In this document: positions 1-64,000 of the stretch, piece after piece
Position numbering within the stretch: position 1 is the first letter of the stretch
Layout of the letters: the number at the start of each line of letters is the position of its first letter
Origin: Allodiplogaster sudhausi
Lineage: Eukaryota; Nematoda; Chromadorea; Rhabditida; Diplogasteridae
Assembly: GCA_945643635.1 (NCBI GenBank)
Contig: CALZFC010000007.1
Location: 722,501 to 786,500 of the forward strand
Reading direction: 5' to 3'
Length of the DNA: 64,000 nt
Translations under genes and position numbers: made by a program
Notes under the pieces: model-generated
Database searches by the model: none
Seen by the model: only the letters and a program-made list of their open reading frames with translations
What the model was told of the DNA's origin: nothing

Positions 1-1785
1 ACACCCGCTGATTACATGGAAAAGTACGGTAGACAACTATCCCCCTTAACAGAGAAATACACGGAAATTTTTGATTGCGTTGCGAATGTACAACTTCTTT
101 CCAAAAAAATTCACTTTTCCTTCATACTTTTTTGTATGTTTACTTATGCGCGCTTGTGGGATGCAATATTACCTTCATTTCTCCTATTTCAGTATGTCTA
201 TCTGTGATTCTCGTTTCCTTTTTTCTTCCTTCTTACCCATCCATCGTTCTTTCTCTTCATCTCAGTCTCTCTACTCTGAGACTACGGCCTCTTCACTTGG
301 CACTTCAACAACGCGAACTTTCATGCACAAACACATACACGCGTGATTCAGAGCTTCTGGAGGTCGATGGGTGAGAGAGAAAAAGAGAGAGAGAGATAAG
401 CAGAAAGAGAGTGCCAGAGTGAGAGGCAGATAAAGAGAGCGAGTGAGAACAGAGGAAAAGAGAACTCCGGGTGCGCAAGGGTTTGCACTAAGCGGATTTT
501 GCCGCGTCTCGACCTGGCAGACCCTTGGCTCACCTGCACACGCCCTCGCATGTGGATGAGAGAGCAAGCGAGAGAGAGAGAGAGAGTGAGAATGAGTACG
601 AGAAAGAAAGAAACATCAACTCCTTCACTGCTTGCGCACTTGTTTCCCTTATCACCACCTTCGCCGACAAAACGTACTCTACATTGCTCAACCGTTGACT
701 GAGTTTCTCTGCTTCTCTCTCTCTCTCTCTTTCTCTCTTACTTTTCTCACTCTCTCTCTCTCTTTCTCTCTTACTTTTCTCACTCTCTCTCTCTCTTTCT
801 CTCTTACTTTTCTCACTCTCTCTCTCTCTCGCTCTGTCTTTCTTTTCATTTCCACTTGGTTGATATCATCCAGCCTCCGTGCCTGGGCGTTTCCCTCCCC
901 TGACTCTAGTATTCTCTCCTTCTGATTCTCATCATTTCCTTCTTTTCTGGTATGTTGATCCAGCTATCTCCATTTTTATAGTCCGCGTCGGAGCGTTTAA
1001 TTTTTGCCATCTGCACCATTCCTTTCGGTGCAAAAACTAGTCATGACTGACGTATTATTTCATCTGTAGAATATAATCGTATTATGTCTTGATTATGCTC
1101 TGTGGCCTTGATGAAGAAGAACGAGTTACTTTTTATACCAAATGCGTTGCATATTGAAAGAGCGATTAGATTAACATAGGCGTCTTGTATTTGGTTGAAT
1201 GAGAGAGAGAAAGAGGGAGAGAGAGAGAGAAAAGATAAGAAGAGAACGTGGGAGATATTTGCATGCTGATGGATGCCTGAGGAAAGTTGTATTTTATTTA
1301 CATTTTGGCGCATAATTGTTCTCTGTTAATTCATATCTTTTATCATCCTCCCCATGGCACTAAATGAAACTGGAGAATGTTAGCCCGCTCTTAGCGATAC
1401 TAGATAGCAAAAACATTTTTTTTTTTCTGTTTTCGTAATTTCTGCAAAAAGGGGATGAGCGGAAGAGTGAGGCTGTCTGATTGTGAGTTGGCGTCTTTGA
1501 CTGAAGCCCTTTTATTCTCTTCTTATCTTACTACAATGCGCTCTCAGGTATGGATCTGGTTCTTGTGCTGTGATGTCTCGCTATCAGCTAGAGATGTAGC
1601 GGGAGAATGGGAGCATTCAGAAGGGAAAAAGGGAGAAAGATATTGTGCTTCATGCGTCGCTGTGGGAACAAAGAGATTGGGCAACAAGGGATTTACTTTC
1701 ATTTACTATGGCTCCTACATTTTCTACCTGGCATTCTGACTCTCTATGGACTGCGCACTAGCTTATTGTTCGTACTGTTTTGTCT
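1..1785. other. Gene-free spacer, CT/GA-rich
   Basis: I see no supportable gene here. The stretch is dominated by GA-rich DNA (about 370-450 and 565-610), CT-rich DNA (about 710-835) and a short GA tract near 1200-1235. The open frames that cross these tracts encode only Ser/Leu/Phe or Arg/Glu runs, as expected from (CT)n and (GA)n. Unique-looking DNA at 840-1785 has no exon-like block with nematode splice signals that I could recognise. Confidence 0.6.
716..816. repeat. Three-copy ~34-bp tandem repeat
   Basis: A CT-rich unit ending in CTTACTTTTCTCAC occurs three times in a row with a period of about 34 bases. The non-CT part (TTACTTTTC) is kept in each copy, so this is a true minisatellite and not just a (CT)n run. 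Confidence 0.8.
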
Positions 1786-2989
1786 GATTATTAGGGAGTA
1801 TGTCAACTGAGCAGCGGTCAATTGAGCAGCGGACAACTGAGCAGCGGACAACTGAGCAGCGGTCGATTGCGCAGCGGTCAATTGCGCAGCAGGCTCTAAT
1901 TGCCTTCAATTTTATTATTTTCTATTATTGTAAAAACCAACCTTGCTATTTTGTCGAACTTTTGACGTTTATTATAATTTGAATACAAATTAAATCTTAA
2001 GTTTTCCAGAAAAAAATTGATTTATTCAACAGAATGACAGTTGATCTGAAATAATCTGTCAGAAGGGAAAAGAACAATTTTGCAGCTAAACAAATAAAGG
2101 AATGATAAAGCGTGAGAAAGTAGAAATATTTTGGTGCCCACGGTCAACTTTTCCATAATATTTCACGTGCGAATTTTCACTGCACAGCGCCTTGAAATGG
2201 TCCAGCTCATTTTGGCCCAAGGGACCATTCCGAACAGCGGAATAGTTTAAGCTTTGACTAGAAGGACTTGTGCAAGCAAATTGCAGCTCTGTATCTGAAT
2301 TACTAATTTTCTAAGATGATGCGATGTTAAAAAAAATACACAACCAATTTGTTCTAATTGAGTAGAAGCTCAGTTATTGGCCAGTGTTCACAGGCCAAGC
2401 AGCTAACTAATATGTACAATGACCCGCAGTACAAGTTCTTCACCCAGGGATGCATGGCCCTGACGCTTGTTCCACCGGAAGACGTGCAGAAGTATGTAAA
2501 TAACGTAAAAAAGAGAATGTAGACAAAATTCCTCGCGGTTCGGAATAGTCCCTTGGGCCAAAATGAGCTGGACCATTTCAAGGCGCTGTGCAGTGCAAAT
2601 TGGCACGTGAAATATTATGGAAAAGTTGACCATAGGCACCGAAATATTTCTACTTTCTCATGCTTTATCTTTCCATTCCTTTATTTGTTTAGCTGCAAAA
2701 TTGTTCTTTTCCCTTCTGACAGATTATTTCAGATCAACTGTCATTCTGTTGAATAAATCAATTTTTTTTCTGGAAAACTTAAGATTTAATTTGTATTCAA
2801 ATTATAATAAACGTCAAAAGTTCGACAAGCTAGGTTGGTTTTTAAAATAACCGAAAATATTAAAATTGAAGGCAATTAGAGCCTGCTGCGCAATTGACCG
2901 CCGCGCAATCGACCGCTGCTCAGTTGTCCGCTGCTCAGTTGTCCGCTGCTCAATTGACCGCTGCTCAGTTGACATACTCCCGATTATTA
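1786..2989. mobile_element. Fold-back element with 8-bp TSD, Mutator-like
   Basis: The element runs from 1794 to 2981 and is flanked on both sides by the direct repeat GATTATTA (1786-1793 and 2982-2989). Its two arms, about 1794-2248 and 2535-2981, are long inverted repeats that begin GGGAGTATGTCAACTGAG and carry several copies of a short GCAGCGGTCAATTG-like unit next to the ends. The unpaired centre (about 2250-2535) holds a short stretch resembling a Mutator-like transposase. Long terminal inverted repeats with 8-9-bp target duplications are typical of Mutator-like elements (MULEs). Other superfamilies with 8-bp duplications, such as hAT, also fit the duplication alone. It appears non-autonomous. 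Confidence 0.85.
2385..2522 (+). pseudogene. MULE-type transposase fragment
   Basis: Reading from the TGT at 2385 gives about 45 codons to a stop, including MYNDPQYKFF and CMALTLVPPEDV. This resembles the segment of MULE transposases that follows the catalytic region: a Cys/Gln helix, then Y-x-x-D, then M-x-L-A-F-V-P-x-D-V. Only this segment is present, sandwiched between the inverted arms, so it cannot encode an active enzyme. The match is from memory of the family pattern; a profile search against the MULE domain would decide it. Confidence 0.4.
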
Positions 2990-3211
2990 TTCATCAAGTT
3001 CATTCTGTTTAGAGCTCAGGTATTAATTATCTTTTTTAACTATATTGCCCTGATTTATCTATCTATATTTCTGTTCTTATTATTGGTTTATAGTTAACAT
3101 CGCGCAAAATCCGCCGATAACTGAGTGATGCGCCGTTCTTACTACAAAACACACAATCCAGCCGAACCCACCTCGGCGATTGCGTTGTGTTGTTGCCGAA
3201 AGCTGGTTTCA

Positions 3212-3244
<33 letters not shown>

Positions 3245-5198
3245 TTCTCTCTCTATCTCTCTCTCTCACTCCCTCATCAGTAAACGCTAGGTGTATGCAT
3301 GGCATCTCGATTCGTGCCCACTCTAAATTCCTTATTCTTTCTTCTCTATCTCTCTTTCTCTATCTCTCCGCGTTTCTCTCTCTCTCTCTCTCTCTCTGAA
3401 AATATGCATGGGCAAGGGAAGGAGAGAAGGACAAAGAGAAAGAAGCACAGAGAGAAAAGAGTAGAGAGGTAGATCTTTTGCAAAAGAGAAGATTTGAAGA
3501 TTATATTTGAAGGAGTGAGAGAAAGGAGAGAATGAGAAGAGAGAGAGAGAGAGATAGAGAAAGAGAGAGAGGGTAGGAAATGAGAAAGAGGAATGCACAA
3601 GGGCGCAGGTTATTTCATGCATAAAAAGTTGCCATACCAGGCGCCCTTCGTGAAGGCGTGTTGTCATTGAAACAGCTTTTTTGGCGCGAACATATGTATT
3701 CAACTTTCAGCAAATTTTAGTGATAATTCAAAACTTAGACATTTATAAACGGCAGTCATCCAACTTTATTTTTCTCTTTATAAAACCAATAAAAACTATA
3801 TTTCTAGCAATTTGCGCAGCAATAACTTCTATACTTCCGGTGAGCTACTTTACTGAACACTTCCTCCCATTCTTCCTTTTCTAGCGTCGCCATTCACAAC
3901 AATTGTACTTGCAGCCATGTGGCCACTGGCTCATCTTTTACTTTATTTCTCTCTCTCCCCGCTCTCTCTCTCTCTCTTCTTCCAACTCTCTTTTTTTCTC
4001 TTTCTTTCCCTCTCTCGTTATCTCTATCATTTCTTTTTTCTCTCACGCTCTCTCGTTTTCTGCTCACTCAACGCTTCTTTACAATCTTTTATTCTTCCTT
4101 TTCGTTCTAGTCGCTAAGAATTCACTCCCCTTCCCCCAATAGTGCCAACCTTCTTCTCTCACCTTCCTTTCAAGCCCATAAATGTCCTCCTCTTACTCCT
4201 GAATGGCCATTATTAGCTGGGTTTCTATGCTCACCCCTTGGCCAGCCATAGGATACCCCTTGATACCCGTTCATTCTCAACTGAAAGCTTTCTCCCCTTT
4301 CCACGAAAACATTCCTCGGATCTCCTTCGGGCTGGCAAAGTAGAGATTCACCTTACTATCATGACTTCTCAAGTTCAAAGGCGCTCACTCCTTGACGCTC
4401 GCCGAAAGGCAATACTTGCTCATTATTGCTAGAGACGAGAAAGCAAGAGAGAGAGAGAGAGAGAGTGTGTGTGTGTGTGAGAGGGGGAGAGATAGATAGA
4501 GAGCAGAGGATTCTCTGCTCCGGCATGTTGACTGCTCTCTGTTGTGAACGTCTGGTTGGAATGGCTTACTGAAATGTGAAACTACCTCTACGTCATTCTC
4601 GGTGTTTGTAGCCTTTTCTCTACCTTCATCTGTTTTTCTCCATTATTTGTCTTTCATTTTTATGACAATATGTCTATCTTTTTGTCTGTCTTTCCCTCTC
4701 TCCCTCTTTCGCTATCATCTCCGTTTCCTCCTTATTCCATCGGATCTTCAAGCTGTGTGCTTATTTTTCTCTTGATATCTCTAAGATTCACTGAGACAAC
4801 AAAACAATGAGCATTTCATCATAAAAGTAGAGCGAGTGCATTTACGAAAAGACAGGAGGCTGGGTCTCGTGTGTTTTGTCAGACATCGAATCGTCAATTG
4901 AAATTTTTATTCAAAGTATAGATTTGAATTTACGTAAAATGTGAAGGCAGAAGGGTGACTCATCGTTTTATTCACAAAAGAAGTTTTTCTATACTCGATC
5001 ATAAAGAAACCAACTCGCTTATTGTTAGAATCCAAAAAGAAAGCGAAGTCACTGTGTTTGTTCCACAGCCACTGTTGACTTCTGGAAGTTTTTGCTCGCT
5101 TTTTCGATCAGATCTCCCTCTCCAATTCTTTCATCACGTGTTGGTCTTTGCTGAAAAGTGAGGGAAATGTCGCATCAGATCATATGCTTTTGCCAGTC

Positions 5199-5237
<39 letters not shown>

Positions 5238-5426
5238 AAGGGCAAAGAGAGTGAGAGAGATAGAGAAAAAAATGGAATGAGAGAGATAGTGAGAGATAGA
5301 TGCAAAGACGATTAAGATCGCCATTATGATAAAAAAAATCTGAAAGATGAAAGAAGAGGTCGAAACAGCTGAAATGACATATCCGTTAGTAACCTTTCGT
5401 CTCTCTCTCTCTCTCTATCTCTCTCA

Positions 5427-5468
<42 letters not shown>

Positions 5469-5829
5469 CTCACTCTTCTCTCTCTCTCTCTCTCTCTCTT
5501 TTTCTCTGTGACTCTCTTCCTCTCTCTTTCTCTATGATCTCTCCTCCTTACCATTACTGCTCCCCTAGGTACTCAGCGAAAGTATATTTGACCAAGGGAA
5601 AGCTGAACTACCCTGCGCGTGTCTTAAGTGTACACCTCTGCATTTGGTTATGCACACTTTATATGGTGCGTGCCACAAATTGCTTCCTTGCGCGTTGACG
5701 TCAAACGTAACTTGAGCTCATTTCTAGTTTGCCACTCTCTTCATCAAAGACAACGCCTCCGGCTTCGTCGAGTAATAGGCCGTGGCTTAAGTGGCAGAGC
5801 TCCAGAAGAGACAAGAGCTTCCTCGCTAG
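2990..5829. other. Gene-free spacer upstream of the phosphatase gene
   Basis: Mostly simple-sequence DNA: CT runs near 3210-3270, 3340-3400 and 3950-4040, GA runs near 3410-3575 and 4440-4505, GA at 5200-5295, and a long (CT)n block at 5400-5530. I found no exon with convincing coding character. The first exon and promoter of the phosphatase gene that starts in frame after 5829 probably lie somewhere in the right part of this region, but I cannot place them. Confidence 0.5.
5400..5530. repeat. (CT)n microsatellite
   Basis: A nearly uninterrupted CT dinucleotide tract of about 130 bases, preceded at 5200-5295 by a GA tract. The two are opposite-strand versions of the same repeat and could pair. 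One of the longest simple repeats in the window. Confidence 0.9.
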
Positions 5830-8099
5830 CTCCTCGCTAGCCTCCTTCCGCCAGCCATTGCTCGCGCGGCCGCCTTCGGGCCGACTTCGGTGGCTCTCTC
5901 GCCTTCTCCCGCGTCTGGCGCCGGCTATCCCCTGACTGCCGCTCGCCATCCGCCTCGCGTCGTCCACCACCAACTCGTCATTACTGCCGCCCCGTCACCC
6001 CAGCAGCAACCACCATTGAGGCATCCTCACCCGCAACAGAGGAAGGAGCAGAATGGCTATACTCCTTCAGAGAATCGCGGAAGCCCCGCCCACCATCAGT
6101 CGCGTAGCTCAGGTGCAGCACCAGGTGTGGGTGGAAGAGATGCCTCAGGGCAAGTGATAGTCACAAGCTCCGCCCCCTCGTCCGGGCCGCCCTCAGCTGT
6201 CCCACCTGTCTCCTCATCTTCCCCTTCGGCCGCTCGTCTCTCTGCTTTCGACCACCACTTCTCGTCCTCGTCAGCCTCGTCCTCTCCCTCGCATCGTCCT
6301 TCCCTTGCAGCCTATCGGAGCCAGCTCTTCGCGCCCTCCTCAACCGTCTCCTACGGCGATTACCGTAACCCTCGACTCGCGACAGCGTCACGGCTTCCGC
6401 TGGAGTACTACAGGAACGGTGGAAGCGGAGGAGGAAGAAGCGGGGGATTTGGACTTGGAGAAATCGGCGGCAGACTTCCATTGCATCATCACCAGCAGGG
6501 CACTCTTCAGCCAAGTCGCCAGAACCACTACCCGCTGAACTACCACTGGGACGATCACTGGGACGACCACTCAAGAGCTGGCGACCGAAGAGGAGTCGCG
6601 GCCGTAGGCGCGGGTCTTATGGTACCAAGGGCGAGGATACGGAGGACAACGACTCTGGCGAGAGATGGCATTGGAGGAGGGCGCAGAGATGAGTTCGATG
6701 AGAGGAAAAGACTCTTCCTGGATGAACTGGCCATGCATGAAGAGTCCAGTCGGCTACTTCTCAAGAATCTTAGCCTCGTGCCGGGCAGGACACCTACGGC
6801 TGATGAGATTATGAGACATGGACTACTCGGGAGGAAGAAGGTTATCTAGGGTAGAGGGAGAGAGATGGAAGAGAGAGAGACATATATAATCTTTAAATTA
6901 AATTACCTTGTCTTAAATAAAGAAAATATTAACAGTTGTTCCTGTTTCAGCAGGCAGAGAAGCTGCTGCTGCCTCCCCTCCGCGCGTCGGATGTCAATCG
7001 GAAGTGCCTTATCATTGATCTCGACGAGACACTCGTTCACTCCTCCTTTAAGGTTACTGTATCCTTTTTTCTTACTCTATCAGATGGGAAGTCTTTATTT
7101 CGTACTCTATCTGGAGCTTTTTGAATTGCCCTTAAAGATGTTATTTTAATAAGTACAATGTGAGCATTTTAATTAAGAATATCTTATCGTTTGCCTAAGG
7201 TTTCAATAATTGGTTAATATGGGTAAGTAATTCTTTTTTTCAGCCGGTCAAGAATCCAGACTTTGTGATACCGGTTGAGATTGACGGAGTTGTACACCAG
7301 GTTTCTTCTTTTTCTTTTATTTTCTTTATTTCGAGAATATTATTTATTATTTTATTATTACCTCCCCAGTTAATGTTTTTATTCCAGAGTTTGAGGAAAT
7401 AGTCTTTCTGAAATTACATTTACGTCAATCATTTTCTGGAACGAATGTGGCATTCCGTTCCGTGGTTTCTGTTACAAAGCTTCCTCAAAACGTGAAGAAA
7501 TGAAGAAGGTTGAGAGGGAAAGGAGAGAGAGAGAGAGAGAGAGAGAGCGAGTGAGAAAGAGAGGAGATATGAGAAATTGGAGAGAGGCGGGGAAATGAGG
7601 AGGGAGTTCCGAGAGAAAGTTCTTTGCTGAACAGCTGAGAAAAAGAAGAGAAAGTAGAAGTTGCCGGAACACTAAAACCTCTCTTTCTCTATGGAATGCG
7701 TTTTAAGACAGAAAATCGAAGAATCAATCAGAGTCTTACGCTTCACTTCTTCTTTTCTTTCTTTTTCTACCCTCCGGTGATCATGAGCCCTCTTCCGCTT
7801 CCAAATCTCTTACTCTCGCTGTCTCGCTCTATCCCTCTCTGTCTTTCTCTCGCCCTTGCCCACCCTCTCTCTCTCTCTCTCTCCCTCTCTCTATCACTCT
7901 CTCTCTCTCACTCTCTTTTTTTCTTTCTCTCAGTCACCTGTTCTTTCTCGCCCTCTCACTCGCCATCTACTGAACGTTTGCCACCGGGCATGCGAAAGGG
8001 TGTAATCTGTTTCTGGGCTGCTCCTTCACTCACGTGAAACACTTGATCTTCCACCCTCCTTCCTGTCTACTGAACGCTTCTCCCTTCCTGCTGGCGCAT

Positions 8100-8153
<54 letters not shown>

Positions 8154-9636
8154 ACCTACCTATAATCTCCCCTCCCTTTCTCGATGTCTATCATACCTCT
8201 CCTCTCTCACTCCTTTTCTGCTACTTGGTGATATCAGGTGACGGTATGGATAGAGTGAAGGACTTAAAGAAAGAAAGCGAGGGAATGAGAGAAAGAAGGA
8301 TATTAAGTAGAAGTAAAGAAGAAGGAAATATCAGTCCTTGCAACCCTCTTCCTGACCCGTCTGCCTGGTTCTCAATATCCATTCTCCTTCTTCTTCTTTT
8401 TGTGCTAGGGTAAAGTGTCACCTTTCCCCCTTCCGGAGGAAAGAATCAGTGATGAGTTGGAAGTGAGACTTTGTTCCTGAACTAGGCCCAATTGAAAGTA
8501 TCAAATTTACATTTCGAAAACGAAATATTCACAAGGAAAATGTACAAAGTAACTGAAATTGATAACGTAGTTGTTTTTCTTTTCTTTTAACTTTCTGCAG
8601 CCAACCACAAGATGAATTTGAAGAATGATGCATTCTAGGTGTACGTGCTGAAGAGACCGTACGTCGATGAGTTCCTAGCGCGGGTTGGCGAGAAGTTCGA
8701 GTGCGTGTTGTTCACTGCGAGTTTGGCCAAGGTTACATTTTTATTACTTTTATTATTTAGAGAAAAAATTATAATGAGTTTAATTGTTAATTGACCATCA
8801 TTATATCAACTGTTTTCATAGGCGATTTTACATGAAAGAGATGTGCGCACGTAAATTGTAAAAAAAAAGAGAAATAAATACGCAGTTTCTTAATATAAGT
8901 ATTTAAATACTTAAGAAGTTGATTTAGTATGCTGACCCGGTGGCGGACCTCCTGGACAAGCGTGGCGTATTCCGTGCACGACTCTTCAGAGAAGCATGCG
9001 TCTTCCACAAGGGCAACTATATTAAGGTTCATTTTTGGGTTTTTTCCTGAGTCTCTCTTTTCGCGTCGTTCTCTCTCTCTCTCTCTTTCTCTCTCTAGCT
9101 CACTCTTTCATTCTTTCCCTCCAAAATGCAAAATATCGATTCCCTTCAGGACCTCGCCCGTCTGGGCCGCGACCTCTCTCGTACGATAATTGTAGACAAC
9201 TCACCCACCAGCTATCTCTTCCATCCGGAGAATGCTGTCAGTTTCATTTATCTTCCATAGATAAAGCAGTTAAGCTTTACGTCATTGTTTCGTTTTTTTG
9301 TTTGCATAATACTTTCTCTCTTTCTCCCTATCAATCTCTTCTTCTCATTATTCTTCTATTTCTCTTGTTCCTCTCTCCCTCACTATCTCTCTCCTCTCTC
9401 CCTCACTCTCTCTCCGCTCTCTCTCCCTCCTTCTCTCTATCCTCTCTCTCTCCCTCTTCCTTCAGATCCCGGTGCCGACGTGGTTCGACGACCCTTCGGA
9501 CGTGGAGCTGCTGGACATCCTGCCCCTTCTGGACCGGCTGGCTGCAGCTGACTCAGTGTACTCTCTTCTTCGGCCTCGCGGAGACAGCTCCTCCCCCTCG
9601 GACGGCGCTGCTCTCCTCGACCGATCCTACTCCTGA
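5830..9636 (+). CDS. scpl-1: CTD small phosphatase-like protein (SCP family)
   Basis: A FCP/SCP-type protein phosphatase of the HAD superfamily; relatives remove phosphate from the RNA polymerase II C-terminal domain and from SMADs. Exons: about 5830-6840, 6951-7052, 7244-7300, 8639-8731, 8928-9026, 9150-9236 and 9466-9636, all joined in phase 0. Exon 2 carries the catalytic DLDET motif (7017-7031) in [15 protein letters not shown]. The core continues through [42 protein letters not shown] and IIVDNSP to PVPTWFDD, and aligns along its whole length with animal SCP1. The N-terminal ~317 residues are Ser/Pro/Gly/His-rich and probably disordered. The reading frame is closed by a TAG at 5827 and has no ATG before the core-proximal part, so an upstream first exon is missing from this model. 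Intron 3 (1.3 kb) is full of microsatellites. Confidence 0.93.
7859..8152. repeat. (CT)n tracts in phosphatase intron 3
   Basis: Two CT runs (about 7859-7930 and 8101-8152) separated by CT-rich unique sequence. A GA run at 7515-7565 lies in the same intron on the opposite strand sense. These account for most of the unusual length of this intron compared with its neighbours (about 110-440 bases). Confidence 0.9.
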
Positions 9637-12600
9637 TTTCCCGCCACTTTTCAATTTGAAAATAGAAAATTTTCCACCATTTTTTTATTATTTTGAAATG
9701 TCTCTCCATTTTCTGCATATACATATTTCCTTCCCCGCGCTCCCCATCGCCAATGCGAAACGGATAAACAGACAGACCATTGTCGGAGATACCGGTTGCG
9801 CAAACCGGAAGTAGCCACGCTCTCTACACTTTTTTTTATTCATTTTCGCGCTTTTACATTTTTAACGTTTTTTTTTATTGATCGTTAATAAGAGAAGAAA
9901 AATGTACCATTGCTTGTCATTTGAATAGCTAATGTGAAGCTAGCTTTTCCTCGAGCTACCCTAGTTTGCTTACTTTACGATGGAAGAATTGCTAGTTGTC
10001 TTGATCCCGTTTTTTTCTCTTTGAAGAGCACCTTTTTCTTCTGAATCCCCGTAACATATCGACGAACTGTTGCCTAGACTCTTCCCCTTTACATCCAGTC
10101 AAACTCAATTTCTTCCGAATGAGAATGATCGATGTAAATGACGTCTTCTCTATCTAATGTCAATATACGTGAATTCATGATCATTTATCCTTTTGGTCAT
10201 AAATTTGGCTCCAACATTTCTTTTATGCGTTTCTGTAGCCCGTTGATCTTGTTGCCTTGACCTAGCGAATACGAGCGATTTTCAACATATACAGGCAGGA
10301 CATTTATGTTTCAATAACCGCAGTTATATAGCCTTTCTCTGTACCCCTTCTGAATTACTCTTATCCGTACCCTACGAATAATTAGTTCCTCTTTTGGATT
10401 TTCTCGCTCCTAAAGATGTTGAGTAATTTGTTCTGCCTCTTTTATTTTCTATTGTACATAAGAATCGTTCTTTTTCTCTTCTAATTGTCCACGCCTACTT
10501 ACATTGTTAATGGAAGTTGTCCCCTGCCTTCTTCAAGATATAGCAAATTTCGGTCCCTGCTACCATCTCTTCAGTATTTGCTCTAGCATTGTTATCCCAT
10601 ACGTATTCCCTCCAGACACCTGAATAATGCCTCGTTGCCCCCCCCCTCCCCACATCTACCGTATACTAATTAACAAAGCTATCTTTGTTAGGAGGCTGTT
10701 AGATCCGGAAGTAGTGCTACTCTCGCTCTTACTTACATATGCCTCTGTCAATTCTTTCCCGCCTTCTCTCCTATCTTCTCTTCGGATGCTTCCACTTCTC
10801 TACCTGTGCTTACATACATGCCGCGTGCACCTCGACTTTGCTACACCGATTCAAATTTTGCGCCAAAACCCGGTTTCGCGCCAAAAGCCAATCGTCAGTT
10901 CACCCAGTGGTTCGCCTATTCTATGCAGTTGTTGTGGTTCACCCTTCTTTCTCCTTTTCTCCTTCGCCTTTTCGCCTTCTTGATTGTCTCTACTTGCTCA
11001 GAGCGAACTGTGTTCACGGCAGAGACGGATTTTTTCTCTCTCAACTTTTAGCACACCCCAACTATTGGTAATACAATTCTTTTCTCTTTTTCATTCATCT
11101 TTACAAAAAAAAATATTAGGAAAGAATGTTTTCCTCACTACCAATAGTCGATGGTGTGTTTTTATGAAATCAAATTGAATGCTTCATAGCGAGCTCACTC
11201 TAGTGTTACCGCCTTCTCTGTTCTCGCTCGTTTCATCTTTTGTCTTTTTTCTTAATAAAAAAAAGATGTTTATTTTTGTCTCGCTTCTCTGTACTAGAAA
11301 AGAGTGGAGAATCACTATCACTGTTTCACTCAACAGGAAAGACTCCAGACGGAGATTCAGATAAAGATATCATGACAGTCGACGTTTCTCTTGGCAGACC
11401 TCATACCCTAACGAACAGTTTTTCTTCAGGCGATTATGGGACTTAACCTCTTTCTAAGTACGGATCAAAGATCTGATGCAGTTGGAATTTTAAGTAAAAG
11501 GCTACATCAATTTCGAGCTAAACGAGCACCAAGTCCCAGTGATGAATGTTCTTTCCCCAGGCATTTGAAGATCTCTGAAGAAAGGCATTCATCTAAATGT
11601 GGCTATAAAAGTGCATGAAGGTACTGTTCATCTCTAGGATACAACTAAATTTAATTCAAATTTAGATCACGGAAAGAGCAGAGAAACAAAGAAAGAGAGG
11701 AGAGAGAGAGAGAGAGAAAAAAAACTCATCATCGGTCTATTTAACTTTGATTGTGCGCAACAGTAAAACAAAGCGTAGCCTCTCTGGGCACACAATTACA
11801 CGCACTTTATTGTCACAAAAGAAGAATACGGTACATGTAACAATTAATTTCCGATTATAGCTGAACTTGTTAACTTTATGATGTTCATCCTTCTCACTTC
11901 AATTTTTATACTTCCTCATTCTACCTAACTTCTCTCTGTCTCTCTCTCTCCTTGTTTCACTTTCTGTCTCCTTCACTAACCTTCACCTCTCCTCCATGAT
12001 CTTCCTTAAAATGGCAGTACACATAGGCACATAGTGCATCTACTACGCGTAATTTCCTTCTGTCCCGCCCACTCGAATTGTGGAAGTGTTGTCCACGACA
12101 TTTGCCGTGTCTTGCCTGAATTATCAATATGAGACTAATAGGGAGAAAAAGAAATCCTTCGATGCCAATGCAATTTATTCATCAGTTGTGCATTCACAAA
12201 GTAAGGAAAAAGCCATGCTACTATATTTTGTCTGAAGTAAATAGAGCGAGATACGATGAGCTGCTTACCATTAACTTATATGTACTATAATCATCGATTT
12301 CTCATTTAATGAAGAAAGTTTCTTTTGCTATTTGGAATTTTAGATTTTTTAGTACTTTACGAGTTGAAAGCTTTGAAATAAAAAAGGATCGTTCTAAAAT
12401 GCTAGAAGGTGCAAGAGCTCAGTGCCTCTTTTGGGCATTAATTAATAAATTATTGTAGTATGTGACTGTCAACTGGGAACTTTTGTGGTTCTGAGACTTC
12501 ATTATAGCCGAAGGATCTCAGTCACAGATTCGGCGCTCTCTTCTTTCTCGTATTCACGCGTATTTGTTCGCATTCTAGCTGAGATTCTATGTTATGCGTG

Positions 12601-13600
12601 AAATCGGATAGCTCTCGGAGAAACATTCATTTCTGTAGCCTATGTCGAGTACTTGTTGAGTACGAGTTGAACAAAAAAAAAAGGATGGAGAGAAACTCGA
12701 GGGCAACGAGTAGGGAAGGAGAGTAGAGAATAGTACGGAGAGGAAAAAAAACAGACTAGATGAAAAAGAGTGGAGAAAAAGGCGCGACTACGCTGTCTCA
12801 ATCTTTCAACAGGTCAAGTCCCTTTTCTCATTTCACCTCCGCTAACGGCATTTGCTCTCGTTTGCCATGCAAATTGAATGTGAAAGGTTGTTCCTGCTAC
12901 TCGTTGTTTCTCTTTTCGGTAGAGGTCTTGTAATCTTTTGGTTATACAGGCACTTTGCATTTGGGAATTTTGAGAAATTAAATAAAAAGTTCAAGAATAT
13001 ATGATTTTGTTATTTTTTTTATTGCTTGCTATTTGATTTTGTAATCAGGCAAGCGCAATTTTCTCTGGAAAAGTGTGCAATGTTGATGTATGTTCCGCTG
13101 TAGAAGCGGAGTTAACGAGACGTTAAGCTAGAAACCGAATTCCTTGTTCCAGGAATGACGACCTACATGTGCTAATGGTAAGCGAGTACATAAATGGGTC
13201 TTTGCGCGAAGAGAGCGAGAGAGAGAGAGAGAGAGAACAAGAGAGAAAGAAAGGAAAAAGTGCTTCTGCTTTGGATCTGGATCTCTATTGGCTTGCACTG
13301 ACAAGCTAAAGACAAGCTATCGTTTAGTGTGTTGCAGAATTTCGTTTGCATTCTGGGTATGGCTAGATTTATGAATAAAAGCATCACTGCTGCCAGTTTC
13401 TGAATGAGACAAGAGAAATTGAATTAGCCCTGAAGAAATGGTTGTTCCAAAGGCTTGGCTCACATATAGCTTTCGGTTCAGCTTCATGTGTTGGCTTTAT
13501 TTTCATCTTGTAATAGTCTTCTTTATTTTATCTGCTCTTTCTTCGACTATTTCTCGTTCTCCGTCGATTTCTCTCTCCGACTCTCTCTCCGTCTCTCTCA
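9637..13600. other. Intergenic region without recognised genes
   Basis: The start must hold the 3' untranslated region of the phosphatase gene. The rest is unique, AT-leaning sequence with scattered CT runs and a GA run near 11698-11720. Several open frames of 60-118 codons exist (for example at 10627-10983 and 11240-11446), but none has a recognisable motif, flanking splice signals or consistent codon usage. I do not call them. Confidence 0.5.
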
Positions 13601-13620
13601 CCCTCTTTTCTTTCTCTCAG
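13601..13620 (+). promoter_or_regulatory. Likely spliced-leader or 5'UTR acceptor site
   Basis: A pyrimidine-rich run ends in TTTCTCTCAG immediately before the receptor ATG at 13621. In nematodes such a site directly upstream of the start codon is usually the acceptor for spliced-leader trans-splicing, or for a 5'UTR intron. It supports the chosen start over the longer open frame that begins at 13438. Confidence 0.6.
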
Positions 13621-16226
13621 ATGGCCGACCTGATCTCCTTCTACGACAGCTTCTTCTCCGTCTGCTTCTACGTGACTGGCTCCGTTGCTCTCTGCCTGAA
13701 CTGTCTGCTTCTCTTCCTCATCGCCACTCACTCTCCTCGTTCTCTCCGTGCCTATCGTCTTCTTCTTGCCAACAATGCCCTGAGTGACATCTCTTTCTCG
13801 CTTGCGACTACAGTAATGCAGTGCAGGTATTCATTCATCTCCACTCCCTTCCAGCCCCTCATTCTCTTTCATTTTGTTCCCCTTCGTTTGATCGTTCACA
13901 TTGCGACCGTTCTAGAATGAACTCCCTTGATTTCTAGGATAATTCCAAATAAGTGGGCGTTCGCATACATTTCGCTGGGCGCCGCGCGGCATTTCGGTGA
14001 GCAGGTCAGCCGATTCTCTCTTTCTTCGCTTCGGTTTATATATCTACTACATTATATACATTTCACAATCTTCTCTTATTTTGTTTCATCATCAAATTGT
14101 GCTGAATAAAAAACTTCTAACAAAAAGCAAATGTGCTCTTTATTACAACAAAATGTCATAAATGAATACGCACCATTCAGTTCGCCTACCACGTCTACTG
14201 TGCACAACTTCACGCGCTCTTCTTTCTCTTTCTATGCTTTCCGGTTTAGTTTCACTATCAGTCATTTTACACTGGTTTTTTTCTCTAAAAAAATTAATTC
14301 CCTTTCGCATTTTTATCTACTACGAATGCACAGGTTCTAATTAAATGTGATAGAGAAGAAAATACTTTGAAAGGTGAACTCTTTCGGTTTCTTTGAGGTG
14401 AGCTTCGGCTTCCGTTATTATGTGCTCGTGAAGGACTCTCCCACGCAAAGGTTTGAGTGTTGTTCTATTTGTTAGAGTTTAGACATTCAGTCAGATTGTT
14501 CTTCTTTGTTACATATTTTTATGCATCAAAGAACTTTGATTACTCATTGTACCGAAGAAAAATAAATATAAGCAGGAATGACCGCGAATAGTATGACTGT
14601 CTACATCATAATTTAATGTTATGTTATTCTATAGTACCGTATTCTCAAGTGATAGCAGTTTGTTGTGTTACAGAGAAGTGCTTCTGTTGCTGGCTGCTAT
14701 TTACTTGGTCCCCCTTGGGCAATTAGTCAGTGATTTCGTTTCATTATCTCAGTAATTCGTAATTTTTTTCTTAACATAGCTCTAGTCTGTCTTCATGTCC
14801 AGAGTACAAAGAATTAGTTCTCTCTGTCCCTCTCTTTCATCCTCTCATGATCTCCATCGCTCATTCGCAACCGAAGAACAGCCAATTTTTAATGTTCTTC
14901 TCAGATTCTCTTCATAAACTCGGAGACTGACCCTGCCTTCATCCGTGCTTATCTTGCGGAGAACAAGCCGGCTTACAATCTAACCGGCTACGTCATCACA
15001 GGCAATTTTCCTTGATTATGGTACATGAAAAATATGTTTACCTCAAACGTAATATACAATTTTATTGTATTCAATACAGGAAGAAAACGTGCCATGCCAA
15101 TTAGAATAACGTGGTAGTTATCTGGAACTGCGACAAATGTTTGTAGACATTAGTATCCATGTACATATACATACCAGTGATGTTTTATGTCAACGTAGTA
15201 TGTGTGTAGCTAGCGATTCGCTTACTCGAGATTTGAATGTGGTAGCATTTACGAGGAAATATGTCATTTTCCCGCAGGTAATCACATGCTGCGCCAGCCG
15301 TTGACTGTCGTGACATTGATCACGATTGTGGTGCCAATGTTTCCGATTTACGTCGGGGTGGTTACCTTGTATCGCCGCGTCAGCCGCTTTCTTGACCAGG
15401 ATCACTTCATGGCGGTCAGACATGCATTCGTATTAAAAAAATGTAAATACGAAAATTTATTTAAAATATCAAAGAAATATGGAATCAAAGTGTGAGGCAA
15501 AAAGCTAATGTGTGATGCAGAACAATTTTGTGCTCTATTGTGCAACTTAAATTTGGAGAGATATATGCATGTATGTATGTAGGTTGCTTTGTGAAATGAG
15601 ATAAGAGGGTAAATTGTCTGTTTTGCAGGTGACGAGCGTGAATGCCCGACGGGGCCATCGGTTGCTTCTTAAGGTTTTACTTTTTACTCTTTCTAAACTT
15701 TGTCCTTTTTTCTTTTCTTTTTGAATATTTATGTGGTCCATTTTTTACTGTAGAAATTCGCTTGGATATCTCTTTAGCCTTGAATATTCAGGCATTGGTG
15801 ATTCAAGCGTTGCTTCCGATGTTCTTTGTATTCCCGCCCATAACCATCTACATGCTCTATCATCTCGAAATCATCAACTTTACCATAATTGAGTTCGTTT
15901 CTTCTCGGCCACAGCTTCTTATTCAGCGTTCAAGATAATGTTAAATAAATAGTAGCTCTATATGTGTTGGACCATTTGGATAATAAAAGCTTCAGAGTGC
16001 TTTCCCATTGAGATACCTGGTGTACGTGATCTTCTCGTGTATGCCCGCGGCGTCTCCCCTCGTCTCCCTCTACTTCGTTCGCCCCTACCGCGTCACCATC
16101 GCCCAGTGGCTACGGCTCATGCCTCGCGAGAAGACTTCTCCGTCAGGCCAGCCCTGCCCGACGAGGTGGACGGCGCGAACTCGCTCGATATCGGGTGCAT
16201 TGACTTCATCCGCATCGCGGATGTGA
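13621..16226 (+). CDS. Serpentine chemoreceptor-type GPCR (Str/Srd group)
   Basis: A nematode-specific seven-transmembrane receptor of the Str superfamily, most like Srd; relatives act in chemosensory neurons. Exons: 13621-13826, 13938-14004, about 14168-14230, 14398-14450, 14674-14725, 14905-15001, 15278-15414, 15629-15673, 15792-15896 and 15996 to the stop. They join in frame and give seven hydrophobic segments in the usual order. Landmarks are SPRSLRAYRLLLANNALSDI after TM1, FGFRYYVL before the second intracellular loop, LLLKALVIQALLP in TM6, and FVRPYRVTIAQW at the cytoplasmic tail, which corresponds to the family's P-YR signature. Intron 6 uses a GC donor (ACAG then GCAATT). Exon 4 needs a TTTGAG acceptor. 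After about 16118 the best codon usage moves to another frame, so the C-terminus is uncertain. Confidence 0.85.
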
Positions 16227-16614
16227 TCGAGTCCCGACATAAACTAATTACATATCTACATATGTGTGGTTTACTTTCATTCCGCTCAATTAGCTAGCAT
16301 GACACATAAACCGTTGTTCATTATTCTGTTACCTTTGAGTATGGCTTGATTCTCTTCTTAGAAATCCCATTTTGATACGAGAGCTTCTGTTCGAATGTTT
16401 CGTGTGAGTGTTTATACACTAGTTGTTGTACTGGTTGGTATTCATGCTAGCATCTCAGATACGGATTGCTCGGGGGTGGGACCTAGTTTATCGTGAAGAT
16501 GGGGAGAATGAGTGGGGGTAGAAGGGAAGATGGGGAGGATCACTTTCTCTGCTTGGATGTGCTGGAGGAACTCTGCCCTCTCTAGTACCGCATGTGGGGC
16601 GGGGGAGGGGGATA

Positions 16615-16774
16615 CTAGGGGGGCGGGGGCGGCGGAGGCGCGACGTACACCACCGCACGATCAATCATGAAGCAGAACCAGATCGCGTGGATCAGGGCGG
16701 GCAGGTAGCAGAAGCACAAGAGGATGATGTTTATGCACACTTGCATGCCGCAGATACGCTCCTTGAGGCTGCAA

Positions 16775-16826
<52 letters not shown>

Positions 16827-17009
16827 GAAAGTGATGAGAGAAGAGATTGTGGGATGGGAGGGGATGAAATCGAAGGGGAGAGACCATTGGTTGTGGCCGT
16901 GGGAAGGTATGGGGAAGTGATTGGGAAGGGAAAGAGAAGGGAGGATGGGGCGAACCGGCAGGATGCAGATGAGAAGAATCATGACGAGTCTGTCACTGCC
17001 ATTGTCCAT
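16615..17009 (-). pseudogene. PMP3/UPF0057 small membrane protein, copy 1 (probably broken)
   Basis: The family consists of very small two-helix membrane proteins linked to membrane potential and stress tolerance. Exon 1 (16956-17009) encodes MDNGSDRLVMILLICILP. Exon 2 (16615-16768) encodes LKERICGMQVCINIILLC, then LPALIHAIWFCF and a proline-rich tail. Compared with copies 2 and 3, exon 2 lacks the PL(A/G)VWF stretch just after the acceptor, and the remaining codons are out of phase with exon 1. A deletion of about 13-14 bases at the exon start would explain both. Unless an unusual splice site is used, this copy makes no full protein. The intron is a long (CT)n tract on this strand. Confidence 0.7.
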
Positions 17010-18160
17010 TCTTCCTCACAGAAAGACTGAAAGAAGTTTTAGAACTCCGTTTAAATTTATGTAGAATTAGAATTCTATTCAACTATGACCTTTTACTTTA
17101 TACCTCTATTTGCTTTTACGGTCTTTATATAGCCCTCAGATTGGGTTGAAAAGAAGAGCACGAATGAGATAACCTTAAAACAAATAATAAAATAATTGTA
17201 AGTTGAGCATGTTTGCTATAAATGATCAAAAAATTACCCAAATAGTTTAATAACAGAGTGAAGTAAGTAACCGAGAAGCAGAGAGCCCGAGAAAGGAAGG
17301 CGAACAGGGGGGAGGTCGGCTGCTTTCGCCGGAGATACACAGTGGAAATGAAGTTATTCAGCAATTTTATATCCTTGTAAACGTGAGAAAACTAAGATTA
17401 AGGTAATTATTTCTAAAAGTCCATCATTTTCAAACAAATCGGCTAAGTATTTTAAATTTGAATTTGTTTTATATATATGTAGTATAGCGCGAGCTTCACA
17501 TTACTTCTAACAATAAGATATATGTACATACATGTGTGCTCTCGATGAATGTAACTTACAATTCAGGCTGTATTTTTTGGAATGAATCATCTGCAGATTT
17601 GAATTCGTCATGCTAATGATACACTAGTTGTTCCTAATTACTTCAGTGAATCGTTCACAATTGCACTCGAATAAAAAAAACAGTTAGCATTTTAGAATAT
17701 GGAATTTCGACGGGTCGGGCCAATAGGGCTGTCGTGAAAGATGCAAAATGCCTTTAGAAATGGCACATACTAGTGCGATTTTAATTCTAAAAAGAAAGGC
17801 AAACCTGAAAAATGAAGTTAGAAAAAAAAATCGCCTTTTACATATTCATTTATTCAACACAATAATATGTAATATCGTGAGAACACTTGAAGATATATTC
17901 CCGACTAACGATAAATATGTAAATAATGAGAGGAAGTTCTGACGAGGGAACCATCTAAGCGTAAGGTGGCGGATTTTGATCGCACCTGTCCAGATCGATT
18001 ACTACGGTCGAAAAAATGATTCTGGCATTTTCAATTTTTCCTAAATAGCCTCTGGCGATTTTATATTGATTTTTAAAAATTTGCATAAATTGAGGATGTC
18101 GGTTGCTGACCAATGTTTGCGATTGTCGGTATCTTGCTTGTGACTACAAAGCGTGGAATG
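17010..18160. other. Spacer, no gene recognised
   Basis: AT-rich sequence upstream of PMP3 copy 1. The promoter of that copy should be here. A 64-codon open frame at 17748-17942 is Lys/Asn-rich and has no family features, so it is not called. Confidence 0.5.
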
Positions 18161-18163
18161 CGT

Positions 18164-18236
18164 GGCGCAGTGGGTTGCGCGCTCGCTTTCAATTTTGAAC
18201 GTCACAGGTTCGAACCCCATTCGGTTGAACTTTTTG
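18164..18236 (+). repeat. tRNA-like (SINE-type) module
   Basis: The sequence has an A-box-like D-arm (TGGCGCAGTGGGTTGCGCGC) followed about 30 bases later by a B-box (GGTTCGAACCC), in the spacing of a tRNA internal promoter. No convincing acceptor stem or anticodon arm closes it, so it is not a functional tRNA gene. It is better read as a tRNA-derived repeat with a possible RNA polymerase III promoter. It lies about 115 bases left of the big palindrome, and its GTCACAGGTTC motif recurs in the 49-51 kb element. Confidence 0.6.
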
Positions 18237-18350
18237 CTGTGCTGCAGTTTGGAAATTAAAGTTTGGTGAAGTACATAAGAAAAAAATTATTCCGGTGAGA
18301 GGTGTCCACTTCACCCAGGTTTGAGATTCCACAATGACCTAAACAGTTCG

Positions 18351-20056
18351 GAGCAAATTTTGGCTTTGGCTGCAAACCATAATTTCTTTCAAACTTCATC
18401 AATTTTAAAACGGATTAGTCCATTCGATGTAATTTTTTATCCTCTTTAAAATGGTATATACTTTGTATGCAAAAGAAATTAGTCTAAAGGCCTAAAATTG
18501 ACTTTTTGTGTTTTTGGCCAAATTCTGGTTTTAAAATACTCATTCTTTGGATCATTAATGGGTCATATAGACCGAATTACCACATAATATTTATTATACA
18601 AGAAAGAGCAGTTAAAACTGAGTCGGGTACAGCTTTTTAATCAAAATCTGAGGATACTTTTTTTGGGAATATGTATTTGAATCCTGACCGTTGAAGGCGA
18701 TATTGCTGCATATTTTTTGGCAATTATTTCAAATTAGTTCTTTTGAAACATCTAGCACCTAATAATATGTATTCCAGGATTTTTTGAAGTTCTTTCATGA
18801 TATACCACTCAAGAGTACTCTAAAAGTCAAGAAATTTCATTTTTAAGAGCCTAGAAGGCGAACTAAATGTATGAAAACTCCTTCGAAGCCAACTATCAGG
18901 TCATTTGTGAATCGGATTACCAAAAAGGTCATAACCGTTCGAAAGAGCAGAGACTTTTACATAATATATCCTTCGATGAAAATGCAAAACCTGTACATTT
19001 TAAAGAAATCTTGAAATTTCGAAAAAAATCCACGAGATGTTTTGACTATTTTGAGCTGTTCTGCGAATGCTGGTACCAATGGAACTTATGTTCTGAAAAC
19101 TGTGCCATTAGGTAGTTTGAGACGAGAAACATAAATTTGACGTTGATTTTCTACTTTTGACTACCATCCATGGTTCACTTGATCGAAATGAAATTTTTCT
19201 GCGTTATATATTTCATTCCTTTGGCAAAAGTACCATGGATGGTAGTCAAAAGTAGAAAATCAACGTCAAATTTATGTTTCTCGTCTCAAACTACCTAACG
19301 GCACAGTTTTCAGAACATAAGTTCCATTGGTACCAGCATTCGCAGAACAGCTCAAAATAGTCGAAACATCTCGTGGATTTTTTTTTGAAATTTCAAGATT
19401 TCTTTAAAATGTACAGGTTTTGCATTTTCATCAAAGGATATATTATGTAAAAGTCTCTGCTCTTTCGAATGGTTATGACCTTTTTGGTAATCCGATTCAC
19501 AAATGACCTGATAGTTGGCTTCGAAGGAGTTTTCATACATTTATTTCGCCTTCTAGGCTCGTAAAAATGAAATTTCTTGACTTTTAGAGTACTTTTAAGT
19601 GGTATATCATGAAAAAACTTCAAAGAATCCTGGAATACATATTATTAGGTGCTAGATGTTTCAAAAGAACTAATTTGAAATAATTGCCAAAAAATATGCA
19701 GCAATATCGCCTTCAACGGTCAGGATTCAAATACATATTCCCAAAAAAAGTATCCTCAGATTTTGATTAAAAAGCTGTACCCGACTCAGTTTTAACTGCT
19801 CTTTCTTGTATAATAAATATTATGTGGTAATTCGGTCTATATGACCCATTAATGATCCAAAGAATGAGTATTTTAAAACCAGAATTTGGCCAAAAACACA
19901 AAAAGTCAATTTTAGGCCTTTAGACTAATTTCTTTTGCATACAAAGTATATACCATTTTAAAGAGGATAAAAAATTACATCGAATGGACTAATCCGTTTT
20001 AAAATTTATGAAGTTTTAAAGAAATTATGGTTTGCAGCCAAAGCCAAAATTTGCTC
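18351..20056. mobile_element. 1.7-kb near-perfect palindrome
   Basis: Two arms of about 824 bases (18351-19174 and 19232-20056) are inverted copies with only scattered differences, around a loop of about 57 bases. The mirrored open frame MYENSFEANYQVICESDYQ appears on the plus strand at 18867 and on the minus strand ending at 19540. Its 82 codons match no family I know, and it may just be open by chance. I could not identify a target-site duplication, so the true ends may lie outside these coordinates. The sequence right of it (20057-20470) contains diverged phrases from the arm, such as ACCCAAAAAAAGTAT. Confidence 0.85.
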
Positions 20057-20840
20057 AGAAACCCATATTCAAATGCAGATACCCAAAAAAAGTATAAGAG
20101 ATTTTTCCTCGCAAAAACATATTCTGTGTAGTTTTTCCTGCTCTTTCTCATGGACCATTCAGTTTTTTGGACGTAATAGTAAAAAAAAAAGTTATTGCCT
20201 GAAAACGACTTTTTAAAAACTTAAATAGGAGAAAAGTCATATAAATTTTATTTTTCGAAAATGGTCTCCACGGACTTTTTTGTGTAGTTTTGAACAAGGA
20301 ATCTAACAGTGAAAAGATTATTCAGAAATATTGAGTATAACGGTAGTTATGGTCATCCAAAATTTATGAACATTACGACTTATATCTAAGTGAAAAAATT
20401 TTTTCTAAACTTTCTGACCGCCTAAACTTTGTTGTGAACACTAGATACATCCCTCATAATGTTTTCAAGGTTGTAGAAAAATTATGAATTTCTAGGGCAG
20501 GCGCTCCTTGACCCTTTCTGAGAGGCTCTCTTAACTAGCATGCCACATATTGTATTTTCATACTCCTGTTGCATTAGAATACGGTTTGTCTCTTTTCTTA
20601 TACATCCCATTTTAAGACGAGAGCTTGTCCTCGAATGGTTCATTTGAGTGTTAATAAACAATGTAGTTGTAATACTTATGATATTGATGCTCATCTCAGA
20701 TACATCAACGTTTCTCGGTGGTCGGACGATATTTATCGCGAAGAGGGGGAGGGAGAGTGAGTGGGGAGGATGAGAATGGAGATGGAAGATGGGGTTAGTA
20801 TCCCCCTCACTCCTTGGAGACGGGCCGCTCATTCGAAGGG

Positions 20841-21287
20841 TCAGCCTCCCCGCGCCCGATCACGCATGAAGCAGAACCAGATGGCGTGGATCAAGCCGGG
20901 GAGTCCGCAGCACAGACAGCACAGGATGTTTATGCACACGGGTTTGCCGCAATGACGGTCCTTGAACCAGACGGCGAGGGGCTGCAAGGAGAGAGAAAGA
21001 GAGACAGAGAGAGAGAGAAAGAGAGAGAGAGAAAGAGAGTGGAGCAAGGTAGACGAGTGCGAGGGAAATGAGATCAAGAGGGTGAGGATGAAATCGAAAG
21101 GGAGCCGCCGGCTGATTGTGGCCAGGGAGAGGAAAATAAAATAATAGGCTAATCTATTATTTTAAATATTGGGATTGGGAAAGGGATTGGAAGGGAGAGC
21201 GGGGGAAAGCGAGAGACAGAGAAGAACCGGCAGGAGGATGACGAGAATGATCATGATGATCTTGTCCGAGCCCGATTCGTTGGCCAT
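20841..21287 (-). CDS. PMP3/UPF0057 small membrane protein, copy 2
   Basis: Two exons, 21228-21287 and 20841-20981, join in phase 0 to give 66 residues. The N-terminus MANESGSDKIIMIILVILLP is the first membrane helix. Exon 2 starts PLAVWFKDRHCGKPVCINIL and contains GLPGLIHAIWFCFM, the second helix with the family's G-x-(I/L)-H-A signature. The usual family length is 50-70 residues, so it is full length. The 246-base intron is GA-rich on the plus strand. The head-to-tail order with copies 1 and 3 shows tandem duplication. Function is inferred only from the family. Confidence 0.9.
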
Positions 21288-23256
21288 TCTTCTTCGTTGA
21301 AAGACTGAAAGAAGATAGAGACAATTTTTTCCTCTAAACTTCTGTTCAAAAGTGACGTTCTACTTTTTACATATTTCCCCAAATTGGGTCATTTTTGGGC
21401 ATGTTCTTTATTAATCATCAATAAAATCACCCAAATATTTCTTTTTACAACAAATTGCAAACTCGAGTGCGGAAACGAGAAGCAGAGAAGCGGAGAAGCG
21501 GAGAGGATGAGAGGGTTAGTTCGGCTGCCGGAGGCAAGCAGTAGGAAATGAATAAATGAAGAGTAGGAAAGTAATTGTTTGGGCCCTTTTATATCCTTGG
21601 AAACGTGAGAAACGTAAGATTAAACTAATTTTGCACTAGCGTATGATTTTCAAATTTTTCGACAATTTTTAATTTGACCAAGTTTTCTTACAATACGGGC
21701 TTCCTATTAAAAGATATATTTTCGATGTGACTTTAAATTTCGACATTTTTTTCTTAGAATAAATCGTCTGCACATTTGAATTCATCATGCTCGTGAGAAG
21801 TAGATATGATGAGCTAATTAGTGAATTGAATTGGCAAAAATTATTACATGGAATTTCGACGGCTTCCATTCGAAAACCTGATTTTACTATACCTCTTGAT
21901 CTACTCTCTCGTTACTTCCTCTTCATGAACTGCAGTTTCTTCGTTTAAAACTGTGCTGGTTGAATGAACGAGGATCTACATATCACACGGAATCTATGGG
22001 CACCGACGATTTCATCGCTAGTGACCGACGAAGATTGTGTTGAACTCTCTAGGAGCAGCGAAAAGGAATTAGTTTTCTGGAATTGTCATTTTGACAAGAG
22101 CGCGAATGAGATGCGGCGCCACCTGCCACTTGGCCACCCCTCCCCTCTTCGTGTGTGTACATATGTACGTACATGTATATACAGATAAAAAATATTTAGT
22201 TTTTTTTTCTCTCATTCTTCTTCATCCTATTTCTTTGCTGATTTCATTTGATTTTTTTTTATTTAAGGTTGTATGGAGCCGCTTTCTTAAGCTATCGTTA
22301 ATTTCTTCTCTTCCTTGCCTTGTCGCGTCTCTTTCGTAACCCTCTTTTTCTAATTTGCATTGCATTACTGTTTGCATTGCCGAGTTGTGCATTCTAAGAA
22401 TGCCGCTATTATAATACTGTTTGGTGGTAATTATTATTCCACATAAGCGAAGTTCTGCTTACGTGGCTTTTGCCTGACTTCAACTGTCAGTCCATCATGT
22501 TTCGCGCACAGTGAACGGTCTCTCTTCCCGTTGCTCTGCCTAATTCATTTGTTGCCGTCAGACAGTTGGTGATAAAGGTCGTTGAAAAATGTTCCCAGTC
22601 CCATCCAGACCTACGGCGACGAAGAAGGAGAGCTTCATTACAGCCTACGTGCGAATGAGGAAGAGCCAGACAACGCGGAATCTGAAAATTACCTTGTCCG
22701 AATCCGCCTTCGTAGAAGAGAATTTTGAAAAGTATTTTGGAATTGTTTAAAATAATACGGCAATTTTCAATACACTCTTCTAATATCTTTATTTACGCAA
22801 TTAGGAATAACTTATGGTTAGAAATAAATTTATAGTTGTGGAATTTAAAGAGATCAAGAGCATGAAATAAGAGAGGCGCAGACACGAAAGTACGTTGGAT
22901 ATTAAGCTCGATGGACAGCCTCCATAAGATCTCGTAGCTATGCCTGAGAGAAGTTTGCCCAGTCTCGGAGAAGACCGGCGGTCTGTCGGTTTCCACCGGG
23001 TCTTCGCTTCTTTCCGTCTCTCTTCTTTTCCTCTCTCTTTCTATGCTTCTCACAGTTCTAATTGAGAATCTCCTTATCCCGCATGGGCAGCCAAGGCATT
23101 TGGAGCTATGTAGTTTATTATTGCTTTATTCAACTATTTAAAACAAATATGGAATTATTAACAAGATTAGTGAACGGAATGCGGCTTGAACGACGGAATT
23201 GCACAAGGTGTCGATTGAATTGTGAGGTGGAATTGGCGGGAAGTTGAAAGCGTCTT
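21288..23256. other. Spacer between PMP3 copies 2 and 3
   Basis: No recognised gene. A 53-codon ATG-initiated open frame at 22589-22750 (MFPVPSRPTATKKESF...) has sensible codon use but no known motif. A minus-strand frame at 22793-23053 is Arg/Glu-rich at its start because of a simple repeat. The promoter of copy 2 should lie just right of 21287. Confidence 0.45.
22589..22750 (+). CDS. Possible small ORF, unknown
   Basis: An ATG-initiated frame of 53 codons, rich in Lys/Arg/Thr/Ser with a Glu/Phe C-terminus. I recognise no domain, signal peptide or membrane segment. No clear splice sites flank it. It is listed only because its codons look less like simple repeat than neighbouring frames; it may well be chance. 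Confidence 0.15.
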   Translation: MFPVPSRPTATKKESFITAYVRMRKSQTTRNLKITLSESAFVEENFEKYFGIV

Positions 23257-23646
23257 CTAATCGCGCATGAAGCAGTACCAGATGGCGTGGATGACTCCAG
23301 GCAACCAGCCGAGGAGGCAGAGACAAATGTTCAGGCAGATATGTCCGTTGCACTCTTTCGCGGAGAACCAGACGCCCAGTGGCTGCAAAAAGCTTATTTT
23401 TTATCGTAAAAAAGTATTTTTATTTACTGGAGTAATTATATTAATTTGTTGTGAAAAGTTCTTAATATCTGAACTTTCGTGGCATAACAAGCGCAGCAGA
23501 ATGCTGTAAACAAAAGGAGGCATTCGCCGTGCATCTTTCGATTGCATTGAAATAAAAAGTTTATTAGCAGAAGAGATATCTGAGAGTACGGGAAGGATGA
23601 GGACGAGAAGAACAGTGATAAGTTTATCCATGTCCGACTGAGCCAT
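23257..23646 (-). CDS. PMP3/UPF0057 small membrane protein, copy 3
   Basis: Exons 23590-23646 and 23257-23382 join in phase 0 to give 60 residues. Exon 1 encodes MAQSDMDKLITVLLVLILP. Exon 2 begins PLGVWFSAKECNGHICLNIC and ends GVIHAIWYCFMRD before a TAG. This is the copy closest to the family consensus (LPPLGV then G-x-x-P-G-x-I-H-A). The intron, 207 bases, lacks the CT tract seen in copies 1 and 2. It has the same single intron position as its neighbours, confirming common origin. Confidence 0.9.
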
Positions 23647-24227
23647 TCTTCCTTGAGAGTACTGCTGCTGGTTTATTGTTACCGTAGGCTTCTCCCCTAG
23701 AAAAAATACAGAAGAATATTATATAAGACAGAAATATAATTTTTATCCAAAACGAGAAAAGTTTATGCTATGTCTAGACAGATGGTGATTGTTAGCAGAA
23801 TTGCTTGTGTCCCGAAGATAAAGCTGTGGAACACCCATCTCTTCTCTCAACATCAACGGGCAGAAAAGTGGATTGCAATAACGACGTCGCGATTTGTAAA
23901 TTCAACTTCGAGGTCAAAAGAGTTCAAAATTTGCATAACAGACTAGGATAAAAAGTCAATGAGGTGCACATATGTTTTATGTAAATTAGTGGAACAGAAT
24001 TAAAACTGCCGACCTTCTTCTCTTGAATGGCACATCGTCGTGTGTTGATGAATCTCCGCTGAAATATTGAAAAGACTTTGCAAATTGTTTGTTTCTGTGC
24101 GGAAAAGATTGGCTAATGCCGGAAATCCTATAAGACTACGACGAGAAAATGGAAAAGTGGATATTATGCATTCATTTTGGATATAGGCCCTGTTTTGCCA
24201 TGATGCGCCACATCGAATCACGTGGAA

Positions 24228-24357
24228 ATACGCAGGAAGTGAGGTCGTTATCGCTTCAAAATTTGAAAAATAGGAGGAAAAGCACGGCGAGGCTCAATTC
24301 GTGATCGAGAAAATGTAAAATGTTGGATTGGAGATAGAGAAGGAGAATGACAGAGAT

Positions 24358-24394
<37 letters not shown>

Positions 24395-24421
24395 AAGGAA
24401 GAGAGAGAGAGAGGGAGGAAG
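24228..24421 (+). repeat. 194-bp direct repeat, upstream copy
   Basis: This block is repeated, apparently without difference, at 26158-26351, 1930 bases downstream. The downstream copy spans the last coding bases of a collagen exon (coding for YAGS), its splice donor and most of an intron. This upstream copy is therefore a displaced piece of a collagen exon-intron junction, not a gene. Its right end merges into a GA microsatellite that runs to about 24515. Confidence 0.85.
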
Positions 24422-24435
24422 AGGGAGAGGGAGAC

Positions 24436-24476
<41 letters not shown>

Positions 24477-24515
24477 GAAAGAGAGAGAGGGAGAGAGACA
24501 GAGAGAGAGAGAGGC
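24358..24515. repeat. (GA)n microsatellite
   Basis: An almost pure purine tract of about 155 bases with occasional C or A interruptions. Long Arg/Glu frames on one strand and Ser/Leu frames on the other are artefacts of this tract. Confidence 0.9.
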
Positions 24516-25046
24516 GAAGAGTGTGTTCTGAAACTGTGAGAGCAAAGGGAGAGAGAAATGAGACTCTTTATCCAACACTGTCAGCCTCCATCTGGCATGC
24601 GTTTTCGATCCCTCTGCTTTCCTCGTTTATTGAATGCGGAAGCAAACAAAAGCCACCACCTTCATCCATAGTTCTCTTGGGCTTCTGTGTACTTTATCCA
24701 ACTTATTCTATTCTATGATGGCGAAAAGAAGAGAAAGAATCCTTCTCTTTGTTAATTTCTCTCTCTCCCTCCTCTTTCTCTTCATCTCTTTTTCTCCTTT
24801 TGCAAATTGTTGTTGTATTTTGCATAGGTGATAAGAGATTTCGTTGGGCAATTCCTTACAGACTCACTTGTAATGCATAATCAGAACCGAAAGAACTCCT
24901 CTTTCCACTATAGTAAATGCCCGGAAACAGGAACTCCTAGTTAGCAGCCGGGCCAGGCAGTCAGCAATGAATCCCGTTTTGCATTGTATGAAAGTGTCTG
25001 AGCAAAGAGTATATAGTTCACATTTATGCACTGTATTACGATAGAC

Positions 25047-25122
25047 ACAGGAGACCGCTACATTTCAAACTGGTCTTCTAACTCTCTCATAAACACAGGA
25101 GACCGCTACATTTCAAATTGCC
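25047..25122. repeat. Short direct repeat pair
   Basis: The phrase ACACAGGAGACCGCTACATT with a few following bases occurs twice, about 47 bases apart. It lies 320-400 bases upstream of the collagen start codon, so it could be a duplicated promoter element or chance local duplication. Confidence 0.6.
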
Positions 25123-25444
25123 GTAGATCCAAGTGAAAGTGGAATGTTCACAATGTCAAGAAGAACACGAATGAGAAGGGGTATAAATGCATGGTTCGGG
25201 ATATGAGGCAGAACCGTCTCACAAAAAGGAAGGTAGTCTTTCTTCTTCATAATCTTTTTTCTTCTTTTTCTGTAACTGTCTTCGATTGAGAGTCGCTACT
25301 GAAGAAGATTTTAGTGTAATTTTTAAACAAAATTTATTTACTCCCAAGGATAAGACGATGAACTCTTCTTTAATCCGAATAAATGAATGATATCCTGTAA
25401 TGCCCATCACTCTATTCTTTCGATTTCCCTTGAAAAGGCCCGCG

Positions 25445-26287
25445 ATGTCCTCGTCGACCAGCCGCCACGTATCCTTCATCACGGCAGCTACGGCGGGCGC
25501 CGTCGTCCTTCTCTCGCTCTCCCTCGCCGCCCTTCTCTCCGTCGTCAGCGACGTCAACTCCATGCAGCGAGAGGTGCTCGGCGAGCTCGGCGACTTCAAG
25601 GTTCTGTTTCTTCACTCTCTTCACCCATTCAAACGTCATGAGGAGAGCATAGCTTGAAATGCACTTGTATTAGAACGACCATTTGAAGTGAGAAGTTGCT
25701 TGCAGAGCATGGTGGACGCCGCATGGAAGGGATTGGCAGAGGATATGCTTTTCAAGCGTGTCCGGCGCCAGTATGCGAGCGGAGGGGGCGCGGCGGCCGT
25801 CGGCGGTGGTGTAGGAGGTGGCGGAGGCGCTTGCCAGCCCGGACCACCTGGCACGCATGGAGACGCAGGAAGTCAGTTTTGAGAATTATTCAATAAAACG
25901 GTATTTCATATAATAATTTGTATTATTTATTCTATAAAAAAAACGCAAGGGCAGTGGAATCCAAATGTTTTAATAGAAAGAAATGGCAAAGAATAAGTTG
26001 GCTTTTTCCAGCACCTGGCAACAATGGCGGGCCCGGACAGCCTGGCATGGCAGGCATGGCGATGGCTTTTCCGCAGGCCATGCAGTGCATCTCGCGCTCA
26101 CCCGGCGCGCCCGGCCGGTGGACCCGGACCAGATGGTGGGCCCGGAAAGCGTGGCTCATACGCAGGAAGTGAGGTCGTTATCGCTTCAAAATTTGAAAAA
26201 TAGGAGGAAAAGCACGGCGAGGCTCAATTCGTGATCGAGAAAATGTAAAATGTTGGATTGGAGATAGAGAAGGAGAATGACAGAGAT

Positions 26288-26324
<37 letters not shown>

Positions 26325-26748
26325 AAGGAAGAGAGAGAGAGAGGGAGGAAGGGACATTCATTATCTTAATGCAAAGTATAGTTAAATACGTCGGTTGTTT
26401 CAGCCCGGCCCGCCCGGACCCCCCGGTGCGGACCCACCGGACGGAACACCTGGCGCTCCTGGCTCTAATGGCAGCGCTGGCGGGGGTCACATGCGCATGA
26501 GCTTCTCGTCCGGCCCGCCGGGCCCCACTGGTCTTGCTGGCCCGGCCGGCGCACCAGGTTCTTCAGGATTTGGCACCCCTGGCCCGGCTGGCAGTCCCGG
26601 ACCGGCCGGCGCACCCGGAAACGATGGCCCACCCGGCGCGCCCGGTGCGCCTGGCGAGGCAGGCTCTGGCGGATCGCCCGGAGGCGATGGCATGTACTGC
26701 CCGTGCCCGCCACGCTCCGGCCAGTTTTTCACCGTCATTATTAAATAG
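25445..26748 (+). pseudogene. Cuticle collagen, apparent frameshift in exon 3
   Basis: A nematode cuticle collagen, normally secreted and built into the exoskeleton. Exon 1 (25445-25600) encodes the N-terminal collagen domain with a membrane-type segment (AGAVVLLSLSLAALLSVV) that serves as signal anchor. Exon 2 (25706-25871) holds a furin-like site (KRVRRQ), a Gly-rich linker and the first Gly-X-Y triplets. Exon 3 (26012-about 26173) continues GNNGGPGQPGMAG and a single-Cys interruption, then loses frame near 26111-26121 (CCGGCCGGTGG). The Gly-X-Y pattern resumes in another frame as GPGPDGGPGKRG. Exon 4 (26404-26748) has the main Gly-X-Y domain and ends YCPCPPRS, as in many Caenorhabditis collagens. 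The one-base shift means either a pseudogene or a sequence error. Confidence 0.8.
26158..26351 (+). repeat. 194-bp direct repeat, collagen copy
   Basis: Partner of the block at 24228-24421. It begins inside collagen exon 3 and ends in the GA-rich part of the following intron. Because this copy has coding context and the other does not, this is likely the source copy. Confidence 0.85.
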
Positions 26749-26856
26749 TCCTCGCTTCTAACAGTGATTTAATTCATATTTCTCTTCGAAATCACAAATG
26801 GTGAACATTTTTCATCATTTCATTCAAAATTCATCGGTATTAGAACGCACTTTCAG

Positions 26857-27184
26857 GTGGCGGCGGCGGTGCTGCTGCGGCAGGCGGCAGAGGCGGAGGC
26901 GGATATGCTGGAGGCGGCGGCAGAGGGGGAGGCGCGGCCCCGTCTGCCCCATTTGGCGGCGCCTACGGAGGTGACGGCAATGCCGCTGCGACCGGCGGCG
27001 GAGGCGGCAATGCCGCTGCGACCGGCGGCGGAGGCGGCTATTCCGCAGGCGGCGGTGGAGAAGTAGGTGCACCCCAGCGGCGCCCGCCGGTGGCGCGTAC
27101 GGAGGCGGCGGCGGTGGCGGTGGCGGCGGCGGATACCGCAAGCGAGCACACATGCAGCAGCTGCCATCTGAAGCTTCCGAGTTT
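26857..27184 (+). other. Gly/Ala-rich collagen tail exon candidate
   Basis: After the acceptor TTTCAG at 26851-26856, one frame reads GGGGAAAAGGRGGGGYAGGG. A second frame later reads AYGGGGGGGGGGYRKRAHM. Gly-rich tails ending in YR/KR are common after YCPCPPR in nematode collagens, so this is probably the last exon of the same gene. Joining it in frame to exon 4 needs the non-standard donor TCCG-GCCAGT, and a further one-base frame change occurs near 27060-27080. It also contains a 27-base tandem repeat (about 26978-27035) that encodes the repeated peptide NAAATGGGG. Confidence 0.45.
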
Positions 27185-27213
27185 AATAAAATCGCCGAGC
27201 AGTTCGGGCTGAC

Positions 27214-27265
27214 CCTGCTGAGTGGCGGTAGTCTCTGTTGCTGGTCGATTCGCCCGCCTTCCCAT
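27214..27265 (-). pseudogene. Orphan nuclear-receptor first exon
   Basis: The sequence encodes MGRRANRPATETTATQQ and stops at a GGTCAG donor in phase 1. Start motif, phase and donor are the same as in the first exons of NHRs A-F. The bases upstream (TCTCCGGCCAGACTAATATG) resemble those before the first exon of NHR A (GCGGCCAGAATAAGATG). No zinc-finger exon follows on this strand; the collagen tail occupies that place. It therefore looks like the remnant of an eighth receptor copy at the edge of the array. Confidence 0.6.
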
Positions 27266-27647
27266 ATTAGTCTGGCCGGAGAGGGATCTCGAACTCCACC
27301 GTAGTTTCTCAACTCTTTCAAAGGGTGTGACGGTGTTCCTTTTATGTATCCTGAACACCGCCTTGCACGTCTTTCTCACATTGTGTCACGGACAGCGGGA
27401 ATTGATTCTCGGAATATGGATTGCCTTGCACCAATGGGGCCAAAATGCGTCATGTGTTGAGCGTTATCTAAAGGGTATGATCTATTATCTTTCAAACACT
27501 TCCCCACGAGGCATCTCATTATTAACTCCCTCCAACCATCTCTCTCTCTCTTCTCTCTATCTCTTCCTCTTTCTCTCTCTAACTGCTGCGATGTCACTCG
27601 ACAAACTCTCTGCGTCATACTTGCTTTCGAATTAGCTCATTGTCAGA

Positions 27648-30232
27648 CTACACTCTTCCCCAGTTCTTTGGTCCCTCCCACACTTTGTTTACATTTCCAC
27701 GATCCTGCCTCTTTTGCTCACTTCCTTGCATCAGAATCCAGGCATGATCAGCATCAAATCCTTTCATTATTTGACCGCGGAGGCCACTGATGATATTGCA
27801 GACGGCGAGTGCCTGGATGGCCTGGTCCCCCTCGTAGGATAGCCGCTGGAAATATTACGGCTCGAGTAGTAATCGTTGCGGTAGAACTCGCCAATAAATG
27901 AAATCATTGTGAAAACTGGGGCAACACCTTGAAGAGTGGCAGAAGCAGCAGAATCTTGGCGACGCGCGTGGCTACTTTCCGCTCCGACAACTCGGGGCAG
28001 CACTGGCAAATGTGCGCGTACAACGCGTCTACGTAACGCGTCCTGGAGGTCGAAATATTTACGATAAGTATTCGAAAAAAAAAATAAATAATAAGCGTGA
28101 GTACTTTGTCTCCTCGACGTGACTCCTCGCCTGGTTCGACAGCTTCGGCGTGCTCATGAACAGCGCCAGCGCCTACAACCAAGACATGACGTTCACGCAA
28201 TATTTTTATTATTACTATTACAATTATTATTCTTATTATATTTAACATATGTATGTATATAAATATGAATATAAATGTATATTCTTTAAAATAAATTAGT
28301 ATACATGGATACTTAAAAGAAATGTAAAACAAAACGTGCCGACTCTGAGCACGGCGATTTCTCCGTCGTCGATGGCAATTTCTAGCATTGCAGAGAAGAC
28401 GTCGTCGAAGGTCGTTGTCATGTTCATCTTCCCGATGTGATTGGCTCTGCAAAAGAATCTGTGGACCGACAAAATTCCGGAATACGGAATTCCGTGAGTT
28501 ACGCGAGAGGCAGCTGGGATTGCACTTGCGGATTCCTCGGGTAGAAAGTGCCGTCCAGCATGAGCATCACGCCGCCGCCGATACGGACGAAACTGAGAAA
28601 GCCTTTTTTTGAGCTTGATTATATCAATTTTTTATTTTAATTATTCATAGATATTGTACGCCATAAGAATTTATAACATTGTGTTCATTTCAATTGGATA
28701 AAAAAAACTTATTAAAAGAGAATGAAGGTAAACCGACGAGTTGACTACGTTGACCAGGAGGGCGACCGTACTGCCGCGCGCACGAAAGAGTGCCTCACGG
28801 TCAGTCATCGCGAGGGCCTGTAATTGGAGATGTTTGGGTGTGAAATGAGGGAGGACATCAGCACGGGCAAAGAATAAAGTGAAAAAAATCCATACAAGGA
28901 AGTCACTGAGTAGATTGGCCCAATCGATGCCGAAGACCACGCCGCGCGTTATGATGAATGGAATGTCAGAGGGCTGGATCAGACGTTGGGCCTCCCAACA
29001 GATCTTAAGGATTTGATCTTGCTCTCTGAGCGACACTCTCTCGCTCGTTCTCCCTCCTCGTCCATCTAACTAGTGTTCTCACAGCGGCGATTCCACGTTC
29101 CTTCAAGACTGCCTTAAGCGGTAAGTCAGTTCGGAACAATCTTCCATTGTCCAGCCCGCTGCCGCCTGTCCCGCTCGTGCTTATTTGTTCAACCCTGCGT
29201 TCCTGCGAATTGAAATACCTGTGCTTATACATACATGCTTGTCTGATCACCCATGTCAATGCAGTTTTTCAGCGCAGCAGATTTTCGCTGCGTAAAGTTA
29301 GTTCTCAAGAGCCACCAAGGCTTGAAATAATTAATTTTTATCAGTACCAAATTTTAATTGAGTGTTAACCTGCTCGATGAGATGTTGCACGACGATTGCG
29401 TGCGGGAAGAATCGCAGCAGCAGAGGACTAGGGGCGATATCTTGTAAACATCGAATAAACACTCTTCTTGAGAGGTGGACGAGTTTCTCGGCTGGCAAAG
29501 CACCGTAGACAAAGCATGGCAAATCATGTAGTGGATGAATCTCGATCATACGTGCCTGTCATTTTCTGAGCTTCCTGAATCGCGTTCTGCCGCATCAACA
29601 GGCGGGCAGACACGACGGCGCTTGCCGGTTCACGCCGTTCCCTCTCGCTCTCCACTACTCAAATCACATCCTTCTTTTCAATTCGATGTCTGCTAGCCTA
29701 AAATACAAATACTAAAGGCAAAAATAGAAGCAAGAGACATACGCATTGCATCCATCCCTGCCGCCTTGCATCGCGCAAGCCGACAGCCACGGCATGCTCG
29801 GCGACTTTCTGAAAGAAAAGCAATTAACGTGGATGGGAGCGATGACTGACCGCTTGACACGTTGCAGGTTCCATCACTTTCGCATTTGTAACTCTTGTTG
29901 TTCCGTGTGCTAAAGAAGCAACATAGAATAGAGGAAAAGATTGAGTGAAGAATAGACTGACCATCTTCTGAAGAAGTTGCGGCAGCCGTTGCAGGCGATG
30001 GCGCCGAAGTGGGGCCATCCGCCGCTCGCGCCGCACACGCGACAGGGATCCACCTGTTCAGAAAGGTGGAAGTGCGTGTTGAAGCTTTGCTATTATGCAA
30101 TGCTCAAGACAAAGTCTTTGATAGAAAATGTCCTGCAACCATATATGTGGCCGAACGAAGAAGTTCTATTTGAAACTGACCATACTGACCTTCCGAATTC
30201 TCCTCGGCAGCGCAGTTTATCCGCCGTCCCAT
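27648..30232 (-). CDS. Nuclear hormone receptor A (possibly degenerate)
   Basis: A supplementary nuclear receptor: C4 zinc-finger DNA-binding domain plus ligand-binding domain, a ligand-regulated transcription factor. First exon candidate 30190-30232 (MGRRINCAAEENSE). Zinc-finger exons: 29962-30053 ([20 protein letters not shown]), 29851-29909 (NNKSYKCESDGTCNV) and 29743-29808 ([17 protein letters not shown]). Ligand-domain exons follow down to about 27.65 kb, including [49 protein letters not shown] and EGDQAIQALAVCN. Two oddities: exon 1 and the first zinc-finger exon do not join in the same phase, and the C-terminus departs from the HGLPYEVH(S/A)PD ending of its paralogues after GLRGQ, running on to a TAG at 27648-27650. 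One hinge junction may use a GC donor near 29580. Confidence 0.8.
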
Positions 30233-30485
30233 CTTATTCTGGCCGCACAGCGACCTCGAAGACTGATCAAGCGATCGACACGGAAGGCCCCACGCTTCTA
30301 GAGCGCGTGCTTCTGGGACTTTGGTGTAATGTTTCTGACTAAGGGCATATGTTGTTGAGTCTGCTGTGCAGAGGGGCGCTTGTCCATTGAGATCATTGCA
30401 TTGTCTGATCAGCTTCATTTCTCATGAAAAATAGTTCCGCACAAAAGTTTTTATTCTTATGCTCCCTCACTTTCATTCTGCGCCT

Positions 30486-30542
30486 GTCTCTCTCTCTCTC
30501 TCTTCCCTCCTTCTCTCTCTCTTTCCCTCCCCCCGCTCTCTT

Positions 30543-30583
<41 letters not shown>

Positions 30584-30600
30584 TTTCCCACTCTCTCTCT
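30486..30600. repeat. (CT)n microsatellite 5' of NHR A
   Basis: CT tract with a few CCC interruptions, followed near 30805-30850 by a (CTGT)n and CT run. The region 30240-31685 between NHR A and B otherwise shows no gene. Confidence 0.85.
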
Positions 30601-30816
30601 CTTCTTTTCACTCTTCTCTCACTGCTTCGCATTCCCGCCAACACGCACATCGGTGCCGTTCAAGCCTTGATTTCTGCTCACATCAGTAACGAATCTTTTT
30701 TTTCTCTGCCTCAGAATGTATTTTACCGGGTCGCTTCCTCTTTCGGTCCGTTTGTGAGTCTAAACAAACGACTGCTGTTGAAATCAACATGCACTGTTTC
30801 ACGCTTGTCTCTCTGC

Positions 30817-30854
<38 letters not shown>

Positions 30855-31685
30855 TTCTTCAAGCTGTTTCACCCGCTCAACATTTCCAATTCACCCTTGT
30901 AATGAAATAGGGATATCTACGGACATCATGAGAACGACAGCTGAATGCGAGATTTGGTTCCAGATTGGTCAAGAAAAGTTTATTTTATTTGAGTTTGAAA
31001 AATTGTGATAGGTATTATAAGCAGAAGGAGCTAAAAGCGTTGTAATTCATGAGATAAGCTACAAATAGTGACCCGGTGTGTTGGCGCCTGTCATTCAAAA
31101 TTCGACTCCATTGTCCATCAATACAACGTTTATTCTTTGCAAGAACACAACCGATGTAGACATACATATAGATAAACGAAAAGAAGCTAGACAGAGAAAG
31201 CACGTGGAGGAAGTGCAACTTTTGTGGCTTGTTCATCCAGGCAAAACGTGGTTCCGAAATGTCATAGAATAGGATAAAGTAACCCGTGACAAAATGATAA
31301 AATTCCACTTTAAATCAAGCTTTGCAAATTTTCCTATCGCTCAACATCTTTTTATGCGAATCAGCATTACAATTTAGAGTTGTAACAAGCAAATGTCATC
31401 GCTAAAAAATATCACTTCCCATTATTGCATACCCTAATAAAATAAATAAATAAATAAAGCAAATAACAATGATTTAATCATCGTAGTGCATGCATAATTA
31501 TCGAGTCTTTTGAATACTCACGGAGATCAAAGCAATGACATTATGCGTTGCATTTTCTCATGGCAGACTGGCGCGTATTGAAGAAAGCACAGGATGAGGT
31601 AAAAAAATGCGTAGGCAGCTAGCAACAAAATAAACAAGATAAATAGTTTTATTGCGGGAGAAAAACCATATTCCTATTTCGTGAT

Positions 31686-34360
31686 TTACTCGTAGGCTGT
31701 TGTATCTGGAGCGTGGACCTCGTAAGGCAGCCCGTGAAGGTCGTCGATGACATTGCAGAGGGCAAGGGACTGGATCGTTATATCCTGCTCGTATGCCACG
31801 CGCTGAAAGTTAGAAGACTTGATTCGCACAGAAGACATGGTCGAGAGAATCTTAAGTTGCATTGAAGACATTTACGATTTGGAAAAGACTCATAAATAAT
31901 GACTTTAGTACCTTTGCGAGTGGCAGAAGCAGCAGAATCTTGGCGACGCGCATGGCGACTCTCCGCTCCGACAACTCGGGGCGGCGCTGGCGAATGTGCG
32001 CGTATAAGGCATCCACGTAGCGCATCCTGAAGAGGACACATTAATATCGTGAGCAGTTTGATATCTTACGATGATCATCTGTTCAATTAGTATTCAGTAC
32101 AATTTTGCTGTGCGAGCTGGCTCTTGTTCGTAGCTTTTCAATGTACTGTACATACCTCTTGGGTTCAGTGGCAAATAAGACAATGAGACCGCATTTCCAC
32201 GTACAGTATAGCTATTTGGAGGTTTAATTTTCTAAATTTAAAATTATGCTATAAGGTTGAAGCAAGATTAGACCTCGTCTGCTCGACGTGACTCCTGCCC
32301 TCCGGTGACATTTTCGGCGTGCTCATGAACAGTGCGAGAGCCTATGAATACAGAACATATATTTACATGTATTTAAATTACGAATGAAGAAATTCTTTTT
32401 AACCTTGAGTACGGCCATTTCTCCATCGTCAAAGTCATTTTCACGCATGGAAGTGAAGAACTCGTCGAAGGCAGCTATAGCTCCTTTCAGGAAATGATTG
32501 ATGCTAAAATAAAAATAAAAATAAATTCAATACTTTAAGTTTAACGTGTGTGAAAAGAAAAAAAATCTTACGCAAACGGCAGCTCTTCCTGGAGGCGAGA
32601 ACACCTTGGATAGAACGTCCCGTCGAGCAAGAGAAGATTCTCCCCGCCACCACGGACGAAGCTGAATAAGTTGCCGTGAAATGAAACTGTGAAAACTATG
32701 GAATAGGAAAGAGAAGATAAACGAACGAGTTGACTCCGTGAGTAATGAAGGAAATCATTGTTCCACGTGCATGCAACAATGCTTGTCGGTCGGACATTGA
32801 CAGGGCCTGCAGGGTAATTGGTTCGAGGCTGGCGGGCAGGAGGTTCATAATTGAAGGAGTAAATAAGGAGAAGAGTCCATACGTAGAAGTCATTGAGCAG
32901 AGTGGCCCAGTCGATGCTCAGGACGATGGCGCGTGTTAGGATGAAAGGCACATCGGAGGGCTGCACGAGACGGCGGGCTTCCCATAATATCTCAATTATT
33001 CGACAATTAAAACTAGTTTTCTCTCACTTTCTGCCACTCTCTCTCTCTCTCTCTGGTTCACTATCCCCCTTACTAACATTTCTTCTCTCACGCTCTCTAT
33101 ATATATTCCTTCATCCATCTAACCGGTGATCTTACGACTGCGCTTCCAGGGTCCCTCAGCACCGCATTGAATGTCAAGTCGGTGCGAAAGAGTCTCCCAT
33201 CTTCTAATCCTCGATGCCCAGTCCCGCTGGAGCCCAGCTGCTCTACCCAGTGTTGCTGCAGAAGAAATGGGGTTTGACAAAAGAGTCCTTACCAGTTAAT
33301 TATACTTTGTGAAAGTACAGTGCGTTCGTTTAGTTCGGTATACTAAAGAGCTAATCGTCAGTATTAGCTGCTCTCTGGGTCATGCTTGGAAATACTCACC
33401 TGGTCGATAAGATGCTGCACGAGTGCGGCGTGCACGGAGAGACGTAGTCGCAGAGGACTCAGCGACCGTTCAGTGTAATCCTCTTCAAATTATGGTTAAG
33501 AACATTTTTTTATGAATTCACTGTGTCAATATTGCCATGAAAATAGCAGCCCTCACCGAGTGGCGGCAGTTCATCGTCGATCTCAGGCGTCTCCTCCTCT
33601 TCTACGCTTTCTTCTCTCTTGATTGCCTGCCGCCTCATCAACTCTTGCGCAGACACCACGGACAGCTTGCTCGCTTCTGGCTTTCCCCGCTCGCGCGTCT
33701 CCTCCACAACTGCAATTACGGGTTCAAATCAACTGATGATTTAAAAAAAACTAGATGAAGTATGAAGTTAAAAAGACGTACGCATTGCGTCCATCCCTGC
33801 TGCGATGCATTGTGAAAGACGGCAGCCGCGACACGCTCGAGGAGTTCCTGAACTCATTGGATAAGACCCGACTTTTGTAGGATGCTAAGAACAGTATAAA
33901 AATTAAAAGTTAATTCATATAGAAATCACTCGCCTCTTGCCACGCTGCAGTTGTCTTCTCTCATGCATTTGTAGAGTTTATTGCCCCATATGCTGAAATT
34001 GTACCAGTAATCAAAAATCTCGAGAATAATTTGAACGTTCGTATATTATTATATATTTATATGAAGTAGCGATAGAAGACGTAAAATGCACCATCTTCTG
34101 AAGAAGCTACGACACCCGTTGCAGGAGAGGGTGCCGTAGTGGGGCCTGGCTCCGCTCGCTCCGCATACGCGGCAGTCGTCCGCTGGAAAATGTCAACAAA
34201 TAATTGTTACTAATAAAATTCAAATCTAAAATGTTATATTTAACTAAATTTAGCAGAAAAAAAATTTCTGCGTAACAAACTGACCGTCCTGCTGTCCAGG
34301 CGCACCGTCTTCAGTCTTCGAAGTGCCGGCGAGAGCGGAGACTCGATTGCCTCGACCCAT
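31686..34360 (-). CDS. Nuclear hormone receptor B
   Basis: Apparently intact NHR. Exon 1 (34285-34360) encodes [20 protein letters not shown] and ends in phase 1. The zinc-finger exons, about 34093-34186 ([20 protein letters not shown]), 33933-33992 ([14 protein letters not shown]) and 33781-33850 ([17 protein letters not shown]), give all eight metal-binding cysteines. The hinge exon (33557-33709) is acidic and ends [10 protein letters not shown]. Ligand-domain exons: about 33401-33480 ([16 protein letters not shown]), 33140-33255 ([14 protein letters not shown]), 32880-32995 ([19 protein letters not shown]), 32727-32807, 32572-32663 ([15 protein letters not shown]), 32403-32505, 32274-32341 ([14 protein letters not shown]), 31912-32026 and 31686-31802, ending [12 protein letters not shown]. 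Phases agree throughout where checked. No ligand or target can be inferred. Confidence 0.9.
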
Positions 34361-35239
34361 TTCAGCTTGAACCTGTCTACGATGTGACTTAGCCCAGTAG
34401 TGAAGTTGAAAAGATCAACCCGATCGGGCGTGGGAGGGGGAGGGGGAGCAAGCAAGAGGGGTGAAACGGTGGAAAGCAAAGAACAGTGCCTCTCGCGCTA
34501 AATTTCCACGCGAAGAGCGGAAGAGCCAGACATGGCCTCTCGCGGCCAGACGACAGAAAAATGACTGGCCAGCTTTCATAGCTCCGCCTTTTACGTACCA
34601 AAAGAACAAGAGCTGGCGAAATTGTGTTTCTGCGACACAAAATACCAAACTGATAAAGCGCCGAAAGTGCAACTTCTCATGCCTAGTGAATTTTAGAACA
34701 CATATGTACATATGTACACAAATATCCAAAAGTGCACATATGCATTTGAAGAACAAGAATTTGCTTATGCATAGATGAGTGGATTTTTATAGCGCATGCC
34801 CTTTACTTTGAAATGCACAACAAGTGAAGGAATAGAGAAAAAATTACAATGTAATAAAATGAACAAGACATTGTTCGGCAACAATGACTAGAGTTAAGTG
34901 GTGTATTAGTCTTCTCAAAAAAAGGTCAGAAATGTGTCGAAGAGTTCGCGGCCAGAAGAGCAAAAAAAGAGATGGATTAAGTCTTTCATGCGAAGGTTTT
35001 TTCATCTTCTTATTTTGACTGAATCATCCTTTCTCTCTTTCTCTTTCCCTGCTAACGCTAACATCCTCTTCGCGTTATGCTCCATCTATGCCTCACTCTC
35101 TCCTAACATTTTAACTAGCATTGCGAATGGCGAGAGAAGTGCAAATGGACTTTAAAGCACCACACACATACGTATCTCGAAGAGGCACTCTACCTTTGCT
35201 CAGCAGTTACATACCTCTCTCTCTCTCTCTCCCTCGCGC

Positions 35240-35270
<31 letters not shown>

Positions 35271-36590
35271 CTCACCATCTTCTCCCCCTCTCACTCTCTC
35301 ACAGGCCGTATGGAAGACCAAAGATGCGCGAGTACTATGTCGGAACTAAGAACGACGGCCGGCTGAACTAGCGAGGGTTTATAAAGGCAGCATCCCCGTT
35401 CTCTAATTTTCCGCGGAATGTACTTTATTTGGACAAAGACCATGAGGTGGGGAATACTCCATGTCTCTGCATGAATGTACTTTTACAAACTTCCTCTTCG
35501 ATCACATCTCACGGCTGTTTCAAACTACTCACGTAATCCTTCACCCCATTTCTCTTCTGCTCTTTCTGTTTCTCTCTCTCCCTCTCTCGTTCTTTCTGTT
35601 TCTTTCTCTCTGTCTCCGTTTCTCGTATTGCCCAGCTGAGAAGTGTCATCCGACTCACTCTCTCATTAGTCGTGTTCTCTGCTCTATCCCAACAAGAATC
35701 ATCCCGGCTGCTGGACACGTCTCATGAGCAGACACTTTCCCTGTCACTTCTCGCTTCCTTGACTCTCTCGCCCTTCTCTCTATCTTACTCATTCCCTCTC
35801 TCTTTCTCTCTCTTTCCCATGTGCGCTCTCATTTTAATGTTTTGATCTCAGTTGCACTCACTTCTTTCCACGGCACTGACTCGGAGTTCACATATTGCGC
35901 ACTACTTTGGTCCTTTTTTGCAGCATGAACAAAATGAGTAGACTTTGTCTTTCCTGACTGTTCGTATGTACATATGAATGTATTCACACTTCTCAAAGGA
36001 GCACGGCGTCATAATTTCTTAAGATCAAAATGTTTCGGTAGTGAACATGGGAGGGAAATGCGTAAACAAATACAAATCAAGTTTTTTTTTCTAAACTTGT
36101 GATGAATAATGTTCAAAACCTTGCTCTTCAATGAACGGAATGAAGGTGCAAAATTGTATTATGAAGACTAAACCACAGATAATTACATAAATGGATAGAA
36201 CATTTATCAAGCCGTGATATTTCTAGTATGCGCTCGATTATTGGTGGAGTTCATGTCACAGGCTGACTTACCATGTATTAAAAAGGTGAGGTAGGAAACG
36301 CATAGCGCGGATTAAAGTATAAAACACGTTTAGATCAACAACACTTTTGCAACTAATAGAATGCTTGTCGTTGTGGTTACGCTGATATGCATACTAACTA
36401 TAGCAAGCTCAGTGAGTGCGAATCACTCGTACACCGCATCATCAGGCATGTGATAAAATAGCTATTAGACCAAAAAGTTATCACAGAGATGTTCTAGAAT
36501 AAATATCAACCATCTATCCAATAAAAACTACCAAAATACCAAAGAAATAAATCATTTTGTCTAGCACGCATAAATGTGCAAAACTGGGTA
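34361..36590. other. NHR B upstream region and spacer
   Basis: No further gene recognised. A block at about 35120-35370 resembles sequences upstream of NHRs D, E and F (see that entry). The rest contains CT runs near 35215-35300 and 35560-35620. The stretch 36240-36590 is where the last exon of NHR C should lie, and I see no trace of it. Confidence 0.55.
35120..35370 (-). promoter_or_regulatory. Conserved 5'-flank block of NHR B
   Basis: Phrases here recur in the 5' flanks of paralogues: GAAGTGCAAATGGACTTT with GTATCTCGAAG at 35139-35185 against GGAAAGTGCAAATGGCCTTT with GTATCTTTCGAAG at 46779-46822; TGGAAAGTGCAAA at 53901; GAACGACGGCC..CTGAAC at 35349 and 46931; and GGCCG..GGAAGACCAA at 35303 and 59201. 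They lie about 0.6-1.0 kb upstream of each start codon. They may be shared enhancers, or simply flank that was copied with each gene. Confidence 0.5.
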
Positions 36591-38940
36591 ATTCAATTTA
36601 TTGATTTTTCCTTGACCTGTAGTGGATCAATGAAACCAATAATCTGCTACTAATGATCTGACAGTATAAAGAAGCAACCCTGAAAATTTCATTAACTTTC
36701 ATAAACTTTGAAGGAAAATATGTGTGAAAAACCAAAAGTTCACGTTTCTCTGAGCGCCACTGTACCTTGATGAGCGGAAGGAGCAAGAGAATCTTTGCAA
36801 CGCGAATCGCAACTTTTCGCTCGGAGAGTTCGGGGCGGCCTTGGCGAATGTGCGCGTACAACGCGTCGATGTAGCGCATCCTGAATATTTGTATAGTTAT
36901 AATCAGGTGATCTCAGATAAATTGAAAGAAAGAAACACCTCGTCTCCTCGACGTGCCTCCTCCCATCCGGTGACATTTTCGGCGTGCTCATGAAAAGCGC
37001 GAGGGCCTACAGCAAAATACATAGTACATATACTAAAATTGATTGATGTGTTTTTTTTTCTTGTGTTCTTTCTTCTTACCCTGACGACTGCCATTTCACC
37101 GTGATCTATGGCTATTTCACGCATGGCAGCGAAGAGCTCATCGAAGGAAATTGTAGCACTTGTTTTCAGGAAGTGGTTGATGCTGCTAGCGAATTGAGCT
37201 GTGTTCTTCTTACATACGCGAACGGCAGTTCGGCCTGAAGGCGCGGACATCTCGGGTAGAATGTCCCGTCGAACAAGACGACATTCTCACCCCCATTTCG
37301 AACGTAGCTTAAAGTTTCGCGAAACTTAACCGTAATCTACTTGATTTTTTTTTCTAAACTATCAGTATCGTCTCTCTAAATCACACCGTTGTGTCAGGCA
37401 AAAAGGCACGAATCCAAGAATAAGTTTTTGTCTCCTTCAATGGGTACAGTTTTACATATGAGGCTACGGAAAACACTTAAAACACTGAAAAATGAAATGA
37501 AAACGAACGCATTGACTCCGTGCATCACGTAGGAGATCATGGTTCCTCGTGCACGTAACAACGCCTCACGGTCGGACAGGGAAAGGACCTGTGGATAGAG
37601 ATCATGGGTTTTCGGGTGAAGAAATGTCTATAATATGGAGGGTGCAAAAAATAAGAATAATATAATCCATACGTAGAAGTCACTGAGTAGATTGGCCCAA
37701 TCGATTATGAGGACAACGGCTCGAGTTATGATGAATGCTATGTATATCAGATGGCTGGATAAGGCGTCGTCCTTCCCAGCAGATCTCAAGAATAGATTCA
37801 TTCCTGCTGACTCCTCTCTCGCTGATTTAGTCTGACCGGAGTCCTGACGACAGCGATTCCAGGATCACTGAAGACAGCTTTGAAAGATAGGTCCGTGCGA
37901 AAGAGCCTTCCATCGTCCAGTCCACGATAGCCCGTCCCGCTCGAGCCCAACTGTTCCGCCCACTGCTGCTGCAATACAAGGGAAGGGTTCTTGCTATTCA
38001 ATAGTCGAAGTTTACTTGGTCAACGAGATGCTGCACGATTGCCGCGTGAGCAAAGAGTCGCAGCTGCAGAGGACTCGGAGACTGGCGAGTGACTTCTTCT
38101 AAACTAATGGTAAGTGAGATGATTATATTAATAAAAAGATGCTCACCGAGTAGTGGCAGTTCATCCTCGATCTCATGCCCTATTTCGCCTTCCCTGCTGT
38201 TCATCGTCTGCCGTATCATCAACTCGCGTGCTGACACGACTAAATGAGCACTTGGCTGCGCCAGTCGCACCCTGTCGCCCTCCACAACTGCAAAGGCTGC
38301 TCTGCCACCACCACTTTCAGTTCATTGAACATTTAATTTAATTTTTTTTATTAATTGAAGAATTAAAAAAATTATAGTGTACGTTTTGACTGCCTTTCCA
38401 TGACAATGAGTTTGTGAATCAAGCATGACCAAGTTGCACAGAAAAGGAGGCCTCCACAAATATGTACATGGATCCGACTATCAAAAGAAGCACATATGTA
38501 TAGTGCGTTTGTTTATTGGACCGACAAGTAACTTGTTTTTTCCTAACAGTTTTATGATTTCATTAAAACGAACACATGGCGTTCATTCCTTCCCGAACGC
38601 AACGCGAAAGGCGGCAGCTGCGGCACGAACAGCGAGTTCCTGAAAGAAGATACCAGAGCGGTGAGCGCCAGAGGCCAATAGTAAACGCGATAAAATGACC
38701 GTGTGCGACGCTGCAGTCGCCGTTCCCCTTGCATTTGTAGTGCTTCTCGCCCCAGATGCTGAACAATTAAGTGATAAAAAAGTAAATATGCAAGCCGCGG
38801 TGATAAACAAACGAAGCCGCACCAGCGCCTGAAGAAACTGCGGCATCCGTTGCACGAGATGGCTCCGTAATGGAGCCTGACTCCGCTCACTCCACACACG
38901 CGGCAGTCGCCCACTCAAGAACCACTATCAATAAAGTTGT

Positions 38941-41573
38941 TTAAGAGAGCCAATCTGAGAGGATCGAGCAGGGTGCAATACAGGGCTGCAATGGGAAAAT
39001 TTTGATTTTTAAAATCGCTGAAAACTTGATCATTTGTACTACTCGACATGCTCTTTAAAACTGTAAAATTTTGGATTCGAAAAAAAATTTCTGTTCGAGT
39101 TAGCTGTATTTTTGTTTTAAAATTCACATGCCCATAAATCTGTTCTTTCTTAATATTTTTGAAATCTCTTTTTTGCAATTTATAGATCTTTAATTCCTCT
39201 TTAAAAAAGATCCTTTTTTGTAAAAAAATTTTAAAGCGGCAAAAATCACAAAAATAAGTTTTTAAAGACGGTTTTTCGGGGTTTTTAGGCCGAAAAGCCT
39301 CCGCGGGGTAGGTAAGCTGTTCATAGAAAGAAAGCCCATTAAATTTGCTACAAAGCTAACCAACTTTAAAAAAAATCGAAGGGTATGTATTTTGGGTATT
39401 TGCACTTAGGAAATCATACTCGACCTCCAACCTTCCACGCAGGAGGTCCGGGTTCGATGCCCGGTCGGGGCAAAGTTTTGCAATGTTTTGGAAACTAGCA
39501 AAAAACGTATTTTCGATCGTAAATTAATGTCTTTTCATCTCATAGCTCCATAATATTGCTCAAACTTTGGATTTTTTTTTCACCAACACAATCTCTTCAT
39601 AGTGAACTGTTCTCAGTCAACATAGGTATGTTTATTCCAACAAAACCTTTACAATGGCTAAGTAATGTGGTGAAATTATAGAATGTCTACAGTAATGCTC
39701 TTTTTATATAGAATCATAGAATGCTCTTTTTAGAGCAGAATTCTTTCGAGCTGACTGACGCAAGTGCGGAGTGTCTTGATTGTCAACAAGAAATAGTGGT
39801 ACGACTCAGACGTAAGTTAGTAAATATCAAGAGAATGATGAATAATTTTGTCAATGACAGTAATTGTATGTATATTCCAATTTCCCAAATGATGAGTAAA
39901 AATATAGTAAAGTCTGTGAATGTTAATAATGTAATGGAGTAATTTCGAAGTGAACAACATGCTAACAATGTTGTTTGGATAATTGATATATGTCATGGAA
40001 ATTCATGAAGATAGATACAGATATTTAATGACGAGAACGAACGATGCCAATTCGATGAAGGATCCATTCTCGATACTGAGGAAGCATTTGAATGCTGGCA
40101 TGAATAGAGATAGTACCTTCAGGAATCTCTAGGGTGCGATCGATGTTATATCGATGATCGAGACCCAGTGAGTTCGATTCGAGTAGTTGAGATACAAGGA
40201 AAGCGTTTAGGGTCGTGAATAGCTTCGTCTGGATAGAAGTTCAGTTGAATGTAATCAATTTCTGCTGCACATCCGTACATTAGCGGATGAGGAAAGTAAA
40301 CGTTAGTAACGCAGCTGTGGTGGCTGCGGTTATATTCGACTTTCTTCATAGTAGTTCTTGCCAAATCAGATCGTAGAGTAGCGTATAATTCGCTAAAGGG
40401 ATGTGACACTGTCATTTGAAGTGACTTCGATGAGGCGAATTTTGATGGGGTATATTGTATGTAGATGGTAACGGGTTCTGGGATAATAGCACCAAAAGCC
40501 CAGTCTGCTAGCGTATTCTTGAGGCGCCAGGAGTAGCGTGGTTCAATTGAGGAGACGCAAACGGAATCACCTGAGGAGCTCTCGAATGAAGACGTATTTG
40601 AGCCTGTAGACATGAGCGGGTCTGTCCAGACAGCACCCAGACGCGTCCACGATGAACTTTTCTGACCATAAGTCGTGAAAATCTCTACATATTAATCACT
40701 GATTAGCCCCTGCAAGTGATTTGAGAAACGCTTTGAACTTGTTGAATCACGTAGCTATAATGCTTCTATAATTCTGCTACATTACTTAGCCATTGTAAAG
40801 GTTTTGTTGGAATAAACATACCTATGTTGACTGAGAACAGTTCACTATGAAGAATAGCCATTGTAAAGGTTTTGTTGGAATAAACATACCTATGTTGACT
40901 GAGAACAGTTCACTATGAAGAAATTGTTAGTTGGTGAAAAAAAAAATCCAAAGTTTGAGCAATATTATGGAGCTATGAGATGAAAAGACATTAATTTACG
41001 ATCGAAAATACGTTTTTGCTAGTTTCCAAAACATTGCAAAACTTTGCCCCGACCGGGCATCGAACCCGGACCTCTTGCGCGGAAGGTTGGAGGTCGAGTA
41101 TGATTGCCTAAGTGCAAATACCCAAAATACATACCCTTCGATTTTTTTTAAAGTTGGTTAGCTTTGTAGCAAATTTAATGGGCTTTCTTTCTATGAACAG
41201 CTTACCTACCCCGCGGAGGCTTTTCGGCCTAAAAACCCCGAAAAACTATCTTTAAAAACTTATTTTTGTGATTTTTGCCGCTTTAAAATTTTTTTACAAA
41301 AAAGTCACCTAGATCTTTTTTAAAGAGGAATTAAAGATCTATAAATTGCAAAAAATAAATTTCAAAAATATTAAGAAAGAACAGATTTATGGGCATGTGA
41401 ATTTTAAAACAAAAATACAGCTAACTCGAACAGAAATTTTTTTTCGAATCCAAAATTTTACAGTTTTAAAGAGCATGTCGAGTAGTACAAATGATCAAGT
41501 TTTCAGCGATTTTAAAAATCAAAATTTTCCCATTGCAGACGGTAGATCGAGCCTTACAGATAGGCTGTCTTAA
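38941..41573. mobile_element. 2.6-kb fold-back element flanked by TTAA
   Basis: Arms of roughly 700 bases (38941-about 39645 and about 40800-41573) are inverted copies, and both outer ends sit at TTAA (38941-38944 and 41570-41573). The tips are related but diverged (GAGAGCCAATCTG against GACAGCCTATCTG). TTAA duplication is the hallmark of piggyBac-type transposons, but no such transposase is present. Each arm carries the 3' half of a tRNA-like sequence, with a perfect CCGGG-TTCGATG-CCCGG T-arm (about 39465-39485 and 41050-41070). The interior (39690-40780) is unpaired and coding-like on the minus strand. A 67-base segment is duplicated in tandem at 40786-40852 and 40854-40920. The element lies in intron 1 of NHR C. 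Confidence 0.8.
40023..40613 (-). pseudogene. Unrecognised protein inside the fold-back element, frameshifted
   Basis: From the ATG at 40613 (MSTGSNTSSFESSSGD) an open frame of 155 codons runs to 40146. The frame is open further upstream to about 40691. Codon quality then continues in another frame (DRTLEIPEGTISIHASIQML) to a TAA at 40023-40025, so a small indel near 40160 appears to have split one gene of about 190-200 codons. It has a Ser-rich start, then a mixed body with aromatic-rich patches (IEPRYSWRLKNTLADWAFG, CAAEIDYIQLNFYPDEA) and no Cys/His zinc motif. I recognise no transposase, integrase or polymerase motif. A viral structural-type or host-derived cargo protein is possible, but I have no evidence for either. 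Confidence 0.45.
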
Positions 41574-41728
41574 GAACAAATCATTATTTATTTACATATG
41601 TTGTTGTAGCTTTATGGATAAACGTGAAACTGTATTTCAAAAATGAACTGACAGTTGCGTTGTCCCGAGTTGCTGTCTTCGCTTCTCGATGTCCCCGCAA
41701 TAGCGAGGGCTCGCTTTCCTCGTCCCAT

Positions 41729-43342
41729 TTAAAGATGACCTGTGTCTGCAGCGAAAATTAAAGAACTATTATGTATTTACATAGAGCTAAAAAATGTTAT
41801 AACAAAGTATACATACTATATACATAGAATATAAGGACATATGTATGTATATGTATGTAGCGACTGCCTTTCCTTTCCTCTCACCTTCTGTGCCACTACC
41901 AGAAAAAATTGATTTTCACAAACATAGGCATCAAAACGCAAAAAAAGTATCAGCTGCTCCTGCGCTCGTTTTGACGCTAATTTGAAGAATCGCTCTGGCC
42001 TTTCCTCTCTTTCTACGTTTTTATCTCTCATCAGAGCCTTTGCTTCCCCTATTGAAAATCAAAGATTCACGCATTGGAGTCAAAGATTGTCGTCAAAGAT
42101 TGTCGTCAAAGATCAAAGAAAATCAAAGATTGTCGGCTGAAAACAATTTATATATGTATGTAAGTTGATGACGCCGAATACAATTTTGTATGTATGTATA
42201 CGAGAGGTACTTAGAAACCTTGAGGAATACTTCGACATCTCATATGGCTGGTTTATTCTAGTCACATGCACGCCCCTTTCATTTCTTCCCTGCTCTCTCA
42301 AGTATTCCCTGCCTCTATCTGTTTCTTGGTCCCTTGTTGGTCGCCGTATGGTCAAGCAGACATACGCGTTGACCTGCTCACTCTTACACAGCTGAAACTT
42401 CGTCTCCTTTGCTTTCTCCCTTTACTCTTTCCAGTCTAGCTGCCTCTCCATGTCCCGTTTCATAAAACACTTAACGTGAAAGACGTTTCACATTGTCTTT
42501 GATTTTTAGTGTTTTCTATCCATTGCGCACAAGATGTGCATAAATATCCACGAAATATAGATATAAGAAAAATTAACGCATGTATGAAAAGTAGACCATT
42601 TGCATTATTTTAATCATTGGTTTGCGATCGGCGAACAAGTATAAAAGTACATATGTATATCATTGGTTTTCAAAACCATACCACAATACGTAATGGTAAG
42701 GAACTCCTAAAAATTTACAATAATCAATACGAACTTAAAGCTGAGATGATGAAAGGCACATTACCACAAAGCGCCATTCGTTATCTCCATTTCCATCTCC
42801 CAAACAATATATACGTCTTGATTTCTGCACACGTATGCCTACATACATATGCGTAATAGGCACTTTCTCCTTCTTCATCCCACCTCTTTCGTCCACACTG
42901 TCTCTAATTTTTCTCGTTTTCCTACGATTTCTATCAGAATCTTTTCTCGGGAACACTCCGATAGCTCAGCTTTCCAAAGATCGACATTTCAAGCATATAA
43001 AAAATTTACAAGTCAATACGTTTTCTTTTCACTGGAATATGTTTTGACTAGAACTATTTGTACTTTATAAAAGTAAACGAAACAAAGTATTGATATTCAG
43101 AGTGCGCTCGAGTATCGAAATAAAGAACAAAAAGTTGAGGTAGAAAAATCGTAAAGCTGGCATATTGCATAAACGAATTTAGCCTTAAATACATATGAAT
43201 GTATTTCTGAAAATCGAATGGAACAAAGTTATACACATCTTATTTTTTCATTACATGGCGAACATGGAGAGCAAGTTGAATAAAAAGACTACATGGATAG
43301 GTGCATCTTGACCGGTCATAATTTACTTTCTTACAATTTCCT
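41729..43342. other. Spacer between NHR C and NHR D
   Basis: No gene recognised. The region contains repeated ATGTATGTATG/CATACATA phrases and a short run of GTCAAAGAT(T) repeats near 42080-42130. It should hold the promoter of NHR C on the minus strand and the 3' end of NHR D. Confidence 0.5.
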
Positions 43343-45998
43343 TTACTCGTACGCCGAGAGATTGGGAGAGTGTACTTCGTAGGGAAGACCGTGAAGATCT
43401 TCGACGACATTGCAGACCGCGAGAGATTGGATAGAATTGTTTTGGTCGAGCGCTATTTTCTAGACATGAATTTATCCACATTTTAACGGATCCAACACGA
43501 TTTGAGAAAATCGACGCTCCCACCTTGAAAAGAGGCAGCAGTAATAGAATCTTGGCCACGCGAATGGCAATTTTCCTCTCCGTCAACTCAGGGCGACTCT
43601 GGCGAATGTAAGCGTACAACGCATCCAAATAACATATCCTGAAGGAAACATTTAATAATTATCATAATTGCTTCCCTATTATTTTGTTAAAAAAATTTGA
43701 AGAAAGATGAACCTCGTCCGCTCGACGTGGCTTCTCCCTTCAGGCGAAAGCTTCGGCGTGCTCATAAATAATGCGAGGACCTACAAAATAAGAATGTCAC
43801 AAGTTAACCAATAATAGTGAAAACATGATCAAAGACTCTTTCTTAGTCATTCTAACCCGTAGCACTGCGACTTCCCCGTTGTCGATATAAATTTCCCGCA
43901 TTGCAACAAAAAGCTCGTCGAATGAGGTTGTTGCATTCATTTTCAGGAGATGGTTGATTCTGCAAACAATATCAGTATTTGACAATTTCCTGTGCTTTAT
44001 CTTTCTTACGCGAACGGCAGCTCGGCCTGGAGTTTAGGGCATCTCGGGTAGTATGAACCATCAAACAAGAGAAGATCGTCCCCACCAAAGCAAAAATATC
44101 TGAAGCCGTTGCAATAAAAAAAGTAAGTTCTAATTGCCCCTCCTAGGCTTAGTACGTATAGTAGAAAACCTGGAAACTTAATTCGAAAAAGTCACTTGGG
44201 CGGTTATTAAAAATAGTTTGTAACTGTTAATCCAATAAAGAACAGCATTAACAAGAAATACATATGTATATTAAAGGCAACGTACGAATAGCCCACGTGC
44301 ATCACGAAGGAAATCACCGTTCCACGCGCGCGTAACAAAATCTCGCGATCGGACATTGAGAGGGCCTGCAGTTGGGGAGAGTTTAGAGAGGAGATTCAAA
44401 AGGTCAGAAGCTAATAAATAAGGGTACAACTAGATAGAGAAGTAGGTCAAATAGTCCATACATAAAAGTCGCTGAGTAGATTGGCCCAATCGATGCAGAA
44501 GACCACACCGCGAGTAATGAGAAATGGCAGATTAGAAGGCTGGAGAATACGCCGCTTCTCCCAGCAAATCTTAAGATTACATAACGTAGATATCAGAGAT
44601 CGAAACATCTAGTTCTAAATCGAGAAGAGCTTCTTTCCATTTTCTGGTCAATTAGTTGTATGCATACACTTTCTCAAGCCTTTTTTCTTCGTTATCACCC
44701 TTTCTCAGTCTCACCGGAGTCCTGACGACGGCGATTCCAGGGTCCCTGAAGACAGCTTTGAAGGACAAGTCTGTGCGGAAGAGCCTTCCATCGTCCAGTC
44801 CATGATAGCCCGTCCCGCTTGAGCCCAACTGCTCCGCCCAGTGTTCCTGCGAGGTCAATTGAAATAGTTTCCATTTGTTTTGTAAACGTTCTGCCCCTCT
44901 TGCCCATTCCCACCATATTTATCTAAAGCTTATCAATATACATAGTTGAATGAGAAAAGCGCACCTGATCAATGAGATGCTGCACGACTGCTGCGTGTGC
45001 GAAGAGGCGCAGCTGTAGAGGATTCGGTGCTTCTTGGATGTCGTCTGTTCAAGAAGGACGATAAATAAAAAGAAAACTTTGATCGTAAGTATTTTTTCGA
45101 AGTTCGCTGTGAGTAAGCTGCGTTTGCGGTGCCCTCCACCATTTGTGACTTCTACCCAGTGGTGGCAGTTCATCGTCGATCTCAGCCTCCTCCTTCCCCA
45201 TCGCCTGTCGTTTCATCAACTCGCGTGCAGACGCAACGAAAATGTCGGTTGACCGTGTTTTGCGTTCTCTTTCTCCTTCCACTACTGCAAAGGCAGATAC
45301 TTACGAATTATATCAATTGTAGTCATCATCATCATCAATAGATTTTTCAGCCTCGTACATACATACATCGTGACGTGCTAGTACATATATAGTTTCCACC
45401 CGCAATTGAATTTCAAAATTCAATAGCACGAGGTATATGTACGAGGTATGTCTTAATATATTTTCTTCATATGTAGTAATACTGTAATTTATATAAAAAG
45501 GTAACGAAAGACATACGCATGGAGTCCATTCCTTCTTGAAGGCAGCGTGCAAGACGGCAGCTACGACACGCTCTACGAGTTCCTGAAAGAAGTTGCTAGA
45601 ACTACATAGAGTGAGTGCCAAACCACGAACAAAGCCGAAAATAGCTGACCATGAGCGGTGCTGCAGTTGCCGACTTGCATGCATTTGTAGGTATTGTTGC
45701 GATAAATGCTCAACCAGCTTCGTTTATCATCATGTACATACATATTATGGTAAAGTGGCGTCATGAAAATATAGCAGAAAACTGTGGGTCAAAACCAACC
45801 TTCGTCTAAAGAAGTTGCGGCATCCGTTGCACGAGATGCTTCCATAATGGAATCTTGCTCCGCTCGCGCCGCACACGCGGCAGTCCTCAACTGGAAATTA
45901 CAACTAATAATTAAATTTTGGAGATTATATTTTAATTTCTTACTCTTTTATATCATTTCATTACACAACATACTTCCAGATTATTTATTCTATTAGCG

Positions 45999-46039
<41 letters not shown>

Positions 46040-46192
46040 TATATACATATATATGTGTATGAAACAAATTTTCAAGCATGAAAATATATATGCATATGTA
46101 TGTAGTGGTAACTGACTGCCCTGCGGTCCCGACAGACTGTCTTCGGCTTTCGATGTGCAGGCGATTGAGGCTGTTCGATTTCCTCGTCCCAT
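43343..46192 (-). CDS. Nuclear hormone receptor D
   Basis: Apparently intact NHR. Exon 1 46117-46192 (MGRGNRTASIACTSKAEDS). Zinc-finger exons 45800-45890 ([20 protein letters not shown]), about 45654-45714 (NTYKCMQVGNCSTA) and 45521-45585 (CRSCRLARCLQEGMDSM). Hinge about 45161-45290 (ARELMKRQAMGKEEAEIDD). Ligand-domain exons: about 44966-45045 ([16 protein letters not shown]), 44709-44848 ([18 protein letters not shown]), 44461-44590 ([20 protein letters not shown]), 44286-44367, 44010-44100, 43857-43962, 43713-43783, 43526-43638 ([15 protein letters not shown]) and 43343-43455, ending PYEVHSPNLSAYE. The exon at 45654-45714 uses a GTTGAG acceptor. D shares a long identical exon-plus-intron tract with E. 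Confidence 0.9.
46000..46045. repeat. (AT)n microsatellite in NHR D intron 1
   Basis: Pure TA dinucleotide run with ACATAT interruptions, between exon 1 and the first zinc-finger exon. It is the only AT repeat of this length seen in a window dominated by CT/GA repeats. Confidence 0.9.
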
Positions 46193-46735
46193 TGAAGGTA
46201 GACCTTGTAGTGAAGTGAGCAATATCTGTGGCCAGCTGAACAGATCAGTCAGGGTACAAATAATGGCAAAAGTGGACGCTCAACGCAACGTGTCAATTGG
46301 ATCGCACTGAAAGGAAACTTAGCAAGGTAATTGCAAAAGCGATGAATTTTTGCTCACAGCACATTAGGATTTTAATGAATAGCACACATATAGGCGTACA
46401 AAATGGATGACAGGAAACGCTTCGAGCAGACAATCTTACTTAATACCTAGCTAAGAAAACGTGGTATGTAACAGCTGTGTAGTAGTTGCATGCTACATAC
46501 GTGGCTGAATGTGCAGTTACGCAATTACTGCACGTTACTTATTTACATACTCCCCATTTAACATAAGGAAATTAGAAAACAGAGGAATGTTGAAAGTAAA
46601 CAGTTGGCAAAAAGAGTTACATATATTGATTTGAGACAGAGAAAAATTCTCTCTTTCATTCCTCTAATGACGTATCGAGCTGTCTGCCGAGACGAACAAA
46701 GCACTCTAAACCATTCAAGCTTGCGTCCCTAACTA

Positions 46736-46960
46736 CGCCGTGCACTTTTGCTCCTGTGAAACTATCCTTGCCACAAAGGGAAAGTGCAAATGGCCTTTCA
46801 CAAACGTATCTTTCGAAGGGATCCTCTATCTCTCAACATGCCTCCGTGGCTGTTTAATCTCTCTCATCCTCCGACTCTCGGTTCTCTCTCACCAAAGAAT
46901 TGCGTTGCGTGCAGTTAGCATAGATGCATGGAACGACGGCCCTCTGAACGAAGGAATTGC
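46736..46960 (-). promoter_or_regulatory. Conserved 5'-flank block of NHR D
   Basis: Contains GGAAAGTGCAAATGGCCTTT, GTATCTTTCGAAG and GAACGACGGCCCTCTGAAC, each with a counterpart in the NHR B flank at 35139-35370 in the same order. It begins about 590 bases upstream of the start codon of D. Whether it regulates transcription is inference. Confidence 0.5.
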
Positions 46961-47932
46961 GAAAGCATTTAGAATGTACTTGAGACATTGAACTTGAAGA
47001 TAACAACAGGCGGAGAATGCGTGAGGCAATCGCCTTATTTGAGATTTACTTGAACCCGACACTTTCGCTTTTCTCGTCTCTAGCAACTCTTGTCTGTTAA
47101 ATGCAAGTCACATGCCCATGTCTCTCACCACTCTGTCTCTCATGCTCCCGTGCTCTCTCTTTGCTTCTTGGTACCATGCTGCGGCACCCGGAATGGCCAG
47201 CAGCTAAGTCACTCTCTCGGCAGAAGCTTGGACTGCTCTGCTCTCTCCACTCATCACTCTTTCGTGTTGCTAGACACGTTGCTAGACGCTTTTCCTATTT
47301 GCGTAACTTTCCCTATATGTATATTCGATTCTCGCTCTCTCATTCTCTCTTTATCGATCTCTTTTATTATCTGGCATCACTTTGTTTTCGTCAACTACGG
47401 CGACTTTTTACAGCTATTTTTCAGCAGTTCGGGGTTTTTTTTTCCGATGTGAACGTCGTTGAACTTCGCGAAAATACACATGTGCATCTGTGAGCAGTTT
47501 TCCAGATTAGGAAGTATATGAGAAAAGAACATTTAAGGAGATTAAAAAAAAATTTACTCATAAAATATGTACGAATAATAAAAAAGGTATTTTTCACGAA
47601 TAATAAAAAAACGGCATTTTTTAAAGTATACAGTTCGTTTCTATTATATAGAATGAGGTAGGCGCCAACGTAATACGAATACACCGGAAATGTCATTAAA
47701 TGCCACAGCTGACAACCATTAATATCGCAAGAGATAAATCTGAAACGAACAGCTGAAATATATTTACAGGAATACATCTCAAAGTCAGAAACAGATTTTG
47801 TGGAATAAAAATGACGAAATATCGCCTAAAAGATGTTTCCTTTGTTGCAAAAAATTGCATCTGGAGAAAGCATCCAGGAAAACTACATAGTTACATATGC
47901 TTTGGTAAGATGTTCTTTTTTCTTTTCCTTTT

Positions 47933-50293
47933 TTAATAATATACCGAAGCATCGGGAGAGTGAACTTCGTAGGGGAGACCATGAAGATCTTCGACTACGT
48001 TGCAGACCGTAAGAGATTGGATAGAATTATCTTGATCGAGCGCTATTTTCTGAAAATAAATCTATGTATGCTTTTTAATTTTAGAAAATCGACTTTCCCA
48101 CCTTGAAAAGTGGAAGGAGTAACAAAATCTTGGCAACGCGAATGGCAATTTTCCTCTCCGTCAACTCAGGGCGCCTCTGGCGAATGTACGCGTACAGCGC
48201 ATCCAAATAACGTATCCTGAAGAAGCACTTAATAAACTTTCAAGTAAATTTGAATAGAGATGAACCTCGTTCGCTCGACGTGGCTTCTCCCTTCAGATGA
48301 CAGCTTCGGGGTGCTCATAAATAATACGAGGGCCTACAAAACAGGAATGTCAACAGTTAATCAATAATCGTGAAAGCAAGATCAAAGACCCTTTTTTTAT
48401 CCATTCTAACCCGGAGAACAGCGACTTCCCCGTTGTCGATACAAATTTCCCGCATAGCAACAAAAACTTCGTCGAAGGAGGTTGTAGCACTCATTTTCAA
48501 GAAATGGTTGATGCTGCAAAGAAGTTCAGTTCGTGGCACTTTCCTGTGCTTCATCTTTCTTACGCGAATGGCAGCTCGGCCTGGAGTTTAGGGCATCTCG
48601 GGTAGAATGAACCATCGAACAAGAGAAGATCGTCCCCACCATAGCGAAAATAGCTAAAAACCGTTTACTTGATAAGTGCCATGAATTAAGACATTACTTT
48701 ACAATTGCTAGGTTTGAATTTGTACGGAACATGCGAGAAAAAATCCAATATATTAGAGAAAGAAGTGAAAAGGAAACGAACGAGTTGGCTACGAGAATCA
48801 CGAAGGAAACCATTGTTCCTCGTGCACGTAATAAGATCTCGCGATCGAACATTGAGAGGGCCTGCAGTTGGGGAGAGTTTAGAGAGGAGATTCAAAAGGC
48901 CTGAAGCTAATAAATAAGGGTACAACTAGATAGAGAAGTAGGTCTAATAGTCAATACATAAAAGTCGCTGAGTAGATTGGCCCAATCGATGCAGAAGGCA
49001 ACACCGCGAGTAATGAGAAATGGCAGATTAGAAGGCTGGAGAATACGCCGCTTCTCCCAGCAAATCTTAAGATAGCAAAATAAAAATGCCAGAGATCAAA
49101 AAAATCTAGTTCTCCATCGAAAAGAGCTTCCTTCCATTTACTGGTCAATTTGTTGTACATACATATGTACATATGTATGTATGTATGTACATACAGTACC
49201 GCTCAGCGGCCAGGGGTCAATGCTATAGCGGCTATAGCGGCTATAGCCAAAAGAGGCCAAGCGAAATTAAGGCCTGTAACATTTTTGTTTTCAGAATTCA
49301 TTGTTATTTCTGTCTTCAGGGCAATGTTCTGCATCCATTAAGCTCAAAAACTCTACAAAACAACGCATTTTCACCAAAATGGAAAATCTTGTAAATCTTT
49401 GGTGCAGGAACAACACAATTAGTAGTGTGTGAATGTGTGATCGTTTCAGTGAAATTTATAAAGGCACTTGCTCGAACCGTATAACAACTTTAAATTACAG
49501 TTTCAAGCTATATTTTGCATCCTTTTGTCTTAAGAAGATACTTTTAATGCTACAAGTGAAAAAGGTATGACAAAAAATCTTGCAAAAAAAATTGGAAGAA
49601 ATAAGCTCAAAAGAGGAACCGAACCCCGGCTCTCCCGTTCATGCACATGCTAAGCATACCAATGCTCCATCCAGCCATAATGTTAGCCAACTCGAAACAA
49701 TTTTAGGAAACATTTTGACGGCTTTAAAGAGTTGTTAGAGTCCATGCCATAAAAATTCATTCCTTTCAGTAGTGTTCTGTAAGTTGCCACATTTCAATTT
49801 CGAAAACAAAGTTTCGGGTTGTCTCCTCTCCTCTCATCGGAATATTTCTTTTTACGAACGAACTTTCCAGATTTGAATTCCAAAAGCTCAGAACAACGTT
49901 TGCTGCGATTGGGGTTAGAACCTGTGACATGCAAAATCGCAGGCCAGCGCTTAACCCACTGCTCCACACCTATCATATCCGTTCGCCTCGCCAGCCTAAC
50001 TTTAGCAGTGGGTGAGCCACCTACTTCGAAAATTTACTCTCTCTCTCTCGATTTATTCTCCCTTTTCTTCGCTTTGAATTGCTTCGCCTCCTCTTTGAGC
50101 TCTTATTTTGATTCTCCTTATTTTTCCTAGTCAAAACATTCGCCCCGGTTGGGATTCGTACCTGCGACGCTCAAAACAACACGCAACACGCAGCGCAGCC
50201 TACTGCGCTACGCAGGCCATGTACGGGCCCTCAAGCCCGATAAATATAATGGCAGATCAGCCATTTACGTCGCCATTCAATTTCTTTCTCTCA

Positions 50294-50342
<49 letters not shown>

Positions 50343-53036
50343 GCTCTCTCGGTACGTATTGTTTTGTCCTCTCTTTGCTTCGCTTCAAGTGGCACGAATA
50401 TAGAGCAACTTCGAGTCCACAGAGCAAAAAGTTACGTTACCCTTGGGTATTACTTATAAGTAAACCATTGAAAGTCAGTACAAAGTGTCCAGGCCGAAAT
50501 CCAGATAGCGTCGCTGCAATCGCACTGACGCCAATTAGAGCTCAAAGGGGATTGCTCAAAGCGGAAACAAAGGGAGACCAGTCAACGCCTGGCTTTAGGC
50601 CTCTGATGTGGCCTGCGGAACGCAGTAAGTTGCACTCCAGCTTGAACTTTTGAGCGTCGCAGGTTCGAATCCCTACGGGGGCGAAAATTTGCCTAGGAAA
50701 AATTAAGGAGAGTCAAGATCGGAGCTCAAAGTGGAGGATAGTTCAAAGCGAAGCAAAGAGAGGGCAAATCAAGACGTAACACAGAGACCCACTTTCAAGG
50801 TTCGGCTTGGTCGAACAGACATGATTGGTGTAGCGCAGTTGGGTTAAGCGCTAGTCTGAGATTTTCCATGTCACAGGTTCTAACCCCTATCGTAGCAAAC
50901 GTTTTTTTCTGATTGTGAGCGTTGGGAATTCAAATCTGGAAAGTTCGTTCGTAAAAAAAATATTCCGATGAGAGGAGAGGAGACAACCCGAAACTTTGTT
51001 TTCGAAATTGAAATGTGGCAACTTACAAAACACTACTGAAAGCAATGAATTTTTATGGCATGGACTCTAACAACTCTTAAAAGCCGTCAAAATGTTTCCT
51101 AAAATTGTTTCGAGTTGGCTAACATTATGGCTGGATGGAGCATTGGTATGCTTAGCATGTCCATGAACGGAAGAGCCGGTGTTCGGTTCCTCTTTTGAGC
51201 TTATTTCTTCCAATTTTTTTTGCAAGATTTTTTGCCATACGTTTTTCACTTGTAGCATTAAAAGTATCTTCTTAAGACAAAAGGATGCAAACTAGAGCTT
51301 GAAACTGTAATTTAAAGTTGTTATACGGTTCGAGCAAGTGCCTTTATAAATTTCACTGAAACGATCACACATTCACACACTACTAATTGTGTTGTTCCTG
51401 CACCAAAGATTTACAAGATTTTCCATTTTGGTGAAAATGCATTGTTTTGTAGAGTTTTTGAGCTTAATGGATGCAGAACATTGCCCTGAAGACATAAATA
51501 ACAATGAATTCTGAAAACAAAAATGTTACAGGCCTTAATTTCGCTTGGCCTCTTTTGGCTATAGCCGCTATAGCCGCTATAGCATTGACCCCTGACCGCT
51601 GAGCGGTACTGTATGTATTTATGCATAACTCTTTCTCTAGCTTTTCTCAGTCTGACCGGAGTCCTGACGACGGCGATTCCAGGGTCCCTGAAGACAGCTT
51701 TGAAGGACAAGTCTGTGCGGAAGAGCCTTCCATCGTCCAGACCACGATAGCCCGTCCCGTTTGAGCCCAACTGTTCCGCCCAGTGTTCCTTAGAGGTCAG
51801 TTGGTATAGTTTCTATTCGCTTTGGAAACGTTCTGCCCTTCTTGCTTATTCCCACCTTATCTATAGTACAAATTAGAAAGCGAACCTGGTCGATGAGATG
51901 CTGCACGACTGCCGCGTGGGCGAGGAGGCGCAGCTGTAGAGGATTCGGTGTCTCATGGATGTCGTCTGCTAAAATACAGTGATAAAAATTACTCTAAGTA
52001 AGAAATAAATGTAGCTGATCTGAGAGAATATTTCACCTAGTGGAGGCAGTTCAATGTCGCTCCCTTCTTCGTCTCCTTTCTCCACTTGCTTTATTGCTTG
52101 TTGCATCATCAAAGCACGCGCAGAGACGATGGAAGAAGCGTTTTTCTGTGTTTGGACTTCCCTATCGCCCACAACCACTGCAAGGACTAACAGTGAAAAT
52201 GCCTCGTTCATTGTGATGTAAAACGCACACATTGGGTCCATTCCTTCTCCAAGGCATCGTGCTAGGCGACAACCACGGCAGGATCGTTGAGTTCCTGAAG
52301 AAATTTAGCAGATTAATATAACACGTCAGCAAAAGCAACTAATTCTGTCTATTTTTTATGAATCACATAGGATTTTGAATAATCAAATATTGCATTATTG
52401 AATGAAAAAGTTGTTGTGCAAAATATGTTTGAATAGAAATTTTTCATAGCCATTCTTTAAGTCAACAACGATCCATTAGCGGATGATGCGTGATGCAGAC
52501 TTATTCTTGGCCGCCAAGTGGGCTGGCGGGGTCAAGCTGTACCACTGAAGGCTCAGTTTAACTGACCCTGTGCAAGGCTGCAATCTCCGCCTCTCCGACA
52601 CTTGGGCTGATTCTTGCCCGATGTGCTAAAAGAATCCGGATAGTTCCAACAATCAAGTCTATTGCTTGGACACGGACACAAAATATTTTTGTGATAAGAA
52701 CTAAAAAAAGTTGATGATGCCTTTCTAGAAGGTATCACAGTGATTGAGTACGTGAGGGTACCTTCTTCTGAAGAAGATGCGACATCCATTGCATGTAATC
52801 GCTCCGTAGTGCGGCCTCGCCCCGCTAGTGCCACACACGCGGCAGTTGACATCTTAGAAAAACTGTTATAATTATCTTCTTTCATATTTCAGTGCCATAT
52901 TTTTGCAAAAGTTATAGTATATTTGTTGTTATACAAAAAAACTTTGTTAATACAACTGACAGTCTTGCCGAACGGTTGCGTTATTTTCAGCCTTTGATGT
53001 GCTGGCAGTCGCAGAGCCTTGATGTCCTCCGACCAT
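47933..53036 (-). CDS. Nuclear hormone receptor E, with element in an intron
   Basis: NHR with all expected exons. Exon 1 52961-53036 ([20 protein letters not shown]). Zinc-finger exons about 52764-52853 ([20 protein letters not shown]), 52563-52622 ([14 protein letters not shown]) and 52229-52293 ([17 protein letters not shown]). Hinge about 52037-52180. Ligand-domain exons run from 51886-51966 and 51650-51790 ([18 protein letters not shown]), then after a 2.4-kb element, 48956-49075 ([20 protein letters not shown]), 48790-48865, 48559-48650, 48412-48515, 48267-48335 ([16 protein letters not shown]), 48101-48220 and 47933-48051, ending [12 protein letters not shown]. The zinc-finger acceptor is TTCTAAG, not CAG. 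The intron with the element is unusually long (about 2.6 kb), but its splice sites appear to survive. The gene is probably functional if these are spliced. Confidence 0.8.
49194..51611. mobile_element. 2.4-kb fold-back element with tRNA-like modules, TA-flanked
   Basis: The ends are perfect mirror images (CAGTACCGCTCAGCGG inward from both sides) and are flanked by TA on each side, as expected for a Tc1/mariner-type target. Arms extend about 1 kb each (49194-about 50250 and about 50600-51611) around a loop with a (CT)n run at 50285-50345. Each arm contains two tRNA-like modules: minus strand at about 49908-49975 and 50143-50222, plus strand at 50826-50892 and 50610-50690. They show A-box-like GCGCAGTTGGGTTAAGCGC and B-box-like GGTTCTAACCCC. 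A GCTATAGCG triplet repeat lies just inside each end. It sits in an NHR E intron. No transposase is seen. Confidence 0.85.
50826..50892 (+). repeat. tRNA-like module in right arm
   Basis: Reads TGTAGCGCAGTTGGGTTAAGCGC, then about 25 bases on GTCACAGGTTCTAACCCC. The spacing matches tRNA A and B boxes. The T-loop has TTCTAAC where a tRNA needs TTCRANY, and no acceptor stem closes, so it is tRNA-derived rather than a tRNA. A mirrored copy lies at about 49908-49975. Confidence 0.55.
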
Positions 53037-54888
53037 TTCCGCTTACGGTAGAGGAAAGTGAAACCTGGGTGCCGGCACTGAATAACTATCGTCTCGTCTA
53101 CTTTTAAATACATACTACCACGCCGGTAATGTAATCTTTCCGGGTGGTAAAATATACGATATATTTACTGGGATCTATAGTACAACTAATGACATCGAAA
53201 TATTTAATTCCAGAGCACAAATATGTTCAAAAGTGCACAACCGTGAATATATTTGTGACGGACCTAAAGATGTGCACTCTGAGAACTAAAGTGCAATTGA
53301 AGAAAATGTTGAGTAATCTTAGGCTTAGTTAGTAAAAAAAATCTCCCGCCTAAAATCTTATTGATAGCGATGATAATTCACATAACAGACCTAACATCTC
53401 CTATTTAAAGCTAAATGTTGCACATGCATACATATGTATGTATGTGCAACACTTAGCTTTAAATGTACATGCATAAAATTTTTAATGATCCAATTTGAAT
53501 ATTGTAGCTTGAAAATCAGGAAAATAATTCATCCAAAAAATTCGAGCAGTAATCGAAAAACATTTGCATTCAACAGATATGTGTGATAAAAAATGATTTT
53601 AACGACAAAAATTAATTTGGCATTCAATTTGCTTTTGCACCGCTTGGGTATCGCAACGTTAATGATGTAACAGAAAAGAGTTTAACAGAAAAGAGTTTAA
53701 TAAATGGAACGCGAACGTTGTCTTAGTCAGGCATTTGGCCAACGGTCCTTCACTTTGCGTCTGTCTGTACACGACTCTTCGCCACTCTCGCACCCTAACA
53801 TCCTCTGTATCTCTAAGTTCTCTCTTTTTCTCTTGCTTGATCTTTTGCTTAAGTTCATATGTCTAGCAGCACAGTCGTAAGCACCATCCTTCTCACCAAT
53901 GGAAAGTGCAAAGTCTTTCTCTCCCTCTGGGAGTCCTCAATGCTCTCTTACTCTCCCTTTCATTTCTCTCTCATTCAGTCTCTCATCTCTCCACTTTCTC
54001 TTGACTATCTTTCTGCATTCAGCTGGCGCGCATTTCTCTGTCACTTTCCGCACTGATGAGACTGAGTGAACAGGGGACCACCGCACTAATGTGTACTATG
54101 TAAAGGATCATAAACCTGCAGTCGCCATTTTCTCTCAACACATGCTGCACTATCTTACATACTTGATGTATACAAGCACTATTGTCCTGTCTGGTCGCTG
54201 TGTGCCTCTTTCGAGATCCTCGGTTTCTCTCTCTCTCCTTGTCTCTCTCTCTCTATCTTTGTGCTCTCTCTCTCTCTCCTACAAACACAGCTCACTTTCA
54301 TTCATCGATCTGTGCTTCTTCTCCTCGTACTCAAACGATTGCTAGCCCCTTTCAACAGCACACCGAGATGCCCTCATTTTCACTCCACGATGAAACATTT
54401 ATTTCGGAAAACATACAATCATTTTATCATTATTAATATATTTTTATTGAGAATCGCTTTGCTCTTTATGCGATTTCTTTGTCTTCTTTAACTTATTAAT
54501 TAGTTACTTATATTTTCACCGTGTGCGTTCGAAAGAGATATTCTTACCGAGCAAATTTTCTGGCGTGTTTCGTTGAGAATAAAAGTAAGCGAAACCGCGG
54601 ATGGCTTATCGCAATAACTTTTATTAGTAATTGTATTTTTCAATCAACTCACTAATATCATGAAGAACTGCAATATTATTATTAAAGTCAAACATTCATT
54701 AAATATTGCCTTCCACTAAACTTTAATGAGTATCGAGATATAGCGATGGTTGTTGAGGTAGAAAAGTATTCGTATCGCGAGGTATTTAATTTCACAGCAA
54801 ATATAGTTTTTGCCTCCTTGATATATGTATGCTCGAAAAGTTCACTGGCACTGAGCAATCCAACTTTTCCCTTATTATTTTAATATTA
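53037..54888. other. NHR E upstream region and spacer
   Basis: No gene recognised. A conserved TGGAAAGTGCAAA phrase at 53901, which resembles the B and D flank blocks, lies about 0.87 kb before the E start. A perfect-looking hairpin is at 53403-53466. CT runs occur at 54220-54280. Confidence 0.5.
53403..53466. repeat. 64-base hairpin
   Basis: Arms ATTTAAAGCTAAATGTTGCA and TGCAACACTTAGCTTTAAAT pair around CATGCATACATATGTATGTATG, which is itself largely self-complementary. One mismatch region (AATG/CACT) is visible. It could be a small MITE or an RNA hairpin, and I see no flanking duplication. Confidence 0.75.
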
Positions 54889-57800
54889 TCAAATGTATGC
54901 GGAGGCATCGGGAGAGTGCACTTCGTAAGGCAGGCCGTGGAGGCCTTCGACGACGTTGCAGATCGTGAGAGATTGGATGGAATTGTCTTGATCGTGTGCT
55001 ATATGCTGCAATTAAATATCTCTCAACAGTATTATTGGTAAAATTAGCGAAATTAGTGAAAAACGATGGGAGTACTTTTAAAACTGGCAGGAGTAGCAGA
55101 ATCTTGGCCACGCGAATGGCAATTTTCCTTTCCGTCAACTCAGGGCGGTTCTGGCGAATGTGTGAGTACAACGCATCCAAATAACGTATCCTGAAGGAAT
55201 TACATATGTATTTAATAATTACCATCAACAGCTGTTGTTCATTATATTACATCATAAAGTTGAAGAAAGATGAACCTCGTCCGCTCGACGTGGCTTCTCC
55301 CTTCAGGCGAAAGCTTCGGCGTGCTCATAAATAATACGAGGGCCTATAAAATGAGAATATCAAATGATATGAAAACATGATTAAAAGAAGACAGTCACCA
55401 AAAAAATTAATGCATCTTCAGATTGCCGCCCATTCTATCTAATCTCTCGTTTTCTCGTGATCTTTTTTCGCTGAATGAAAATGGGAATAAATAATCTTTT
55501 TGTTATCCTCCTTAAAAAATTCTTTGCCTTTCTAACCCGAAGCACAGCGACTTCGCCGTTGTCGATTCCAATTTCCCGCATTGCAACAAAAACCTCGTCG
55601 AAGGAGGTTGTAGCACTTATTTTCAGGAAATGGTTGATACTGCAAGGAAGTTAGGTTCGTGACACTTTCCTGTGTTTCATCTTTCTTACGCGAACGGCAG
55701 CTCGGCCTGGAGTTTAGGGCATCTCGGGTAGTACGAACCATCGAACAAGAGAAGGTCGTCCCCACCATAGCGAAAATAGCTAAAAACGTTCTACTTGATA
55801 AGTTCCATGAATTAAGACATTACTTTACAATTGCTAGGTTTGAATTTGTACGGAACATGCGAGAAAAAATCCAATATATTAGAGAAAGAAGTGAAAAGGA
55901 AACGAACGAGTTGGCTACGAGAATCACGAAGGAAACCATTGTTCCTCGTGCACGTAATAAGATCTCGCGATCGAACATTGAGAGGGCCTGCAGTTAGGGA
56001 GAGGTTCCACAGGAGATTAAAAAGTTCACGTGCTAATGAATTAAGGTTTAAAAATATATGCATACATATAGAGAGAATTAGATCAAATAGTCCATACATA
56101 AAAGTCGCCGAGTAGATTGGCCCAATCGATGCAGAAGACTACACCTCGCGTTATAAGAAATGGCAGATTAGAAGGCTGGAGGATGCGTCGCTTCTCCCAA
56201 CAGATCTTAAATAATAGAAAAAGCTTCATGTTACTGTGGAATATGAAAAATCTCGAAATAATAATTACCGCTTTAAATATTTTCTATCTTCACTCTTCTT
56301 CCATCTAACCGGTGTTCTGACGACAGCGATTCCAGGTTCCCTCAGGACAGCTTGGAAGGATAAATCGGTGCGGAAGAGGCATTGGTCGACCATGCTACTG
56401 TAGCCAGTCCCGCTCGTGCCCAGCTGTTCCACCCAGTGTTGCTGCGAATGCAAAACGAGATTAAACCTCTGATTGTACCAGTAGTGATTGATTGTACCTT
56501 TTATTATCATCTATGTATGTACATATATTCCTCGCGATATCTCACAATCAGTGAAATTGCCATACATAAAGTGCACCTGGTCAAGGAGGTGCACTACGAG
56601 GGCCGCGTGTGGGAAGAGGCGCAGCTCCATAGGACTCCGTCTCGTTTCTTCAATTATGAAATGATAACAAGTGGTCTAATTATATTGAGGTTAACTGAAA
56701 AGATGAACAAAGACCAATTGAAGAACTCGGCAGTTATTTCACCTCTCCCGGTCCCATTATCCTCGATCTCCGGCGCCTCCTCTTCTTCTTCGAGCTCCTC
56801 ATTTCCCATCACCTGCTTTCTCATCAGCTCCCGTGCGGACACCACAGAACGAGTAACTGGCAGTGCGCGCTTGTCTCTGTCGCTCTCCACCACTGCAAAT
56901 GCAACTAATGTAAGTATAGCACTGGATATTATCTTTCTCACGATCAGGCACTTTGTGTCCCACCACCATAGTAAAACGTTTGTTTTAGAAGCTTGGGGAA
57001 TATGTATGTGTGGTATGCATATGTACATACATACATAAATACAAATGCAAATAGATTTGTCAAAGTAAAATCACCAGGACTTCGGATAAGCGATCTTCAC
57101 TTGATAGATATATTTTAAATGGCCAATTTTAAAGGAAGAAAGAATTGTTAGTTTTGAGAAAGGAATCGCTGCTGCCAAGGGCAACGAAAATGGAGAAAAC
57201 GCGATTCCTTCCTTGCTCCAATGGCCGCCGTATTCGGTGGGAAAGATGCTTCAGGAAAAGTAGTGATTTTTTTTACGCACAAAATTTCCAGACCACTGCT
57301 TGCGCTATTGTGATGACCTTCTAGCCTAGTGACTTCATGAGAGACGACCTTGGATTGATGCGACTCTCAATCAAGGCGCACCACTCAATTTCATCGAAAA
57401 AACTGAATTCGAAAAGCATTGCCAATATTGCAGGCAAATTTTATACGAAAAGGGAAAAATTCTTTTCAAGACTCTCTAGAATTATGATCCCTTTGTACTT
57501 TGTGCTTGATTACTTCCTAGCTCAATTTTCTTATTCATAAGAAACTAAAGAAAGTGAAAACCGCACGCATTGAGTTCATTCCTTCGCTGCGGCACCGCGC
57601 AAGACGGCACGAACGACATCGTCGACGATTCCCTGAAATTAATAAACAAAATGTTAAATTAGACCACAGAAAAGCGAATACAACTTCGAATTGCCCCGTC
57701 CTTCACGGGAGCAGGCACTCTCACTCTCTCCAGCTGTTTCGGTAATCTCTTTAAGCACAAGCAACGAATAGCTGACCATGCGCGACGCAACAGTTGTCTT

Positions 57801-58274
57801 CCCCGAGCATTTGTAGTTCTTCTCGGCACTGATGCTGAGAACGTGCGATTTGTGAAAATAGCATAATTGCAAGGGTCTCTTATTCAAGCTACTCCATGCT
57901 GATAGTGTGTACTTACATATGTGCATACATACATACATACATGTGTATTAGTGTACGTATTATTGAAGAATATCATGAGATATGAATTCGAACCTTCTTC
58001 TGAAGAATGTGCGACATCCATTGCAAGAGATCGTGCCGAAGTGGGGCATAGCACCTCCCATGCCACACACGCGGCACTCGCCATCTCAAGAAGAATGGAG
58101 AGTCTCCTTTCCCTCATGCACTTACGTTCAAGAATAGTTATTCTGTTCATTACAGTTCATTAGAGAATTAAGATGAAAAACTTTAGCCAACTAACCACCA
58201 TTCTGCTGTCCCGAGGAACTTCCTTCGGTGTTTGCTTCGCCCGCGCCTGCGATCACCTGACTTCGTCGGCCCAT
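54889..58274 (-). pseudogene. Nuclear hormone receptor F, frameshift in zinc finger 2
   Basis: Exon plan as in its paralogues. Exon 1 58199-58274 (MGRRSQVIAGAGEANTEGSS). Zinc-finger exons about 57994-58085 ([20 protein letters not shown]), 57773-57836 and 57563-57633 (CRSCRLARCRSEGMNSM). In the middle one, NYKCSG is followed by out-of-frame codons. Adding one base at the CCCC run (57801-57804, GGGG on the coding strand) would restore the expected D-N-C-C-V-A-H pattern, so a one-base deletion is likely. The first finger exon uses a TTCTTGAG acceptor. Ligand-domain exons: about 56577-56650, 56303-56443 ([16 protein letters not shown]), 56092-56205, 55907-55992, 55690-55780, 55540-55640, 55276-55346, 55078-55192 and 54889-55005, ending [12 protein letters not shown]. 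The rest is conserved, so a homopolymer sequencing error is a real alternative to a pseudogene. Confidence 0.75.
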
Positions 58275-59064
58275 TCAGCTTCACCCTGTGTCCACTTACA
58301 TATTTGAAACGTGTTGCATTGGAAAGGATGATCGGAAAGAATCATTTCAGAGGGACCATTTTGGTGGCTACATTTTGAGCAAAAGAGTATGGGATAAGAT
58401 TTGCAATCAGACAAACTTTAAAGCAACTCTTAAGGCTCCGCCTTTTTCTAGAGAAAGAACAAAAGAGTAGATGTAGTTCTTAGTTAGTAAATAGTTAACT
58501 GAAGTTGAATTTTAGCTCCGCCACATGATATTTTTACGATTTGTTTTCTTGCAAGGATAGACAATTTGAATGACAGAAAAATTGACATCTACAGAAAGGA
58601 AAAACAAGAGAAATGAGTAAAGAGAGAGAGTAGTCAAAATAAGCGTGTTTACTTAGAAGAAAAAGGCAGACGTTGAGCTAAAAGTGTGCGAGAGAGACAG
58701 CTTGGTGGAGCAAGAGTGAAGAAAGCGGAAGAAGAGACGGAGGGTGGCCAGGGAAACAATAATGCAAATACTTCCTCCGCCATTCTGTGTTTTTGAGCAC
58801 ACATGCACTATCCTGTGCATGAAAAAGAGCGGAAATGTGTCTTTTCTTCTTTGTGAGTTCTAACAAAAGAATAAAAGAAGGATAAGCCGGCTGTAAAAAA
58901 AGGAACAACCGTTTTCAAGGAATGAAAATCTAAGTTAGCCTTAATACTATGAACGTCTTCTCGTCCTTTTTATCCAGTGAAGATCGAGAGTAATCGTGAA
59001 GGAAGTACGTGTCCAGATGAGCAAGGACATTTGTAAAACATTCGACATACTTCAAATGACCAAG

Positions 59065-59096
<32 letters not shown>

Positions 59097-60297
59097 TCAC
59101 TCTCACTCTCTCTTTACTTCTTTAACTTTCTCTCCCTTTGCACGGCGCGTCTCTGTTCTCTTCGCCAATGGAAGATGTTATCTCTCTCACCCGTCTCTCG
59201 CAGGCCGGAAGACCAAGAGTGTGTCACGAAGACAGCCACATGCACTGTCTAGAAACAGTTGCAACTGCACTTGCTTTTGCACTATGTTAGATCAAGAATC
59301 TTGACATTGTCAAAATAACGGCAGCCGCTTTAAAACTTTGTTTCTTCCTCTCTTGTTATTTCACAAGTCGAATAAGCCATAGCATGAATATAGCATGTAG
59401 AAATAAGAGAGAGAACCGATGCAATTTGAACTGCCACCAAGTTTATATGCATACATACAATATGGTTGTAACATTTTCGTCACCATTTCCTGGTTCGTGG
59501 ACGTGGACTAATACTGTTGGGTCACGAACATGTATGTATGCACACATTTCCCGGATAAACAGAATTCGAATAAAAAAGGTGATTTACCATGACAATTTAT
59601 CGACTTTACAAAGGTACAGTGAAATAGGTAGAAAATGCGTAATTCTACTCATAACAAATACAATTTCCTTGAGAATGTTGAATGTCTTCGCGCATAGAAG
59701 TAGCATACTTTAACTCTAAATGCTCCAGCTATTGTAATCTGCAGTAGAAATGTACATTCAATATCTTCAACTCTTACTCACTGAACTGGTCTTGCGAAGC
59801 AATGCCTCCTATCTTTCATTTCTTATATTCAACTGTACTGTTCAAACTACTGTTCAATATATTTAAAAGCATAGATCATAATAGATCATAGAACAAGCAG
59901 ATACTGTTTTCTTATTAAATTCCTTTTTATACACACATGTATAGATAAATGGAAGACAAGGATAAATAGATCTCCTGAGATTTAAGAATTTCGTAGGTAC
60001 ATATCAGCAGTGGTAGAGAGATGAGATTACAAGGTCTGCATGCACACAGAAGTTGAGGTAGATAATTCGAAAGGATGACAGATCATTAAGCACGTTAACA
60101 ACATACATACATACATTAGATACACGAAAGCTAGTATGAATCTTTGATGCAGGAATATGCTGCCCCACTCTGCCTTGCTCTCCATGCATATATAGCTATG
60201 AATCTATGCACTTTGCGAACTTCTAAAAATTACGACTATTATGAATTAGTGGGCACAAACGAATAGTTTATAATTTAAGAATAAATAAAAATTCAAT
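58275..60297. other. NHR F upstream region and spacer
   Basis: No gene recognised. The GGCCGGAAGACCAAGAG phrase near 59200 resembles the B flank at 35303. A CT run occurs at 59065-59115. The remainder is AT-rich with ATGTATG-type microrepeats. Confidence 0.5.
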
Positions 60298-61548
60298 TCA
60301 TTGATATGCGGAAGCATCGGGAGTGTGCAACTCGTATGGCAGACCGCGGAGATCTTCCATGACGTTGCAGACGGCGAGAGATTGGATGGCAATGTCCTCC
60401 TCGTACGCTACTTTCTAGAATACCACTTTCAGTCTTATATCATAAGTTAAAAGAAAACATTCGAATTACAGTACCTTGAAGAGCGGAAGAATCAAGAGAA
60501 TCTTGGCGATTCGCATGGCGACTTTTCTCTCCGATAGCTCGGGCCGCCTCTGGCGAATGTGCGCATAAAGACCGTCCACGTATCGGATCCTGAATATCAA
60601 TGCTATTAGCTTTTTATCATTTTCAATTGCAATTGAATAGTGAATATTATAAAAGAAGCCAGCCTCGTGTCTTCGACTCGCTTCCGTCCCTCGGCCGACA
60701 TAAGTGGCGTACTCATGAACAGAGCTAGTGCCTGCAACAAAAAAGAATATCATTTCTTTAATAAAGTCACTAGATTAAAAAAAATCTCTAATTATCAACA
60801 TTTCAGACCCTGAGCACGGCGATTTCGCCATCGTCGATCGCAATTTCCCGCATGGCAGCAAAGACTTCATCGAAGGAAGCGGTGATATTCTCATTCACGA
60901 AGTGATTCACACTGCAATCAATGAAGTGTTCGTCAAGCACAAGCACATCTTCTCGCGTACGCGAAGGGAAGTTGTGCCTGTACTTTCTGACTCCTCGGGA
61001 AGTAGCTGCCGTCGATCATCAACATGACGTCACCGCCGAAGCGAATATAACTAAAACACATTTCTTCATAACTCTGTGTACATGCATTGCCGGTCACATC
61101 TAAATTACACAATATTTTAGCAATTCAAATATAGCCAAAAGCATCGAGTGCAAACATGACACTTTCGTCCATTCTCGAATGTTTGCAAAAAGTCACACTC
61201 AATCAACCAATATTTGATATACATAGTTTTCAAAAGTACTGTATATAAGAGTGTAAAAAGAAATGCAGAAGTGAATGTACATACGAGTTAACTCCATGCA
61301 TCAAGAGCGCGACCATTGTACCGCGTGCCCGTAACAATGCCTCTCGGTCGGACATAGAAAGTGCCTGAGAGGAAAGAATATTTTTCAACTTAAAACTTGT
61401 ATTTATTTATATCATTACGAATAGAGTAAGATGCCTACGTAGAAATCGCTAAGTAGATTGGCCCAGTCAATGCAGAGGACGATGCTGCGAGTAATGATGA
61501 AGGGAACGTCAGAAGGCTCGATGATGCGGCGACCCTCCCAGTTCACCT
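60298..61548 (-). CDS. Nuclear hormone receptor G, 3' part only
   Basis: Ligand-binding half of another NHR. Exons: about 61435-61548 (EPSDVPFIITRSIVLCIDWA), 61286-61366 ([17 protein letters not shown]), 60960-61050 (MLMIDGSYFPRSQKVQAQ), 60806-60912 (SFDEVFAAMREIAIDDGE), 60663-60733 (ALFMSTPLMSAEGRKRVED), 60474-60588 (RPELSERKVAMRIAK) and 60298-60414, ending YELHTPDASAYQ. All are in frame where checked. The exons for the zinc fingers, hinge and first part of the ligand domain are not found between 61548 and 64000, which is filled by spacer and a palindrome. Either the palindrome is an intron insertion and the 5' half lies beyond the window, or G is truncated. The sequence is closest to B and A in style (DVPFIITR, ERK-VAMR). 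Confidence 0.75.
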
Positions 61549-61740
61549 TTCGTTTTTTAATAGTAGCTGGAAATTGTTTTTTGGCTTGGGCAGAAATGGA
61601 AAAGGTGATTCATAAGAAGAAGGTGATGGACACAGCCATGAAAGAGAAGTGAGAAAAAGAGAGAAACAAAAGGCGAAATCGAGAACGAGAATTGATTCAT
61701 TGTATTTTATTTTTATTTATTTATTTTTCGTTCTAAAATG

Positions 61741-63953
61741 CGAGAAAAGAAAAGTGGAAGAGAGAGAGAGAGATAGAGAGAGAGAGAGACAAGTGAGAAT
61801 CAGGGAGGTAGAGAAATGTTCATATTACGAAAAGGATTTCGCAATCGAGATAATGCAATGTGCTCACACTTTTCTTTTTCTCACCTCTCAATACCAATTA
61901 ACTAATTCAATTTCGAAAGGCTTTCGTAGTTTATGTTTTTCTTATTCGATAAAATGAATTAACTCTTTCCAAATTCGCTTCTCCTTTTCTTTATGTTAGT
62001 TGAATAAAGAATAAACAATAAGAAAGAACATCATGTTGAAGTTATTCGAAGGCAGTGTTTAACGTAGCTCAATGTCGCTAAAAGTTCACTCCTTTGTTTA
62101 GCTCAGTGCAATGGAGACAGACTTATGTACGACATACATATGTACATACACATTTAGCGCATGAATACGTACAGCCAAAAGGCCAAAAACCATTCGCATG
62201 CTCTTTTCACAACCACGAAACAGTGCAATATGTGATCTCTGAGGAAAGGAGTACGGAGGGTTGGAAATGAGGAGAACAAAGTGAGTTTTCAAAACATTAA
62301 GACAAAAATGTGTTTCGGAAAGATAAAGGAAATAGAGAGAGATGAAGGACGAGAGAGATAGAGAAAGAACTGAGAAAGCGTTAAAGGGAAGAAGAAGAAC
62401 GAGCGACAGCCAGACAAAAAAAGCGTCTGGCGACTTGTTGGTCAGCGCAAGAGAGTGTTGTGAATGAAGAGAGCAGAGACCATTAGAGACCAGCTATTAG
62501 TGAGTGGAAGAATTGTAATGCCACGAGATTACGAGAGTCTGCAAGAGTCCAAGGGGAGAGAATAAGAGAAGAGTTGGGAGGCATAGATAGAGAAGCATAC
62601 TATGACGAGGAGAAAGAGTGTGCATGAAACGGACGAGAGAGCGTGAAACGAAAAAGAGGTATCTGAATTAAGGTTCATTCGAGAACGGCCTCGACTTCCT
62701 CTGGCCCACCAAGTGCCTTCTCCGTGCAAGATCCGCTGTTTACTCCCTCCCCTCTTTCTCTTTCTTTCTATCTTTCTCTCTCTTCTCTCTCTTCTCTCTC
62801 TCTCTCTCGCTCGCTCCTGTCCGGTTACAAACGGCCAGACGCTCTAAATTTCCCATTTCTCTGCCGCCCTCCTAGACCGATAGCAGTCAGCCGAGACTGT
62901 TATATTTCTCCTGTTTCCCTCTCGCTGCCCGCATAGACGATCAAACATTAGCGTACAAGGACGGAAGAAAGGAAGTCTGAGTGTAGTAATGCAAAGTATA
63001 AACAGCGGATCTTGCACGGAGAAGGCACTTGGTGGGCCAGAGGTCGTGAAGTCGAGGCCGTTCTCGAATGAACCTTAATTCAGATACCTCTTTTTCGTTT
63101 CACGCTCTCTCGTCCGTTTCATGCACACTCTTTCTCCTCGTCATAGTATGCTTCTCTATGCCTCCCAACTCTTCTCTTATTCTCTCCCCTTGGACTCTTG
63201 CAGACTCTCGTAATCTCGTGGCATTACAATTCTTCCACTCACTAATAGCTGGTCTCTAATGGTCTCTGCTCTCTTCATTCACAACACTCTCTTGCGCTGA
63301 CCAACAAGTCGCCAGACGCTTTTTTGTCTGGCTGTCGCTCGTTCTTCTTCTTCCCTTTAACGCTTTCTCAGTTCTTTCTCTATCTCTCTCGTCCTTCATC
63401 TCTCTCTATTTCCTTTATCTTTCCGAAACGCATTTTTGTCTTAATGTTTTGAACTCACTTTGTTCTCCTCATTTCCAACCCTCCGTACTCCTTTCCTCAG
63501 AGATCACATATTGCACTGTTTCGTGGTTGTGAAAAGAGCATGCGAATGGTTTTTAGCCTTTTGGCTGTACGTATTCATGCGCTAAATGTGTATGTACATA
63601 TGTATGTCGTACATAAGTCTGTCTCCATGGCACTGAGCTAAACAAAGGAGTGAACTTTTAGCGACATTGAGCTACGTTAAACACTGCCTTCGAATAACTT
63701 CAACATGATGTTCTTTCTTATTGTTTATTCTTTCTTCAACTAACATAAAGAAAAGGAGAAGCGAATTTGGAAAGAGTTAATTCATTTTATCGAATAAGAA
63801 AAACATAAACTACGAAAGCCTTTCGAAATTGAATTAGTTAATTGGTATTGAGAGGTGAGAAAAAGAAAAGTGTGAGCACATTGCATTATCTCGATTGCGA
63901 AATCCTTTTCATAATATGAACATTTCTCTACCTCCCTGATTCTCACTTGTCTC

Positions 63954-63984
<31 letters not shown>

Positions 63985-64000
63985 CACTTTTCTTTTCTCG
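61741..64000. mobile_element. Large palindrome running off the window end
   Basis: Bases 61741-62742 are repeated in inverted orientation at about 62999-64000, with a loop of about 257 bases. For example, the phrase around GATCCGCTGTTTAC at 62730-62742 mirrors TAAACAGCGGATC at 62999. The pairing is still good at the last base of the window, so the arms are longer than 1 kb and the outer end cannot be placed. The loop contains CT runs (62757-62815). No tRNA-like module or coding frame was recognised. It lies next to, and probably within, NHR G. Confidence 0.85.

Follow-up and report, generated by a model that had tools for sequence, protein, structure and literature searches.

Is the large palindrome in an intron of an NHR gene of Allodiplogaster sudhausi a regulatory cassette serving that gene, or is it a mobile element that came to rest there? 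Here, we propose, judging from sequence, that it is probably a non-autonomous fold-back DNA transposon that inserts at TA, consisting of two inverted arms of about 1 kb in which tRNA-derived, SINE-like units ride as old passengers. All coordinates are those of the window, the whole stretch of 64,000 nucleotides that was analysed (contig CALZFC010000007.1, positions 722,501 to 786,500), in which Srd and Str domains, of two nematode-specific chemoreceptor families, are also present.

The element occupies 49194-51611 (2418 bp), the coordinates given by an earlier sequence-only reading. The TA-flanked palindrome which that reading described is borne out by the outer arms, the symmetric ends and the TA on both sides, and its nested symmetry by the tRNA-like modules M1 and M2, which are mirrored across both arms in identical order. 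The parts of the element are:

49192-49193: left target-site copy TA (sequence inspection)
49194-49209, plus strand: left terminal CAGTACCGCTCAGCGG
49222-49247, plus strand: left subterminal tandem GCTATAGCG, three (2.9) units
49194-49847, plus strand: left outer arm, 641/654 complementary to 50958-51611, without an indel
50238-50590: centre, which holds a CT microsatellite (50283-50350) as well as two stretches weakly matching the M2 tail
50958-51611, minus strand: right outer arm
51558-51583, plus strand: right subterminal tandem GCTATAGCC, three (2.9) units, mirror of the left
51612-51613: right target-site copy TA (sequence inspection)

The same terminal sequence, CAGTACCGCTCAGCGG, stands at each end. 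With up to 3 mismatches allowed, TACAGTACCGCTCAGCGG has 2 matches in the whole window, at 49192-49209 (plus strand) and 51596-51613 (minus strand), and none in 100 shuffles. The tandem repeat close to each end is a 9-mer (GCTATAGCG/GCTATAGCC), and 6 of the 7 occurrences of the octamer GCTATAGC in the window fall inside the element, where 0.54 would be expected. Complementarity reaches 98% across 665 nt (49188-49852 with 50953-51617), far above chance, and the full arms (49188-50237 and 50591-51617) make up most of the element, as in fold-back transposons. The M2-tail matches in the centre lie at 50345-50390 (minus strand, E=9.3e-4) and 50534-50579 (plus strand, E=0.014). By eye, TA is the sole short direct duplication that fits the element ends, a match that easily arises by chance in the TATG microsatellite that forms the left flank.

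The host is, as had been proposed, an NHR gene. The protein from its hand-spliced model had, among the 7994 candidates scored, no match at E<=0.001. The gene lies on the minus strand, and the same model matches zf-C4 (E=8.7e-18) and Hormone_recep (E=1.9e-11) in Pfam, with exon E6 ending at 51657 and exon E7 starting at 49065:

49066-51656, minus strand: NHR intron E6/E7 that holds the element, 2591 bp long and about 171 bp once the insert is subtracted

In the five NHR paralogues in the window that have both exons, the equivalent introns, as measured between tblastn hit ends, are short (about 145, 52, 133, 104 and 70 bp) and all five lack the element. Alignment of the joined flanks with the nearest paralogue likewise shows the site without the element; the paralogue introns are too diverged for a pre-insertion TA to show. 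The two flanks match that paralogue at 350/394 and 291/326 positions. Since the outer arms are more alike than these flanks, the sequences are best read as meaning that the NHR gene duplication came before the arrival of the element, or at least before its last homogenisation. The location in an NHR intron speaks for a regulatory cassette, in which Pol III would transcribe both arms and the RNAs would pair and tune the NHR gene, but the absence of the element from all five paralogues speaks against it.

What, then, are the tRNA-like modules? The four mirrored ones described before (M1L, M1R, M2L and M2R) are confirmed, the A box of M2R being weak (7/10 informative positions). To these we tentatively add, from box patterns, a third and fainter pair, M3, at a spacing of 44 in the outer arms:

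49820-49980, minus strand: M1L unit, tRNA-like head (A box 49966, B box 49912) and tail, homologous to 18150-18310
50040-50232, minus strand: M2L unit, tRNA-like head (A box 50210, B box 50152) and GA-rich tail, pointing outward
50600-50790, plus strand: M2R unit, A box degenerate (50618), B box perfect (50662-50672)
50820-50985, plus strand: M1R unit, A box 50831, B box 50876-50886
49615-49669, minus strand: M3L, tentative, A box to B box, pointing outward (A 8/10, B 9/10)
51136-51190, plus strand: M3R, tentative (A 8/10, B 8/10)
18150-18302 (to 18310 in the match with M1L), plus strand: S, a lone tRNA-headed unit homologous to the M1 head and tail, outside the arms of any palindrome

The modules span 49966-49912 (minus) and 50831-50886 (plus) for M1, and 50210-50152 (minus) and 50618-50672 (plus) for M2. 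A-to-B spacing is 44-45 in M1L, M1R, M2R, M3L, M3R and S, and 48 in M2L. Pairs of boxes at a spacing of 43-45 number 4 in the window against 7 in total in 20 Markov-shuffled windows, with patterns and cut-offs set post hoc, and the whole window is mildly enriched in sites near the B box (11, with 5.6 expected) and near the A box (9, with 3.5 expected). A profile of M1, which included S, matches M2L (E=1.7e-9) and M2R (E=1.3e-8), neither of which was used to build it.

The modules are not intact tRNA genes, as ruled out by ARAGORN (0 tRNA genes), by Rfam (0 matches at gathering score) and by a crude cloverleaf count, which against composition shuffles reached p<0.05 in one module (M3L, p=0.034) of 9, two of the 9 being taken from another palindrome. 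Nor do they belong to a curated RNA family, since all 20 sub-threshold Rfam matches fall under the gathering score; tRNA models are absent from that listing. In folding, none of 8 modules reached a z of -2.

A better likeness is found in tRNA-derived SINEs, whose head has A and B boxes as far apart as in a tRNA, with an unrelated tail behind it, and which are expected to carry their own target duplications and a LINE-related 3' end. The present units share with them the box spacing, the head and tail, and a lone copy, S, which matches the M1 unit over both head and tail (blast E=1.5e-13) and is the one dispersed copy in the window. Unlike such SINEs, the units have no visible target duplications (none flank S by eye), have T runs near the head, and are mirrored in the arms of a palindrome.

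Arm-to-arm identity falls inward in steps, from 641/654 to 125/140 and then to 156/219 (Fisher p=1.2e-5, then 4e-5, with the first stratum entered as 640/653, the last bin of 7/13 excluded, and the first two strata sharing 6 columns). The first indel is at 49848, and within the inner arms M1 is about 89% and M2 with the spacer about 71% identical. The outer arms may have been kept alike by arm-to-arm conversion or by recent renewal, the part inward of the first indel having drifted. A head-to-head pair of SINE-bearing elements, each inserted on its own, would also fit inner parts that differ by about 29% with several indels, against 2% in the outer arms. The arms share their modules, however, in the same order and at near-equal distances from the tip (left/right 476/476 nt for M3, 773/781 for M1 and 1017/994 for M2), and there is a single pair of ends and of TA; we regard this origin as quite unlikely. 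The window holds five large palindromes within its 64 kb, which might raise the suspicion of fold-back during assembly or in a read, but a fold-back read would be near-identical between its arms, where we count 13 substitutions in the outer arms and far more inside, and defined ends with TA would be unexpected in it. An artefact is thus extremely improbable. Compared pairwise with a low-complexity filter, the five palindromes show no similarity at E<=1e-3.

Taking the element as a transposon with passengers, are the passengers still alive? One alternative holds that they are working Pol III units, retained because they are useful to the transposon through open chromatin, TFIIIC binding or short RNAs. 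The tRNA-like A-to-B spacing is consistent with this, as is the position of the first T run (at least 4) after the B box, which is near that of a tRNA-gene terminator in S (+14 nt), M1R (+16) and M2L (+16); the run follows at +27 in M1L, +190 in M2R and +3 in both M3L and M3R. Also in its favour, the unrelated palindrome P3 bears tRNA T-arm-like sequence in both arms, although the profile matches behind this are weak (E=0.012, E=0.028). The boxes of M1 and M2 are slightly better kept between arms than other inner-arm positions (40/46 against 242/320), but not significantly (p=0.09), and strong promoter conservation is rejected on that value. The M3 boxes do not differ from the rest of the outer arms (22/23 against 619/631, p=0.37), 8 of 9 modules form cloverleaves at chance level, and the A box of M2R has decayed. 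Retention of working units is therefore unlikely, and the boxes are most likely relics.

The sequence-only reading saw opposing Pol III-type promoters whose transcripts would be mutually complementary. A and B boxes do stand on both arms, as the regulatory cassette would require, but with inverted arms and all modules facing outward, the left (minus) and right (plus) transcripts have the same sequence; they align plus/plus at 88.7% over 1054 columns. Double-stranded RNA would not form by pairing of the two; it would take a single RNA that spans the palindrome from end to end, for example the NHR pre-mRNA. Six of the 7 modules, all but M2R, have a T4-T7 run 3-27 nt beyond the B box, that of M1R being a T7. 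Such runs stop Pol III, though T4 can be a weak stop. Pol III transcription across the arms is thus unlikely, and if Pol III still uses the boxes its products would be mostly short RNAs of the same sense. Together with boxes that are not significantly better kept between arms and with the paralogues lacking the element, this makes the cassette very improbable. The sole probable effect of the transposon on its host would be an NHR pre-mRNA intron able to fold into a hairpin of about 650 bp, which in worms would be a substrate of ADAR and dsRNA-binding proteins; intronic inverted repeats of C. elegans are described as dsRNA and editing substrates (PMC4282642).

To which class might the transposon belong? 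Thirteen stop-to-stop ORFs 60 aa or longer overlap it, one of which is NHR exon E7. The other 12 have no Pfam domain above cut-off and no transposase (the best sub-threshold match being DUF6796, E=0.0016), and a coding element is rejected. Both ends read CAGTACCGC, with the terminal CAGT that is the IS630-Tc1-mariner consensus, and the TA duplication also fits that group, weakened by the microsatellite flank. As neither a DDE/D transposase of its own nor, with up to 3 mismatches, a partner or second copy with the same ends is present in the window, we say that the element works like Tc1-mariner, not that it is one. Its mobility would depend on a trans-acting transposase with specificity for the CAGTACCGCTCAGCGG end and perhaps for the GCTATAGCG repeats. 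M2 and M1 lie clearly, and M3 tentatively, in each arm. The end patterns gave 0 exact matches in IMG/VR and GTDB contigs (viruses and prokaryotes). One GCTATAGCG-repeat match in viral contigs was, by eye, a repetitive stretch unlike the element.

Comparable elements exist in other animals. Dreyfus and Emmons reportedly described in 1991 a palindromic, transposon-related repeat of C. elegans, named Tc6. Tc6 resembles the present element in being nematode, palindromic, transposon-related and without coding capacity, but it is not known to contain tRNA-like modules; the likeness is one of description. Tc4, also of C. elegans, shares the fold-back structure but is described as using CTNAG and duplicating TNA, where the present element has TA only (PMC11071193). 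In Anopheles gambiae, 6 of 32 MITE-like clusters are reported as palindromic; like the present element, these have TIRs and show no identity to any known element. The terms tRNA and SINE are absent from the main text of that paper (PMC3212995), whereas our element has tRNA-like units. In P. pacificus, RepeatModeler2 is reported to have named 0 SINEs and RepeatMasker with a C. elegans reference to have given 30 (PMC9297572). A literature search of titles and abstracts, with most subscription papers outside its scope, returned no palindromic DNA transposon with tRNA-like units.

The palindrome looks like ordinary genome furniture, an odd-looking representative of a repeat type already known. That it represents a hybrid class of mobile element in this nematode strikes us as quite improbable. 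In such a class, this palindrome and P3 would be DNA transposons that retain tRNA-like Pol III units for functions of their own; TFIIIC bound there might, for example, hold the arms open, or short RNAs made locally might protect or target the element. Were the units active, Pol III units and DNA transposons would be connected through them. The element offers an age-stratified record (98%, 89% and 71%) of how fold-back arms stay alike or drift. In addition, a potential 650-bp hairpin in one member of a receptor array, beside sister genes without it, provides a natural comparison for the effects of intronic dsRNA.

We read the palindrome at 49194-51611, inside the E6/E7 intron of a nuclear hormone receptor (NHR) gene, as a non-autonomous, TA-inserting DNA transposon carrying old tRNA-derived, SINE-like units. 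Its ungapped inverted repeat (49188-49852 against 50953-51617) is 98% identical over 665 nt, and its arms reach 49188-50237 and 50591-51617 at 88.8% when gaps are allowed. The ends are defined as TA|CAGTACCGCTCAGCGG and its complement, TA being the sole short direct duplication found that is compatible with them; the TA-flanked palindrome described in the sequence-only reading is borne out. Outside the TA the flanks share only a few bases, which belong to a TACATA/TATGTA simple repeat, and close to each end a 9-bp unit, GCTATAGCG, is repeated three times (2.9 copies). The 18 end bases (TA|CAGTACCGCTCAGCGG) have no further match in the window with up to 3 mismatches. Palindromic transposon-related repeats are already described from C. 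elegans and Anopheles (PMC3212995); Tc4 is likewise described as a fold-back element, but with a target that differs from TA (PMC11071193). The element would work like a Tc1-mariner type passenger, a class to which we do not assign it because its 12 scanned ORFs of at least 60 aa have no Pfam family over cut-off and no partner transposase is known.

The host gene lies on the minus strand, and its hand-spliced protein of 415 residues matches zf-C4 (8.7e-18) and Hormone_recep (1.9e-11). With E6 ending at 51657 and E7 beginning at 49065, the intron measures 2591 bp and brackets the element, as had been claimed; without the element it would be about 171 bp. Five paralogues have both E6 and E7 in the window, with intron lengths that are approximate, being taken from tblastn match ends.

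E6/E7 introns of the NHR paralogues (tblastn; minus strand)
44570-44714, about 145 bp
37785-37836, about 52 bp
32991-33123, about 133 bp
56206-56309, about 104 bp
29004-29073, about 70 bp

Among the matches listed, the array (27651-61546) comprises about seven paralogues on the minus strand with intron positions in common. For a sixth paralogue, E7 lies at 61439-61546 with no E6 up to the window end; another palindrome starts there (61741-64000, arms 98% by blastn, extending past the window end) and apparently occupies the equivalent intron. Its sequence shows no similarity to that of the element, and that two paralogues each carry a palindrome at this intron position may be a coincidence.

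Between the outer arms, 641/654 positions agree with no indel (98%), against 350/394 and 291/326 for the flanks and the nearest paralogue, which places the insertion, or the last arm homogenisation, after the gene duplication on sequence comparison. From the tip inward, the match falls from 641/654 to 125/140 in M1, the outer of the two clear tRNA-like modules, and 156/219 in M2, the inner one, plus spacer (Fisher p of 1.2e-5 and 4e-5 between successive strata, the outer one entered as 640/653). These strata were set by hand on 50-column bins, the first two overlapping by 6 columns and the last bin (7/13) being excluded. A one-time origin of the palindrome predicts uniform arm divergence; the step suggests that the arms were homogenised from the tip to the first heterology (the first indel, at 49848/50958, lies within the M1 unit tail), or that their outer part is the product of a later renewal. 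Between arms, the M1 and M2 boxes (A and B) lean slightly towards conservation, though not significantly (40/46 versus 242/320 in the rest of the inner arms, p=0.09).

The A/B box scan (A and B each at least 8/10, sum at least 17, spacing 40-56), whose patterns and cut-offs were chosen only once the modules had been seen, gives 7 matches in the window. Four lie in the element: left and right copies of M1 (M1L, M1R), M2L and M3L. A fifth (18163-18217) belongs to S, a separate tRNA-headed unit; those at 12771 and 26379 (B score 8 each) appear to be chance matches. Each of 20 order-1 Markov copies of the window holds 0 to 6 matches, and at spacing 43-45 there are 4 in the real window versus 7 summed over all 20 copies. 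M2R (A 7) and M3R (A 8, B 8) fall below the cut-off at mirrored positions with spacing 44; the four modules originally proposed hold up, M2R with a weak A box. Since a profile from M1L, M1R and S retrieves M2L (1.7e-9) and M2R (1.3e-8), M1 and M2 are kin by sequence, while M3, whose profile retrieves no other module, is only tentatively tRNA-like. ARAGORN, Rfam and cloverleaf counting reject the modules as tRNAs, and 0/8 reach a folding z of -2.

Further repeats occur in the window. The palindrome at 1789-2986 (arms 94.7% by blastn) has, visible at its ends, a pair of subterminal 15-bp units (CAAYTGAGCAGCGG and one further base) and GATTATTA at both sides, resembling an 8-bp target duplication; it looks like a transposon of a different type. 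That at 18347-20060 (1.7 kb, arms 97-98%, centre 43 nt) has no clear target duplication, and S stops 44 bp outside its left end. In that at 38986-41538, both arms contain an inward-pointing, T-arm-like CCGGGTTCGATGCCCGG, and the non-palindromic centre of about 1 kb contains an ORF of 181 aa in which no Pfam family exceeds cut-off. A 194-bp direct repeat (24228-24421 and 26158-26351, 100% identity) adjoins, at its second copy, a coding sequence judged collagen-like by eye.

What RNA might the element yield? All modules point leftward in the left arm and rightward in the right. The sequence-only reading had transcripts of the two arms as mutually complementary; since the two arms are reverse complements, outward transcripts are instead same-strand (plus/plus, 88.7% over 1054 columns by BLAST) and unable to pair along their length. 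Pol III products would also mostly be short, as the first run of at least 4 T comes soon past most B boxes (S 14 nt, M1L 27, M1R 16, M2L 16, M2R 190, M3L 3, M3R 3). Double-stranded RNA would require one transcript spanning the whole palindrome, such as the NHR pre-mRNA, and a duplex of two 653-nt arms is modelled at -1168 kcal/mol (RNA duplex model). Work on C. elegans reports an inverted repeat in an intron over 1 kb for about 25% of expressed genes; more than 98% of the edited regions found there contain inverted repeats and/or overlap transposons, and TDP-1 binds 51% of intronic regions enriched in dsRNA pull-down (PMC4282642). By analogy with these figures, an intronic hairpin would be an ordinary thing for a worm.
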